A stretch of 64,000 nt of DNA from Strigamia acuminata (Eukaryota; Arthropoda; Chilopoda; Geophilomorpha; Linotaeniidae). Shown piece by piece: positions 1 to 64,000 of this stretch. The notes below the pieces were generated by a model that was not told where the DNA came from, searched no databases, and saw nothing but the letters and a program-made list of their open reading frames with translations. Where the stretch lies: assembly GCA_949358305.1 (NCBI GenBank), contig OX442317.1, forward strand, positions 15,566,491 through 15,630,490, read 5' to 3'. Positions within the stretch are counted from its first letter, which is position 1. Every line of letters begins with the position of its first letter. A program made the translations under genes and the position numbers.

Positions 1-820
1 ATACAAACAATAACTAGTATATATTCCCTATGTCCAGGTTTCATTAAAACCCCAAAAGAAATAATAACAGGGCAGCAGTGCAGCACCAAATCCAAGATGG
101 CGACCATGCAACTGCTAAAATGACGCGAATGGAGCCAAACAAGATCGCGAGCGATTCACAGGCCTTCTCAACGATGGATCTGCGTCTTAGAACGGTCAGT
201 ACAACTCGCCCAATGCTTGAACACAAGAAAACAGCCGTTTACTCTCATTTACAGACCACACACGGCCACGGGAGGCGTTGCAAGGCGTGCGCTCACGCCC
301 GACGCTCCCGAACGCTCACAAACGTTGCTCGACGTCCAAACAGCGACCAGAAACACCTGTGGACCACTTGAACATCAACACAAGTTAGTATAAATTAAAT
401 TACAAGCAAAACAAGCACCAAAACTACAATTGTGCTCATTTCAGGTTCTTCCCGTCTCCCAGTTCACTTGCGCTATGGCGGCCATCTTGCCGATGCACGC
501 CCATCTCCTTCGCAAGTGAACTGGAAACGGGAGAGAACTTACAACTACTAGAAATAACACAAACAAGTGAAAAAGACACATAAAACAATTACAAAAGACT
601 AAAAACACAACTTTCAAACATTCCAGGTGTGGCCGGCGACGTGACAACCTCCTTTAACCTCCAGGATCGTGACAACAAAGCAGCAAATCAACTGGACATG
701 TCAGATATGTGTTAAAAATCTATTCAAACTTGACAACAAAATTAAAAAGCCCTTTCTCTCTTTCAGAAGATAAACAACGTGAAATCTCCAGATCTTTTTG
801 TTGCGTTCTTGCTCGCAACA
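1..820 (-). repeat. Decayed BEL-type LTR, copy i (window-truncated)
   Basis: On the minus strand this stretch begins at 820 with an inverted-repeat signature (positions 799-820, tgttgcg…cgcaaca) shared with the LTR copies ending at 16165 and 17931 and the plus-strand copy beginning at 3261. Further resemblance to the 17728-17931 region is visible, for example the tract around 623-710 (a ccaggtg motif, then a tract containing ggacatgtcag) against 17728-17815. No polypurine tract follows at 821, so this may be a solo or truncated LTR. The left boundary lies outside or near the window start. No convincing coding sequence is seen; the short ORFs at 44-371 and 441-647 overlap on both strands and look like chance. 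Confidence 0.4.
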
Positions 821-3240
821 GAGTAAAGAATCTTCACGATAGAAACACTTATTCTCCAGGATATTGTAGTTAATAAGTAAGGAGCAGAGTAGATTTGGAC
901 GTAAGAATTTAGGATTTCTGTCGCATTCGAATTCATGGGTCGGTCAATTAAGGCAGTCGGTGTTAGAATCTATGGCATTAGTCAAAACCACAGGAGCCGA
1001 CCTGTTGAGTTATTCATCGCTGCTGGGTGCATCTTAGAAAACAAAGCCTTCCTCCTTAACAAACCTTTAGTTGCCTTTTCTCTGATAATTTCAGTAATAG
1101 AAAAGTTCGCCACTTTATTTTTCGTGAGGTCTCATGAGAAAAAGGATATACTCTTTGGCGTCGAGCGCGTCAAAATACATACGGACGCTTCCTAAATATC
1201 AATCTTTACCATACTTGAACCCTAACTTAAAAGAAAGAGAAGATCCTTTTGCAGACAGAAGCAAATAGAATAATAATACTCCTACATATAATTACAGTTT
1301 CCTTGCCTCTTCCTTTTCTGTTTCCCTAGCGAAATAACCTTAATCACTGGAAATGTCGAGATTCAAGACAATGCGAATTGAAATATATCATATTGGAGGT
1401 TAGGAAGAATAGACTTGTCATTCAGGAATTGTTTCAAGTTATGTCGGCAATAGCTTTGTATGACTCTCTGTTTGGAAGTTTCTAAGTAGTTAGAGCGTCT
1501 ACAATAAGAACCTTCATAAACTTACAGAATAGAAATACTAAAAAAAAAAAAAATCTTATCCTTTCTTAAACTTTATAACAGTCTCACTAATATAGTAGCC
1601 ACTTCGAGCTCAATCAGGTGAATAAATCGCTTTTCTCTTCGCAATGAAAGGGAATAAAGCCTTCCTGATTGATGCAGTTATATAGGGCTAAAATAGGATA
1701 CGGGAATGCATCTAAAAGCTAGGATATTTTAAGGGCGGTTGGAGATGCTAGTCGTATGGGAATCCTTCTTTACAAACATTCAGTCCTTGACAGGAAAGAT
1801 GATAAACACCAATGGATTGCTCGAGTCGTTCGGGGACTTCAAATTGCTCCGCAGTTTCTAGGTCCGCATCCATGGTTTACGGCTCCATGAACTCTTTTTT
1901 TGAGTCGGGAGGGAATTATGGGATATTAAAAAATTTGAAATTGAGAAAGGATTCGAGTAGCTGTGTCCGGGGAAAGCCTGCCGGTCACCGGCGGAGTGCA
2001 CGCCGTCGGTCGCCGAAGAGGCACGGACACTAAGCTGCTCGGTAATCACATACTCGAAGAATTTAAATAAGGTATACAAGCTTTTAATAAAAATAAATCT
2101 ACAGACAGTTAAGATCTAATATCTAACTATTTTCTATAACTGTAGAGAATGGGAGTCACCAAAAAAAAAAAACTTGTACAACCCTGACCTGATCAGTTAA
2201 ACGCCCTTGTACCCCTTCCAACCACACCATGTGCAAGGTGGAGACTGCACTTACTTTCATTAATTGTCTCGAATTTGAAAGACTGATCTTTTTGGACGGT
2301 CGTTTTAAGCCCTTAAGAATAAGCCAAAAAAGAAGTCAGGTCTTTTATGCCATTCCTATTTCTTATCCCCGTCAGCCTGTCGAGCAATAAACATAGAAAA
2401 CGATTTTTGCAAACCGTTTTAGTTTAGTTTAGAGGAGGAAAAGACAATAACAATATATTTGAGAGAGAGTAAATTAAATTTTAGTCAGCTGGTCCCGCTA
2501 AAAAAAGGCCAATCCCTTCATTAGATATAAAATAGATCCGGTGGTTTAGCTAATCATGATAAGGTTTTTCAAATGAAGTCGGTGGAGTTTTTTCAGGCAG
2601 AAGTAAAAAGAGTTGAGAGAAAGGTCGCTGCCTAAGACAAGGGGAGGTGAATTGTCCTGTGAGCGAGGTCCTTGGTTGCTGAGTCTGCGTGCTCGGCAAT
2701 CCTGACCTCTTCTATTAAGATGACCAAGGAGTTAACAGAAAAACGAATTCCGACGCCCGAAAAAACAAATTCGAGTGGGACAGACATTCGTTGTCTCCAA
2801 GGGACGCTGACTTCACTGAGCGAAAAAGTCAGTGAAGGTGTCGAGGTTTATTCTTATCGGTGGTTAGGTGGCCAAGACTTAGACACGTAAAGTAATTAAA
2901 GAATCGTGCAGAAATGTCGTCGATCAGAAGAATGCGACGTCCTTTTAATTTGGAAAGCATAGAAAACAGTTTTGTTCGCATTAATAATATAAGTTGTTTG
3001 TATTCCCTATTCCTCTCCCTCTTAGGTCATTCCTTCAGTGTCTTGATAAGGAAGTACTGGATGGGGCTAGAGTCTGAGAGAGGGGTTAGGTAACGGGGTA
3101 CAGATTGAAGAGACCGTTATTCAAGACAAGCGTCTCGATATAGCCACGTCGAAAAAAAAAAGGAGGTAGCGAAGTGAATGGGGCATTCTTGTTAAGAGGG
3201 GATGTGAACTCGTTGAGGCTTTAACCCCCGCGATTCTCTT
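821..3240. other. AT-rich non-coding stretch, possibly decayed BEL/Pao pol
   Basis: No ORF longer than 86 codons and no recognisable domain. The far right end (about 3165-3232, plus strand) resembles the last codons of a BEL/Pao polyprotein: an N-G-x-F/Y then R-x-V-x-x-L pattern before a stop, followed at 3241-3260 by the same purine-rich motif that precedes the LTR of element B. I infer a heavily decayed plus-strand BEL element whose upstream part is no longer readable. Confidence 0.35.
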
Positions 3241-5114
3241 CTTTTTTTTGGTGGGAGCGATGTTGCGAGCAGAAACGCAACAGAAATAATGATAAGTTGA
3301 AGAAAGAACTTCGGTTCTTTTACCTGAGTCGATTTAGCCTCCACGTTGTTTTTCCTTTGTCGTAAACTATTCGAGTTTTTAATTATTGGTTGCAATATTT
3401 TGTAGCAGAAGCTTAAAGTCGTAGAATTTTCACCAGTAGTTTAAGATTCGGGCGTGTCGCGCCATCTAGCGACGAAGTTAGGCATCGGACTTATCTACAC
3501 AAAGAGAATTAAGGGTTTTTAATTTCGGTTCTAATTAATTTAGGCAAAGGTTTGAGGGACTTATCTGACTCGGTGTAGGCGAATAGTTGATCGCTGATCA
3601 AGAAGGTTAACAGCGACAAGCGGGATTTCAATCGGAAGGCGAAGTCGTTGTAGCTGATCGAGCGATCGGGTCTGGGTCAATGTTGAGCGCACTCATTAGG
3701 AAGTTGTGTTCAAACCTATCGAATTAAATAAGTAGAAAGTAATTCAGCACAGTCGATTATACGAATAGTTCTCGTTGTATTTTACCGTAGGTCGGGAGCG
3801 AAGACTTCGGCAGCATGTCGGGACGAAGCTTCGTTGCTCTTCAAGTGGTGTTGATCGGTTAGGGCCGCCATTGAGAGACAAGTGTCACAGCGAGCCTCGT
3901 TATCAATCGAGATTTATGTTGATTTAGTAAAGATTCATTCGTGTTCGGTTCTTATTGTGTGATTTTATCGAGATTTAGAATTATTTAGTTGTTTATTTAT
4001 TCGTTGATTTCGGTTCCGATCCAGATTCACGGGATAAGTTAGAGGTCACGTGATTTGGCAGAGTTTGCATCACTTTGTTCAAGTTCGGGTTTTGGGAAAC
4101 ACTCGGATATCATTGAATTTAGTTCAGGCGATGAACATTTAGTTCCGTGTCACACGAGTGAATAAACGAAAGAACACATTGAGCTTTGAGAATTAAATTA
4201 TTGGGTTTTACTCGTAATAAAAGCGTGATTGGATTTATAGTTCGAGATTTTGTTTGGGGTTTTAATTCAAAGTTCTTTCGGTAATTTTACGTCGCCGCCT
4301 CGCGGCAAAGTTGCGCAGTTTCGGGTTTTAGAGATTTCTCCTCCGTGTTCGTTGAGGAATATATTTTGGGGGTTTTTTGAGGTTTACACCTCATTTCGGA
4401 TCGATATTACTGTCATTAAATATTCTTTGGGGTCGAATATGTTTTCGGCAGTTTAATGTTCGATGTTAAATTAAGTTTTATGTATAATTTTGAGGTCTCA
4501 ACGGCTGTTACGATTTCGATATACGGAAGCCTGCATGAGACAGTGTTGATTGATGTATTATCATTTTATTGAGTCATTGGTGTGCTCGTGGCAGTTTCTA
4601 TTGTTAAAAAGGCCGTGACACGAGCTTTAGCCATTGTATAGTAGTAGTTTTAAGGATTTGAACAAGTAAACATCTTTTTATATTTGTTCCTTCAATTACG
4701 TGTCCTTTGCGGGTCGCGCGCGAGGTTTAAAAAGAGTCGCCATTTTGATTGTTCTCTTCTCGAATTTCTCCCAAGCCTTGCGAGATCAGTTTCAACGATG
4801 TTCCTTGCAAAGAACTATTATTTGAGTCATGAGAGTTTACTGAAACATACAGGATTACAGGAAATCTCGAATAGGATGAAATTGCAAACGGCTGAGTACT
4901 TCGAACCAACGAAATTGGAGCGTGCGGCGATAGGCACGAATTTGTATTACATGTCTCGCTGTGGTCCAAGAGCGGTCGCAACGACATGTTGCTGGAAACA
5001 GTCTTCTACTAGGTCCATTCTAGGAACTGGATACGCAGGACACATTTCGGATTAAGTCTTTTGACTGTAATCCGGAATTAGTCCAACTTTCAGTGGGTGG
5101 CGAGGGGTGAATAT
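3241..5114 (+). repeat. Decayed plus-strand BEL-type polypurine tract and 3' LTR
   Basis: Positions 3241-3282 read t-rich, then ggtggga, then the LTR start tgttgcgagcag…cgcaaca. On the minus strand, 17911-17950 (polypurine tract plus LTR start of element B) has the same arrangement with few differences. The LTR should extend right from 3261; its end is not clear. The rest, including a 123-codon ORF at 4684-5055, shows no domain I recognise. A second purine-rich tract (5091-5108) lies just before the insertion point of element A. Confidence 0.4.
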
Positions 5115-5620
5115 TGTTACGTGGCCAGACTGACTACTGTTTGACCACGTAAATACTTTATATCAAACTGGGGGTTTGTAATTGCATTAAGTTAAACTAG
5201 CATCTAAACTATGTTGCTAATAAGAAGGAAATGAAGAGGACTCATTGTATTATTATTAAAATATAACAGTATGTTTATTAAACCATAAATACAATCTGAA
5301 AACAAATATAATTTAACTTAAACTAAACTCTAAAACTATCTTAAGAATAACCTAAGACTAAATAAGCATGAATAACTTTTGGGGATGGGAAAACCTTGAG
5401 ATGCCACAGCAATAACTGCTTGTCAACCTCTGTGCCCATTTGGCTCTTGTCAAACCTTAAATCGAGCTCGATCGTTCTATTATTCGGTGATAGGTAAAGT
5501 CATTACCTCATCCGCTTAAGGCGGACTCTAGTGAGAGTTTTAGGGGTTATTCTCTAATGATTAACTACGGAAGCGAGGTGGCGACAGCTGATTCACAGCG
5601 TGCTCGTCCACCGCGTAACA
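5115..5620 (-). repeat. Element A 3' LTR
   Basis: 506 bp, left copy; because the element runs on the minus strand this is the 3' LTR. It is bounded by inverted TGTTA/TAACA ends and preceded (in element sense) by a polypurine tract at 5621-5632. It differs from the 14076-14581 copy at one base that I could see. Confidence 0.93.
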
Positions 5621-6124
5621 GCCCCCTCCTTTAGCTTTTTCGGACTCTCGAAAACAAAATACCTAAATAATTAACCCTATTAGCTAACCATGTTATTCAT
5701 GTTTATAAGTCTGTTTCCCATGTTATTCATGCTTTTACATAATTCACACTCTAATTCAAAACAATAAAATAATCAAACACAATTTCAAACTATGAAATCA
5801 AATGATATGTCAATTTCAACACAATACACTTTTTTAAAGATAACACTTTTTGATGTTTTTCTCACTTATATTAATTTTTTTGTTTACAGTTTTCCTATTT
5901 TCTATACAAACTAATAATTCAACAAAAAAAACAATATACACTACATTCAATATGAATGAAAATGAAAACAATAACAAAATCAAAAAAAAATAATATCAAC
6001 TTCAAAATAATGAAAGAAATACGATGTCTCTGCTCGCTCCAGTATACCTGGGCTCACATCATTGACAAAACAATAAAACAAATAATACAAAAAAAATAAT
6101 ATACACACAACACTTAATGTCCAA
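5621..6124 (-). other. Element A polypurine tract and 3' untranslated region
   Basis: On the minus strand, 5632-5621 reads aaaggagggggc directly before the 3' LTR, the expected plus-strand primer site for reverse transcription. The rest, between the C48 ORF stop and the tract, is A+T-rich with no coding potential. Confidence 0.75.
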
Positions 6125-7486
6125 TTAAGGTTGGTTTTCCTCCTTTTCGAATGGGATCAACTTCTCGTGTAAGATCTCGTACACTATACGCTGGCGCAAA
6201 TCGATGGGATGGCCATGGCGCATGTTGTCCCTGTCTTCGATATATCGGCGGGCAAAGTATAAGACAGTGGGCCCGCAGCTATCACCGTCAAGCTGTTGCA
6301 TGCGGGGCGGGTCCCACTTCTCATAGCCCCGTGGAAACACCATTCCAGCCCCGATAATACAATTATGCACTCGCTCCCAAGCAGGGCAACTAAAAGTGAG
6401 AACCCCGCTCGGATCGTAAAGCGTTACCTGTGTTGGAAATTTGGTCCAATCGACCACAAACAATTGCCAGTGATCGATTTCTGGTATTGGAAAAATCCAA
6501 ATTGACTTCCCATAATGGTCATGGGTTTTCTTCATCCATCTCCATGCTTCTGGAAACCGCTCAGCGTCTAGTATCATTTCGACAAAGTCGACTCTGACTG
6601 CCCATACTCGTTCGTTAAATTTTGCGAGCATTCGCAAATAATGGTCAATTACACTTGGATGAACCCAAGCCCTTTCACCTGGCGCAAGGTGTCCAAGAGA
6701 CGCCATTTCCCTATTGGTTATAATTATGGACGGGTCATCTGACATAGTTATCGCTGTTTCATGCTTTGGTCGATAACTAAAAGCTACCGTTGCTTCCAAC
6801 GCCTCCATCTGTTGATCTCCTTGTAAACGAACGCGATAGAGTATCAGTTGTTTTGGCAAAATTACACAAGGGTCTTCTTTATACTCGCGCCGCCCGAGCG
6901 CTTTCGCACGCTGGATATTGCGTCTGATCTTGGCCTCATACTGAAGCAATTTATCTGCCGCACGAAACCATGCTTCAAAGACCAACCGTCCATCAAGGCC
7001 TTTCAGACCTTTTTTCCTCACTTCCTCGGTCATACAGCGCTGCTCGACTCTAAGTTCTCCAAGACGCTTCTCATTTCGGGTTACTGTCTTCTCAGCCTGC
7101 TTCTTGATGACTTGAAGTCCTTTATTGGTGAATGCGCGTTTCTCCGCTGTATCCGCAGTTCGTCTTCTTTGCAGACAACGCTTACGCCGCGCTATTTTGT
7201 TTAGCTGCACAGTTGTCAATGGTGCATCATGCTCTTTAGGCCGCGCACCAAGCTCCTTTCGTTCGGAAAATGGGCGTTTAAATGTTACTAGCTCGGACAA
7301 TGGTTTAATAGGAACCGTTGCAATGTCTTCCTCCTCAGCCAAGACATCCAAATGCTCCAACTCTGAATTCCTATCATATAAATCGAACATCTGGGTTGAA
7401 ACCCCCGAACACACGGAAATATTGTCGTCTTCGTCTGAGCTGTCTTTCACGTCCATCCGACTAAATTTTCCCGTCATATCGTCCAT
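6125..7486 (-). CDS. Element A ORF3: Ulp1/SENP-like C48 cysteine protease
   Basis: 453 codons, uninterrupted, placed where env would sit in other Gypsy-group elements. The C-terminal third has the C48 (Ulp1/SENP) signature: His339 in an H-W-Q-L-F-V-V-D strand, Asp358 in L-Y-D-P-S-G, Gln398 in Q-Q-L-D-G-D-S-C-G and the nucleophile Cys404 in S-C-G-P. Spacing His-19-Asp-46-Cys fits the papain-like C48 fold, which cleaves ubiquitin-like modifiers such as SUMO. The N-terminal two thirds is charged, with Lys/Arg-rich helices around residues 95-210, and is not recognised. There is no signal peptide or membrane segment, so this is not an envelope protein. All four active-site residues are present; activity and substrate are inference. 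Expression could be from a subgenomic or spliced mRNA, which the sequence does not settle. Confidence 0.85.
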   Translation of the reverse strand: MDDMTGKFSRMDVKDSSDEDDNISVCSGVSTQMFDLYDRNSELEHLDVLAEEEDIATVPIKPLSELVTFKRPFSERKELGARPKEHDAPLTTVQLNKIARRKRCLQRRRTADTAEKRAFTNKGLQVIKKQAEKTVTRNEKRLGELRVEQRCMTEEVRKKGLKGLDGRLVFEAWFRAADKLLQYEAKIRRNIQRAKALGRREYKEDPCVILPKQLILYRVRLQGDQQMEALEATVAFSYRPKHETAITMSDDPSIIITNREMASLGHLAPGERAWVHPSVIDHYLRMLAKFNERVWAVRVDFVEMILDAERFPEAWRWMKKTHDHYGKSIWIFPIPEIDHWQLFVVDWTKFPTQVTLYDPSGVLTFSCPAWERVHNCIIGAGMVFPRGYEKWDPPRMQQLDGDSCGPTVLYFARRYIEDRDNMRHGHPIDLRQRIVYEILHEKLIPFEKEENQP

Positions 7487-8041
7487 TCAAGTCTAATATG
7501 TGCAAAAATAAATTTAATTAAAATTCATTAATGGCCAATACAATTCATGTTCACAATCAATTTGTCTAAATTTCATTAAATTTCTAACTTTATACAATAT
7601 TCAAATTTTTTCATCTAAACCAATTAAATATTCATAGCTATTTCTATTAAATTCTAAAATTAAATGCTAAGTTAACATTTCGAAAAATGTGCTAAGTTCG
7701 CTTTATTTGCTGGAAAAATGGCGATAGATTCGTTTCGTTTCGTTCACTCTCGGGACTTTTATTAATATCTTCCAAAATCCATGAAAAATGTCTTAAATCT
7801 CTTCAAATCATCGCGTAAATTCAAGTTATTCTTGGTTCACTGCAAATAACTTGCGTTCGCCTCGAAAAACAAGAAAATACAACATCAAAATCACATCACG
7901 TCTCGCCTACGTTCATTTCAACTTTCGTCAAACAAAAGTACCTACTTTCACCAAAACTACACAAAATCCTCGTCAATCACGTCTCGAATAACAGCAATTC
8001 CCTTTGCTCACTGCAAATAACTTGCGTTCACTCAAGGAAAG
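7487..8041 (-). other. Element A spacer between pol and ORF3
   Basis: About 555 bp of A+T-rich sequence without an ORF. It is the likely place for an internal promoter or splice acceptor for ORF3. A short near-repeat (ctgcaaataacttgcgttc at about 7841-7859 and 8010-8028) occurs twice near the pol end. Confidence 0.5.
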
Positions 8042-11000
8042 CTAGTAAAATGCAGTGTAATCCTGGCGTGGTTGCGATCTAAGTCGTCGTGACCGGAAAT
8101 CACTTTCAGCAGGACGTCGCGCATGCGTATCAGCGCTAACAGCACTTGCGACCCCTGGTGATGGTTTCTGCGACCATTTCTTGTTGGTTTCGCCTGACGA
8201 CGATTTTAGCAACTGATTTTGCTGTTCTAAATCAGCTTCCTTTTTCGCCCGTCGTTCCTCGATTTCTTTCGGCCCGTAAATTGCCTTCAGTCGCTCCTTT
8301 TCAGTTAGAACCGGCGAATCCGACGTTTTATCTCCGGATTCAAAAAAATTCCTCAACGAAATTTGATCATCATCATCAATAAACCTTTCCCTCGCTCCTA
8401 CTTTAGGCCTATCTCGCGGATCATCGTCCTTCTTCACAATTTCCGCATTTTGATCGTCTTTTTGCGAACTTCCTTGCACTTCATCAGAAAATGTTACTTT
8501 CTTTGGTGGTAAATCCTGCAGAATAGTTTCTGGAATTTCCTCTCTCGGCTTGTATGGTTTTAAACGCTCAACATTGACAATACTAGTTTTCTTTCCTGAT
8601 GAATTCCTCACTTCATAATCGTTTGGCGCTGTGCGTCTAACTATCTCATATGGTCCAGAAAATGGTGGCAGGAGTTTTTCGCTTAACCCTACTTTCCTAT
8701 TTGGGGTTTTCAAGTAAACTAGTTCTCCTGGTTCGAATTCAACCACAATTCTGTCCAAATCAAATCTTCTCTTGCTTTTCTCACTCTGCCATTCTAATCT
8801 TTCGTTGGCAATTTTCCGCATCTCCCGCATAAATCTAGAAGTGCGAAGAGTGAATTCCTTTCGAGGAAGGTTCAAGTTCACATCCACACTCAAATCAACT
8901 TCATAACCTTTCAACAGATAATATGGGGTGTATCCAGTTGTTTCATGGACTGCTGAATTATAGGAGAAAATGACAAATGGTAAAAATTCATCCCAATCTG
9001 TGTGATCTTTATTAGTATAACATGTCAACATTTTGGCAAACGTTGCATTAAATCTTTCCGTTAATCCGTTGGTCCTTGGGTGGTACCCGGAAGTAGACTT
9101 GTGCTGGGATTTAAACAGTGCTGATACCTCATTAATCATTTCATTCCTGTACTCCGTCCCCTTATCGCTGAGTATCTCGCGTGGACTTCCCTCTTTGAGC
9201 ATTACCTCGAATACAAGAGTTTTCGCTGCTTCCAACGCTGTACATGCTGGAGCCGCTCTGGCGATGACTGCACGCGACAAGTAATCAGTTATAACAAATA
9301 CAAACTTATTTCCACTATTTGAAACTGGAAAGCTTCCTAACGTGTCTATACCAATCCTCTCAAACGGTCTTGAAATCGTCGACCAAGGTTGTAATAAACC
9401 TTTTTGTGGAGTGGTCATTGACTTACTTCCTGCGCAATGTGGACAACTGAGAACGTAATTCCTTACGTCCCTGTATATCCTCGGCCAAAAGAATCTTACT
9501 CTAATTCTTTTCCACGTCTTATTTAGGCCGAGATGAGCACCTACGAGCCCGTCATGCATTTCTTCTAACACTTGCTTACGTAAATGCTGCGGTACTACTA
9601 AAAGGTTTCCTTCCATGTTTAGAGAATTGTAACTTTTCTTTCTAAACAATGTGTTATCCAGGAGAACGAACTGTTTTAAAGGACGTTTCCTGTTTCTTGG
9701 AAGTTGCTCAATGTTCTCCATTGCGGTGATGATCTCCAAAATTTTCTCGTCCTTACGCTGTTCTACAGGTAAGTTGAGTTTTTCGAGAAGTAGTAAGGGA
9801 ATAATTTCTTTTTCTTCCTCACCAATCTCTTCTTGGATTCGGCTAAGAGCATCTGCGTCCGTGTGCTTCTTGCCTGACTTATACATCACATCGTAGTCAT
9901 AATCTACCAGTTGTAAACTCCACCTGGCCAACCTACCGTTGGGATTTTTCACCTTACTCAGCCATTGTAACGCAGAATGGTCTGTCACTATTGTAAATTT
10001 CCTACCGTAAAGATATGGTCTGTACTTGTTAATGCCGAATATTATGGCTAAACATTCTCTTTCCGTAGCTGTGTAATTCTGTTCCGCTGTACTTAACATC
10101 GACTGGCGTAACAAATCACATGTTCTTGCTTGTTAATACGCTGCTTCAAAATTGCACCGAGCCCATAAGCACTTGCATCCGTAGATACAATGAATGGCTC
10201 TGCAAAATTTGGATGTGCCAATACTGGTACCGTAACTAAAGCTGTCCGCAAGGCCTTAAACGCTGTTTCCTGTGGTGGTCCCCAATCAAAAGCTTCATCT
10301 TTACGAGTCAAGTTGGCTAATGGCTTAGATACGTCCGCAAATCCTGGAATGAACTTACGATAATACGAACATAAACCCAAAAACCCTCTCAACTGCTTCA
10401 AATTTGTTGGTTTTGGAAATTTAGCTACACTTTCCAAATTACGTGGATCAGGTGACACTCCATCAGAATCAACTATGTGGCCTAAATATTTGATGGTATT
10501 AGTACCAAACGTACATTTGCTGAGTTTAACCTTTAAGTTTGCCAACCGCAGCTTGCTGAAGACAGCATCGAGATCCTCCAGATGCTGATCAAAAGTCTTC
10601 GAGAAGATTATAAGGTCGTCAATATAAGCTATACAGACCTTGCCAAGAAGATTACCAAGCACTTTGTTCATCAATTTTTGAAACGCAGCTGGGCTATTAC
10701 ATAATCCCATTCCTAGGACGTTAAACTCAAAATGTCCGCTTGAAGTGGTAAACGCTGTTTTTTCACGATCTTGTTCATTTATTTCGACTTGATAATATCC
10801 TTGAATAAGATCCATCATCGAAAAATACTGGGCCCCTGCCAGTTGATCTAAGGTGTCATCAATCCTGGGCAGTGGGTATACCATTTTCTTTGTGATCGCG
10901 TTTAACCTCCTCCAATCGACACAAAATCTCCATTTACCGTCTCTTTTCTTGATGAGTAGTACTGGTGCACTCCATGGACTTTCTGATTCCCTAATGACTC

Positions 11001-12066
11001 CCATCTCAAGCAACTTTCTGGTCTCTTCTGCCTCTACTTCTTTTTCTGCGATTGAACGTCTATAAGGCTGCAAATGTATTGGATCATGGTCCCCCGTATC
11101 AATTTTGTGTTTAAATGTTGTTACTCTACCTAAGTCTTTGTCTGTGGCTGCAAATCTATCCTGATTCCTTTGAAGTAACTCCTTCATCCGCTCTTGTTGG
11201 CTTTTAGTCATCTTATCTTTAGCAATTGAGGAGTCAAAGTCAAAGCAACGCACTTGCTTTTCTTCTGTCAACTCAACCGCTTTGGTTGAGGAGTCAGAGC
11301 AATGCACTTGCTTTTCATCCAACAACCCAATCTCAATAATGTAATACGCCTTACCAATTGCAGATTTCTCCTTCAGAAAGACTGATTTGTTTGTTGGATT
11401 AGCCACACGCAGAACTCCTTTACCATACTCAAAATTTGTTAATGTTTTACAACACAAAATTCCAAACCTATCTATTACATTACCTAGAGGTTCCATAAAC
11501 ATTTCTGTGGTTAATTTTGTATTTAAATAAACTGGTATAACACATTCATGCATTGGTGGAATTGAAACATTCTTCATCACTCTGGCGACATAACTCTGGT
11601 CCGAAAATGATCTATTTATTGGAAAAACTGCTTCTTCTACTCCACTAACATTGTTCCGGCCCACAAAGATTTTTTGTAAATCATAATCGACGACAGTTCT
11701 CGTTGACCTCATGAATGGATCCCCCAATAAAAGCTGATGATGAAATCCTGACACTATTAACACTTCCACTCTATAGGTCAGTTTTCCAATTGCAATGTTC
11801 ATTTTTGTTTTACCCACTGGAACTACCAAATCCTTTCCTATCCCACGTAGCCTAATGTTAGGACTGAAGAGCTATTGCAACTTCCTCACTTAGAAGGTTT
11901 CGTTTGGCTCCAGTATCCATTACCGCTTTTATTTCCATTTCTTTTACAATTACTGGGATCTCCAACAATGACTCCGATACCTGAACGTCAATTATAACTA
12001 TCTTACTCTTCTTCTTTTTTCTTTTCCTTTTCTTTGGGTGGCAACAATTTCTCTGTGGCCGTTCAA
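8042..12066 (-). pseudogene. pol: Element A pol (PR-RT-RNase H-IN), two frameshifts
   Basis: Gypsy-type pol. The protease motif D-T-G-A lies at about 11905-11920, in the -1 frame relative to gag, so a -1 gag-pol shift is plausible. A first break near 11868 moves the frame; the reverse transcriptase (11829 downward) then runs open with F-S-M-M-D-L and the Y-I-D-D box at about 10615-10628. A second break near 10103, within the early RNase H region, returns the frame to that of the protease. The 690-codon piece from 10114 to 8042 has RNase H (T-D-H-S-A-L-Q-W-L), an HHCC integrase zinc domain, the integrase core with Asp in I-G-I-D-T, Asp in L-S-D-K-G and Glu in L-T-E-R-F-N, and a GPY-type C-terminus. 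The two shifts compensate, so the parental frame was single. As it stands no complete Pol can be made without frameshifting. Confidence 0.88.
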
Positions 12067-13416
12067 CTAGTTTTTCGAATTTTGGGCCTTCGTTTGTGCC
12101 TGAGGATTAGGGTTTCCATCTTGCTGTTCACCTCTTCTCCTCTTTTTATTCCACTTCCAGCTGTTACTTCCACCTCTTTCCTGTTGCTGTTGTTGCTGTT
12201 GTTGTTGTTGCCTGGGTGGATTGTAAAACTCACAACTGAAATGATGATAACATCCGCATGAACGGTTATTAGAATTATTACTATTGTTAGTATTATAATT
12301 ATTGTAATTAGGATTAAAGCCTTGTCTTCCACCTCTACTTCTACCTCCTTGATTATACTGTCCCCTATTCCTTATTGGCGCATACCACTGATTCTGTATC
12401 AGTATCGACTCTTCATCCAGCAAATCCACTGACTCTGCTTCTAACAATCGCTGTTTTAACTCAGCGACTTCAGCTATTAACTCAGCGTGGGTTGGTTGGG
12501 TCCCCACAGTTCCACTCAGTTTACCTGCTGTTACCGGGATCACCTTCTCATCCACGATTTTTTTAAACGCTGCAAGTAGAACATCTGCTGGGTCTTTTAT
12601 CTTGTGACTTTCAAATAACTTAATTCTCTCTTCCATATCCGCCAAAGTCTTCGGGAATACAGTAATCAACATTTTTTGCATTTCCGGCTTCAATCCTTGA
12701 AAAATGTAATTAATCTTCAAATTCTCAGGTAATTCTGGTCGCGCATAAGCACATTCGGCCAAGACTTTCTTCATAAACGCATCGGCTTTACCATCTGAAT
12801 GCCTCATAAAATGAAGAGTGTTCAATACATTTTCCTGGCTCTTCCTGAACTTCTTTTCGATTTGTGGCTTCCATTCCGTCCAAGTCCAGGTTGGATTCGT
12901 TTTATATTGTTCCACAAACCATGCCAGTCCGTCAGTCTTAAGGGCTAACGGCAATTGTTTCACTCGTTCATCATCTGATGCTATTGTAGCTTCATAAGCC
13001 ACCAGCCATTGGTCAATGTTACCTTTTTCCGTATCATAACAAACAACTTCGCGCTTTTGTATCAAAATACCCTTGAGAAGATCAGTTAAAACTGTTGTTG
13101 GATCCGCCATCTTGGATACAGTTCCTTTTGATGTGGATTCCTTTAATTTTACTGGTGTTAACAATTCAAATACTGATTGAAAAGACTTCGATTGCGCAAA
13201 TTTTAATGGGGTTGCAAAAACAAGTTTATCATCCAATGTGGAAGTATTTTGCTCAACCTCCTTTATTCCAGGTTCCGACTGTGAAGTTGTTTTCCTTTTT
13301 CTAACCGCTACTTTGGAATCATCCACTGTGCTTACTAATTCTCTTTCTAATTCTTGATTCTTTAAGTCCAGTAGATTATCCACTTGCGCCTGTGATAACT
13401 TAACTGGCTGATCCAC
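12067..13416 (-). CDS. gag: Element A gag
   Basis: 449 codons. A retrotransposon-gag core lies around residues 130-275 (motifs G-L-A-W-F-V-E-Q-Y and F-M-R-H-S-D-G-K-A-D-A-F), the capsid-like assembly region. The C-terminus is Asn/Gly/Arg-rich with a run of ten Gln (CAG/CTG repeat, about 12182-12214). A single short Cys/His cluster (S-C-G-C-Y-H-H-F-S-C) replaces the usual C-x2-C-x4-H-x4-C knuckle, so nucleic-acid binding probably relies on the basic tail. The start at 13416 is the first ATG of the open frame. Pol begins in the -1 frame at the gag stop. Confidence 0.88.
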   Translation of the reverse strand: MDQPVKLSQAQVDNLLDLKNQELERELVSTVDDSKVAVRKRKTTSQSEPGIKEVEQNTSTLDDKLVFATPLKFAQSKSFQSVFELLTPVKLKESTSKGTVSKMADPTTVLTDLLKGILIQKREVVCYDTEKGNIDQWLVAYEATIASDDERVKQLPLALKTDGLAWFVEQYKTNPTWTWTEWKPQIEKKFRKSQENVLNTLHFMRHSDGKADAFMKKVLAECAYARPELPENLKINYIFQGLKPEMQKMLITVFPKTLADMEERIKLFESHKIKDPADVLLAAFKKIVDEKVIPVTAGKLSGTVGTQPTHAELIAEVAELKQRLLEAESVDLLDEESILIQNQWYAPIRNRGQYNQGGRSRGGRQGFNPNYNNYNTNNSNNSNNRSCGCYHHFSCEFYNPPRQQQQQQQQQQERGGSNSWKWNKKRRRGEQQDGNPNPQAQTKAQNSKN

Positions 13417-14075
13417 TGTTAAGCCTTTAATTATACCTTCACTTTATTCACACAACGCTGTAGCAACTCACAACTTTCACTAACCCTGAAATAAACTTAT
13501 GCACAATTAATTATCACAATTAGTCACTAATTCAAAGTAAATTTCAACAAAATCAAAACAATAAATTATTTTCTGAAAAATAATCAAAATTAATCATCAA
13601 AATCAACATAAACTTCTACATAAACCAAAAAGAAAACATTTCCTATAATTAAATCATTATTAATATAAGTTTTATCATTAAACAAACATTGAATATTCAC
13701 CACTCTTAACCTCCAAAACAACCTCATTTTATTATATAAATTCAACTTGGGTAAATATCTTTAATAAATTCAAATATGTAAATCTTATTAGTGCACTATA
13801 ATTAAATATTCAACTTCAATTGACTTTAAAAGAAAGTTTTCACAATGAGTCACCTTTCAATCTTATCACTCATGCAAATGAGTTTGCAACTTTTCAAAAT
13901 TTTATATGAATTTTACTTGAATTTTACTGAATTTTAATGCAAATTTGTACGGATTTCAAATGGATCTCCTAATTTTAGCAAATAACTGGCCAATTTCACT
14001 TTACTTTTACTACTTTTCACTACTTTTAGCCAATTAATGGGTCTCAAATAGAAAAAACCGCAATCTCCACCACTT
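13417..14075 (-). other. Element A leader and primer-binding site
   Basis: A+T-rich leader between the 5' LTR and gag. Three bases inside the LTR, the minus strand from 14072 reads TGGTGGAGATTGCGG, the position and TGG start expected of a tRNA primer-binding site. I could not assign the tRNA species with confidence. Confidence 0.6.
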
Positions 14076-14581
14076 TGTTACGTGGCCAGACTGACTACTG
14101 TTTGACCACGTAAATACTTTATATCAAACTGGGGGTTTGTAATTGCATTAAGTTAAACTAGCATCTAAACTATGTTGCTAATAAGAAGGAAATGAAGAGG
14201 ACTCATTATATTATTATTAAAATATAACAGTATGTTTATTAAACCATAAATACAATCTGAAAACAAATATAATTTAACTTAAACTAAACTCTAAAACTAT
14301 CTTAAGAATAACCTAAGACTAAATAAGCATGAATAACTTTTGGGGATGGGAAAACCTTGAGATGCCACAGCAATAACTGCTTGTCAACCTCTGTGCCCAT
14401 TTGGCTCTTGTCAAACCTTAAATCGAGCTCGATCGTTCTATTATTCGGTGATAGGTAAAGTCATTACCTCATCCGCTTAAGGCGGACTCTAGTGAGAGTT
14501 TTAGGGGTTATTCTCTAATGATTAACTACGGAAGCGAGGTGGCGACAGCTGATTCACAGCGTGCTCGTCCACCGCGTAACA
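14076..14581 (-). repeat. Element A 5' LTR
   Basis: 506 bp, right-hand copy; this is the 5' LTR of the minus-strand element and should hold its promoter. It is followed by the target duplication ATAT at 14582-14585. Confidence 0.93.
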
Positions 14582-16165
14582 ATATCAGATGTGAAATTTA
14601 TACATAATTCAACAGAATTATGTAGTAAACTAGTTAAAAACAACTTAAAATATATTAAATAACTGTTTAAACTTGAAACAGACTAAAATATAAATAGCAA
14701 TTTATATTTTAATTACTGTGTTTCTGGCAAGGTCGCAGGCGACAACCAAGCCAGGAGGAGGGGCGGCAATCATTGACTGCTGCTTGGCACAAAATTGATA
14801 CACGGAAATTGGCCAAAGACCTGAAGAAATGTAAAGACTAGAATTGAACTTGCTGTTTCTCATGGTGATCTGCCACTGGTGAGTTCAAGGAGGAGGAAGG
14901 AGGATTTCTCTACTCACTGCACATTGTTATCTGGTTGGGTAGAGAAATAAGATTTGGAGAGAAGAAAAACACGTCCATTTTAATCTCTAAAATCAATAAC
15001 AAGTGTAACAAATACTGCATGAGCAGAACAAAGGCAGGTTGCACTTAACAACCGACAGGCAACAATAAGTGCAATTACAGAGTCATTATCTCAGGGCAAA
15101 TGCACTTAAATCTACAGTAATCTCCAAGTGATTTCATGGAGGAAAAATACAACTGTTACCACAGAAATTCCGTATATACAACTAAATGTAAGAAATTAGG
15201 CCTAACAGTTGAAAATTCATCTTAAATGTAATAAAAGATCAATTCTGACAATACCTAGATTAGTCACTTATTACATAGCAAATAATACAGTGAAAACTCA
15301 GGCAAAACACGGATAATAGAAGGAAAAGAATAAGTATTAATAATTTCTTCCAATGAGCAAACAGCTTTGAATTGAATGCGGTAATTTACATCATAAAAGT
15401 AACACTGTTTCTATTAAAACTTAATATTAATTCACTACCAAATATATAACTGATTAGTTAATAGTTAACAACTTCAAAGACCCACAATTATATAAATTGG
15501 TTCACAACTATACAATTAATAGTAAGACACACGCACTGTAATGGCGGACGACTGGTCGAGCAGACGACGCAAACGGGACAAAGACTGTTGAATTAAGTTC
15601 CCTAGACAGGTGAGAATTAAACCAATGTAAAGACACATTTAACAGGCTTGTAAACATTAACTAAAGGAGGTTTTTGACTCCAGACAGGACCTTGTACGAC
15701 TCTGCCAATGCGACAAAAACGTGCACACACATTAAAGAGATCGTTAATGCCAAAAACGACCACACACAACTGATTAGAGCACAAACCGGGCAACGCCGTG
15801 TTTTGTGCGGACACTAAATATTCAGCAAAGGTTAGTGAGAATAAATACAGACTCGAAAATGAGTGAGATAGCAAGAACTTGCTAATAACAAACATTTCTG
15901 ACTTCCAGTTCACTATTGCCGCCTGATCTCGTCATGAAATCGAGTCATTACAATTACGGAAATGAACTGGGAAACGAATATTACACAAAGACAGCAGAAA
16001 TAACTGCTTTCAATCAGAAAACAGACAAACACACGATCAATAACATACAATTATGACATTGACTAACAAAGGATTAATTTCAGGAAATTAAATTGACACA
16101 TTGCAACTTCTAACGTTGCTCACTACAAAATGCGAGTAAACTATTCTTTTATGTTGCACGCAACA
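14582..16165 (-). repeat. Diverged BEL-type LTR, copy ii
   Basis: Ends at 16165 with the family signature tgttgcacgcaaca (16152-16165), read on the minus strand as the LTR start. Landmarks resemble copy iii: a tctctactcac motif at about 14908 (16440 in copy iii). The distance from this motif to the signature is similar in both once the MITE is removed. No coding sequence seen; the 98-codon ORF at 15617-15913 has no recognisable features. This is the older sequence into which element A inserted on its left side. Confidence 0.4.
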
Positions 16166-17931
16166 TAGATTCCCGACAAAGGAAAGTGCGAAGGAACTCA
16201 TAATTACTCTGTAGCGCGCAACCTCAGCTAACAGGGGAAGTGGTCGGAATTCTACGAAGGTAACCGTTTGGCTACGCCTCCGCGCTCGTATAGTGGAAAA
16301 ATCTAGCAGACATCACCGTTAGGCCTAGCAAAAAGGCTTAGCTAAAAAGGCTTAACTTTCAAGTGAGGATGCGGTTGGAAACTCAGCTGTATTGTTGGAC
16401 AAATAAATGTGAATCCATGGAGGAGGAGAGCCAGCTAAGCTCTCTACTCACAAGTCATGCTGAATATCAGGTTAGAAATTATCCAAACAACCATCTAAAA
16501 CAGCAACTTGTTTATTCTATTTTGCTTAACAACAACTAACAACCATTGCTCCTTCTTCTAGCAACAGCCATTTCACAACTACTTGGCAACAAGCGCCCTT
16601 AGCAACCACCAACAATCGGATATAAAAGAACAATGCCGATCATTCCCAAAAGAGGGCGCATATGAATTACATTCATAAATATAACAGCTTAAAAACTACC
16701 GTACTGCCTCGATTTAACGCCGGTCGTATCTAAACGCCGGCTCCTGATTAAGCGCCGGGCAAACTGAGGACGAAATGGCAATAAACGCCGGCCTTAAATG
16801 AACGCCGGGTTTGTTTAAACGCCGGGTTGAAACGTTTTTTAAACGTTTTGAGAGGTCTTTTGGTCGAAACATCGAAGAATAGCTAGCAATGAGTGGCTTT
16901 CCAATTTTTTTTTTCGGGTAGACGCCCGGCGCGAATAATCGCCGGGCTTTGAATGAACGCCGGGGGGGTCAACTAGAAAAAATGAATAAACGCCCCGGCG
17001 TTAAATCGAGGCAGTACGGTATGTACATTTGCTTTCAATCAGAAATAAACTCAGATAAAAATACAAAACAATAAAAGCAAGTCAAACTTAACTTAATACA
17101 TCCTTGACAAGTAACAGAGCAGCAAATAAATACACAATCAAAAGTGATATTGCTTTAACAACACTTGAGTACAAACTTAAGTAAAACCTAACAAATGTAC
17201 AGTGAAAACATATTCAAATACCAACAAGGTATTAGTAAATAACTACAACAATAATGCTAACTTCCAGAGTGATATTAACAACTTAGCTAAGATGCAAAGC
17301 GAACCGCTCCTATACCCAAAATGGCGGACGCTCACTAACTAACTGACGTGCACGGGTCGCAGAAACGAGCTAAACAAGCTTCCAGGGGACGTCCAAGGCA
17401 AGTACAACAGCACAGGGACTTCCAACCAAGTACTGGGACAATGCAGAGAAGCTAAACGATGCATTTCCAATCCATTCTCTGTCCCGTACGCTTATCCAAT
17501 GCGCTGAAGACTGCACTACCACTCAGGACGTCCCAAGAACTCCCGCTTCCGACCGTCCAACGTCTCAGGTGAACATCAAAGCACTAGAAATATCAAACAA
17601 AGGTCAGTAACATCTCAAACAATAAGTTAAACCCCTTTAAAACTAATAAATCACCTGAAAAGAATTAAACCACTAAAACACAAACTACTAAAACAATCAC
17701 AAATGACTAAAGACAAATCCCTTGACCATTCCAGGTGCGACTGACAGCATGACTACATCCAAGGACTTCTTGGAGCGAAACCGCTGGACCGCTAGATAAC
17801 TGGACGTCTCAGACATGTCCTAAAACTCTTGTAATAAATTCTAGAAACTAAATTAAAGAATATTTCTTTCTGTTGGAAACTAAAAACGTAATGTCTTCGT
17901 CTCCTATTTTTGTTGCGTCCTGCTCGCAACA
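16166..17931 (-). repeat. BEL-type LTR, copy iii (probable 3' LTR of element B)
   Basis: On the minus strand it starts at 17931 with TGTTGCGAGCAGG and follows a purine-rich tract (17932-17950: ttttttcggtgggaacaa) that lies about 30 bases past the element B pol stop. That is the right place for B's 3' LTR. It contains a MITE at 16699-17019. The outer (left) boundary is not certain. No ORF of interest. Confidence 0.5.
16699..17019. mobile_element. TA-flanked MITE with 25-bp perfect terminal inverted repeats
   Basis: Left end 16699-16723 and right end 16995-17019 are exact reverse complements over 25 bases (starting CCGTACTGCCTCG), each flanked by TA, as for Tc1/mariner/pogo-type insertions. 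The 321-bp interior is non-coding and carries eight exact CGCCGG motifs, mostly as (a)aacgccgg in one orientation, plus near variants. It has no transposase, so it is non-autonomous. It sits inside a BEL-type LTR and is therefore younger than that LTR. Confidence 0.8.
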
Positions 17932-17981
17932 TTGTTCCCACCGAAAAAACAAAGAGAGCAGCCGGCCAGGATCCCTTTCCT

Positions 17982-18155
17982 GCTAGTCAAGCTCCAGCGC
18001 GCGCACATGCTTGACAGAGCGACGGTACTCTTTACCGTTTGACGCTCGCACGTTAACAACGCGAACTAGGCCATCCTCGCCTGGCATGACCTCAGTGATT
18101 CGGGCTAGAGGCCAAAAATATGGGTTGGTGCCCACTTTCTCCAACAACACCAGTT
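17982..18155 (-). pseudogene. pol: Element B pol, C-terminal fragment (DUF5641-type)
   Basis: The minus strand reads an open frame of about 57 codons ending at a TAG (17982-17984). It contains W-P-L-A-R-I-T-E-V and G-L-V-R-V-V-N-V-R, then R-R-S-V-K-H-V-R-A-L-E-L, the typical end of BEL/Pao polyproteins just after the integrase core. It is the missing tail of the frame at 43305-48442, separated from it by element C. Confidence 0.85.
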
Positions 18156-19151
18156 TGTCGCGCTCAACTCGGTCTGTCGCTGATACGTGGTATGAGTCAC
18201 TCTCTAATCTCGCAATACCGCTTTGCTCAAGCGGTTACCCAAATAATGTGAAACGGCAAACAATGTAAAATGGTAAATATAATAAATGTATTTATTATAC
18301 GGGAATGTACAGGTAAAAGGTATAAAATATGTAAAGGAATAAGGGTAAAAGGTAAGGTGTGTGAAGTTGGCGGGAAACTGGTCGAGGTCGTCCTTTGTTG
18401 GCGCTCTGGATCCAAGATGGCGTCCGCGTGGCAACGTGGTGTCGTCTTGGGCCGGCGTGGCAATGAATGGCGTCCTCGTCTCACGTTTCTCGTTCGGTCC
18501 TTCGGGCTCACGCTGGTCGGGCGCGAGTGAATGCCTGAAAGGTCTTACTTCTGGTCTGTTGTCTAGGTTTAGGGTTTTTTGTAGGTGTCCGGCGATCACA
18601 CAGCGGCGGACGCTTGGTGGTTCCCGGCGATACACACAGCGGCGGGAACGCTCGTCGTGGTTACTGCAATTTAGGCTTGTGCGACCGTTTGTCTGCACAA
18701 CTCGCTAAATTGGAGTAGGTTTACTATTTCTAGCTGGCTTGCTAAAATAGTGTGGTAATCTTGTTTCGCAGGTTACTCTGCGGAGGTTAACACAAATCAA
18801 TCGTACTCACGTTGAAAGTCCCTTGTCCTAGGTCACTCCTGAAGTCTTTGTACTTAGGCTTGATCGTTTTAGGACGTTTGGCTTTTACGTGTATCTTGGT
18901 TGATTTTTGTGTTGGTTCTGCCCGCTCAGTGCAAGGCGAATTCCTTTGCACAAAGCGGGGGGTGACAGGTGACTAAAGCCACCCAATAGTGGAGAAGACG
19001 AATCTCCCCCACTCCCCCAGGGCAGACGCCCGTCCATTGACTGGAAGTCAATGCTCTGAGGGAAGGGAGGCGCGCGTGCGACTCCCCCTTTTTACCCGTA
19101 TGTAGGCCACGAGAGAAACTCTTCGTGCCCCACCCCAGTCGGGTCACCACA
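18156..19151 (-). repeat. Element C 3' LTR
   Basis: 996 bp, offset exactly 24153 from the 42309-43304 copy; ORFs within both copies translate identically. It inserted in B pol. The several overlapping ORFs of 60-164 codons inside the LTR occur on both strands and are probably chance. Confidence 0.93.
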
Positions 19152-19163
19152 CGTCCCCCTCCC
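19152..19163 (-). promoter_or_regulatory. Element C polypurine tract
   Basis: The minus strand reads GGGAGGGGGACG immediately before the 3' LTR, the expected RNase-H-resistant primer for plus-strand DNA synthesis. Confidence 0.75.
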
Positions 19164-19190
19164 AGCTCTGACCGCTGGTGTCTGGAGCGA

Positions 19191-22100
19191 TCAATCCTTC
19201 TTGCTGGGACCCGACGCTGGATCCATCACCTGGGCGAAACTCACTCCAGGGACGGGCGGCTCAGCGCCGGGCGGCACAACGCCGGGCGGCAAAACCAGAT
19301 CTCCAACCAAGGCTGAAGTCTGGTCGCGGGGGTCCTCGTGCTCGGAAATAAAGCACAATTCGTGGCCGCCGGCTGGCTCGTACGGGGCACGTCTCCTCTC
19401 ATGCAGCCAAACCCGCGGAATGAACGCCGAAAACCCGGAATTGGTGTGCCGGATCGCGTTCGCCTCCGCGGCCGTTCGAGGCGCACGGTGGGCCCTCAGC
19501 AAACGCTGATGGAGGATCAAATCGGTGGTCTGGCGCACCTGGTTGTGTAGCCAAACGAATACCGATTTCCCCTTATCTCTCTGCGCGAGGATGAATTTGC
19601 GCGTCGCCGTCGTCATCGACAGCTGAGAGAACTCGTCACACAACTTCTCATAATAGTTCGTCTGAGGCTTCGCCGCTTTCGCTGGCTTGGCGCTCTTCGG
19701 AACTACCGCTTGCTGGACAGTCTCTTCCCGCGCTTTTTGGGCTGCGGGAGGCGTCAGGCTCTGGCGAGCGGCGGACATCGTTGGTGGCGTCCGACATAAC
19801 AAGCGTCTGGGCTTACCCGCCGCATTCGATAGGACGGGTGTCTGTGGTGCCGCCGCTGGTGGCATCGGTGGCGGCGGCGGAGGTGGAGTCGGGGCTCCAC
19901 GTGAAGCAGTCGAAGAGGCGGCGTCGCTCTCCATCGGCTCCTCACTCGTGACCATCATTGCGTGTGGCTGCGCTGACGGTGTTGACTCCCACGTGGTAAC
20001 AGCGTGGCGGAAGGCCATGCTCCGCAACTTATACCCCTCCCACTCGGGGTTCACCACGTCCCGGGTCAGCTCGAAACGAGTCATCGCCGGGTTGGGGAGA
20101 ATGGCGCTCCATTCCCCAACGAGTGCGCGAGGTATCTGCACACCCTCTCTGTCTACTACGGACCAACAGGCCATCGCCTGTCGTCCGACCCCAAAGAGCG
20201 AGGGGGTCAATAACTGGACCATGATTTTTGTCAAAGCCAGCTGTAGACTGCGCCGATTTACAGGGTTGCTGCGATCAGGGTCTGCAGCGAACGCACGCGA
20301 GTGGTGCCGCATCATCGAAATCCCCCACTCGATGAAATGGCGCTGAGTGACGTCGGCGCCCTGCAGAGCAGCGGCGGCGGCCCTCGGGTCCTCCATCACA
20401 AATGCGAAGGCCAAGAGCTCTTCGATCGATGGATTGGCTGCTTCTCGAGCCAGTCGTGCGTTTTCGTCACGCTGTTCATACCACATCGCGGTGCGGTCGT
20501 GTCTTGCCTTGCTCGGGTAATATTCTCCGAATCGGGCGTTATGACATTCCCGCGCAATGCTCTGGTGCACGGGTAACATTACCGAGTTGTCGACGGCCAA
20601 GTCCGGCGTAGTGCTCGAACCCGGCATCGGCGGCGGCGGCGGCGGCTGCGTCGGCGGCGGCAGCGTCAATGACTGCTGTGCCGGCAACGGTTGCGACGTC
20701 GATGACTGCGTCGGCAACAGCAACGTCGAAGACTGTTGTGCTGGCGGCGGCAGCGTCGATTGCGCCTCAGTCGTCGTGACTTGAGGCGCCGGGGCGGGCG
20801 TGACGGTGCTCGTCGGCGGAACGACGGCCGTGGGTCGCGAATTCACATATTCGCTTAACCACCGTGCCACTTCGTGTGGAATCACGGTACCATCCTCGAC
20901 GATGCCCATCTTGCGGGCGAACTGCATCGCGGGGTCGAAACGCGACAATTTCTTGCGTTTCATCTGAGTGATGATCTCGCGAAGGTCCCGCGTGTCTGGC
21001 GCTAGGACGCGACGCTCCCCGGAAGATCTGCCACTCGACTTCGATCGTGCTTCTCTCGCTCCCTTCGCTTCTATTGCTTTGAGAGCGTGATCGGGAAGGG
21101 GAATTCCCCGCGCCTCGCAGCGAGCGAAATGTAGGTGAGTGGTGCGCAAATAATCGGCAAATGAACCGATGTGGAAGCGTGAAATAAAGCGGTTCGCAAA
21201 TGCGCGACGGTTAATTCCGATAACAGAATCGCGTGATGCGATTCGAGCGAGCGCGTGATGCGATTCGAACGAGCGCGCGACTTATGGTCGCTTATATGCG
21301 CTTAAATAGCACTGAAGGTGCTCTAAAGTGAAGGTAAACACTTAAAAACATAAAAGTTTAATGAAAAGTAAACCATATCTTACATAAATGAATTTCCAAA
21401 GGTGAAAGATGTGAAAGTGCACACACCTGTGTGCGCTGCCATCTTGGATTCGGGGTAAGAGTGTCACAGCACTCTGGTGACAGTTATTAACATTAAGTTT
21501 TAAATTAAAGAATAAATCATCCAAGTAAAACATAAGCAAAGTATGGAATTACATACTGGACAGCAGAAATTAAATCCAAATAGAGAAAACAGTAAATAAA
21601 TGATCAAATATCAATACAATGTGTTTGAACACAAAACATATAGTATATAAACATTTGATATCGACAACAAATTTGGTCTTAGAAAAAGAATAACAGCGAT
21701 CCTATCAGCGAGCGGTATGGAAAATCTTCCAAATTCTCGGTCGATCCTCGGAATCGGATCCTCTTGGCCAGTCATGGAACTGGACGTTGTCGTTAAACGA
21801 AACCGATTGCTGTCCGACATCAGAAAAAGTTTCTTCGGGCCGTTGAGATGCGCCACGAAGAGATTTCCGATATGATTGGCGTTCATCGATCTTGACGTGA
21901 ACCGTTTCGTAAACTCGATCTTCTACCGGATTCCAAACTCTATATCCGCGGGTACCAGTCGCGTAACCAACGAGATATCCCTCCCATGCACGCGGATCTA
22001 GTTTCTTGCGGCCTGGCGCGGTGTAATGCACCCAGCATTTGGACCCCATTTTGCGTAGGTGTCGTAAAGACAATGCTCGTTGTCGCCATAGGATATACGG

Positions 22101-25100
22101 AATTTGGTTATTCAATCTCGAATGCGGACTTCGGTTCTTCACATACGCGAAAGTAACTGCGAGTTCCGCCCAAAGGTCGTCCGGGAGTTGAGTTTCGGAG
22201 ATAAGAGATCGGACACTGTCGGCCATTGTTCGATTTATGCGTTCTGCAGTGCCGTTCATTTGAGGTGATGCAGGATTGGTCCTCTGCCCTTGGATGCCCT
22301 TTTCTTTGAGGTAGTTCAAGAATTCATTCGACATGAATTCGCCTCCGCGGTCGGATCTAATCGCTTTCACACGCGTATTCTGAATTCGTTCAACGCGGGC
22401 GACGAAGTCTTTGAATGCCCCAAAGGTTTGCGACTTCTGGGCCAACGGGATAATCCACGTGTAACGTGTGGCATCGTCGATGATGGTGAAAACATAATCC
22501 GAGCCGCCCAGTGACGTGAGCGGGGCTGGTCCCCACAAATCCATGTGCAGAAGGTCCAATGGTTTCGATGTACAGGGATTCGGGTCCGGTTTATGTGAAG
22601 CTCTGGTCGATTTAGCAATTCTGCAGTCGTTACACGACAATTCTTGTCGGACTTCAGCTGGTTGCAGACCATAAACCTGGTCGTTAGCTGCCAGAAGCTT
22701 CATTGCATTAGTATGCAGGTGACCGAGTCGACTGTGCCATAGACCGGTGGCATCTTTAACCGAAGCAGGATTAGCAATTACCTTTTTCTGTGACGGAGGT
22801 AAATTGCCGGGATGAGGGGAAGTTGGCAGGAATTGCAGAGCATTGGAATAGGATTGTGTGGTCGGATTGACAATGACCGGTGGAGGAACGGGAGTAAGGA
22901 CAGGAAAATGTGTAGGATCGGTCAGGTTTGGAATTGGTTGGGCGGGAATTGCTTTCACACTCTCAACCGCTGGCGGATCAAAACGATAGTCCGTAATTTC
23001 CCGTTGCTTTCGTTTCCCTTTAACCGGTTTCGGAACATTGTCGAAATCCACTTCTGTCGTGACCAGTGTTTTAACAGGTTGAATTGTCGGTGGAGTGGCC
23101 GTCGAAACCGTTGTCGAACTGATGGGAACCGAACACAAACCGTCCAAATAATACAAGCCACCACGTTCCTTTGCACGAATGATTGGCAGACGATAGTCCG
23201 ATTCATAAACATTAACTTCTCCGTTGAAAATGTGGATATGATGTCGCGTTTTATCGATTTTCGACACCGAAATCAAATTGGCTTCGAAATTCGGCGCATA
23301 TAGAACGTTGGTCAAATCCAAAACGCAATCTGCATCATCAACTGACGTGAGAAGTTGAACCGTTCCTCGTCCAGTAACTTGCGATTTGCCTTGGCCCAAT
23401 TCGATATCGAAAGGCGGAATGTTCGTGAAATCGGTGAATAACGCTCGCACATGGGTCACGTGGTCGGTAGCGCCGCAGTCAACAATCCACTCATTGGATT
23501 GCATAAAGTGGGCAACTGGGCGCTCAATGACTTGCGGTGCACTGCAGAAAAATGTCCCTTTCCGAATTGGACGTGAGCTCCCTCGAGGACGAGTGTCTTC
23601 GACCTTGGCGACGGCGTTCTTATTCCGTCTTCGACTCTTACTTCTCGATGAGCGTTGTACGGAAACCGTCGGCTGATTCGGATTTTCACGTCGAGGGTGG
23701 GGGCACTTATTCGCGTAGTGGCCCATCTGTTCGCAATTGAAACACCGAATAGTTGACAAATCACGAGCACCAGATTTATTACGCGGGCGAAACTGTCCTT
23801 TCGCAGAAGTATGAGCCGTCGGTGGAGTTGTTCGGAGCAGACCCACTGATCTTAAACGAGATTGTTCGGCTATTAACTGTTCCGCAACTAAAATCGGGGT
23901 AAATTTGTCATCCGGCCAATGGTAGATTGCGAAAGTTGCCTGGGCATACTCAGGTGGCAATCCCTTAAGGTATTGATATGCGTGATGATCGGCCGAAGTT
24001 TCTTCTTTGACGTCCTTTAATTGCCTGACAAAGTGGTCCACTCGGGCAATGAAATCCGGCATGTCTTCGTTGGGTCCGATCTGGAGGTTTAAAAACTCCC
24101 AACGCATGGCTGCTCTTCTAGCCCGTGAGCTTGGCGCATAAATCTTAGCCAGCGCGTCCCACGCCTCCTTCGGCGTATTACATGTGTCCAACACTGATCT
24201 TTTGGGCTCGCTGACTTGGATATAGATGTGACCGAGGGCTTTATCTTTCTTGGTCATGTACCGGTCTTTCTCCTTTTCACTTAAAGTTAGTAAATGTTCG
24301 GCTTCTTTCTCTTCGGTAACATGCCTCCAAAGGCCCTCGGACTTTAAGAGCATCCGCATCGATCGTTGCCACTGCTCGTAGTTTCCAACTCCGAGTACGG
24401 GAATTTTGCTCGATGAATCTCCGGATTTGTGCATCGTGGCGTAGAAAACTCGACACTCCGCGACGAAAACACAGGCTCAGAGAAATGGTACACACGAGAC
24501 ACCGTAGCACTGCACGAAAACGAAGCACAACACTCGATGCGAAGCACTTTCGAGGCGGAAACCGTCAAATTGGGCAATTCCTTCTGAAGGAATTCAAAAA
24601 CCTCCGGTAGCCAGTCTGAGAGGGTCCGATCGGTGCACCTGGGCCCGCGGGAAACCTCACTTGTACCACGACAAGCACTACCGGAGAATACGTAATCGCT
24701 TGATCGGATTCGATCGAAGGGCGAATACGATGCTAAATGTCCCCCAAAAGCCTTAAATTCTACCTTAAAGTTAACAATGTAAATCGACAAGAAGGAGAAA
24801 TAGATGAATCGGTCGCGGGTGCAACTCTCGTGCAAATGAAGGCACGGCGCAGCTTTCTCGAAAAGCTGGAGAAAACGCAAATTCGGATTTAAAACCCGAA
24901 TTCTTCTCGAAAAAATTCGAGGCTCTTCGTGAAAATGTTCTAAAGATCGGTGATTACGACCGTTCACCGGGGAACTAAGCCGCCAATAATCTAGTATTGG
25001 ATTCTCGTTGTATCCGCCGCAACGTGCTAAGCGGAGAAGTGAATCCAGATTGACGAAAAACCTGAAAAAAACAAAAATTTGTCGCGAAATTCGCGAATCC

Positions 25101-26779
25101 CGCGGAATTTCGGACAAAATTAACGAAGCAATGGTGAAATAGACTGCCCTGGCAGTCCAGAACGTCGATCGAACGTTTCGAAGCGAAGATTCGGGCGAAA
25201 ATCGTCGAAATCGGCGAAATCTGAAAATAAAATGAATTTCGCTGCAAAAATCGCGAATCCCGCGAAAATTACGCCGAAAATTAGGTGAAAAATAAGAGCA
25301 GATCGTCCCCAGACCTCTGCTACCACTGTAGGTGAGTGGTGCGCAAATAATCGGCAAATGAACCGATGTGGAAGCGTGAAATAAAGCGGTTCGCAAATGC
25401 GCGACGGTTAATTCCGATAACAGAATCGCGTGATGCGATTCGAGCGAGCGCGTGATGCGATTCGAACGAGCGCGCGACTTATGGTCGCTTATATGCGCTT
25501 AAATAGCACTGAAGGTGCTCTAAAGTGAAGGTAAACACTTAAAAACATAAAAGTTTAATGAAAAGTAAACCATATCTTACATAAATGAATTTCCAAAGGT
25601 GAAAGATGTGAAAGTGCACACACCTGTGTGCGCTGCCATCTTGGATTCGGGGTAAGAGTGTCACAGCACTCTGGTGACAGTTATTAACATTAAGTTTTAA
25701 ATTAAAGAATAAATCATCCAAGTAAAACATAAGCAAAGTATGGAATTACATACTGGACAGCAGAAATTAAATCCAAATAGAGAAAACAGTAAATAAATGA
25801 TCAAATATCAATACAATGTGTTTGAACACAAAACATATAGTATATAAACATTTGATATCGACAACAAATTTGGTCTTAGGACCAACACGAAATACCGCTC
25901 TTTGCGGTCTCGTTTCCGCTGCTCACGGTGAGTCAGCGGATGTCTGCCGACACGGGGACGAGAGACTCGCTCTTCGTCGCCCGAAATCCAAACTTCTCGG
26001 GTCTCCTTACCGTCTTTCATCTGACGGTTGACAAACACCCTTGGTCTGGTGTAATTCGCGGAGTCGCGCGGTGGCTGCGCCGACGTTCCCGCTCCATCGT
26101 TTACGGTCGAGTGCCTTTCGACGCACTGTTTCTTCGACCGGCCCGGGGAGCGCGATTCGCTGCCCCCGGTTCCCTTGGAGCGCTTGCGCTTCCTTGGGAA
26201 ATTATATTTGGGGCCGAGAATTCCCAAATAGTGGAGTTGCCACATTTCAGCTTGTGACGTGAGAATCCCCATTCTCGGTCGCCACTGTGGCGTAACTTCC
26301 CCCTGCCGAATCTGCTCGCACCACAGGTGTATATCGGCGGAGCTCATCCCGTCGTCTTGCAGAATCCGCTCTGCAACCGCCGGCGCAGTGTCGATTAGCT
26401 GCTGGCGGTAGTGTTGATACACTTCTTCGCGGGCCTCCTCGGTCTCGGCCGCTTGCCACGCGAACAACACATGCTCCTCCGCCGGCCTGCCGGAGTATTG
26501 GCTCGACAGGGCCGGGTGGAAGATTGGTGACTTCGGGTCATCGATGCGAGCGAGCTCTGCAGCGACGACGTTTCGCACCGACTCCGGGAACGCGTCCAGG
26601 AGTGTGCAGTCTCGTACCCAACGTCGGGCGATGCATCGGGAATGTAGTATTCGCAGGCGCCAAGGGTCGGCGTCTTCGCCGAAACATCGTCGGTAAAAAT
26701 CGGGCAGCGCGCCTCGAAATATCCCGCCACGAGCGATGCAAGCGGGGTCTAATGGTCCCCATGTCTTACGTAATGCCAT
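19191..26779 (-). CDS. Element C ORF3, unknown function, split by Copia E
   Basis: Two segments: 26779-25888 and 21124-19191. Removing Copia E and one CGAAA duplication gives 2826 nt, an open frame of 941 codons plus stop. It occupies the env position, but I see no signal peptide, membrane anchor or protease motif. The N-terminal ~215 residues look globular (Trp/Arg/Ala-rich). A basic, Ser-rich stretch with K-R-K-R follows and could be a nuclear signal. The middle holds Pro/Ser/Thr/Gln-rich linkers, including two poly-Pro runs, around a second Ala-rich globular block. The end is another globular block finishing in a Pro/Gly-rich tail. I do not recognise the family; an accessory nucleic-acid-binding or structural role is only a guess. 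Confidence 0.8.
21130..21682 (-). repeat. Element E 3' LTR, truncated by 8 bp at its internal edge
   Basis: Matches 25327-25879 at offset 4197. The final 8 plus-strand bases present in the right copy (gaccaaca, 25880-25887) and the polypurine tract are absent; the sequence changes directly to remnant pol at 21683. Confidence 0.88.
21683..24434 (-). pseudogene. gag-pol: Element E gag-PR-IN polyprotein, RT and RNase H deleted
   Basis: The open frame 24434-21705 encodes 909 codons: Copia gag (W-Q-R-S-M-R-M near the start), a CCHC knuckle around residue 230 (C-F-N-C-E-Q-M-G-H), the protease motif V-D-C-G-A-T-D-H near 318, the HHCC zinc domain and the integrase core (D in H-M-D-L-W-G, D in R-S-D-R-G-G-E-F, E in G-T-A-E-R-I-N-R). 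Shortly after the integrase the sequence jumps into the end of reverse transcriptase in another frame (21683-21750, motif P-Y-R-S-L-I-G-S-L-L-F, as in Copia D) and then into the LTR. The whole catalytic RT, including Y-V-D-D, and RNase H are gone. Confidence 0.88.
24435..25326 (-). other. Element E leader with initiator-Met primer-binding site
   Basis: About 890 bp of leader. One base inside the 5' LTR the minus strand (25325-25314) reads TGGTAGCAGAGG, complementary to the 3' end of eukaryotic initiator tRNA-Met, the usual Copia primer. The overlapping ORFs here are A+T/Phe/Arg-rich and look non-coding. Copia D has a leader of almost the same length. Confidence 0.75.
25327..25887 (-). repeat. 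Element E 5' LTR
   Basis: 561 bp, complete; bounded on the right by the CGAAA target duplication and on the left by the primer-binding site. Confidence 0.9.
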
Positions 26780-28204
26780 CTGGAAGGATGGAGAAATAAA
26801 CAGTTAATAAAAAGTTACTATTAAATACGTAGATAAATGGTTGGTCTCGAGGGACGTTGCTGATACGTGCAGCCGTCCGTCGAGACCGATTCCTGTCTAT
26901 CGGTGCAAACGTAGGACGAATTGTCCCTCGTCGGATAGAAAAAGAGAAGTCATCACGTAAAAAATCTGTCTCATGTCCAAAACGCACAGCGAGACGGAAT
27001 CGAGCCCTTAATCCGGATTTTTTATCATCAGATTTTACTTCAAATTAATTCTAACATTAATTAGAACATTACTAATAATTAAATTAATAATTATCAGTCA
27101 TTCGTAAAAAGAATTCGTCGGGTGTAAATTATTACTAAAAATGCACAATAAATGCGCTTGTCGAAATTGTATTAAATAAATAAATAAATCTAATAAAGAA
27201 TTATTCCGAAGTCGGACTTTGTCTAATTTTTTTTTTAAAAAAGTTAAAGTCAAATTAAATTTATCCAACACACCGAAAAATTCATCGTACGAATGTTAAG
27301 TTGCATCAATTCGATGTGTCAAATTACTTGTGGAGAAAAATATCCTTTACAGAATATTCTCCCCTTGTCATAAACTTATTTATGGCTCGAGCCCATTGTC
27401 TCGCTCGTGACTCATGTCATGAGGAATTTTCGAGACGCGAGGCGACGTGAAGTCCACGATCGCATCCCGAAAACAAATTAACAAGGAAAAAAATACGATC
27501 GTGTGAGCGATCGCGGTTAATAATCAATTATTCGTTATTTCGAGTGCAACGCACTCATGTCAGGTATTAGTCAACAAAATTTCCTCCTCAGCAGCACGGA
27601 AATAATTCTCATGTGCCGATGCCGACTTCTACCTGATCGGGTGGGACTTGGTTTACATCGTGGTCCCAGTTTGCCTCGTCCTCGTGCTCGATGGCAAGCA
27701 CGTCGTTCTCTTCCTCGTCCATGTCGAGGAGCGCGCGCAAAAAGCTCAATCACGATTGAAAAAGGATGATAAAACTATCTCAAAAACTCGGTAAAAAAGT
27801 TAAAAGCGAGGATCACGCACGGGCGCAGCGATCAGCTGTGAAAAGCGGAAGTCCGTGTGAACACGAGGTAATCGCGATGGATTCTGGGTAATATACTCCA
27901 GAACCCGGGTGTTTGAGACTAATGCGCACCTACCCGTGCGCATGTTACGCTACGGGTCTCCTTTGTTTTCACCCCCGTGCGCGATTGCTGCTACGGGGTC
28001 TTTTGCACGCGGTATCCGACCCGTGCCGATAATTTTGCTACGGGTCCCGCGCTTCCACGCCATCTTGTGACGTGAATTCGACCGATATCCGCTTTGTTGG
28101 ACTTAGCGAAATTTTTTCAGAGTCTCGGATTTTGATGGCTAGCGCTGTCGATCGGTCATTTTTTTTTTTTGTTTTTCAGCGTCGCCATCGACTCGTAACG
28201 TTTT
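26780..28204 (-). other. Element C spacer between pol and ORF3
   Basis: 1.4 kb with no credible ORF. Around 27930-28060 a motif of the type (t)gctacgggtc recurs at least three times between G+C-rich words, which could be a small repeat array or a regulatory module for ORF3. The rest is A+T-rich. Confidence 0.5.
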
Positions 28205-31200
28205 CTACTCCTTTCCTACGACCTTTCCGTCTTTTATAAACGGATTACTTCTACGAGGCCGCAGGTGATGAGTCGAGACAGGTACGACGTTTTTTTTTGT
28301 TGTTTTTTGTGTCTGTACCTCCTCATGTGTATTTCTTTTTTTATCCGTGTTTTTTGTGTTTGTTTCAGGAGTTTCTCCTGTTTCCCCCCCGACCAAAATT
28401 GGATCCGGAACGGATTCAACTATCTCGTTTACCGGAGGTGAAGGGGCGTCGAAATACTCCTCGTTGTCACTTGGCGGTGCTTTTTCCGACTCGCCAGCGA
28501 ACATATCGACGATTTGGCCGTCAGTTTTAGACTTGACTTGGCCTTTGGCCCACAGTTCTTGCGGGAATTCCGGGATGTACGGAGTTAACTCTCGTACTTG
28601 TATCGACTTATGCTCGGTATTGTCCTCGAGCTTACGTAATTTATACGCGTTACCGCCATGCTTGTCGATGATCACATACGGACCATCTCTCTTGTCGGCC
28701 AAGCTGGCGGTGATTCCTCTCGCTGCATTTGAGAGGATGTGTGTGTCCTTCCACACTAAATCATTGATCTCGAAATTCACAAATTTTCCACCGCTTTTAT
28801 CTTGTAAAATGCGGTCGCGCATGTTAAAAATGTGCGCCATCATATGCTTGTATGTGTTTGAAATTGTTTGCTCCAATTTATACACGTACTCATGTGGTTT
28901 CTCGGGGTCCACCACATTTACCGACTCTGCCACTCGTGGGTCCCAAGGCACTCGTAGCTCTCGGGCGAAGTTGAGGTAGGCCGGAGAAAAATCTCTCGTC
29001 CTCGAGACTGTTGTTCGTATGCTGAACGCGATCTCCCTCAAGTATTCATCCCACCTATTGTGGATGTCAGTGAATATGCTTAGTGCATATTTAATGTCCC
29101 TGTTGAGTCGCTCAACGGGATTTGTTCTGGGATTGTAGGTCGAAGTATGTGACGCCACAATTCCGAATTTCTCACAAAACTTACCCCAAATTTTCGAGAT
29201 AAATTGGGGTCCGTTATCGGATATAATTTTACGTGGAAATCCGTAACGTAACGCTACGTCGTAGATACATTCAACGATTTTTTCTGCTGAAGGTCTAGCG
29301 ACGGCGTACAACTCGGGCCAACGAGTCGCCACGTCCATTATTACGATAATGTACGCATTTTTATTTCCCGTAACGGGTTTTGGGCCCATCACATCGACAC
29401 TTAAACAATCAAAAGGCGCGTAAGGCCCTAAGAAAATAGTTTCGAATGGTGATTTACTCCTCGGCTTGCACGCTTGGCATCGCTGACATTGGTGGACAAA
29501 AAGAGCAATATCTTTTTTCATCCCTGTCCAGTGAAAAAGCTGTGTAGCACGATAGAGTGTTCTGCTTACTCCCGCATGGCTCGCAAGCGGGTGCCCGTGT
29601 AACAACCACAGCACGCGACCGATTAAGGAAGCAGGTATTACTACCTTTACTGCGGTGTCTGATTCACTCAAGTCATCTTGGTGATTTGGGTGATGTTTCA
29701 CCAAAAGGCCGTCATCCAATAGGTAATCTATGGATTCGTGTGCATAGCGACGCTTCTGCCTTCTGGTTAAGTTGGGCGGATATTTTCCTGTCAGCACGAA
29801 TCTAGCTCTGTCCTGACATTTTTTGTCTAATTTTTGTTGCACAATTATTTCCTCCCTTGTCGGGGGATTGCTTCGCATTTGCTTGCCGACATGAGCGTGG
29901 AAGGCACTTAGAAGCGGGTCATTTATTCTCCGCTCTAGCTTAAATTCCTTCTTTGCATCGGGGTAATTGTCAGCAGCTGGTTGGTATAACCGCGTCCAGA
30001 ATCCACAGAATTTTACATCTGCTGGAGACGTGGTAGGAATTTCATTCATTTTCCTTAAATCCCAACGGTGACAACTCGTCGGGCAGTAAATGATGCGGGA
30101 ATCATCCTCGCCATCATCGTCAGCGTCGATTGGATCTGACACTGGTGCCCGTGATAGAGCGTCAGCCACGACGTTATATTTGCCGGGCTTGTATTGAATG
30201 GTCAAGTCGCATGCCATCAGTTCTAACTGCCATCTGGCTAGTCGACCGGCTGGCTCCTTTAATTTCATCAGCCATTGTAACGCTTGATGATCTGTGTGGA
30301 CTACGAATTTGGTATATTCGAGATAATCTCTGAATTTCCTTATAGCCCACACAACTGCCAAACACTCCAACTCTGTGGCGTTGTAATTTTTTTCAGCGCC
30401 TTGGAGTTTGCGACTTATAAACATGCACGGCAGGTCTTGTTCGACTCCGTCGCGCACGTGAGTTTGGAGCAACGCGGCTCCTAACCCAACTCTGCTGGCG
30501 TCCGTATGTAATATGAACGGCCGGTTTAAGTCGGGTAGAGGCATTACGCCGACTTCCGTCAGCATCCTCTTTATCGCATTAAAGGCGATGTTGCACTCAT
30601 TTGACCATACAAATTCGTTTTCATTCTTCAGGAGGTCGGTAACTGGGGCTGCCACTTCAGCTAGACCCGGTAGCAACCTGCCGAAGAAGTTTATCATTCC
30701 CATAAACCGTTGGACACCTTTAACGTCCTCGGGTGGTGGGAAACGATTAATCGCATCAATTTTTTCGGGGCCAATAGCTAAACCATTGACTCCAATGCGA
30801 TAACCCAGGAAGGCAAGCTCCTTTCGACAGAACTTGCTCTTACCCGGGTGCACGTGTAACCCAGCTTTTGCCAGCCGGGTGAGCACTTGGTCGATGTGCT
30901 CAATGTGCTCTTCGAATGTTTTGGAGGCAATAACTATGTCATCTAGGTATGCCCACACAAACTGATGCAGGATATCACCCAATACGCTTTCGATTAGTCT
31001 CTGAAAGGTACTGGGAGCGTTCACTAAACCAAATGGCATGACGTTGAACATCAACCGTCCAATTGGCGAGTAAAATGCTGTTTTTAACTTATCCTCTGGC
31101 CTCATCTCAACTTGCCAGTATCCCTTCGACAGATCCATCGTCGTAACCCAAGAAAAGGGGCTAAGCTCTCTCAAAATGGATTCGATAGACGGCATCTGTA

Positions 31201-34200
31201 TGGGATCTATCTCTGTCACCGCGTTTAATGGGCGGTAATCAATGCATAGGCGTGGGTCCGAGCCCGGGCGCATCACGAGCACAACTCGCGTCGCGTATTC
31301 TCCCTGGGCCTCGGAGACAATGCCACTGTCTAGCATTTCTTGGCACATTTTTTGCACTATTTCACGTTTTTGCGGGTTCATTCCCTTATACGCAACTCGT
31401 ATAGGTTTATTATCCGTCAATTTAATTTCGTGAATGGCCCTATTCGTTCGGCCCGGTTTTTTCGACAGGATCCCCTCATATTTAAGTAGGACCCTTCGTA
31501 GGGCTGCCGCTTCGTTTAATTCTAAAGCGGCGTCGGCGACAAGCGTTTCCACTACATTGTCCCGTTGCAATTCTGTTACGAATGCTTTAAAATCGTAGTC
31601 TTGAACGAATTTCTTTAGGCCTTTTTCCCACTGTGTCTTGTCGGCCGCTTCTTTGATAAGAGCTGGTGGCACGACAATTGCGGGTCTTTCCTTATCATTT
31701 CTGATATAATTCCAAGATTTCGTTATTGGATTTGGTTGTATTTCCATTGACGCCATGAGGTCTAGGCCCAACAGAAAAATTCTGTCGCACGTGGGCAGGA
31801 CCAGGAAAGGGTGCTGTTCTACCCCTCCGAGCCACTCCATGGTCAATAATATAACTCCTTTTGGACGCGCCATTCCGTTGGCGGTTTTTAGACGTACATT
31901 TTTATTAACGCCTTTTATCTTATCGGTGAGACCCAATGATGCCACTATGTCTTCGGAAACGAACGAGCGATCTGCTCCCGAGTCTAATATGTTGTTTATC
32001 GATGCCAAACAGTCCTCCGTACTTGTTTTGCGCATTTCTTAATGTATTACTGCATTATGCAGCCTAGTGTATTTATTAGGATTTATTTCATTATTTAACA
32101 TTGGGCATAATGCTGCCTGCATCATGTTAGTATTAGTTTACTTTTTCCAACACCAGATGGTGTCACTTGTATGTTTTTCTCAATCACAATGGCCGCTTGC
32201 ATGCCAGCAAGCACTCATGCATTTTCTCCATCTAAATGGACCAAATTATGTAAGCATTTTCGTTTTTATTAAACATTTAGTTTATTTTACATTGTGTTTG
32301 TCACTTATGAGCATTTAGAGTGCAGTGACTTTATTTTCCACCATTTTCAAGCGCTGGAGGTGCGCGCACGTCATTGCGCTCATATTAGCCGTGTTTTGGC
32401 ATTTAAACTCGCTTCCACACACAGTATTTCATACTGTGAGCGCACTCCTCTGCTACAAGTGGTTGCAGAGGATGGTTGCTATCCTTGCAGCACGCCGAAA
32501 CCGCTAATTTTTATCGCCATTTTCGCGAAATTCGCGAATTTGCGATAAATTTTCTATTTGCAGATTGCGCCGATTTCCGCGACGATTTTCGTCTCTAGAA
32601 CGTTCGAGACGACACGCCGACGTTCTCACGTAGTCTGCACGACCAGCTCTACGATTTTTCATTTAATTTCGTCCGAATTTCTGCGGGTTTCGCAATTTTC
32701 GAGACGAATTTCAATTTATTTTCAGGTTTTCGCCATTTTCCAACGAGATTCAACGTTGGAAACCCGCTTTATACAGCGTGAACGACGATTTGTTGGATAT
32801 CCCGACTTAGTACACCGTGTACGGTCGTTGTCACGACGATTTTCGAATTTTTCGGCGAGAAAAACGACGATTTTCGAAGATTTTCGCATTTTAAATGCGC
32901 AACAACGCCATTTTCGATTCTCGAATATTGGCGCAACGTCTCATCACACTAATTAATACTTGCCTTTCAGTTGTCGTAATTAGCTTGTTAGTATTTAAGG
33001 TCGTATTAAGTTTTTGTGGGTCCTTTAGAATAGTTTTTGCTCTTCTGTTCCAGTCGGAACTACCGCATTAACTCATTCCTAGCCAGTGCTTACCGTGGCC
33101 AACAGGTACTCCCGCGCCTCCAGGCAGGCGAACGGACCCCTGTGTGTTGGCTGGCTAGGGTTATTTGGCCACTTCAGAAGTGGTCGCCCAATTCGATTGA
33201 TATCCGCTTTGACAGTGCTCCGATTAGTGCGCCGTATTTGTGTAGTGCTACGCGATATTGTGCATCGAGACCGTCAAGTGCTCCAATTGTACCATTCTCC
33301 ATCCAGTGTGTTTTGCTACGGATTGTTTCGTAACTCCACGTCATGTTGAAGTCCGCAGACGGAAATCCAGGACGTCTTCCCATCCTTAGCGTAGGAAACT
33401 ACGAACTTTGGCAGCGCTCAATGCGCATGGTACTCCGAAGCGAGGAATTGTGGGAACACGTAACGGAAGAAGAGGAGGTGGAATTCCTTAAAACCGCCGG
33501 AGATAAGGAGAAAAAGAAGTACAAACGTCGGAAAGCCAAAGCATTAGGCTTAATATACTGTTCTGTAAGCGAGGCGAAGAAGTCTGCGCTAGATGATTGT
33601 AAAACCCCGAAGGAAGCATGGGACATTTTAGCCAACATTTATGCGCCATCATCTCGTGCGCGACAGGCAGCCATGCGCCGCGAATTTTTGAATTTGCGCC
33701 TAGAGCAGGGCGAAGATATGGCCGACTTCTTAGGACGCGTTGACTATCATGTCCGCCAAATGAAGGATATCGGAGAGATAACTTCGTCTGATCACCACGC
33801 TTACCAATACTTGGACTTATTGCCTCGTGAATATTCACAGATTTCATTCACAACATATCACTTGCCCAACGGTGAATTCACACCAAAGAAAGTGTCTGAA
33901 CAATTGCTCGCGGAACATATGCGACTCAAAGCTATGGATTCGCGCGACATAGACAATTCTAAATCTCCACGTGCCTATGCTGGTGAAAAACAGCAACGTG
34001 GGAGAAATCGTTCTCGTCCCTCTCGACCGTTATCTTCGGTGCAGTGTTTTAATTGCCAGGAATTTGGCCATTACGCAAATAAATGTCCATTACCGCCGCG
34101 CCGAGATGACAAAAATCAACCGACAGCTTCACTTCAAAGGAAGCCAAGAAGTTCTAGCCGCAAACGCAACAAGAACTCAAACTGTGATGATTCGAGGCCA

Positions 34201-37200
34201 AGGGGGAATTCCAGCGCAAGACGGGAAACGAACTTTTTCGCCAGTGCGCCTCAACCAATGCCCACAATTCACTTCATGCAATCACATGAATGGATAGTGG
34301 ATTGTGGGGCAACGGATCATGTGTGCCACGTCCAGGCTTGGTTTCAGGACTTTGTTAAAGTTGTGCCCTTTAACATAGCATTAGGTCAAGGACATTCCGA
34401 AGTTCTAGGAAAGGGCAAAGTCCAGATTATCTCCATGATCAACAACGTAGAATGTGTCGTAAATCTCCAAGATGTGTTGTATGCGCCAAAATTTGAGGCA
34501 AATTTGATTTCAGTGTCAAAAATGGACAAAACTAAACATCACATCCATATTTGGAATGGAGACGTCTGTGTCTACAAATCCGACATTAAACATCCAATGC
34601 TTCGGGCCAAAGAAAAGGGCGGCCTTTACTATGTTGACGGCTTGTGCCCACCTTCAACGTTGATATCAACAGTGGATGTGCCTATTGCGCAGTCGACCGC
34701 TCCGACCCGAACATTAGTCACGACAGAAGAGGATTTCATCCAGTATCCAAGAGCAAAGAAAAAGTCGAAAAATCCTGAACTTTTTACTGATTTTCGGCTC
34801 GAATTCCCTCCTTTGCCAAATGAAATTCCTCCACCTGCACCAATCAAAGTAACCCAGTCCAAGACACCTCCTGTACCTGTTCCTACCAATCCATTACCTC
34901 AAGTCCCATCCTTTGCCGACACATTAAAGGCAATTCCTCCAACTTCCAAACCGAATCTAAAGTCGGCGAATCAAAAGAAAGTTGCAGCGCCTACGGTTAA
35001 AAAGGATGCGACTGGGATATGGCACAGCAGATTGGGGCATCTTCACACCAATGCTATGAAACTTTTGGCCGGAAATGAACAAGTTTATGGAGTGACTCCG
35101 GCAGAAGTAAACAAAGAACTCTCATGTAATCATTGTCGAATTGCGAAATCAACGCGCATTTCTCACAAACCGGATGAACATCCAATATCTACAAAGGCTT
35201 TAGATCTCCTACACATGGACGTGTGGGGAGCTTCAAGAACGACTTCCTACGGAGGCGCGCGTTATGTGTTAACGATTATCGATGACGCCACGCGCTATGC
35301 CTGGATATTTCCGATGGCCCAAAAATCCCAAGTGTTTGGACTCTTTAAGGACTATGTCACACGAATTGAACGAGTGACGGGCAAACGAGTCAAGGCCATC
35401 CGAACAGACCGAGGAGGAGAATTCTTATCAAACGAATTTGACCGCTATTTAAAAGAGACCGGAATTCAGGCCCAAAGGACCAATCCACATAGCCCCGCTA
35501 TGAATGGCACAGCGGAGCGAATAAACCGCACCATGGCGGATTACACGCGTGCCATACTAGATGAAACTGGACTTCCAAACGAACTTTGGGCGGAATTCGC
35601 AGTGACATTCTCGTACATAAAGAACCGGTGTCCTCATTCTCGTCTCAAAAATGAGGTGCCCTATATCCTGTGGCGACGACGTGCTCTTTCGCTCAGACAC
35701 CTGCGCAAGTTAGGCTCCAAGTGCTGGGTTCATCATACAGCGCCCGGCAGGGACAAATTGGATCCACGAGCTTGGGAGGGCTATTTAGTCGGATACGCCA
35801 CGACAACGCGAGGTTATCGCGTCTGGAATCCAACAGATAACAAGGTTATCGAGTCCATTCACGTCAAAATTGACGAACGGCAATCCTACAAACGTTCCAA
35901 CCATTATCGAGGTCCGCAGCAACCGTGGACAGGACCAGATTTGGACCAAACGCATCAAGCGTCGCAAATTTATGAACCATTGCGCATTTCACAACCGCAA
36001 GTGAGATTTGACGACGAGTTGGAATATACCGATTGGCCCAAATTTCCGGATTCGGAAGATGAATGCGATACAGACTATGACTCTGACGATTCAGCTCCGC
36101 CAGGCGCTCAAGCCCGGACACCACCAGGATCTCCAATTAGGATTCCTACACCTGTCCTATCTCCAATAATTTCTCCGGTGATAACTCGAGCGCCAAGCCC
36201 ACTTATCACACCAGGTAATACACCAACTCACACACCGCCAGGAACACCACCAGGTTCACCTCCGAGTTTTGTGAACGCTCGTCGAGGTTCTCGTGGCAAT
36301 GCGCCACAAGCCCATCCAGCAGCGCATCATGGTCCACCTCCAACTGGAGCTGCAACTGCATATAAGTGGCGTTACGTTGGAGGCGATTCAGTGTGTAGAC
36401 ACTGGAAAAGAGAGGAACATTTGCGCAAAGTACAGGAACCTGGCAAATTGAAAACAGATGTTTATTATTTCCCAGAAGCAGGACTCCGACTACGTTCCAG
36501 AGGTGACGTTGAGGAATTCTGTCATATGAATAACATTCCTTATGATCCCGAATTATTTTATTTTGGCAATATGGAATACGAATTAGAGGATCTTCCATTA
36601 CCTCTTCCTAGAGTACACCTGTGTCGTCGTGATCCCACTAGTTACGCAGAGGCTGTGAGATTTCCGGATGCGACCAAATGGCAAGAAGCCATTAATGAAG
36701 AGTTGGACACTTTTGCAAAAAGAGGAGTCTATGAAGAAGTCCCGAAACCGGAAAACACGACGATATTAGGATGCAAATGGCTCTTCAAACTGAAGGAAGA
36801 TGCTTTAGGCAAGCCAGCAAGATATCGCGCCAGATTAGTGGCACAGGGTTTTCGCCAAACGTTAGGAGTAGACTACGATGAAGTCTTTAGCCCTGTTGTC
36901 AATTTTGTTCTCATACGCCTATTCTTCTGCCTGCTAGTAGTGCTTAAAGGGTGGAAGGACGCACACTTAGATGTGAAGTGCGCATACCTATACGGTGATC
37001 TTGCGCATAAGGTGTATATGCGCATTCCAGATGGCGCGACATGTTCAAATCCAAATCATGTATGGCTCCTGATAAAGTCGCTCTACGGACTCCATCAGTC
37101 CGGGCGCCAATGGTTTGAAAAACTGGATCAAACATTGCGCGATTTGGGATTTCGAAGATTACCAGGATGCAACTGTGTATACATATACGGTTTCTCCGCC

Positions 37201-39136
37201 GTAATGCTAGTGTACGTCGATGATATAGTTCTATTCTACGCGACGGATAGCGTCCTGACGCAATTAATTGCTCTCATTAGCACCAAATTCGATGTCGTGA
37301 ATTTAGGACCAATTACAAAACTCTTAGGTGTAGAGTTCATCCGTACTCCCAAAGGAATCTTCATCATCCAACGTGCATACATACAGAAGATTCTTAAGAA
37401 ATTTGAAATTATCGCCGATAAACTCATCAAGGTCCCAGTAACACCAGGAACGACGCTTGTCAAAGGGTCAAAAGAAGATTTGCCAGAATTTCCTTATCGT
37501 TCGTTAATTGGCTCTCTTCTCTTCCTCGCATCGAGGACACGACCTGATATATTATTCTCAGTTATAATGTTGTCACAGTTTAACAATTGCTATAACCACA
37601 CGCACATCAAGGCACTCATGCAGGTTGTGCGCTACGTAGGCAATACTTTGGATTACGCAATTGAACTGTCAAATTGTTCCAATGGACAACTTTGGGGATA
37701 TACTGACGCGTCCTGGGCCACCGAAGTCAGCACTTCTTTGAGTTTCGGCGGGTATATAGCCTATATTGGAAACGTCCCCATCGGATGGAGTTGTCGTAAA
37801 CAAACCAGCGTGGCGTGCTCAACGATGGAGGCGGAGTTTGTCGCCCTCGTTGAGTGCGTCCGTGAACTTTATTGGCTGGATTACGTCTACAGTTCCGTCC
37901 CGATGTTGAATAGATCTTCACCACCTTTAGTGTTCTCCGATGCGCTTTCTTCCATCCAATTCACATCAAATGACGTGGAGAACAGTAAAACGAAACATAT
38001 CCGAGTGAAATTTCATTGGATTCGGGAATGGTACACAGCAGGTGCATTCCAATTGCGCAAAGTCCCCGGATCAATGAACGTGGCAGACATTTTTACCAAA
38101 TGGTTGGGATCATCTCAACTGCGTCTCCTGATTTCCCGGATTTTCAATTTCAACCTATCGTGACATTCTTAATTTAGTTTTACCCGAATTTTGAGGATCA
38201 TCGAGTTCCAGTGGGAATTTTCGGGCTTCCGTAGTGATTAATTTAACAGTACCCGGCTCGATGTTCCGAATTATTATTTCCATTATTATTATTCTATGTA
38301 AAGTTACATTTAATGTTTTTCCCTTAACTTATTCTTTATTTTTGCGGCTATTTGCCATCGAAGGGGGAAATTGTTGTTTATCGATGCCAAACAGTCCTCC
38401 GTACTTGTTTTGCGCATTTCTTAATGTATTACTGCATTATGCAGCCTAGTGTATTTATTAGGATTTATTTCATTATTTAACATTGGGCATAATGCTGCCT
38501 GCATCATGTTAGTATTAGTTTACTTTTTCCAACACCAGATGGTGTCACTTGTATGTTTTTCTCAATCACAATGGCCGCTTGCATGCCAGCAAGCACTCAT
38601 GCATTTTCTCCATCTAAATGGACCAAATTATGTAAGCATTTTCGTTTTTATTAAACATTTAGTTTATTTTACATTGTGTTTGTCACTTATGAGCATTTAG
38701 AGTGCAGTGACTTTATTTTCCACCATTTTCAAGCGCTGGAGGTGCGCGCACGTCATTGCGCTCATATTAGCCGTGTTTTGGCATTTAAACTCGCTTCCAC
38801 ACACAGTATTTCATACTGTGAGCGCACTCCTCTGCTACATAATAGTCCCATAATTTTTTCGCGTTCTATTGTCATGGGCAGCATACATAGGCGGCTGGTG
38901 TATTCGACCGCCACGTTGCACATGAAAACACGAAATTCTTCTGTGTCTTCGTTGACTACTTGAGGTAATTCTTCAAGCAGTAGGTTCGGTTCTTCCGCCT
39001 CAGCCTCAGCGTTTGCGGTAATTACCTGCAAAGCGTTGTTGGCCCTGTCTTGGATCTGGGCGTTAGCTATGTCACTACCCATTTCTTTGACTGGTGGCGG
39101 CTTATCGAACCCTTTGTTAAACCCCTTCTTCTTCAT
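28205..39136 (-). CDS. pol: Element C pol (PR-RT-RNase H-IN), split by Copia D
   Basis: Segments 39136-38845 and 31989-28205 join, after removing Copia D and one TAATA, into 1359 codons without a break. The protease motif L-L-D-S-G-A-D-R-S-F spans the insertion point. Reverse transcriptase follows with T-T-M-D-L-S-K-G-Y-W-Q and Y-L-D-D near 30938-30950; then RNase H (T-D-H-Q-A-L-Q-W-L), an HHCC integrase zinc domain (about 29590-29470), and the core with D in S-V-D-V-M-G, D in I-S-D-N-G-P-Q-F and E in P-V-E-R-L-N-R. The tail is charged. The pol frame is -1 relative to gag and stays open upstream into the gag end, so -1 frameshifting or reinitiation at 39136 are both possible. As it stands it cannot be translated through the Copia. 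Confidence 0.88.
31990..32457 (+). repeat. Element D 5' LTR
   Basis: 468 bp, TGTTG…CTACA. Its last 11 bases (CCTCTGCTACA) nearly match the 3' end of initiator tRNA-Met and pair with the adjacent primer-binding site. Confidence 0.94.
32458..33342 (+). other. Element D leader with primer-binding site
   Basis: Two bases after the LTR, 32460-32477 read TGGTTGCAGAGGATGG and resemble the initiator-Met primer-binding site (TGGTAGCAGAGGATGG) with one mismatch over 16 bases. The remaining ~860 bp is a non-coding leader; small ORFs here have no Copia features. Confidence 0.8.
33343..38163 (+). CDS. gag-pol: Element D Gag-Pol polyprotein (1606 aa)
   Basis: One complete Copia polyprotein. Order with approximate residues: gag core 1-200; CCHC knuckle 235-248 (C-F-N-C-Q-E-F-G-H-Y-A-N-K-C); protease V-D-C-G-A-T-D-H near 318; HHCC zinc domain near 558 (W-H-S-R-L-G-H-L-H); integrase core with D near 624 (H-M-D-V-W-G), D in R-T-D-R-G-G-E-F and E near 722 (G-T-A-E-R-I-N-R); a Pro-rich linker around 925-1005; reverse transcriptase with D-V-K-C-A-Y-L-Y-G and Y-V-D-D near 1290; RNase H from about 1453 (D-A-S-W-A-T, M-E-A-E-F-V-A-L). 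No stop or frameshift. The start is the first ATG in frame and aligns with the start of the related frame in E. Confidence 0.95.
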   Translation: MLKSADGNPGRLPILSVGNYELWQRSMRMVLRSEELWEHVTEEEEVEFLKTAGDKEKKKYKRRKAKALGLIYCSVSEAKKSALDDCKTPKEAWDILANIYAPSSRARQAAMRREFLNLRLEQGEDMADFLGRVDYHVRQMKDIGEITSSDHHAYQYLDLLPREYSQISFTTYHLPNGEFTPKKVSEQLLAEHMRLKAMDSRDIDNSKSPRAYAGEKQQRGRNRSRPSRPLSSVQCFNCQEFGHYANKCPLPPRRDDKNQPTASLQRKPRSSSRKRNKNSNCDDSRPRGNSSARRETNFFASAPQPMPTIHFMQSHEWIVDCGATDHVCHVQAWFQDFVKVVPFNIALGQGHSEVLGKGKVQIISMINNVECVVNLQDVLYAPKFEANLISVSKMDKTKHHIHIWNGDVCVYKSDIKHPMLRAKEKGGLYYVDGLCPPSTLISTVDVPIAQSTAPTRTLVTTEEDFIQYPRAKKKSKNPELFTDFRLEFPPLPNEIPPPAPIKVTQSKTPPVPVPTNPLPQVPSFADTLKAIPPTSKPNLKSANQKKVAAPTVKKDATGIWHSRLGHLHTNAMKLLAGNEQVYGVTPAEVNKELSCNHCRIAKSTRISHKPDEHPISTKALDLLHMDVWGASRTTSYGGARYVLTIIDDATRYAWIFPMAQKSQVFGLFKDYVTRIERVTGKRVKAIRTDRGGEFLSNEFDRYLKETGIQAQRTNPHSPAMNGTAERINRTMADYTRAILDETGLPNELWAEFAVTFSYIKNRCPHSRLKNEVPYILWRRRALSLRHLRKLGSKCWVHHTAPGRDKLDPRAWEGYLVGYATTTRGYRVWNPTDNKVIESIHVKIDERQSYKRSNHYRGPQQPWTGPDLDQTHQASQIYEPLRISQPQVRFDDELEYTDWPKFPDSEDECDTDYDSDDSAPPGAQARTPPGSPIRIPTPVLSPIISPVITRAPSPLITPGNTPTHTPPGTPPGSPPSFVNARRGSRGNAPQAHPAAHHGPPPTGAATAYKWRYVGGDSVCRHWKREEHLRKVQEPGKLKTDVYYFPEAGLRLRSRGDVEEFCHMNNIPYDPELFYFGNMEYELEDLPLPLPRVHLCRRDPTSYAEAVRFPDATKWQEAINEELDTFAKRGVYEEVPKPENTTILGCKWLFKLKEDALGKPARYRARLVAQGFRQTLGVDYDEVFSPVVNFVLIRLFFCLLVVLKGWKDAHLDVKCAYLYGDLAHKVYMRIPDGATCSNPNHVWLLIKSLYGLHQSGRQWFEKLDQTLRDLGFRRLPGCNCVYIYGFSAVMLVYVDDIVLFYATDSVLTQLIALISTKFDVVNLGPITKLLGVEFIRTPKGIFIIQRAYIQKILKKFEIIADKLIKVPVTPGTTLVKGSKEDLPEFPYRSLIGSLLFLASRTRPDILFSVIMLSQFNNCYNHTHIKALMQVVRYVGNTLDYAIELSNCSNGQLWGYTDASWATEVSTSLSFGGYIAYIGNVPIGWSCRKQTSVACSTMEAEFVALVECVRELYWLDYVYSSVPMLNRSSPPLVFSDALSSIQFTSNDVENSKTKHIRVKFHWIREWYTAGAFQLRKVPGSMNVADIFTKWLGSSQLRLLISRIFNFNLS
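38164..38371 (+). other. Element D 3' untranslated region and polypurine tract
   Basis: About 200 A+T-rich bases after the stop; 38361-38371 (aagggggaaat) directly before the 3' LTR is the polypurine tract. Confidence 0.8.
38372..38839 (+). repeat. Element D 3' LTR
   Basis: 468 bp at a constant offset of 6382 from the 5' copy, no difference seen; followed by TAATA. Confidence 0.94.
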
Positions 39137-39159
39137 GAATGGCGCAGACGGTCGAGAAG

Positions 39160-42100
39160 TTATTTCTTCGCCGCCTGCGCTGACTCGTTTTTTGACTCGT
39201 TTTTTGCCATGGCGAGTTTAATCTCTGCCATCTGCTTCATTATTGCGTCAAACTTAGCGTCTTCTTTCGCTGTTCTTGGGCACTCATTGGAATAGTGACC
39301 CGGTTGGTTACACTTAAAACAACGAATATTTGATTTGTCTCTTGGGGCTTCAATCGATTTCTTTTTTTCAGGGTCTACTTTCGATGGTGGCGTGTAATTT
39401 TTTCGAAAATACTTCGGAATTCGGCCGGCATTTGGTTTTAACCTGGCGCGAAATTCTTCTACCGCTCTATCTCGATGGATGAGATGTACTAGCGGTCCTT
39501 CTTCATCGCAACCCGTTGATAGAGTGTCGCGATAACTTCGTATTTCTTCGTCCGTCGAATAATCGTCTTTTTCTTCTTTTTCGTCTGATTTTCCGACATT
39601 TTGTTCGGCTTCCTCCCCCTCCTTGACCTCCTCCAGTGTCGCTTGCATGGCTGACGCTGTCGGTGTCTTTTTAGGGGCGGCCAAAGGGTTGGAAGGCAGC
39701 GTGGATGTCAGTTTGTTTTTTATTTGTAAACCAACGCTAGCTTCTGCCAGCTCCATTATACCGCTAAGATATTCAGTAGGGCGCATAATTTTATCTGTCG
39801 CCCCATATCTTTCCGCACTCAACTTGAGACGGTTAGCGGTTGCTGCTTTCTCCGCTTCTGGTAAAGCGGAATAATACCTCTTCTCGATATCTATCGTGTT
39901 CTCGAACAGGAAGGCGCTCATCTCCTCGTAGCTGCCTCCTGTCGGTGCCCTTTCTTCAAGTAGCACCCGTTGCGAGTACTCCGACAAACCGCCGAGAAAG
40001 AAAAGGTTGAATCCCGTGGCATGAAATTCCATCGGGGCCTTTTCGAACAACAATCTGGCGCGAATGTCGTAATCCATTATGGTTTCACCAGGCATCTGGC
40101 GAAGACCTCGCATCTTTCGGCTCACCTCCTCGGGTGTCTCGCCGTAGCGCAGGTCGAATCTCATTAAAAAGTCGTCCCAATTGACGCCTTTCAATCCTTG
40201 GTACCACTCACGTGCCGAGCCTGTCATTAGCTCGACAATACCGTGGGTGAGCATGTCTCCTACGGTGGCTTTAGTGGCAGTCTTAATTCGAATTACTTCG
40301 TCAAGGAAGCGATCTCCCGCTTTCCATGACCCGTCGAAACGGTTCTGAATATAAAATTGCCACCTAATATTCCCGGTAACACTCATGGTGTCACGTCGGG
40401 AGACAGCGTATTTTTTCTTTACGCGGTCGCCAGTGCTACGATTACGATCGTTTCGTTTGCTCAGATCGATTCCCTCGGCTTTTAACGAGCCAAGCAGGGC
40501 TCTTCCAAGCTCTCCCATCGTATACTGCCGACCCGTCGAATCGGTAAACGCGCTTTGTCGGGGAAGGTCCTGAAACTCCTCCCGTCGGTGGTCGCTATTT
40601 TCCGATCGACGTCGTTTCTCCCTATCGCGCGGAGAGTTGGATCTCTTCCGGCGATTACTTGATTTATCATTTCGTCTGTCGTCGTTGGACGAGGGGTCGG
40701 AGCTGGGGTCGGGAGACGGTGAGCGGCGTGGCGGGTTGCGCCGTGAAGAGTTTGACTCTTTCCGGCCCCTACGACGGTCGTCACGTTCCCTTTCCCTGCG
40801 TTCATCGCGTTCTCTTTCCCTTCGTCTCTCTCCAGAACCTCTCTCCGAATCGTGATGACTGGGTGCATTCGACTCCAGTCCATCCGACGACGAATCACTG
40901 TTTCCGTAGTGATACTGTTGCTGTCCTCTCTCGCGTTGACGTTCCTCCCGTGACGAGGTGCGGTCTTCGGAATGTTTTCTCGAAGGTCCGTCGTCTTTGA
41001 GGATGGGTACCGGCTGTTGCCAGTCGTTACCCCGCGGGTCGTCGCGTTGTCGGCTCGTGTGAGTCTGTTCTTCGTTACGACGCGCGTTGTTCGCATTTAT
41101 TAATCGGTTGATAGCGTTGTTAGTGTTATCGTCTAACGCCATCATGCGAGGTCGAACGCGTTGTTCGGTCGAGACTTCCCGTTTGCGTGGAGTGACTGGC
41201 ACTTCCTTTTTTCGCTCGGGTTTGGGGCTGACCTTCGGCGTGCGCTTCGGGTCGCCTTCTACGCTCTCGTCGGACAATTCGGACGAGCTAACTTCTGGCT
41301 TGCGAACGGATTTTGGTTTGTCTCGTTGCAGCCTAGTCATGAAAGCTTGTTCAGCTTCTTGTTGAGAACGGAATGCATAACGATGTGCATGTAAGGCTCG
41401 ATCAACTATTTCCACCTCTTCTGGAGTGGTTGGAACGCGCTGGGATTTGCCGTACTCGAGAGCTCGCGCTTCTCTTTCCGCCAGCTTCCGCTTTCTCTCG
41501 CGGATGGCTTGTCGGGCCTCATTCTCGGCATCCGCTTCGAATTGAGCGGAATCTACCATTTGTTGAGTGTATGCATCTTCAACAACGGTGATTTCTGGGG
41601 ATAACCTGTGCGCTCTTAAAGCTGCACGTACGATTTGTAATGTTTCGTACACAGTTATTTTTCCCGTTGGCAGAGTGTATCGTACACCTTCTGCCTGTGC
41701 CAACTGCATCGTGTCAACCAATGTGGCCGAGACGCTGTAAGGCTGGCTCGGAACACGCTCAGTATTTGACGCATTGGACTTGTGTCCTTCGGACCTGACC
41801 GAAGCTGGGCGGCTTTGCGTAATTGGCGTGTTTAGTGCCGAATTAGCTGTCGTATTTGAGGCCGTCTTTTGTATCGGAGACGCCGCTTTCGGACTGCCCA
41901 CCTCGGTGTCGTGCGTTAGACGAGGCGATGGGTTACGGGATAAAACCTCGTTTCCGCTCGTCTCGCCGTCACGGTTAGAACGCGGCAGTTTGGAGTGAGA
42001 TTGCTCTTCACCCCGCTCTGTCTCGTCCAATCGCGGCCTCGTCTCGGAACGAGACGGGTGCGATGCCTCCGATGCGCTTCTGCGATCGGGTTTAGGCTTG

Positions 42101-42264
42101 CGCCGTTTTTGCCTCGCTTCGTGCGCTGAGGCTTTGGGTAAGGGACCTCCAGATCGCAAGTGATAGTCGGCGCCTTTACGACTGCCGGCTCTCTTGTTTG
42201 CGTCGGAGTCGGAATCCGTTACTCGGATATTGTCTGCCATTTTTGGGTATGAAAATGATCTCAA
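39160..42264 (-). CDS. gag: Element C gag (1034 aa)
   Basis: Uninterrupted and unusually long for a Gypsy gag. Residues 1-340 are charged and Ser/Pro-rich. Residues about 350-560 are dominated by Arg, Ser, Glu and Asp (RS/RE-like, many R-E-R-E-R and R-D-D-R-R runs). A retrotransposon-gag core follows (motifs G-S-A-R-E-W-Y-Q-G-L and F-D-L-R-Y-G-E-T-P-E-E-V), and a CCHC knuckle (C-F-K-C-N-Q-P-G-H-Y-S-N-E-C) lies near residue 980. The core and knuckle should package RNA and assemble particles; the long RS-like region is an addition of unknown role. The start at 42264 is the first ATG after the leader; a second Met lies eight codons downstream. Confidence 0.9.
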   Translation of the reverse strand: MRSFSYPKMADNIRVTDSDSDANKRAGSRKGADYHLRSGGPLPKASAHEARQKRRKPKPDRRSASEASHPSRSETRPRLDETERGEEQSHSKLPRSNRDGETSGNEVLSRNPSPRLTHDTEVGSPKAASPIQKTASNTTANSALNTPITQSRPASVRSEGHKSNASNTERVPSQPYSVSATLVDTMQLAQAEGVRYTLPTGKITVYETLQIVRAALRAHRLSPEITVVEDAYTQQMVDSAQFEADAENEARQAIRERKRKLAEREARALEYGKSQRVPTTPEEVEIVDRALHAHRYAFRSQQEAEQAFMTRLQRDKPKSVRKPEVSSSELSDESVEGDPKRTPKVSPKPERKKEVPVTPRKREVSTEQRVRPRMMALDDNTNNAINRLINANNARRNEEQTHTSRQRDDPRGNDWQQPVPILKDDGPSRKHSEDRTSSREERQRERGQQQYHYGNSDSSSDGLESNAPSHHDSERGSGERRRERERDERRERERDDRRRGRKESNSSRRNPPRRSPSPDPSSDPSSNDDRRNDKSSNRRKRSNSPRDREKRRRSENSDHRREEFQDLPRQSAFTDSTGRQYTMGELGRALLGSLKAEGIDLSKRNDRNRSTGDRVKKKYAVSRRDTMSVTGNIRWQFYIQNRFDGSWKAGDRFLDEVIRIKTATKATVGDMLTHGIVELMTGSAREWYQGLKGVNWDDFLMRFDLRYGETPEEVSRKMRGLRQMPGETIMDYDIRARLLFEKAPMEFHATGFNLFFLGGLSEYSQRVLLEERAPTGGSYEEMSAFLFENTIDIEKRYYSALPEAEKAATANRLKLSAERYGATDKIMRPTEYLSGIMELAEASVGLQIKNKLTSTLPSNPLAAPKKTPTASAMQATLEEVKEGEEAEQNVGKSDEKEEKDDYSTDEEIRSYRDTLSTGCDEEGPLVHLIHRDRAVEEFRARLKPNAGRIPKYFRKNYTPPSKVDPEKKKSIEAPRDKSNIRCFKCNQPGHYSNECPRTAKEDAKFDAIMKQMAEIKLAMAKNESKNESAQAAKK

Positions 42265-42288
42265 GTTCTATTCGAGTCGTTTAAATCG

Positions 42289-42306
42289 ATCCCGGACAGG
42301 CCCCCA
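42289..42306 (-). promoter_or_regulatory. Element C primer-binding site, tRNA-Pro-like
   Basis: Two bases inside the 5' LTR the minus strand reads TGGGGGCCTGTCCGGGAT. It matches the common tRNA-Pro primer site (TGGGGGCTCGTCCGGGAT, from memory of that site) except for two adjacent bases. Confidence 0.65.
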
Positions 42307-42308
42307 CG

Positions 42309-43304
42309 TGTCGCGCTCAACTCGGTCTGTCGCTGATACGTGGTATGAGTCACTCTCTAATCTCGCAATACCGCTTTGCTCAAGCGGTTACCCAAATAAT
42401 GTGAAACGGCAAACAATGTAAAATGGTAAATATAATAAATGTATTTATTATACGGGAATGTACAGGTAAAAGGTATAAAATATGTAAAGGAATAAGGGTA
42501 AAAGGTAAGGTGTGTGAAGTTGGCGGGAAACTGGTCGAGGTCGTCCTTTGTTGGCGCTCTGGATCCAAGATGGCGTCCGCGTGGCAACGTGGTGTCGTCT
42601 TGGGCCGGCGTGGCAATGAATGGCGTCCTCGTCTCACGTTTCTCGTTCGGTCCTTCGGGCTCACGCTGGTCGGGCGCGAGTGAATGCCTGAAAGGTCTTA
42701 CTTCTGGTCTGTTGTCTAGGTTTAGGGTTTTTTGTAGGTGTCCGGCGATCACACAGCGGCGGACGCTTGGTGGTTCCCGGCGATACACACAGCGGCGGGA
42801 ACGCTCGTCGTGGTTACTGCAATTTAGGCTTGTGCGACCGTTTGTCTGCACAACTCGCTAAATTGGAGTAGGTTTACTATTTCTAGCTGGCTTGCTAAAA
42901 TAGTGTGGTAATCTTGTTTCGCAGGTTACTCTGCGGAGGTTAACACAAATCAATCGTACTCACGTTGAAAGTCCCTTGTCCTAGGTCACTCCTGAAGTCT
43001 TTGTACTTAGGCTTGATCGTTTTAGGACGTTTGGCTTTTACGTGTATCTTGGTTGATTTTTGTGTTGGTTCTGCCCGCTCAGTGCAAGGCGAATTCCTTT
43101 GCACAAAGCGGGGGGTGACAGGTGACTAAAGCCACCCAATAGTGGAGAAGACGAATCTCCCCCACTCCCCCAGGGCAGACGCCCGTCCATTGACTGGAAG
43201 TCAATGCTCTGAGGGAAGGGAGGCGCGCGTGCGACTCCCCCTTTTTACCCGTATGTAGGCCACGAGAGAAACTCTTCGTGCCCCACCCCAGTCGGGTCAC
43301 CACA
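42309..43304 (-). repeat. Element C 5' LTR
   Basis: 996 bp, matching 18156-19151; flanked on the right by the AGTT target duplication within element B pol. Confidence 0.93.
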
Positions 43305-46300
43305 AGTTGGCCTACTTCGGGGCTCTTAAACTTCGAATCTCCCTTTACCTCGTGGAAATTTCGGAGCTGCTTAAGGTAACTTTCCTTCCACAGCCTCCAA
43401 AACTCCCAGAGGTAAAGCCGTCTCTTCTTCTCTAGGCGCTGTAAGTCTTTTCTACGTATGGCGTGCAGAGGTCGGTTTATGACGAGCTTCGGCATACCGC
43501 CTGTCAAGAAGTTTTCGGGCGATAGAATATGACCTCCGTCCGGTTCCTCGTGGACATAAGAAAGCGGGCGTGAATTCAGCACCGAACTAACTTCTGCTGC
43601 CAACGTCTGTAGCGTTTCTAAATCAACGGTTCTACAAAGAAGCATCTTCCGTAGCTTGTCTTTTACTGAGCGGACGAGCCGCTCCCAGGCTCCGCCTGCC
43701 CATGGTGACAGAGGGGGTATAAACGACCAAATCACCCGTTTCTCGGAAAGCAAAGTCTTAATTCCGTCCCTAGCGATCAACTTCCCCCACGACTGTATCT
43801 CCAGACTTCCTCGCTCAAAGGTTTTTGCGTTGTCAGAGAAAATCTTCGCCGGATATCCAAATCTGGCTCCAAAACGTCGGAACGCAAGTAGGAACTTCTC
43901 TACTGACAAATCCTCAGAAACTTCCAGGTGAATTGCCCTCGTAGCTAAACAGGTAAATAGCAAAATGTAGACCTTCTTTCTCTTTTCTTTACTAGTGACT
44001 TTAAATGGTCCGAGGTGGTCAATGCCCGTGTTCTGGAACGGGGCTGCCGGCGTCACTCTCTCCATAGGAGGGTCTCCAATGGAAGGATTGTGACGTCCTA
44101 ACCTCTCTTTCTTGCAAATTAGGCAGCTTCTAATCACTGACTTAACTGTTCTGCGTCCTCGGATTACCCAATATCGATCTCGTACGCGATAAAGCGTTTC
44201 GCTTAAATCACCATGCATTAACTGCCGGTGCGCTCTCTTGATGATTAGCTTAGTGACCCAGCTGTCCGGATGGAGCAAAATGGGGTAAGCTTCATCAAAA
44301 CTAAGCACTGACTTTCCTAATCGACTTCTAAGTCTCAGAATATCTTTTTCGTCTAAGAAAATGTCAAAATTTTTCAAAATCGAGTTCTTGTGCACCTTCT
44401 CTTTCAGACTAGCGGCTGTCCGTTCGTCTCTAAAATGCACAATCTGCGCCAAGCGAATGATTTTCTCCTCGGCTGTCTCCATCTCGAGGAACTCGAGGTC
44501 CCTCCCACGCGAAGAAGAAGAAGGCACACAGCGCATCATAAATGCAAACACCCTAACAAGTCGACCAAATGAGCTAAAACGCTCAAAAAACTTGCCCGTA
44601 AACGCCTCCTCAACTGTTCCAGCAGCGTTCACTTTCTCCTTTCTTTCCTCTTCGGGAGGAAGAACGACGCTATCCAGATCAGCAGGAATGTCTTCTGGCT
44701 GACCCGGTCCGTCCCACCAGAGACGATTAGCCATGAGGCTTCTCGAATCGCAAGGTCTCGTCAAAACGTCGGCGGGGTTACAATCTGTGCGGATGTAACT
44801 CCATTGTTCTGGTTTAGACTTTTCCATCACCTCCGCTACCCTGTTGGACACGTAAGGTTTCCACCTATTCTTGTTGGACTTAATCCAACCCAGGGCTACC
44901 ATAGAATCCGAAAAATACTGGATTTTTCCAATCGGATAACTAGGTAAAAAGTCTTTAACGAGGTACTCAATCATTCTGACGCCAACTACGGTTGCGGTCA
45001 ATTCGAGACGTGGCAAGGACAATTTGGTCGTCGGGGCAATGCGACACTTACTCAGTAATAACTGACAATCACCCGACGCAGCGCGGATGTAAATAGCGCA
45101 CCCGTAAGCCTTTGGGCTCGCATCGCAATAAACTTCCAAGTCTAATGCTTGACCAGAAAAAGTCCCCATCCATCTCTTGACTTTCGCTTCCGTCAAATGT
45201 TGCAGATCAGTGTACCACTTGATCACTTGATCACTATCCTCTTTAGAAATCTTATCGTCCCACTTGATATCTCGACCCCACATAGATTGCATAAGCAATT
45301 TCATCGGCAAGATGACCGGTGCCAACAAGCCGAGCGGATCAAAGACAGATGCTACTAACGATAAAATACCTCTTCTGGATTTGGTAATCTCAACTCCTAC
45401 TGGAATCCTAAACATGATGGCATCTTCTTGTACCTTCCATACAATTCCAAGCATCTTGATGACATCTAAGTTCTCAAAAGTGTCTGCTCTCATGTGAAAG
45501 TCTTTCCCCTTAAGCGCATCAAAAACTTCAGCACTTGAGGTGGCCCACTTTACAAGAGGCAGCTGTCCCTCATCAAGAATCTTTCGCAAATTAATGCAAT
45601 GCTGTGTTGTCTTTGCGGCATTGTCGTCTCCGGACGTCAGGTCATCCATGTAAATGCCCTTGTCCAGAGCGTCTGCTTCCTTTGGAAAAAGGACTATATA
45701 TAGGCGCCCCTGCGCACGAATGACCGCGCAGAGTAAGAACGGAGATGAGTTGACCCCGAAGGGAACAACAATCATCCGCAACACCACTAAATACTTCCAA
45801 AGATTTTCCCAAGAATATTCATTTTCGAAATATTCATCAGAAACCCATAAAAATCTCAAATAATCGCAATGTTCTGTCTTAATTAAGACCTGAAGAAAGG
45901 CCTGTTTTATGTCAGCTATTGCAACCACACAGTAAAGTCGGAAACGAACAATTACTGGTACAATGTCAGGATTAAGGGAAGGGCCAGGATACAGGCAGTC
46001 GTTTAGAGAAGGTATTCCTTTCTTAGATGACGACGCGTTGAATACAACCCTAAACTTAGTCGTCTCCCTGTCCTCCTTAATCACCGGATGGTGAGGAATG
46101 ACATAAACTCCAGTCTTCTTATATCTCTCGTTCATGGGAACCACTTCGGCGTGCTCTTCCTTCACATACTCCCACATCGCCTTGTGATAACGCTCTTTGT
46201 GGTCGCTGTTGCTATCTATTCGTCGCAATGTATGAGATAACTGGTTAAGAGCCAGATCCCAATTCGACTCTAACGACCCAATTCGTTCATTAAACGGTAG

Positions 46301-48442
46301 ACACACCTCGTAGCGACCATTATCTCTCCTCGTGGTCGTCTTCTCAAACCTATCCCTAGTGAAATCAGAATCTCGCTCACCAGCGCTTATCCCAACAGCC
46401 TCTAGACTCCACAACTTCTCCAAGTCTCGATCAGTCTTAAGCTCACAGGTGCTTAAGCAAGAAACGTCGCGTGAGCTTTCGGAGAAGACATCAGTCGACC
46501 CAGCTGCACCTGATAACACCCATCCGAATATGGTGTTCACCAAACCCAAGCGATTATCCAGACGCTTTCGTCCATCAAGGCAGATTTCCCACCAAACATC
46601 GACACCAAGCAAGATATCAACATTGCCAGCGGATGAAGGTAAGTCTTCAGCCAGTTCGAATCCCAAATCCTTAACCTTCTGAATTGCTTCAGGGTTGGCT
46701 ATCCCATATACATGAGGTAGACTTCTTGCGCTTAAAGCTGTTACCTTGAGCTCCTTGGCTCCATATCTAGACTGAAGCAGGATATTATAGACATCATAAG
46801 ACGTCGAACCCGCGTTCTCTTCATTGAGGCGTTGCGCTGTGGCTTCAATCGACCCACAACTCTTTAATCTTATCCGGTCGGCTACACTCTTTAAGATGTA
46901 AGACCGATGACTACCCGGATCTAACATACCGCGTATCGTGTGAGAACCACCAGACTTAGTCTTTAACTCTGCTGTGAAAATCATCAGCTGAAGTGTTGAT
47001 GAGATCGCCAAAGAAACGTTTGCACTAACGTCTTTGGGCTTCTCAACACCACCTCCAGTCTTGACAACCAATTTCCTGCAAATGGAGGAATGGTGTCTAC
47101 CACCACACGTCCTGCAAGACGTCTTCAAGCGGCATCTAAGTGCTATATGTCCACTTTGTAGACAATTAAAACAAAGCCGGTTTTTCTGCGCTATGGCAGA
47201 CTTCTTCTCAACACTAAGTTCTTTCTTGCAGAAAGAATTAGCGTGGCTCTCTTTGCAAAAAATGCAAGTCGCGTTCTCTATGGTCACTCTTGGACTGGTC
47301 GAATCCTTTGTCCCTTGAGCGGATGCACAAGTGGACATTGTCCCTTTTCGTTGCTCTTTCTGTTCGGTTTTAACAACCTTGTCCTTTTTGATCTGTAAAA
47401 GACTAGAACCCATGACGTCTTCTACTTGCTCCAAGAGCTGAACCTCGGTGGCAAAGAAGTCTAAAATCGTCAATAAGTTCGAAGACTTTGTCCCGTGCAA
47501 CCTGTAAAACTGTGTTACTATCACAGAAGGAAACTTTCTTAACACCTGAGGTGCTAAAAGAAAGCCCGCTGTCTGAACAGGAACACTTAACTGTTCAAGC
47601 AACCTAATTGCTGCTGACACCTTGGTAAGCTGAGTCTTTACCGCCTTGACCGGGTGTACTTCAGTGACCGGTTTCATGTCTTTGAGAGACTTAAGCAAAG
47701 CTGTTCTTTGCGCTTCGTCATCCCCATAACTACGGATCAATTCACTACGAGCTAAGCCGTAGGAACCGTCAACTAGTGGAAACGCTGAGATCAGCGTCGA
47801 TGCCTCGCCGGCACACAAAGCCTGTAAGTATTGTAGCTTTTCCACTTCTGTTAATTCAGCATTAGAATGAACCGCTGAGTCAAAATTGTTTAGAAATGGG
47901 CGAAAACTAATCACATCTCCCTCAAACTTCTGCATTTCTAACTTCGGAAGCTTAGCATTCCGACTCTTTCGCACTAATTGCGAAGGACCACCTACTCCTG
48001 ACCCAATGGTCAAGTTTTGACTCGAATTGGCAGATACTACGGATGCATTCGCTGGATTTGCTGTCCAGTGAGGCACGAAACGTTGCGCCACTTGGCATCG
48101 GTGCTTAAGCACTGCCATAGGAGTTCCATATGACTCAATTTCTTTGAGGTTGGTCATGTATTGAACCCTAGGTATTCTCGCCTGCATAGTGTTAAGGTCA
48201 TCGACCATTTGTCGAATCTGTTGTCTACAAGCTAGACTCGTGGCTTCCAGTTCTCCCGGATCGGTCATGTTCTTAGACTCCTTTAGAAGTTCCTCCACGG
48301 CAACTCCTATTGTCTCAAAACGAGAGGTCATCATTTCCAGTTCCTCTTCTGGTGTCAAAGTCCCTTGAGTAGGAGAAGTCCTCCCTGGTGGCGGCGTTGT
48401 AGTCATGCTGAGTGCACCTGAAACTACAAAGCAGCAAGACAA
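43305..48442 (-). pseudogene. gag-pol: Element B BEL/Pao polyprotein, C-terminus cut off by element C
   Basis: About 1712 codons of continuous frame. Approximate order: gag with a DUF1759-like core near residues 165-285; Cys/His knuckles near 390-460 (C-F-N-C-L-Q-S-G-H-I-A-L-R-C); BEL-type protease motif L-D-P-G-S-H near 504; reverse transcriptase with Y-M-D-D near 930; RNase H with Y-C-D-A-S-P near 1104; integrase zinc domain and core (D in G-I-D-H-L-G-P, D in F-S-D-N-A-K, E in G-A-W-E-R-L). The frame then runs into the LTR of C, giving 75 foreign codons before a stop. The real C-terminus lies at 17982-18155. Without C the gene looks intact. Confidence 0.92.
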
Positions 48443-48994
48443 TTACTGAGGTAAGACTTCCTACACAGACTAACAACACGCTACGTGCGCTATTTAAAAA
48501 TAAATGGTCCCGTGCGTTATTAAAGACCTGCGCTTTAATTCAAACAAACATGAAAAATTATAAGATTACGAAATTCGTCAATATTTAACAAAATTAACCA
48601 ATTTTTTTGTCAAATTTGGTCAAAATTTAGTCAATTTCCATCAAAATTCGTCAATTTTCAACAACATTTCGTCAATTTTCAACAACATTTCGTCAATTTT
48701 TAACAACATTTCGTCAATTTTTTAACAATATCTTCGGAGACTTGACAATTGGTCCCGCGCGTAACGACGATCATGTTTCGGAAACGTAACAATCGGCCCC
48801 ATGGGCTATACGGGACCCACACGTTATTCACAAAATCCGCATTCATCCCCACGCCTTAAAACAAGTCCGCGCGCTATTAAAGACCCGCAGAGTAATCACA
48901 GATATACTGTATACAGTATATGCATTTTTTTTCTGTTTTGTTTCTTTTTCTTTTCAATCCGTTTGAATATTCATATTTGTTTGTTTCCTGTCAG
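48443..48994. other. Element B 5' flank, leader-like, with tandem repeat and palindrome
   Basis: No ORF. About 48644-48726 is a short tandem repeat (unit of 21-22 bases containing acaacatttcgtcaattt, three to four copies). Tracts with tattaaagacc occur at about 48517 and 48879. A perfect 20-base palindrome lies at 48902-48921. No LTR matching B is seen, so the boundary between B and the host sequence is unresolved. A T-rich tract ending in cag (48992-48994) precedes the first gene exon. Confidence 0.5.
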
Positions 48995-49009
48995 GCCGCG
49001 TCCGAAGTC

Positions 49010-49359
49010 ATGTCGAACGTCTTGTTTCGAGTCGCACAATGCATCGCGTCTTCCGGGGCACCGGACCATGAACCCGCAACTGCAACGGTAGGCTAAAGAA
49101 TCAAAGTCGAGTTTACAAGAGTGTTCTTGACTCTCATGTTTCCGACACGATCGGCGCAGACGAAATGTGAAAACGACCAACCAACGCGCGTCATCTCGAG
49201 TTAGGCGCGCACATCAAATGCGTGCTCTTTACCGACACATTTAATGTCAGGGTCTATTTAAATTTAATTCATTTATTGGTTAATTTTTTCCTTTTCTTTT
49301 TTTTTATTACAAGTTAGTCATTTTAATTGTGGGCGTCTTTTTGGCCCCCTTTTTTATTT

Positions 49360-49390
<31 letters not shown>

Positions 49391-52300
49391 TTTTTTAATT
49401 ATGCACACATTTGTAATTATATTTACTCGTTTCTTACCAGGACGGACCCAACGACGACGGTGCCTTGGACCTATCACAAAGCACGGGGCATTCCGTGTGG
49501 TCATCGAGCCTGCCACAAACGTGAGTTCCACGCGCTCTTCGGGTCTTGCACGCAACGTCTCACAATTTATTTATTTTTTTTTTTTTTTAGAGAAACGGAT
49601 GGGACGGCGGATGAGATTGTGGGGGGGGTTGTGGATGAGATCGTGGAGGAGGTGGGGAAGGAGATGGTGGTGGAAGAGACTGTGTCGGAGAAGAAGGTGG
49701 AGAAGGAGATGGCGGTGGAAGAGACTGTGTCGGAGAAGAAGGTGGAGAAGGAGATGGCGGTGGAAGAGACTGTGTCGGAGACGGAGAAGGAGAAGGCGGT
49801 GGGAGAGACTGTGTCGGAGAAGAAGGTGGAAAAGGAGATGGCGGTGGAAGAGACTGTGTCGGAGACGGAGAAGGAGAAGGCGGTGGAAGAGACTGTGTCG
49901 GAGAAGAAGGTGGAAAAGGAGATGGCGGTGGAAGAGACTGTGTCGGAGACGGAGAAGGAGAAGGCGGTGGAAGAGACTGTGTCGGAGAAGAAGGTGGAAA
50001 AGGAGATGGCGGTGGAAGAGACTGTGTCGGAGACGGAGAAGGAGAAGGCGGTGGAAGAGACTGTGTCGGAGAAGAAGGTGGAAAAGGAGATGGCGGTGGA
50101 AGAGACTGTGTCGGAGACGGAGAAGGAGAAGGCGGTGGAAGAGACTGTGTCGGGGAAGGAGGTGGAGAAGGAGATGGCGGTGGAAGAGACTGTGTCGGAG
50201 ACGGAGAAGGAGAAGGAGATGGTGGTGGAAGAGACTGTGTCGGAGAAGAAGGTGGAAAAGGAGATGGCGGTGGAAGAGACTGTGTCGGAGACGGAGAAGG
50301 AGAAGGAGATGGTGGTGGAAGAGACTGTGTCGGAGAAGGAGGTGGAGAAGGAGAAGGCGGTGGAAGAGACTGTGTCGGAGAAGAAGGTGGAGAAGGAGAT
50401 GGTGGTGGAAGAGACAGTGGAGGAGATGGGAATAGTGTGGCCGGAGATGGAGGTGGAGTTGGAAAAGGAGAAGGAGACGTGGAAGGAAACGGCGGTGGAA
50501 GAGGCAGTGGAGGAGAAGGAAAAGGAGAAGGAGACGGCGACGGCATCGAAGAAGAGGATGTGTGTGAGGAAAGGGGATGCGAAAAAGAAACGGAAGACCG
50601 TTGAGAAGGTGGAAAAGGAAGTATTCGAGGTAACGTAGTAACTGACCATTTTATTTTGACAATCAACGTGATCGCGTTCTAATTTGAAATTGAAAAGCGA
50701 TCACGTTGATTTGACGTAAATTAATAATTCCCGCGCGCGCGCACTATAATTTAACCCGCAAATTTAATTTGCCGCGCGCGCATTGAGCGGATTGATCGTA
50801 TGAATCCGACCCGCGCACAAACTTGGATTCGACATGCAATATCGTATATTTATTTGCCCGTCTGTTTGTTCGTTTATTCATTTATTTATTTTTTTTTTCT
50901 CCAGTCGTTGCCCAGCACATCAGGGTGCACTTGGACGATGCCAAGCGTTGTGACGGTCCCGTCGTCACCAGACCTGTCACCGCCGCGGTCGCCACCACTT
51001 CAACCAACGGCGACATTAGGCAAAATGCCTTTAATGTGCCCCGTCGTGAGGTTGGAACGGCTGCAATTGCCGATCCTCACACCAATACCACGTCCTATCA
51101 TGTCGGCGCCGTGCCCGGTTATGTCGACGCCGTGTTTCACCGTGCCACCATCTGCGCCCATCGCCCCCCCGCCGCCGCAAGAACAGCAACTGGCGCGTGT
51201 CATCACCAAGCCGCGAAGATCCGCGTCGAAGCGGCCCGCATCACCGTCATGGGAACCCGCGTCGAAAAGGTCGGAACAATTCGAAAGCCGTGAGACTCGA
51301 GTCACGCGGTCGACGGAAAAGGTAACCTGTCTGGTCTATTTGTCTTTGATCGTTTGTTCAATCGTTCCTTCCATTTCTTTCAGATACGAAAGGCATCTGC
51401 ATCCCAGGGCTCGGTGGTGCCGTCTGGCAGGGCAGGACCGAGTGGGCTTCCGTCCAACCTTCCGTCCAACTTGTCGATAGAGTTGGATCGACGGTTCGGA
51501 GAGTTTCAGAAATGGGTGCTCCGGAAGGTGGGGAAGGTGGGGACGGGGGCGGTGCCAACACGGCAACGACGCCAGGGTGGAGGGAAAGGAAAGAAGGGAG
51601 AAAAACTCCAGACAGAGGGCGGGAAGTCGTTTTATTGTGCTCTGTGCGCCAAACAACCGGGTAATGAGAAACATACATTTGTTTATTTGTTTGTTTATTT
51701 TTTGTCTAATTTTTATTTTTTTTTTCCTTTCCTCTCCCGCGTACCTTAGGGGTGTCGAAATACGGGTATTTTAGCGAGGACGCATACCGCCATTGGCGTC
51801 AACATCACCACCTAGACGCAGTTAAGCGCGAGGATGAAATCTCTAAGAGAGTCAGGAAACATCTGCGGGACTATTCGCGTAGACCCGATCTCCTGTTGCC
51901 GGTGGGTATTTAATCAATTAGTCGATTCGTTTTATTTATTTATTTATTTATTTATTTATTTTTTCCTCTGTTTCCTAGAAGTTGAAAAAAATGCACAAGG
52001 CCCTGAAACGGTGCCCATTCTGCATTGCGAGGCCTGTGGTTGACCGACTAGAGGACCACTGGTTGGTCAAACACAGATATCGCATTGCATGGGCACCGGG
52101 GATGGGAGAGGGAGAGGGAGAGCGCGTCGGAGACAACGACGACAACGACGACAACGACGGTGATTCGGCGTCACGTTCATCATCTTTTCAACGAGGCGAT
52201 GCGCAGGGAGAGGAACGGGTGTTGCGATCGAGGGTGGTTCCCGTTGCGGAAGGGGGCAGCGAACCCAACAACGATCCCAACTATTGGGACGATAACCACG

Positions 52301-52935
52301 AAATGAAAATCTTTCGTGATGGGAGTATGCGGTTCTCCATTCATTCGCTTACTCTCCTGCTCTTTACGATACGGGCTCAGGTTCAGGCGGAACAAGTATA
52401 TATATTTTTATTTTTATTTTTATTTTTATTTATTTATTTATGTATATATTTTTTTTTATTTTTTATTTTTTTTTAGTATTGGGACGATCCCGACATCAAG
52501 ACCCACTTACTCCGGATGCTGGGGATGTTAAACCAATGGAACGACATGTCGGTGAGTGAATCTACCGCGCGCGTCTACGTCGACACTTTTCAGATATTGA
52601 TTTTCCCGTTTTATTTGCAGAATAAAGATTTCTCGTTCAGTGAAGAGGTGCTGATGAAGGAGAGGTTTGTTGTCGTCGACGAGCCCGAGAACGACGAAGG
52701 AGAGGGGCGTGAAGAAGAGAGACGCCGGGAAGAAGAGCGTGAAACAGGTGAAACGTGTGAAGAGGAAAAAGAAGACGACGAAGATTACAGAAACTCTGAA
52801 TTTGAGGACGATGCGGAAAGTGATGAGGACGAAGACGAAGAAAAGAAACTGGCGAGGAAGGAGAAAGAGAAACGGGCAAGGAGCAAGAGAAAGAGGAAAG
52901 GAAAGGGAAAGTCGAGCGCCGGAAAGAAAAAGTGA
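49010..52935 (+). CDS. Nine-exon gene, acidic-repeat protein with two Cys/His finger-like modules
   Basis: Exons inferred from frame continuity and GT-AG sites: 49010-49087, 49441-49520, 49591-50629, 50905-51321, 51384-51660, 51750-51901, 51979-52395, 52477-52551, 52621-52935, about 949 aa. The exon with the ATG may begin at 48995 after a cag acceptor. Exon 3 encodes about 17 units of 13-15 residues (E-E-T-V-S-E-x-x…), rich in Glu, Val and Lys. Exons 5-6 hold C-A-L-C followed by H-W-R-Q-H-H-H, and exon 7 holds C-P-F-C followed by H-W-L-V-K-H, two C2H2-like modules. The C-terminus is acidic, then a Lys/Arg tail suited to nuclear import. A nuclear DNA- or RNA-binding role is inferred. I do not recognise the family. 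Introns carry T-rich tetranucleotide repeats. Confidence 0.7.
49666..50420 (+). repeat. Coding minisatellite, alternating 45-bp and 39-bp units
   Basis: About 17 units inside exon 3 of the nine-exon gene. The two unit types (ending in k-v-e-k-e-m-a-v or t-e-k-e-k-a-v) alternate, giving an 84-bp higher-order repeat. Because both unit lengths are multiples of three and lack stops in most frames, long spurious ORFs of about 360 codons arise in another plus frame and in two minus frames. Confidence 0.9.
50661..50711. repeat. Intronic 15-bp perfect inverted repeat
   Basis: 50661-50675 and 50697-50711 are exact reverse complements with a 21-base loop, inside the third intron of the nine-exon gene. 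Two GCGCGCGC tracts lie just downstream (about 50733 and 50773). A stem in the pre-mRNA is possible; no function is evident. Confidence 0.7.
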
Positions 52936-54192
52936 ATTCGCCTAATCTGCTCCTCAAATGTACGAATACATGTTTTAAATTTAATTTTAATTTATTTCAC
53001 TCCTTTAAAACTCGTTCAATATTATTTTTATTTTTATAAATGATAATGATTTATTTCAACGTCAAACCTCAAAAATAAAAAAGTCTTGCAGGTGGTTTGA
53101 TTTATAAAAGTTTTTGTTTTTGAGTTTTAAAATCAAAACCAGGTTCGATGTTGGAATAGATCGCGATAATTGGGTTCGTTTGATTGATTGTCAGTTTTTT
53201 TTTTTACAGACAAATGGGCACGTCGGTGTTTGATAGCGACGCAATCGTGTTGTTCGTTGTTCGAGCGCATCATTTTTCGGCACCCCCAATCACAACGATG
53301 TCTTCTCTCGCACACGTGGAATGTGGCAGCCTCGTCCACGTCGAGTCTGGTTCGAGTGGACTCTGACAAAACAGCGAAGCTACTCGAATTCTCGACGTCA
53401 GTGTGTTTGGTGTCGTTGTTTCGGTCACACGAGTGGCGCCCTCTTCACGTCCGCGCGGAGAAACGCTAAAAATTGCGGACAGGGTTCCAAAACAATCAAC
53501 GGTCATTCACAGCGAATTACTAATCTGACAATAATTTCGGTGTTCTTGGTGTTGTTTTTGATTACGGTGTTGTTCTTTTTAACAATCAAGCATGGTTCTG
53601 CGTTTAAAACACACCGATTTTATTTCTTTTTGTGCTTGTTTGTTTTTTTTTTTTTTTTTTTTAATTTTATTAGATTTCAAACAAACAGTTTTCCGGATCG
53701 AAACTAATTTTTTTTTTGCTTATATTTAATACTTCTGATAAAAAATAATAATTTATATTTTTCTGAGTTTACAACTTGCAGTTTTATTTTAGTTTTGGTG
53801 TGGTAGCATTTAATATTTGCGTGTTTGTTTGTTTGTTTGAATCTCGATTAGTCTGGTATAAAAGATGTTATGTTATGTTTGTTTATTTAATGCTGAATTT
53901 TAACAATATTGATTTAAAAAAATAATCGATAGATAATTTAACATGTGCATGTTAATTACAAACGAGTTTTAATGATTAAATATGATTATGAAAATTAAAA
54001 TTAAAATTGAAAACGATTTGAAAAATTAAAAATGATTTATTCACAAAAAAATAAAGAAATATATATATATATATATAAAAACGAGTTGTTTACAAAAAAA
54101 AAGGAAAAAAAAAAAAAAAATTAAAAATTAACATGGAAAATGGAAAATTACAAATGAGTGAACATGGAAAATTTAAAATTTAAAAATTGAGA

Positions 54193-54243
<51 letters not shown>
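52936..54243. other. Intergenic stretch, A+T-rich, no supported gene
   Basis: 53190-53470 is G+C-richer with overlapping ORFs on both strands (up to 93 codons, plus strand) and a T-tract plus acag at about 53197-53209 that could be an acceptor, but no frame stands out. The rest is low complexity: an (AT)n at 54058-54077, A-runs, and a 41-base T run at 54196-54236. Confidence 0.5.
54196..54236 (-). repeat. Homopolymer run, 41 T (poly-A on the minus strand)
   Basis: On the minus strand this is a run of 41 A starting seven bases after the stop codon of the Ala-rich gene at 54244-54876. Confidence 0.9.
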
Positions 54244-54659
54244 TTAAATAAAATTGAAGTGACGAGTTGCCATCTCGGCCGCGAACAGAGTTGCCCGTCG
54301 CACCTCCTCGGCTGCTTCACATGAGGCTACGGCGGCATCGACAGCCTCTTCAATGGCGGCCACGACGTTGGGGTCAGTGCCGTTGGCCGACGCGACGACC
54401 CCTGCCACCGCCGCCACCGACTCCCGTGTCGCTCTAATCGACTGCGACAGAGTCATTGCCGCTGCGGCAGCCGCCGTGGCCACCATGATCAAGGACAACG
54501 CCGGGTCCTCCACTTGGGCGGCGAACTCGACCGACCCAATCGCGCGCGCAGTTGCAAGCGCGCGTCCTCCTGCCTCCGCCGACGCACAAAGCGCCGCAAT
54601 TCGATGTTGCATTATCGGCGGCTGTGGTGGCGGCAGAAGGCTGCAACAAAGAATAAATA

Positions 54660-54698
<39 letters not shown>

Positions 54699-54876
54699 CG
54701 ACCAATCGTGTCAATTTGCAATTTACTCACCTCGGTTGGGCGTCGCGTCTAAGTGCGAACTGCTGAGGGCGGGGTAGGGGCGACGCCCACCTCTCGTTAA
54801 TCGAGGGGACACCCCTCCACGCCGCCCTACCCCGTCCTCTGATTCGACGCGATCGTTCATCATCACTGTCTGCCAT
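54244..54876 (-). CDS. Two-exon small Ala-rich protein, unknown
   Basis: Exon 54876-54731 begins with ATG directly after a T-rich tract ending in tag. The donor gtgagt follows at 54730 and exon 54640-54244 starts after ttgttgcag; the frame continues across. About 177 aa. The first 49 residues are Arg/Asp/Ser-rich. The rest is strongly Ala/Val/Glu-rich and looks helical (A-x-x-x-A patterns, several poly-Ala steps), like a bundle or repeat-helix domain. No signal peptide. Not recognised. The intron contains (AATC)n. The real start may be in an upstream exon if the tag-ATG is an ordinary internal acceptor. Confidence 0.6.
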
Positions 54877-54899
54877 CTAGGAAACGAAAATATAAAAAA

Positions 54900-54930
<31 letters not shown>

Positions 54931-56243
54931 AGATAAGAGATAATAAAAATTGAACGAAATAAGCGGAGAAGAAACCTGAGTCGAAGCTGGGATGCATGTT
55001 GACGGAACATATAAACCCGATGTCGGCAATAACACTGCATCGAGGACGATTTAACAACTTGAAATTGGAAATTCTGTTTTGAATTTTTTAATTTACCGTC
55101 TATTTGTTCGTTATTTTGATTTATTTTGTAGTGTTTTGTTTTGCGTTGTTCGGTCAGGCTAGATTGGACGTTGGTTTTCGAGTTATTGTGCCACAGTTGT
55201 TGCCGAAATCTGGTATGTATGTCGCGTTCCGTCAACACGGCGGAGACGAGAAACACTCGCTACGCTTCATCGCGCCCGTCTGTCTAATTATTTGTTTGTT
55301 TGTTCGCTCCTCCTCAAATTCGTCTATCGAACAATTGTTCAAACCCTCGATCGATAAATTGCCGAATTGATTCAATTCGGACAAATTCCCTCCGGAAACA
55401 ATCCATTGTTTACTTACGGTAAATGCGCGAGTCGAGGTGCAATACCGGGAAGCCAATGATGCTTCGTTTGCTTCGCTGTGGTTAATGGTTCCGACACCGG
55501 GTTAAACGCGTCGCTAGCGTCGCGTGTATACAACCGCGTGTGTTTGAAAAATAAAATGGGTGAAAATTAAAGAAAAAATATTTATTGGTGAATTATTAAA
55601 ATAATTGATAAATTAAGTAATTAAAAGAAAAAGAAAAAGAAAAAAATAAAATAAAATAAAATAAATAAATAAGTTTGGCCGTTGCCGCCATCTGTCGCGT
55701 GGACTCATCCACTCACTTGCTCACACTCGCTCACTGTCGACCAACCGTGTGAGAACGTTAAAAAGTAAGTTAACCATTTCACATATTCACATACACACAT
55801 ACACACACAAAACTCGCCCACCCGCACTTCTAAATGCACGTCCAAACACGCGCCCAAACGCATATCCACGTGGAATTTGGCGAGCCACGCGCGTAGCCAT
55901 TTTTTATTTTTCCGCCCCACGTTGTTGTTGTCGCCGCCAACAGAAACCAAGCGATATTGAGTTTAACGTCTCGCGCGGGGTTTTCGTTTTGTCTTTTTTC
56001 GGGAATTCCCGGTTCCCAGTACCGGAATAGCGTCTTTTCTTTCTTTTTCTTTTCGTCATAAATTATCGTTTTTATCAATTTTTTAGTCAGTCAAAAGTGG
56101 CCATTCTCGTTATTGAAACGTAATAAAATATAACGTTTCGTTGACAAAAATGGCGTCTCGATTTCCAAGTTCCCGACATTAAAACCATAATCCCGCGTGT
56201 TTTGTTTTCACTTTATTACTTTTTTTTTTTTATTTTTTTTTTC
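54877..56243. other. Intergenic stretch with microsatellites
   Basis: (AAAT)n at 54902-54931 is probably part of a 5'-UTR intron of the minus-strand Ala-rich gene. 55080-55530 and 55690-56030 are less A+T-biased and could hold untranslated exons or promoters, but ORFs on both strands overlap and none has recognisable features. A CA-rich tract lies at about 55785-55810. Confidence 0.4.
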
Positions 56244-56805
56244 ATGGAAGAAAAAATGGAACTCACCATGTCGTCTCCTGTCTCCATTTTGCAGTGCGTC
56301 GACTATAAGTCGCCGCCGTCGACGATCGGTTGTTCCCCGCCGCCGTCGACGATCATTTGTTCCGGGGCGTCTAATAAACGTCGCTCGGTGGATTCGAAGA
56401 AAGAGGGCCCTCCCGCAAAAAGAAGAAGGGTCAGTATTCTATCAAAATTTTCGCCCACCTATTTATTTGTGTATTCGTTAATTCTCTTTCCTCGTTTTTC
56501 AGAGGTCGCTCTTGACACCAAGGACACCAGGTGCCAGGAAGGTGGAAAGAATAGTTGCGGACAAGATTGAGAAGGCGGTGATGAAAAGGATGGGGAGGAA
56601 CGAGAAGACGGTGGCAAAAGGATTCGAGGAGATGATGGCAAGAATGGAGAGAGTTGTGTTGGGTATGGAAGCGAGGTGGCGAGAGCGCCTGGAGAAGATC
56701 GAAGAGGAGGAGGAAAGCGAAGGCGATGGAGAAGAAGATGGCGACGGGAGGGGAAAGGATGCCGGAATGACTATCAACGACAGTGATGGTTCGATGGAGT
56801 ATTAG
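56244..56805 (+). CDS. Two-exon small coiled-coil protein, unknown
   Basis: Exon 56244-56429 (62 codons), a 73-base intron with gtcagt donor and ttttcag acceptor, exon 56503-56805 ending in TAG; about 162 aa. The N-terminus is Ser/Pro/Cys-rich, with a basic cluster (K-R-R-S and P-A-K-R-R-R) at the exon junction that could be a nuclear signal. The second exon is a long charged helix (K-V-E-R-I-V-A-D-K-I-E-K-A-V onward) compatible with a coiled coil, then an acidic tail. A second in-frame Met lies eight codons in. Not recognised; its composition resembles the neighbouring genes more than any known family. Confidence 0.55.
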
Positions 56806-57228
56806 GGGGGGGGAGGGGGTGCGCCTAAAGGAACAAAACTTTATTTGCTGTTCAGTTTATTCATTTATTCGGTTCATTCGTCCATTTATTTATTTATTTG
56901 TCTGTTTTGCAATTGTTTCACTTCGCTGCACCTGTGTGTGTGTGTGTGTGTGTGTTTTTCTCTTTCCTTTTTCTCAAATTATGGAAAAAGTTTGTATAAT
57001 TTTATTTTCGTTCGGTCCATTAAACTAATGCATTCGATCGATTCAGTGTGACATTTTATTAAATTTGAATAAAAGATGTGAAAAAATGGATAAAACGCAA
57101 TGATCGCGCGCGTGACCGAGCGCCTAATTGCGTGACCGTGACTATCCGCTTCCGTCACCGCTCCGGGAGGTTTTCTGATCTTGTACGACATAGTAGATGG
57201 ATGTGGCGTTGGTGGAACCCTTCAAAAA

Positions 57229-57261
<33 letters not shown>

Positions 57262-57696
57262 AAATAAATAGATAAATAAATAAATAAATAAATAAAAAAA
57301 TAAATAAATAAATAAATAAATAAAATATCATAGAGAAACAAAACAGATGAGAGATCCGTTCGTCGTTTAGTTACGACGACTGAATAAGTAGTTTAAAACG
57401 TAAATAAATTAAATAAAACCAAAAAAAAAATAAGTAAATAAATAAAAGGGATCAAATCTTTCGACCCCTCCCCCCCCTCCCACAGGCCCTGGGGAAGGGA
57501 GTATGTGTAATGGCACGTACACATCGTCTTTTTTGAATATTTATCCCGTAGATATGAAGAAGATCGACTGAAACGAAAATTCGGGAGAGTCGAGACTCGA
57601 ACCCACGACCCACGACTCCGTAAGGCGGGTGACTACCCACTCGATCACCTGGGCCGACGATAAAAGGTCGCCGTTATCGGTGTTGTTGTTTGTTGT

Positions 57697-57736
<40 letters not shown>

Positions 57737-57981
57737 AGTTGTTGTTTTTTTGTTTGCAATTAGTGTCACTAGGTATCGCGTCATAGCGCCGTAGTGTCAC
57801 GACATTTCAGTTCGCCGCGCACGTGTGGCTGCCCCTTCGCTCGACGGCGTCACACAGCGAGTGGTCCAACTATTCTACTTTCCCAACAACCGGAAACTCG
57901 TGGCACAACAAACCAACATTGATGTTGCCACCACCATCGTCGTTTTATTCTCTCAGCGGTGTCGAAATTGTCTGTTTTTAG
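56806..57981. other. Intergenic stretch with microsatellites and a tRNA-like SINE head
   Basis: (TG)n at 56935-56955, long AAAT arrays at 57247-57323 and a GTT array at 57678-57745. On the minus strand a T-rich tract ending in gaag at about 57222 is followed by 57221-57095, which could be a terminal exon of an unmodelled minus-strand gene, but I could not find its upstream partner. Confidence 0.4.
57558..57664 (-). repeat. tRNA-like sequence, possible SINE head
   Basis: The minus strand has an A-box-like word (TGATCGAGTGGG) and a B-box word (GGTTCGAGTCT) spaced as in a tRNA, with G-G-T-G/C-A-C-C able to form a D stem. The anticodon and T stems do not pair well, so it is not a working tRNA. 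About 120 bases of unrelated body and a T/TTTA-rich end follow towards 57420. This organisation fits a tRNA-derived SINE or a tRNA pseudogene. Confidence 0.45.
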
Positions 57982-59330
57982 ATGGAACCGAAGCGTGAAG
58001 AAGAGAGGCGACCAAGATGGCCACCTATTCCCGTTATCGTGGTAAGCGCGTTTACATCCTTATGAACCCGGGCTATTAAACGGAGTGGTACGGCGCGTAT
58101 GTGCATATTTTTCTGATTTGATTGATTAATTATTTCCAGGTCGATGACGAGGAAGGGGACGATGACGCCACCCTCACTATTGTCGCCGCCGCCGCCAACG
58201 TCAACGACGCACCGTTGTGCAGTGCTAAAGAGGAACCCGAAATCGAAGTGAGAATCTGTAATGTCGTGCCTTGGTTCACCTCGATTCATTAATTCGTCCA
58301 TTTACTTACTTACTTACCCATCTACTGGTTTGTGTCTCTAGATTGGGGTGGTTGAGGTGGAAGTACCATACGAGGGAGGAGGAGGAGGAGATGAGCGACC
58401 CGCGATGGAAGAAGATGTCGAGATGGAACGGGAACTCGCGATTGAGGAGAATCGGAAACGCGCGATTGCAGAAGATCTGGAACGCGCGATTGGAGAGGAT
58501 TCGGAACGCGCGATTGGAGAGGATCGGGAACGCGCTATTGGAGAGAAACGGAAACGCGCGATTGGAGAGGAAGAGCGAGGAAATGGAAAATCAATGAGCG
58601 CGCGGTTTCTATTGGCGCAAATTCAACAAACACGAGAGGAGCAGCGACAGTTGCGTCGAGTCGTGGATGACGAGTTGGGGGAGTTGAAGCGAGAGATAGG
58701 ATCGCTTCGAGGGCAACTGGAGGAAAAAGAAAAATTGATGATCACAGAGAGGATGAAAGATCTGGATGCGTGGCACCAAAAAGAATACCGACAACAATTG
58801 AAATACCATAAGGAATATGAGGAGCATCAATTACGATTTCGTCTCGCGCAACTGGAGCGAGAAAAAAAAATTCAGTTGGAGGAGTGGCGCAAAAAGGACC
58901 TAGAGAGGCAGAAGAAGTGTCGCGAAGAAGACCTAAGGCAGCAGCGGGAGTGGGCGATGCACCCACCCGGACAAGGAGTATCGTGGGCCCGGTATGTAGG
59001 GGGTTATGCGGAGCAGTTGAAAAATAATTCAACGGAGCTGGGGGTTCGGGCGGCGAAGATAGAGGCACTCGAAGTGCTGGTGGAAAGTCTCAAAGAGCGG
59101 TTGCGGAAGGAGTGGCAAATTCGACATAACCAAGAACGGAGTTGGCGGTTGATCGCCAGATTCGTGAGTGTATCTATCTCTTTCTTTCTTTCTCTTTCTT
59201 TTTTTTTTTTTTTCCCCCCTCTTCATTCTCTCTCTCTTTTTAGGGGTCGTGTCCAAAGTTGAGTCGTCCCCCGGATCTTTTTGACAAAGCCATTCAAACC
59301 GAGCAACCAGAAAAACCCGAAACAATTTGA
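57982..59330 (+). CDS. Four-exon coiled-coil protein with R-A-I-G-E repeats
   Basis: Exons 57982-58041, 58140-58247, 58342-59163 and 59244-59330, all GT-AG and in phase 0; about 358 aa. The ATG follows tgtttttag directly. Exons 1-2 are acidic with a short poly-Ala. Exon 3 opens with a Gly run, then about six copies of an 8-residue unit (E-R-A-I-G-E-D-x variants), followed by about 190 residues rich in Glu, Arg, Gln and Lys with heptad-like spacing, a long coiled coil. The last exon is a short Pro-rich tail. No enzyme motif. Likely a structural or scaffold protein; family unknown. Confidence 0.68.
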
Positions 59331-59397
59331 GGGCGACTCGGACGATACAAAAACCGACGCGAGACCAACGAGTCAATTGATGCCCATTCTTATTTTA

Positions 59398-59456
<59 letters not shown>

Positions 59457-59591
59457 TATTATTGTCATCTCATCATCGCCACCGCTGCATCTATCACACG
59501 ATAAATAGATAAAAAAATTGTTACATGTTCTGGTGGAAATCATAAAAGTTTATTTATTTATTGAGTTTTACAAACAAAAGAGCATAGAAAA
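59331..59591. repeat. (ATT)n microsatellite between convergent genes
   Basis: The gap between the convergent ends of the coiled-coil gene and the piggyBac gene. A nearly pure ATT array spans about 59396-59463. Each side should hold a poly-A signal; ataaa words are present on both strands. Confidence 0.8.
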
Positions 59592-61905
59592 TCACGGCAA
59601 TCTACCGGCGCCCGCTTCGTGGAGTTGGAAACAATTGCGGTAGCGTGGGCGACATAGGTGGGTCCGGCAGGGAGCGCACCAGAAACTGCTCTCGTGGCGT
59701 TCTTTGTGGACCTCGCGACACACCACGCATCGACAACTTTTCCCCGCGTGCTCCATTCGATGGACGACGGGTCCAGTAGGTAGGGCCGCGCGCGAGGCCG
59801 TGGTCGTCGTCCTCGTCCTCTCCCGAGCCAAGAGTTGAGCGACAAGTGCCCTTTGGAATTGTAATTGCGATCGATCGCCGCGCGCGGAGGCTGTGACTTC
59901 GCGCATGTTGATTCGGGCGTTGACACACACTGCGGGGAATAAATGGAAAACGACGAGTCGAGATTAAGATTGTAACGATAACAATAATGATAATAATCAG
60001 AGATTGGGGCCTTGATCCCACCTTGATTCAGCTTTTGAAAGAAGAAGTATCGGTGCCAATAACTGGACCGGCGTCCGATGTGGAATGAGGAGACGAGTCG
60101 GTTCAAGACGTCTACCCAATGAAAATTTTCGATGTAGGACAGTGCGGGCGCCGGACATGCAATATCCACGTTCCTGCCACCGATACGACGCAAGACACGG
60201 CCGGCCGCTGACAGTGGGTCGACGTTCGTACTGAGCAAACTCACGGTGGTTGTGTCTCGCCACGCAGTAGGCACCAACCGACCGTTTTGTCGTTGTATGA
60301 AATCGCCTACAAAAAAAAAAAATGAGAGAGATAGATAGAATAAAAATTAATAATTGAATAAATCAAACGCGCGTTCACGTCCGAGCAAATGCGTTACCTC
60401 TCCGGTTGCCTTGATATCGTCTGAGTGTCGAAAAATCTGATGGCATCTGGGCCGAATTGGCCCGCAGCGTCCCCACGGCCATGGTGTTGTGGCGGGTGAA
60501 GAGGTGTTCGAATAACACGGCGGACGAAAATCGATTATCGCAGGCGATAGTGTACCCCATGCCGAGATAGTGTCTGGCCACGTATACGACGATGCGTCCG
60601 AGGACACTACCCGGATACCTAGCAAGTTTGGAGTAAAGCAATCCGAGGTGAAATAGAAAAGGCAATGAATTGACTCACTCTGGTTCCGGCTCTTCGTCCG
60701 GGTCAAAATACATCTTGGTGCGCTTACCCAAGTGCACCTCGTCGTTCAGCACGTAGCCGGTGCCCGCTTCGCACAACGTGAAAAGTTCAAATCCCCATTT
60801 GATGGGTTTGGCCGGTTGGAAGACCTGGAAGAAATTTGCCGAACGAATGAACAAATGTAGACAACTGGATGAATAAATAAATGTACGCACTTTTATCTTT
60901 GATCGACCTCGAAAGGCGATCATCGACTCGTCAATGCAGAGCGTCGTCCTTGGTTGCCGACATGCGCGGAAGCGTTTGTTGACCAGGTCGGCGAACAAGC
61001 GAACTTTCATCGCGCGGTCGTCCTGTTCGCGTTCTTTCAAAAATGACACTCTTTCCGCCGTTGTGCTGCCGCCATCGGGGCCGCGTGCAGAGCCGGTAAC
61101 GTGCAACCGTTGGTAGGACGGTTGCGTGCCGTAATGAAGGTACCGCGAAATCTCCTGAAACCTCTTGTGTGTCATGGCTCGCCCAACGGCCGGTGCATCG
61201 AGATCGCCGACGTTGCTGCTCGACCAGTAGTGTCGCAATTCGGGTTGTTTGTTGTAGCCGGCCAAGACGTGGATCCCTAGATATACATAAAACTCATCGA
61301 GCGTTAGAGGGCGGACCCGCGCGCGCGCCCTTGTCGCTGTCCCTCTCGGTTGTGGCGGGTGTTGCGATCGAGACGGAAGTCGGGGCTGTCGCCCGGCGGC
61401 CAGCTCGACTGCCCTTCTGTCGGCCGCGGTGATACACACTCTCAAAACACTGCGTTGTGGTCCGGGTGCTCCAGCGCCACTACCGCAAGCCACGGCGACC
61501 AACGTTCTTTGTCTAGTTCTCGGACCTCGTGGTCGTTGCATCGAACGCGTCTAAAACGAAAAACATGTATATTATACGAACAATCAACCAAAAGCGCGTC
61601 TGAGAACCCCCGTGAACGACGTGTGCAACGTGTGCGTCAACTTTTCCCAACACCTGTACTCGCGTTCTTCCCACTTCTTTCTCCTGCTTCGCCTCTCTCC
61701 GAATGGCCCGGTTCGTCGCCGTCACGGTGAAGCGAGCCGCCTCGCCGAAGAGTTCCTCGAAATAGTCGAATTCCGAGCTGGTAGCCACGCATCGGCCGCG
61801 ATAGCCGGGTGTTTCGCCGTCGAATCCGACGTCCTGTCGGTACCGCGTCGTCGTGGCGGCCCATACGCGCGTGTCGTTGGGCGTTTTTGGAAAACCGTCC
61901 GTCAT
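59592..61905 (-). CDS. piggyBac transposase gene, six exons, full length
   Basis: Exons (minus): 61905-61654, 61550-60891, 60824-60679, 60618-60398, 60306-60022, 59929-59592; all GT-AG, no stop, 633 aa. piggyBac (DDE_Tnp_1_7) features in order: N-terminal F-D-Y-F-E-E-L-F; L-T-L-D-E-F-Y-V-Y-L-G-I-H and Y-W-S-S-S near the start of the core; first catalytic Asp in L-C-I-D-E-S-M; W-G-F-E-L-F; second Asp in I-A-C-D-N-R-F; third Asp in F-H-W-V-D-V-L-N followed by W-H-R-Y-F-F-F; and a C-terminal Cys/His-rich domain (C-R-C-V-V-C … C-A-P-C … H-L-C … C). Length fits known transposases (about 590-650 aa). I did not find TTAA-flanked inverted repeats, so it may be a domesticated gene or an old copy. All catalytic residues are kept. 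Confidence 0.85.
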
Positions 61906-63045
61906 GGACCTAGGCAAAACAAAACAAAACAAAAAAACAAAAAAAAAAAAACAAAAAAAAAGTAAAGTAAAGTAAAGTAAAGTAAAGTAAAGTAAAGTAA
62001 AGTAAAATAAGTACGGACGAACGAGAAAATTTTGCAGTGGAAATAGCGCGGGTGGCTATTTGCATTGGTATTTCAGGGAAAATAGGATGCAGGATATTCC
62101 CACGATATGTATATGCATTATTGCGACAACATTTGGTGCACCTTTCTTCGCGATTTACCAGAGTCGGTCGAGTAGATCTTTTAACAAACCTCCGAGAAGG
62201 GTTGGACACGGGTATCTGATAATAGGGGGTTCGGGTTTGCAAATAACGCGCGGTCATTAAATGGCGCGCGGGTTGGTGCGCGTGTGCAGCGCGGATGAAG
62301 ATTGACACGTTATCAAAACGTAATCGTTGTCACGTGCTGGGAACGTGATTAAAGGGGAAGCAATGGCACACGTGTTATCCTCCCTTCCCCCTTGAAATAC
62401 CGATGCGTTTTAAATTTCATCACGGGTTTAAATGGTAAATGATGCCAATCTTCATTTAAATTTAGAGTAAAATACAAATTATGTTAGCTTTTGAATGCAA
62501 CTGGTGAAAATATCTACCCACGCTATTTTCGTCAAATATTTCTCTCGAAATATCTGTGGGAGCAAGATGGTGACAATTACACCGCTTGTGGTTCCCGTCT
62601 GTGTCCGTCCGCGAACATGACGCTCGCTCGTCGACATACATACCTGCTTAATTCGATGGATAGGCCGGTTGATAGACCGGTTGATTCAATTTTCTTCCTC
62701 TTTTTCTCGCTGGAAAAGTACTTGGCAGTTGACCAACTACTCGCTGCCACGCCGTCGTCGTGCGAACGCGTGTAGGATGAACCGAGGGATGATGGGAAAC
62801 CACGGGGCTTTCACAAGGCTCGCACGGTCGAGAGGCGAGTATGGAAATCGGACGCGCGTGTATATAATCAACCCCGCGTGCGTGTGCAATTTTACACAAC
62901 AACAATTTATGTGCTGAAAATTTTGTTAAACGCATGGATAAATAAACGAAAGAAAAACAATGCGAAACGGGGTGCGTGTTTGTTTATTCGAAACCGCAAA
63001 TGAAAAATAAAAAATAGAAAAGAAAATCTGACAAACTGTGCCGTT
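61906..63045. other. Intergenic stretch, no supported gene
   Basis: Contains the likely upstream region of the piggyBac gene. The ATG at 61905 follows a pyrimidine-rich tract ending in ctag by four bases, so an untranslated exon may lie further upstream. An (AAAGT)n array spans about 61960-62007. Short ORFs at 62037-62260 and 62491-62935 overlap on both strands and have no recognised features. Confidence 0.45.
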
Positions 63046-63949
63046 TCACGGATTGGCACGCGTGTCTTTCAAATCGTCAACAAAATACCGCGGGCGATCC
63101 ACATTAGCCAGGAAAAAGTCTGCGTGGTCCCGATCGATGTCCTCGATCTTAGAGATCAATCGGGTCAGAAATTCGGGAATTGCGACCGCTGTCATGAACG
63201 TTTCAATTCCGTCTGGTCCCCACGTCTGCGCATACTGTGTTTTTATGGGCAGGTCCGTGCTTATTTTCTTTATAATAGAATGAGCAAAACGTTTGCACTG
63301 AAATGTAAATGAGCAAAATTCAATCGAACGAAAGAAAAGAACAAACAAACAAACAAACAAACAAACAAACAAACAAACAAACAAATAAACAAACAAACAA
63401 AAACATATAAAAATAATAAAAAATCTATAGTCTGTACCAGTTCTTCGTCTTGGATCAGTAAATCGTGTCGGTCGGTCGACATGAACGATCGCTTCGGGGC
63501 ACCTTTGTCAAAGAGGTTCATCCGCCAACTTTTAACCTTTCCATTGAGTACGTCTGCGACGTGTTGGAAGCAGATGTTGAAGTGTTTGGTGAGATTTTGC
63601 TCAATCGAGTAAGTGGAGTATCTGTGTAAAATAATTAAAACTAGTTTAGCAAAAAAATGAACAAGCGAATTAGACTACGGTGTGGCCAAAAAAATTATAG
63701 TTAATTACAGAATAAAATGAAAGAAAACACTCACCGCAGTTTCGTGATAGGAGCGGGAGGAATTTTACGACAACCGCTACAAAAGAACTTGGTGTAGCTT
63801 TTCCGGTTGGTCCATGTCCGCCCCACACATTCTTCGTGTACCGAAGAGGAACACGATTTGCAACTCAGTCGCGGACTAGTCGACTCCGCGCAGTAAACAC
63901 TGTCGCATTTGCTTCCCGTGATGTCTCGTTTCTCGCGATACAAGGCTGT
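63046..63949 (-). CDS. 3' part of a PHD-like finger gene with possible RTC4-like domain
   Basis: Three exons: 63949-63735, 63621-63438 and 63297-63046 (stop). Splice sites are gtgagt/acacag and gtacag/tttcag. The first exon opens behind aaatttcag, so the gene starts beyond the right edge. Exon one has C-x4-C-x8-C-x2-C-x4-H-x2-C-x14-C-x2-C, a C4HC3 pattern as in PHD fingers. The C-terminal exon (W-G-P-D-G-I-E-T-F, then I-P-E-F-L-T-R-L-I) is reminiscent of the RTC4-like domain known mainly from fungi; I hold that loosely. Probably a nuclear or chromatin protein. The second intron is long because of a (CAAA)n array. Confidence 0.55.
63343..63403 (-). repeat. (CAAA)n microsatellite in an intron
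   Basis: About 15 units, T-rich (TTTG) in the sense of the surrounding minus-strand gene, like the T-rich repeats in the other introns. Confidence 0.85.
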
Positions 63950-64000
63950 CTGAAATTTCAGTCAAACACGAACCACCAAATTAATGAGAGCAGCGGAAAG

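Follow-up and report, generated by a model that had tools for sequence, protein, structure and literature searches.

A C48 protease-like third open reading frame is a lineage feature of Ty3/Gypsy elements in the Strigamia acuminata genome

A gene for a C48 protease-like protein is a lineage feature of Ty3/Gypsy retrotransposons in the genome of Strigamia acuminata. It is described here from a stretch of 64,000 nucleotides (the window), in which it forms the third open reading frame (ORF3) of one element. The encoded protein is homologous to C48 proteases, the gene lies behind pol, it is under purifying selection, its active site is invariant in the intact copies, and subfamilies of the element have deleted it.

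The window element is read from the minus strand and is bounded by a 4-bp target-site duplication, ATAT, which has no strand of its own (14582-14585 on the 5' side and 5111-5114 on the 3' side). Its two long terminal repeats (LTRs), the 5' LTR at 14076-14581 and the 3' LTR at 5115-5620, both on the minus strand, are 506 bp each and have the termini TGTTACG...CGTAACA. They are identical at 505 of 506 positions, and one difference per 506 bases indicates a young insertion. A polypurine tract, AAAGGAGGGGGC, lies beside the 3' LTR (5621-5632, minus strand). The gag frame (12067-13443, minus strand) is named by its position, given no Pfam match was obtained for the codons searched (12070-13416). 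The pol gene of this copy is split into three minus-strand frames: a first piece containing an aspartic protease DTGA motif (11858-12106), a second with the end of the protease (by reading), the reverse transcriptase (PF00078, E = 7.1e-37) and the start of RNase H (10093-11871), and a third with the remainder of RNase H and the integrase, including its H2C2 and rve domains (8042-10114). The LTRs, the gag frame, the order protease, reverse transcriptase, RNase H and integrase, and the H2C2 and rve domains identify the element as Ty3/Gypsy. The original prediction of a complete Gypsy element is thus correct in that all modules are present, but it needs qualification with regard to pol, which is broken in the window copy; in a sister copy on contig C6, pol is a single frame of 1360 codons. 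A pattern search for the tRNA primer yielded 62 matches against 23 in a reversed control, and none was resolved as a tRNA gene.

Between pol and ORF3 lies a spacer (7487-8041, minus strand), whose last bases, next to the ORF3 start codon, are a T-rich stretch followed by an AG, a putative splice acceptor. Among the 17 copies and the window sequence read, the same arrangement directly precedes the ORF3 ATG in most clades and is absent in the copy L100. This makes a spliced ORF3 mRNA plausible. The SL1 spliced leader had no match in the genome at up to one mismatch, a result that speaks against a nematode host.

ORF3 (6125-7486, minus strand) begins with ATG and runs for 453 codons with no internal stop, between the integrase and the 3' LTR, just as had been predicted. 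The four residues originally assigned to C48 motifs are also in place: His339 (6470-6472) and Asp358 (6413-6415), both catalytic, Gln398 (6293-6295), which would form the oxyanion hole by analogy, and Cys404 (6275-6277), the nucleophile. All belong to a C48/SENP catalytic domain covering residues 253-444 (6155-6730), with domain and codons on the minus strand.

The expected match to the Pfam C48 profile was obtained in part: PF02902 matched the single ORF3 sequence with E = 0.0074, but the score of 16.6 bits is below the curated gathering cut-off of 20.7. Seven of ten family members match PF02902 at E ≤ 1, the best with 1.2e-4. The C48 identity is confirmed by comparison with proteins of known structure. 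When phmmer was applied to ORF3 against the PDB, residues 248-444 matched SENP1 with E = 9.9e-9, and a profile of the ten family members yielded SENP1 (2.9e-11), SENP5 (2.8e-8), SENP2 (1.7e-6), SENP3 (6.8e-6) and yeast Ulp1 (1.1e-4). With XopD, these make up the profile matches, and no viral protease is among the 17 PDB sequences listed. A genome-wide Pfam C48 search (237.5 Mb, 157 contigs) returned 29 matches, and the window ORF3 is not one of them. Given this absence, ORF3 is a divergent C48 member that would be overlooked by a Pfam search alone. Trp274 and Trp340 of ORF3 align with two tryptophans of SENP1 that line its Gly-Gly tunnel. The N-terminal half (residues 1-245) is also conserved and has no Pfam match of its own. 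Two single-sequence structure models of the protein had a mean pLDDT of 39.7 and 39.1, too poor for use. Protein searches of a 5.8-billion-sequence set, made with the window protein and with alignment A1, led nowhere, as did a viral contig search.

Two other identities for a third frame were considered. Since none of the four ORF3 proteins checked has a strongly hydrophobic segment (maximum 19-residue Kyte-Doolittle mean of 0.71-1.22), ORF3 is not env-like, and this low hydrophobicity together with the C48 homology rules out a membrane glycoprotein of the errantivirus type. The proposal that the enzyme stands in place of env is right as to position only. A replacement of the retroviral protease by the C48 enzyme is ruled out by the aspartic protease motif present in pol.

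The ORF3 protein has at least 95 matches in the host genome, from 474 candidates of which 93 were scored, and this number, across many copies, rules out a one-off insertion. The 90 loci that were read account for 91 of the 95 matches, and two of the other four fall inside loci that were read; some of the loci represent fragments of a single ORF. Among the 90, 66 are stop-free over at least 430 codons and encode 51 distinct proteins. At 80% identity these intact copies form seven clusters, whose representatives are 32-76% identical to one another. Trp274, His339, Trp340, Asp358, Gln398 and Cys404 are kept in all 66 intact full-length copies. As for the other 24 loci, 16 have all six residues, two do not cover them, and in six at least one of them is affected by a gap, a stop or a substitution. 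Changes at catalytic residues are confined to L094 (His) and L095 (Cys), both of which are copies with stops.

The position of the gene is shared as well. At 31 of the 33 ORF3 loci with flanking sequence (L009-L038 and L099-L101), a Gypsy-type integrase lies upstream on the same strand, so the frame does recur in the same place in other Gypsy copies, as had been anticipated. Every one of the 13 near-full-length window-family copies has the integrase upstream. Its match is absent at L023, a locus that starts inside ORF3, and at L028, and is merely short at L029. In L099 and L100, which represent two further clusters, pol is open over a long distance in the sequence read and is followed by an intact ORF3.

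The dN/dS test proposed for these copies indicates strong purifying selection. Pooled pN/pS values for ORF3 are 0.083 for 12 window-family copies, 0.073 for a set of 37 copies and 0.145 for a set of seven, and the window-family pairs listed present a dN/dS of 0.04-0.18. A young pair, L026-L027, with 12 differences, has a dN/dS of 0.39, and of the six changes in its N-terminal half five are residue-replacing. Between the main ORF3 clades, synonymous sites are saturated, which in combination with the low pN/pS means ORF3 has long been in use as a protein. In the same ten copies, pN/pS is 0.087 in ORF3 and 0.264 in about the last 310 codons of pol, yet this comparison is not clean, given the two genes have different histories (synonymous divergence of 0.236 in ORF3 versus 0.117 in pol).

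Such different histories are also seen in other comparisons. Between clades, ORF3 is more diverged than the integrase, as in L009 versus L099 (41% versus 67% identity), and the pair L027-L031 presents a pS of 0.36 in the integrase versus 0.80 in ORF3. In comparison with the window ORF3, L018 begins with 98-99% identity, falls to a minimum of 78% in the middle and returns to 98% by the end, and L011 is 81-89% identical early and 98-99% in the middle. We read the mosaic in L018, L011, L027 and L031 as recombination and exchange of ORF3 among related elements.

The loss of ORF3 from many copies with intact pol was not foreseen by the original prediction, and it means the gene is not needed by every copy. 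A pol search gave 6462 candidates, of which 64 were scored, and ORF3 was taken as present when a listed match lay at most 3 kb downstream. At least 40 pol copies are 89-100% identical to the window's, with ORF3 present in 16 and absent in 24. In a clade whose pol is 74% identical, ORF3 is present in 22 of the 24 copies listed. The downstream DNA was read in 26 copies, namely all 24 close ones without ORF3 and two of the 74% clade, over 0.9 kb each in 18 cases. Twenty of the 24 have the spacer that normally precedes ORF3 joined directly to the end of ORF3 or to the sequence behind it. These 20 present four distinct deletion junctions, placed with blastn precision, in four, six, four and six copies; no junction was recognised in the other four of the 24 (L118, L124, L125 and L126). 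The two ORF3-less copies of the 74% clade yielded a recognisable stretch only from the region behind ORF3.

Given each resolved deletion type was found several times, copies without ORF3 have spread. The 1360-codon pol frame is kept in 18 of the 24 copies without ORF3 and in nine of the 16 with it. In other clades, 27 relatives with pol frames of 1309-1317 codons are listed; six of them have a listed ORF3 and 21 have none, although, the ORF3 list being a lower bound, diverged genes that escaped scoring may be present among these 21. Together, the 24 of 40 close copies and the 21 of 27 relatives without a listed ORF3 show the gene is facultative rather than strictly needed. The naturally occurring copies that have or lack ORF3, whose pol is about 89-100% identical to that of the window, make the effect of ORF3 testable.

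The nearest relatives of ORF3, the SENP and Ulp1 enzymes, remove SUMO, while proteins with a C48-like fold can also cut viral polyproteins and modifiers other than SUMO. Conservation of the active site speaks for catalysis. The explanation we prefer, and regard as evenly poised between right and wrong, is that ORF3 is a captured, separately expressed and trans-acting SENP/Ulp1-type deconjugase that relieves SUMO-dependent control. Its activity, expression, substrate, nuclear target, benefit and sharing are what we infer here. According to this explanation, a C48 protease gene would have been captured and then kept as an accessory gene by a multi-clade Ty3/Gypsy lineage. ORF3 would most likely be translated from its own, spliced mRNA, and its product would act in trans in the host cell, freeing host repressors of the element from SUMO or a SUMO-like modifier. 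Such deconjugation would raise the transcription or the cDNA integration of related copies. If the product is shared, gene-deleted copies would profit from copies with ORF3 and could still spread. Free sharing of the product would not alone account for the strong selection on the copies that keep ORF3, and hence carrying ORF3 has to benefit the copy or lineage concerned at least some of the time.

In yeast, according to PMC8585004, Ty1 RNA increases after inactivation of Ubc9 or of Siz1 plus Siz2, and Ty1, Ty2 and Ty3 RNA increases in most of the Nup84-complex mutants tested, in which the tethering of Ulp1 is lost. The Ulp1-tethering mechanism was worked out there for Ty1, and the authors conclude decreased SUMOylation activates Ty1 (PMC8585004). 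By analogy, an element-encoded deconjugase could act like reduced SUMOylation does in yeast. These data also make the original proposal, that the element may deconjugate SUMO to escape silencing or to aid integration, more plausible. Since SUMO conjugation represses Ty1 (PMC8585004), a deconjugase carried by an element would be a direct molecular hint of a SUMO arms race. A broader proposal, which we advance only tentatively, is that a diffusible SUMO protease may be an anti-silencing public good, which selection maintains in helper copies while several deletion subfamilies, their pol intact, exploit it. This would be a producer/cheater system within one genome and the first LTR retroelement found with its own SUMO-deconjugating enzyme.

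Two alternatives retain the catalysis and change the target. ORF3 may be a maturation or virion protease that cuts the element's own Gag or other proteins instead of host SUMO conjugates. Adenain-type relatives serve in this manner in some DNA viruses, C48-like enzymes include viral maturation proteases, and the retained Trp274 and Trp340 would be compatible with cleavage at a Gly-Gly-type site of whatever protein. We consider this unlikely, given the single long pol frame of the lineage retains an aspartic protease motif and the 17 PDB sequences matched by the profile include no viral protease. The multiplication of deletion copies with intact pol would also be harder to explain if the enzyme were needed in each particle, although packaging in trans is possible. 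Alternatively, ORF3 may act on integration or particle traffic, aiding the pre-integration complex by deSUMOylation of Gag, integrase or nuclear import factors while silencing is unaffected. This is compatible with a SUMO protease and a shared product, and sequence data cannot separate it from the preferred explanation. It is nonetheless singled out by no sequence evidence, and the yeast data indicate transcription (PMC8585004); we therefore judge it improbable as well.

A C48 fold that binds without cutting, as a reader of SUMO or ubiquitin, would agree with the conservation of the N-terminal half, but it is very unlikely given every catalytic residue is invariant in the intact copies. That ORF3 is a recently transduced host gene fragment, a passenger without a role, might be suggested by its loss in many copies and yet is hardly credible, being contradicted by seven clusters with identities as low as about 32%, by dS that is saturated from one main clade to another, by pooled pN/pS of 0.07-0.15 and by an active site unchanged in 66 of 66 intact copies.

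In comparison with known systems, ORF3 resembles the C48 proteases SENP1, SENP2, SENP5 and yeast Ulp1 in its H-D-Q-C residues, in the Q-x5-C spacing and in the two tryptophans (from the SENP1 alignment). It differs from the SENP/Ulp1 proteins in its Gypsy carrier, in the conserved 245-residue N-terminal half and in a Pfam score that is below the cut-off for the single sequence. Ulp1 domains occur in Ginger1 and Mutator-like DNA transposons, which are likewise mobile with a C48 domain, and the Ginger1 transposase resembles Gypsy integrase (PMC2836005). Those are cut-and-paste elements with terminal inverted repeats and a protease domain at the transposase end (PMC2836005), whereas the ORF3 element has LTRs, a reverse transcriptase and the C48 protein as a separate ORF, and thus falls outside both groups.

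LTR retrotransposons of bdelloid rotifers also carry an extra enzyme ORF behind pol, in some families but not in others. However, these ORF3s encode a GDSL esterase, a DEDDy exonuclease, coiled-coil, transmembrane or env proteins, and the article contains neither 'Ulp1' nor 'C48' (PMC5408684). The giant Gypsy element Burro of planarians has ubiquitin-related domains, one of them SUMO-like; unlike ORF3, they are fused in a giant polyprotein, and the text again has neither term (PMC6431247). An orchid Gypsy element with an m6A demethylase ORF provides a captured host-like enzyme in an additional ORF retained over replication rounds, although its enzyme is an RNA demethylase and its host a plant (PMC9289625). 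In the literature covered here, C48 domains are described in Ginger1 and Mutator DNA transposons, and LTR elements are described with other enzyme ORFs (PMC2836005, PMC5408684, PMC6338049, PMC6431247, PMC7264820, PMC9289625). No LTR retrotransposon with a C48 ORF was found in the literature searched, seen in part and with Repbase and subscription journals outside its scope. A conserved, separately encoded C48 protein in an LTR retrotransposon lineage is therefore unmatched in that literature, C48 being known from DNA transposons.

The ORF3 family was also compared with eight C48 loci of the host genome (L001-L008). Similarity was weak, with E-values of 4.2e-5 for L004, 1.4e-4 for L002, 0.0037 for L005, 0.0058 for L001 and 0.035 for L006-L008, values which refer to a tiny database of these eight loci with filters off, the other 21 Pfam C48 places being outside the comparison. 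An origin from L001-L008 was therefore set aside, and no donor is named. L001 itself reads as a SENP1-like host gene in several exons and is a possible natural competitor or donor. L006-L008 and three further Pfam C48 places have equal C48 scores and a 1075-codon frame. L006-L008 are identical in the part compared and appear, by reading, to be Mutator-type transposase-like, so that this genome would hold another mobile family with a C48 domain, separate from the Gypsy lineage.

Open retrotransposon frames are abundant in the remainder of the window. By reading, these include an intact Copia-like polyprotein of 1606 codons (33343-38163), a related shorter Copia-like frame of 909 codons on the opposite strand (21705-24434), a further Gypsy-like pol of 1276 codons (28205-32035) and a BEL/Pao-like polyprotein of 1787 codons (43079-48442). 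A 164-codon minus-strand ORF occurs twice with the same translation, about 24 kb apart (18204-18698 and 42357-42851), probably as parts of repeat copies. A coding-like tandem repeat with KEMAVEETVSETEKEK units has several frames open (49460-50638), and a piggyBac-like transposase piece was recognised from its translation (60675-61541). In the genome as a whole, (TTAGG)n arrays, which suggest an arthropod, gave 18,704 matches against 10 in a reversed control, with the first listed at the very first base of contig C1.
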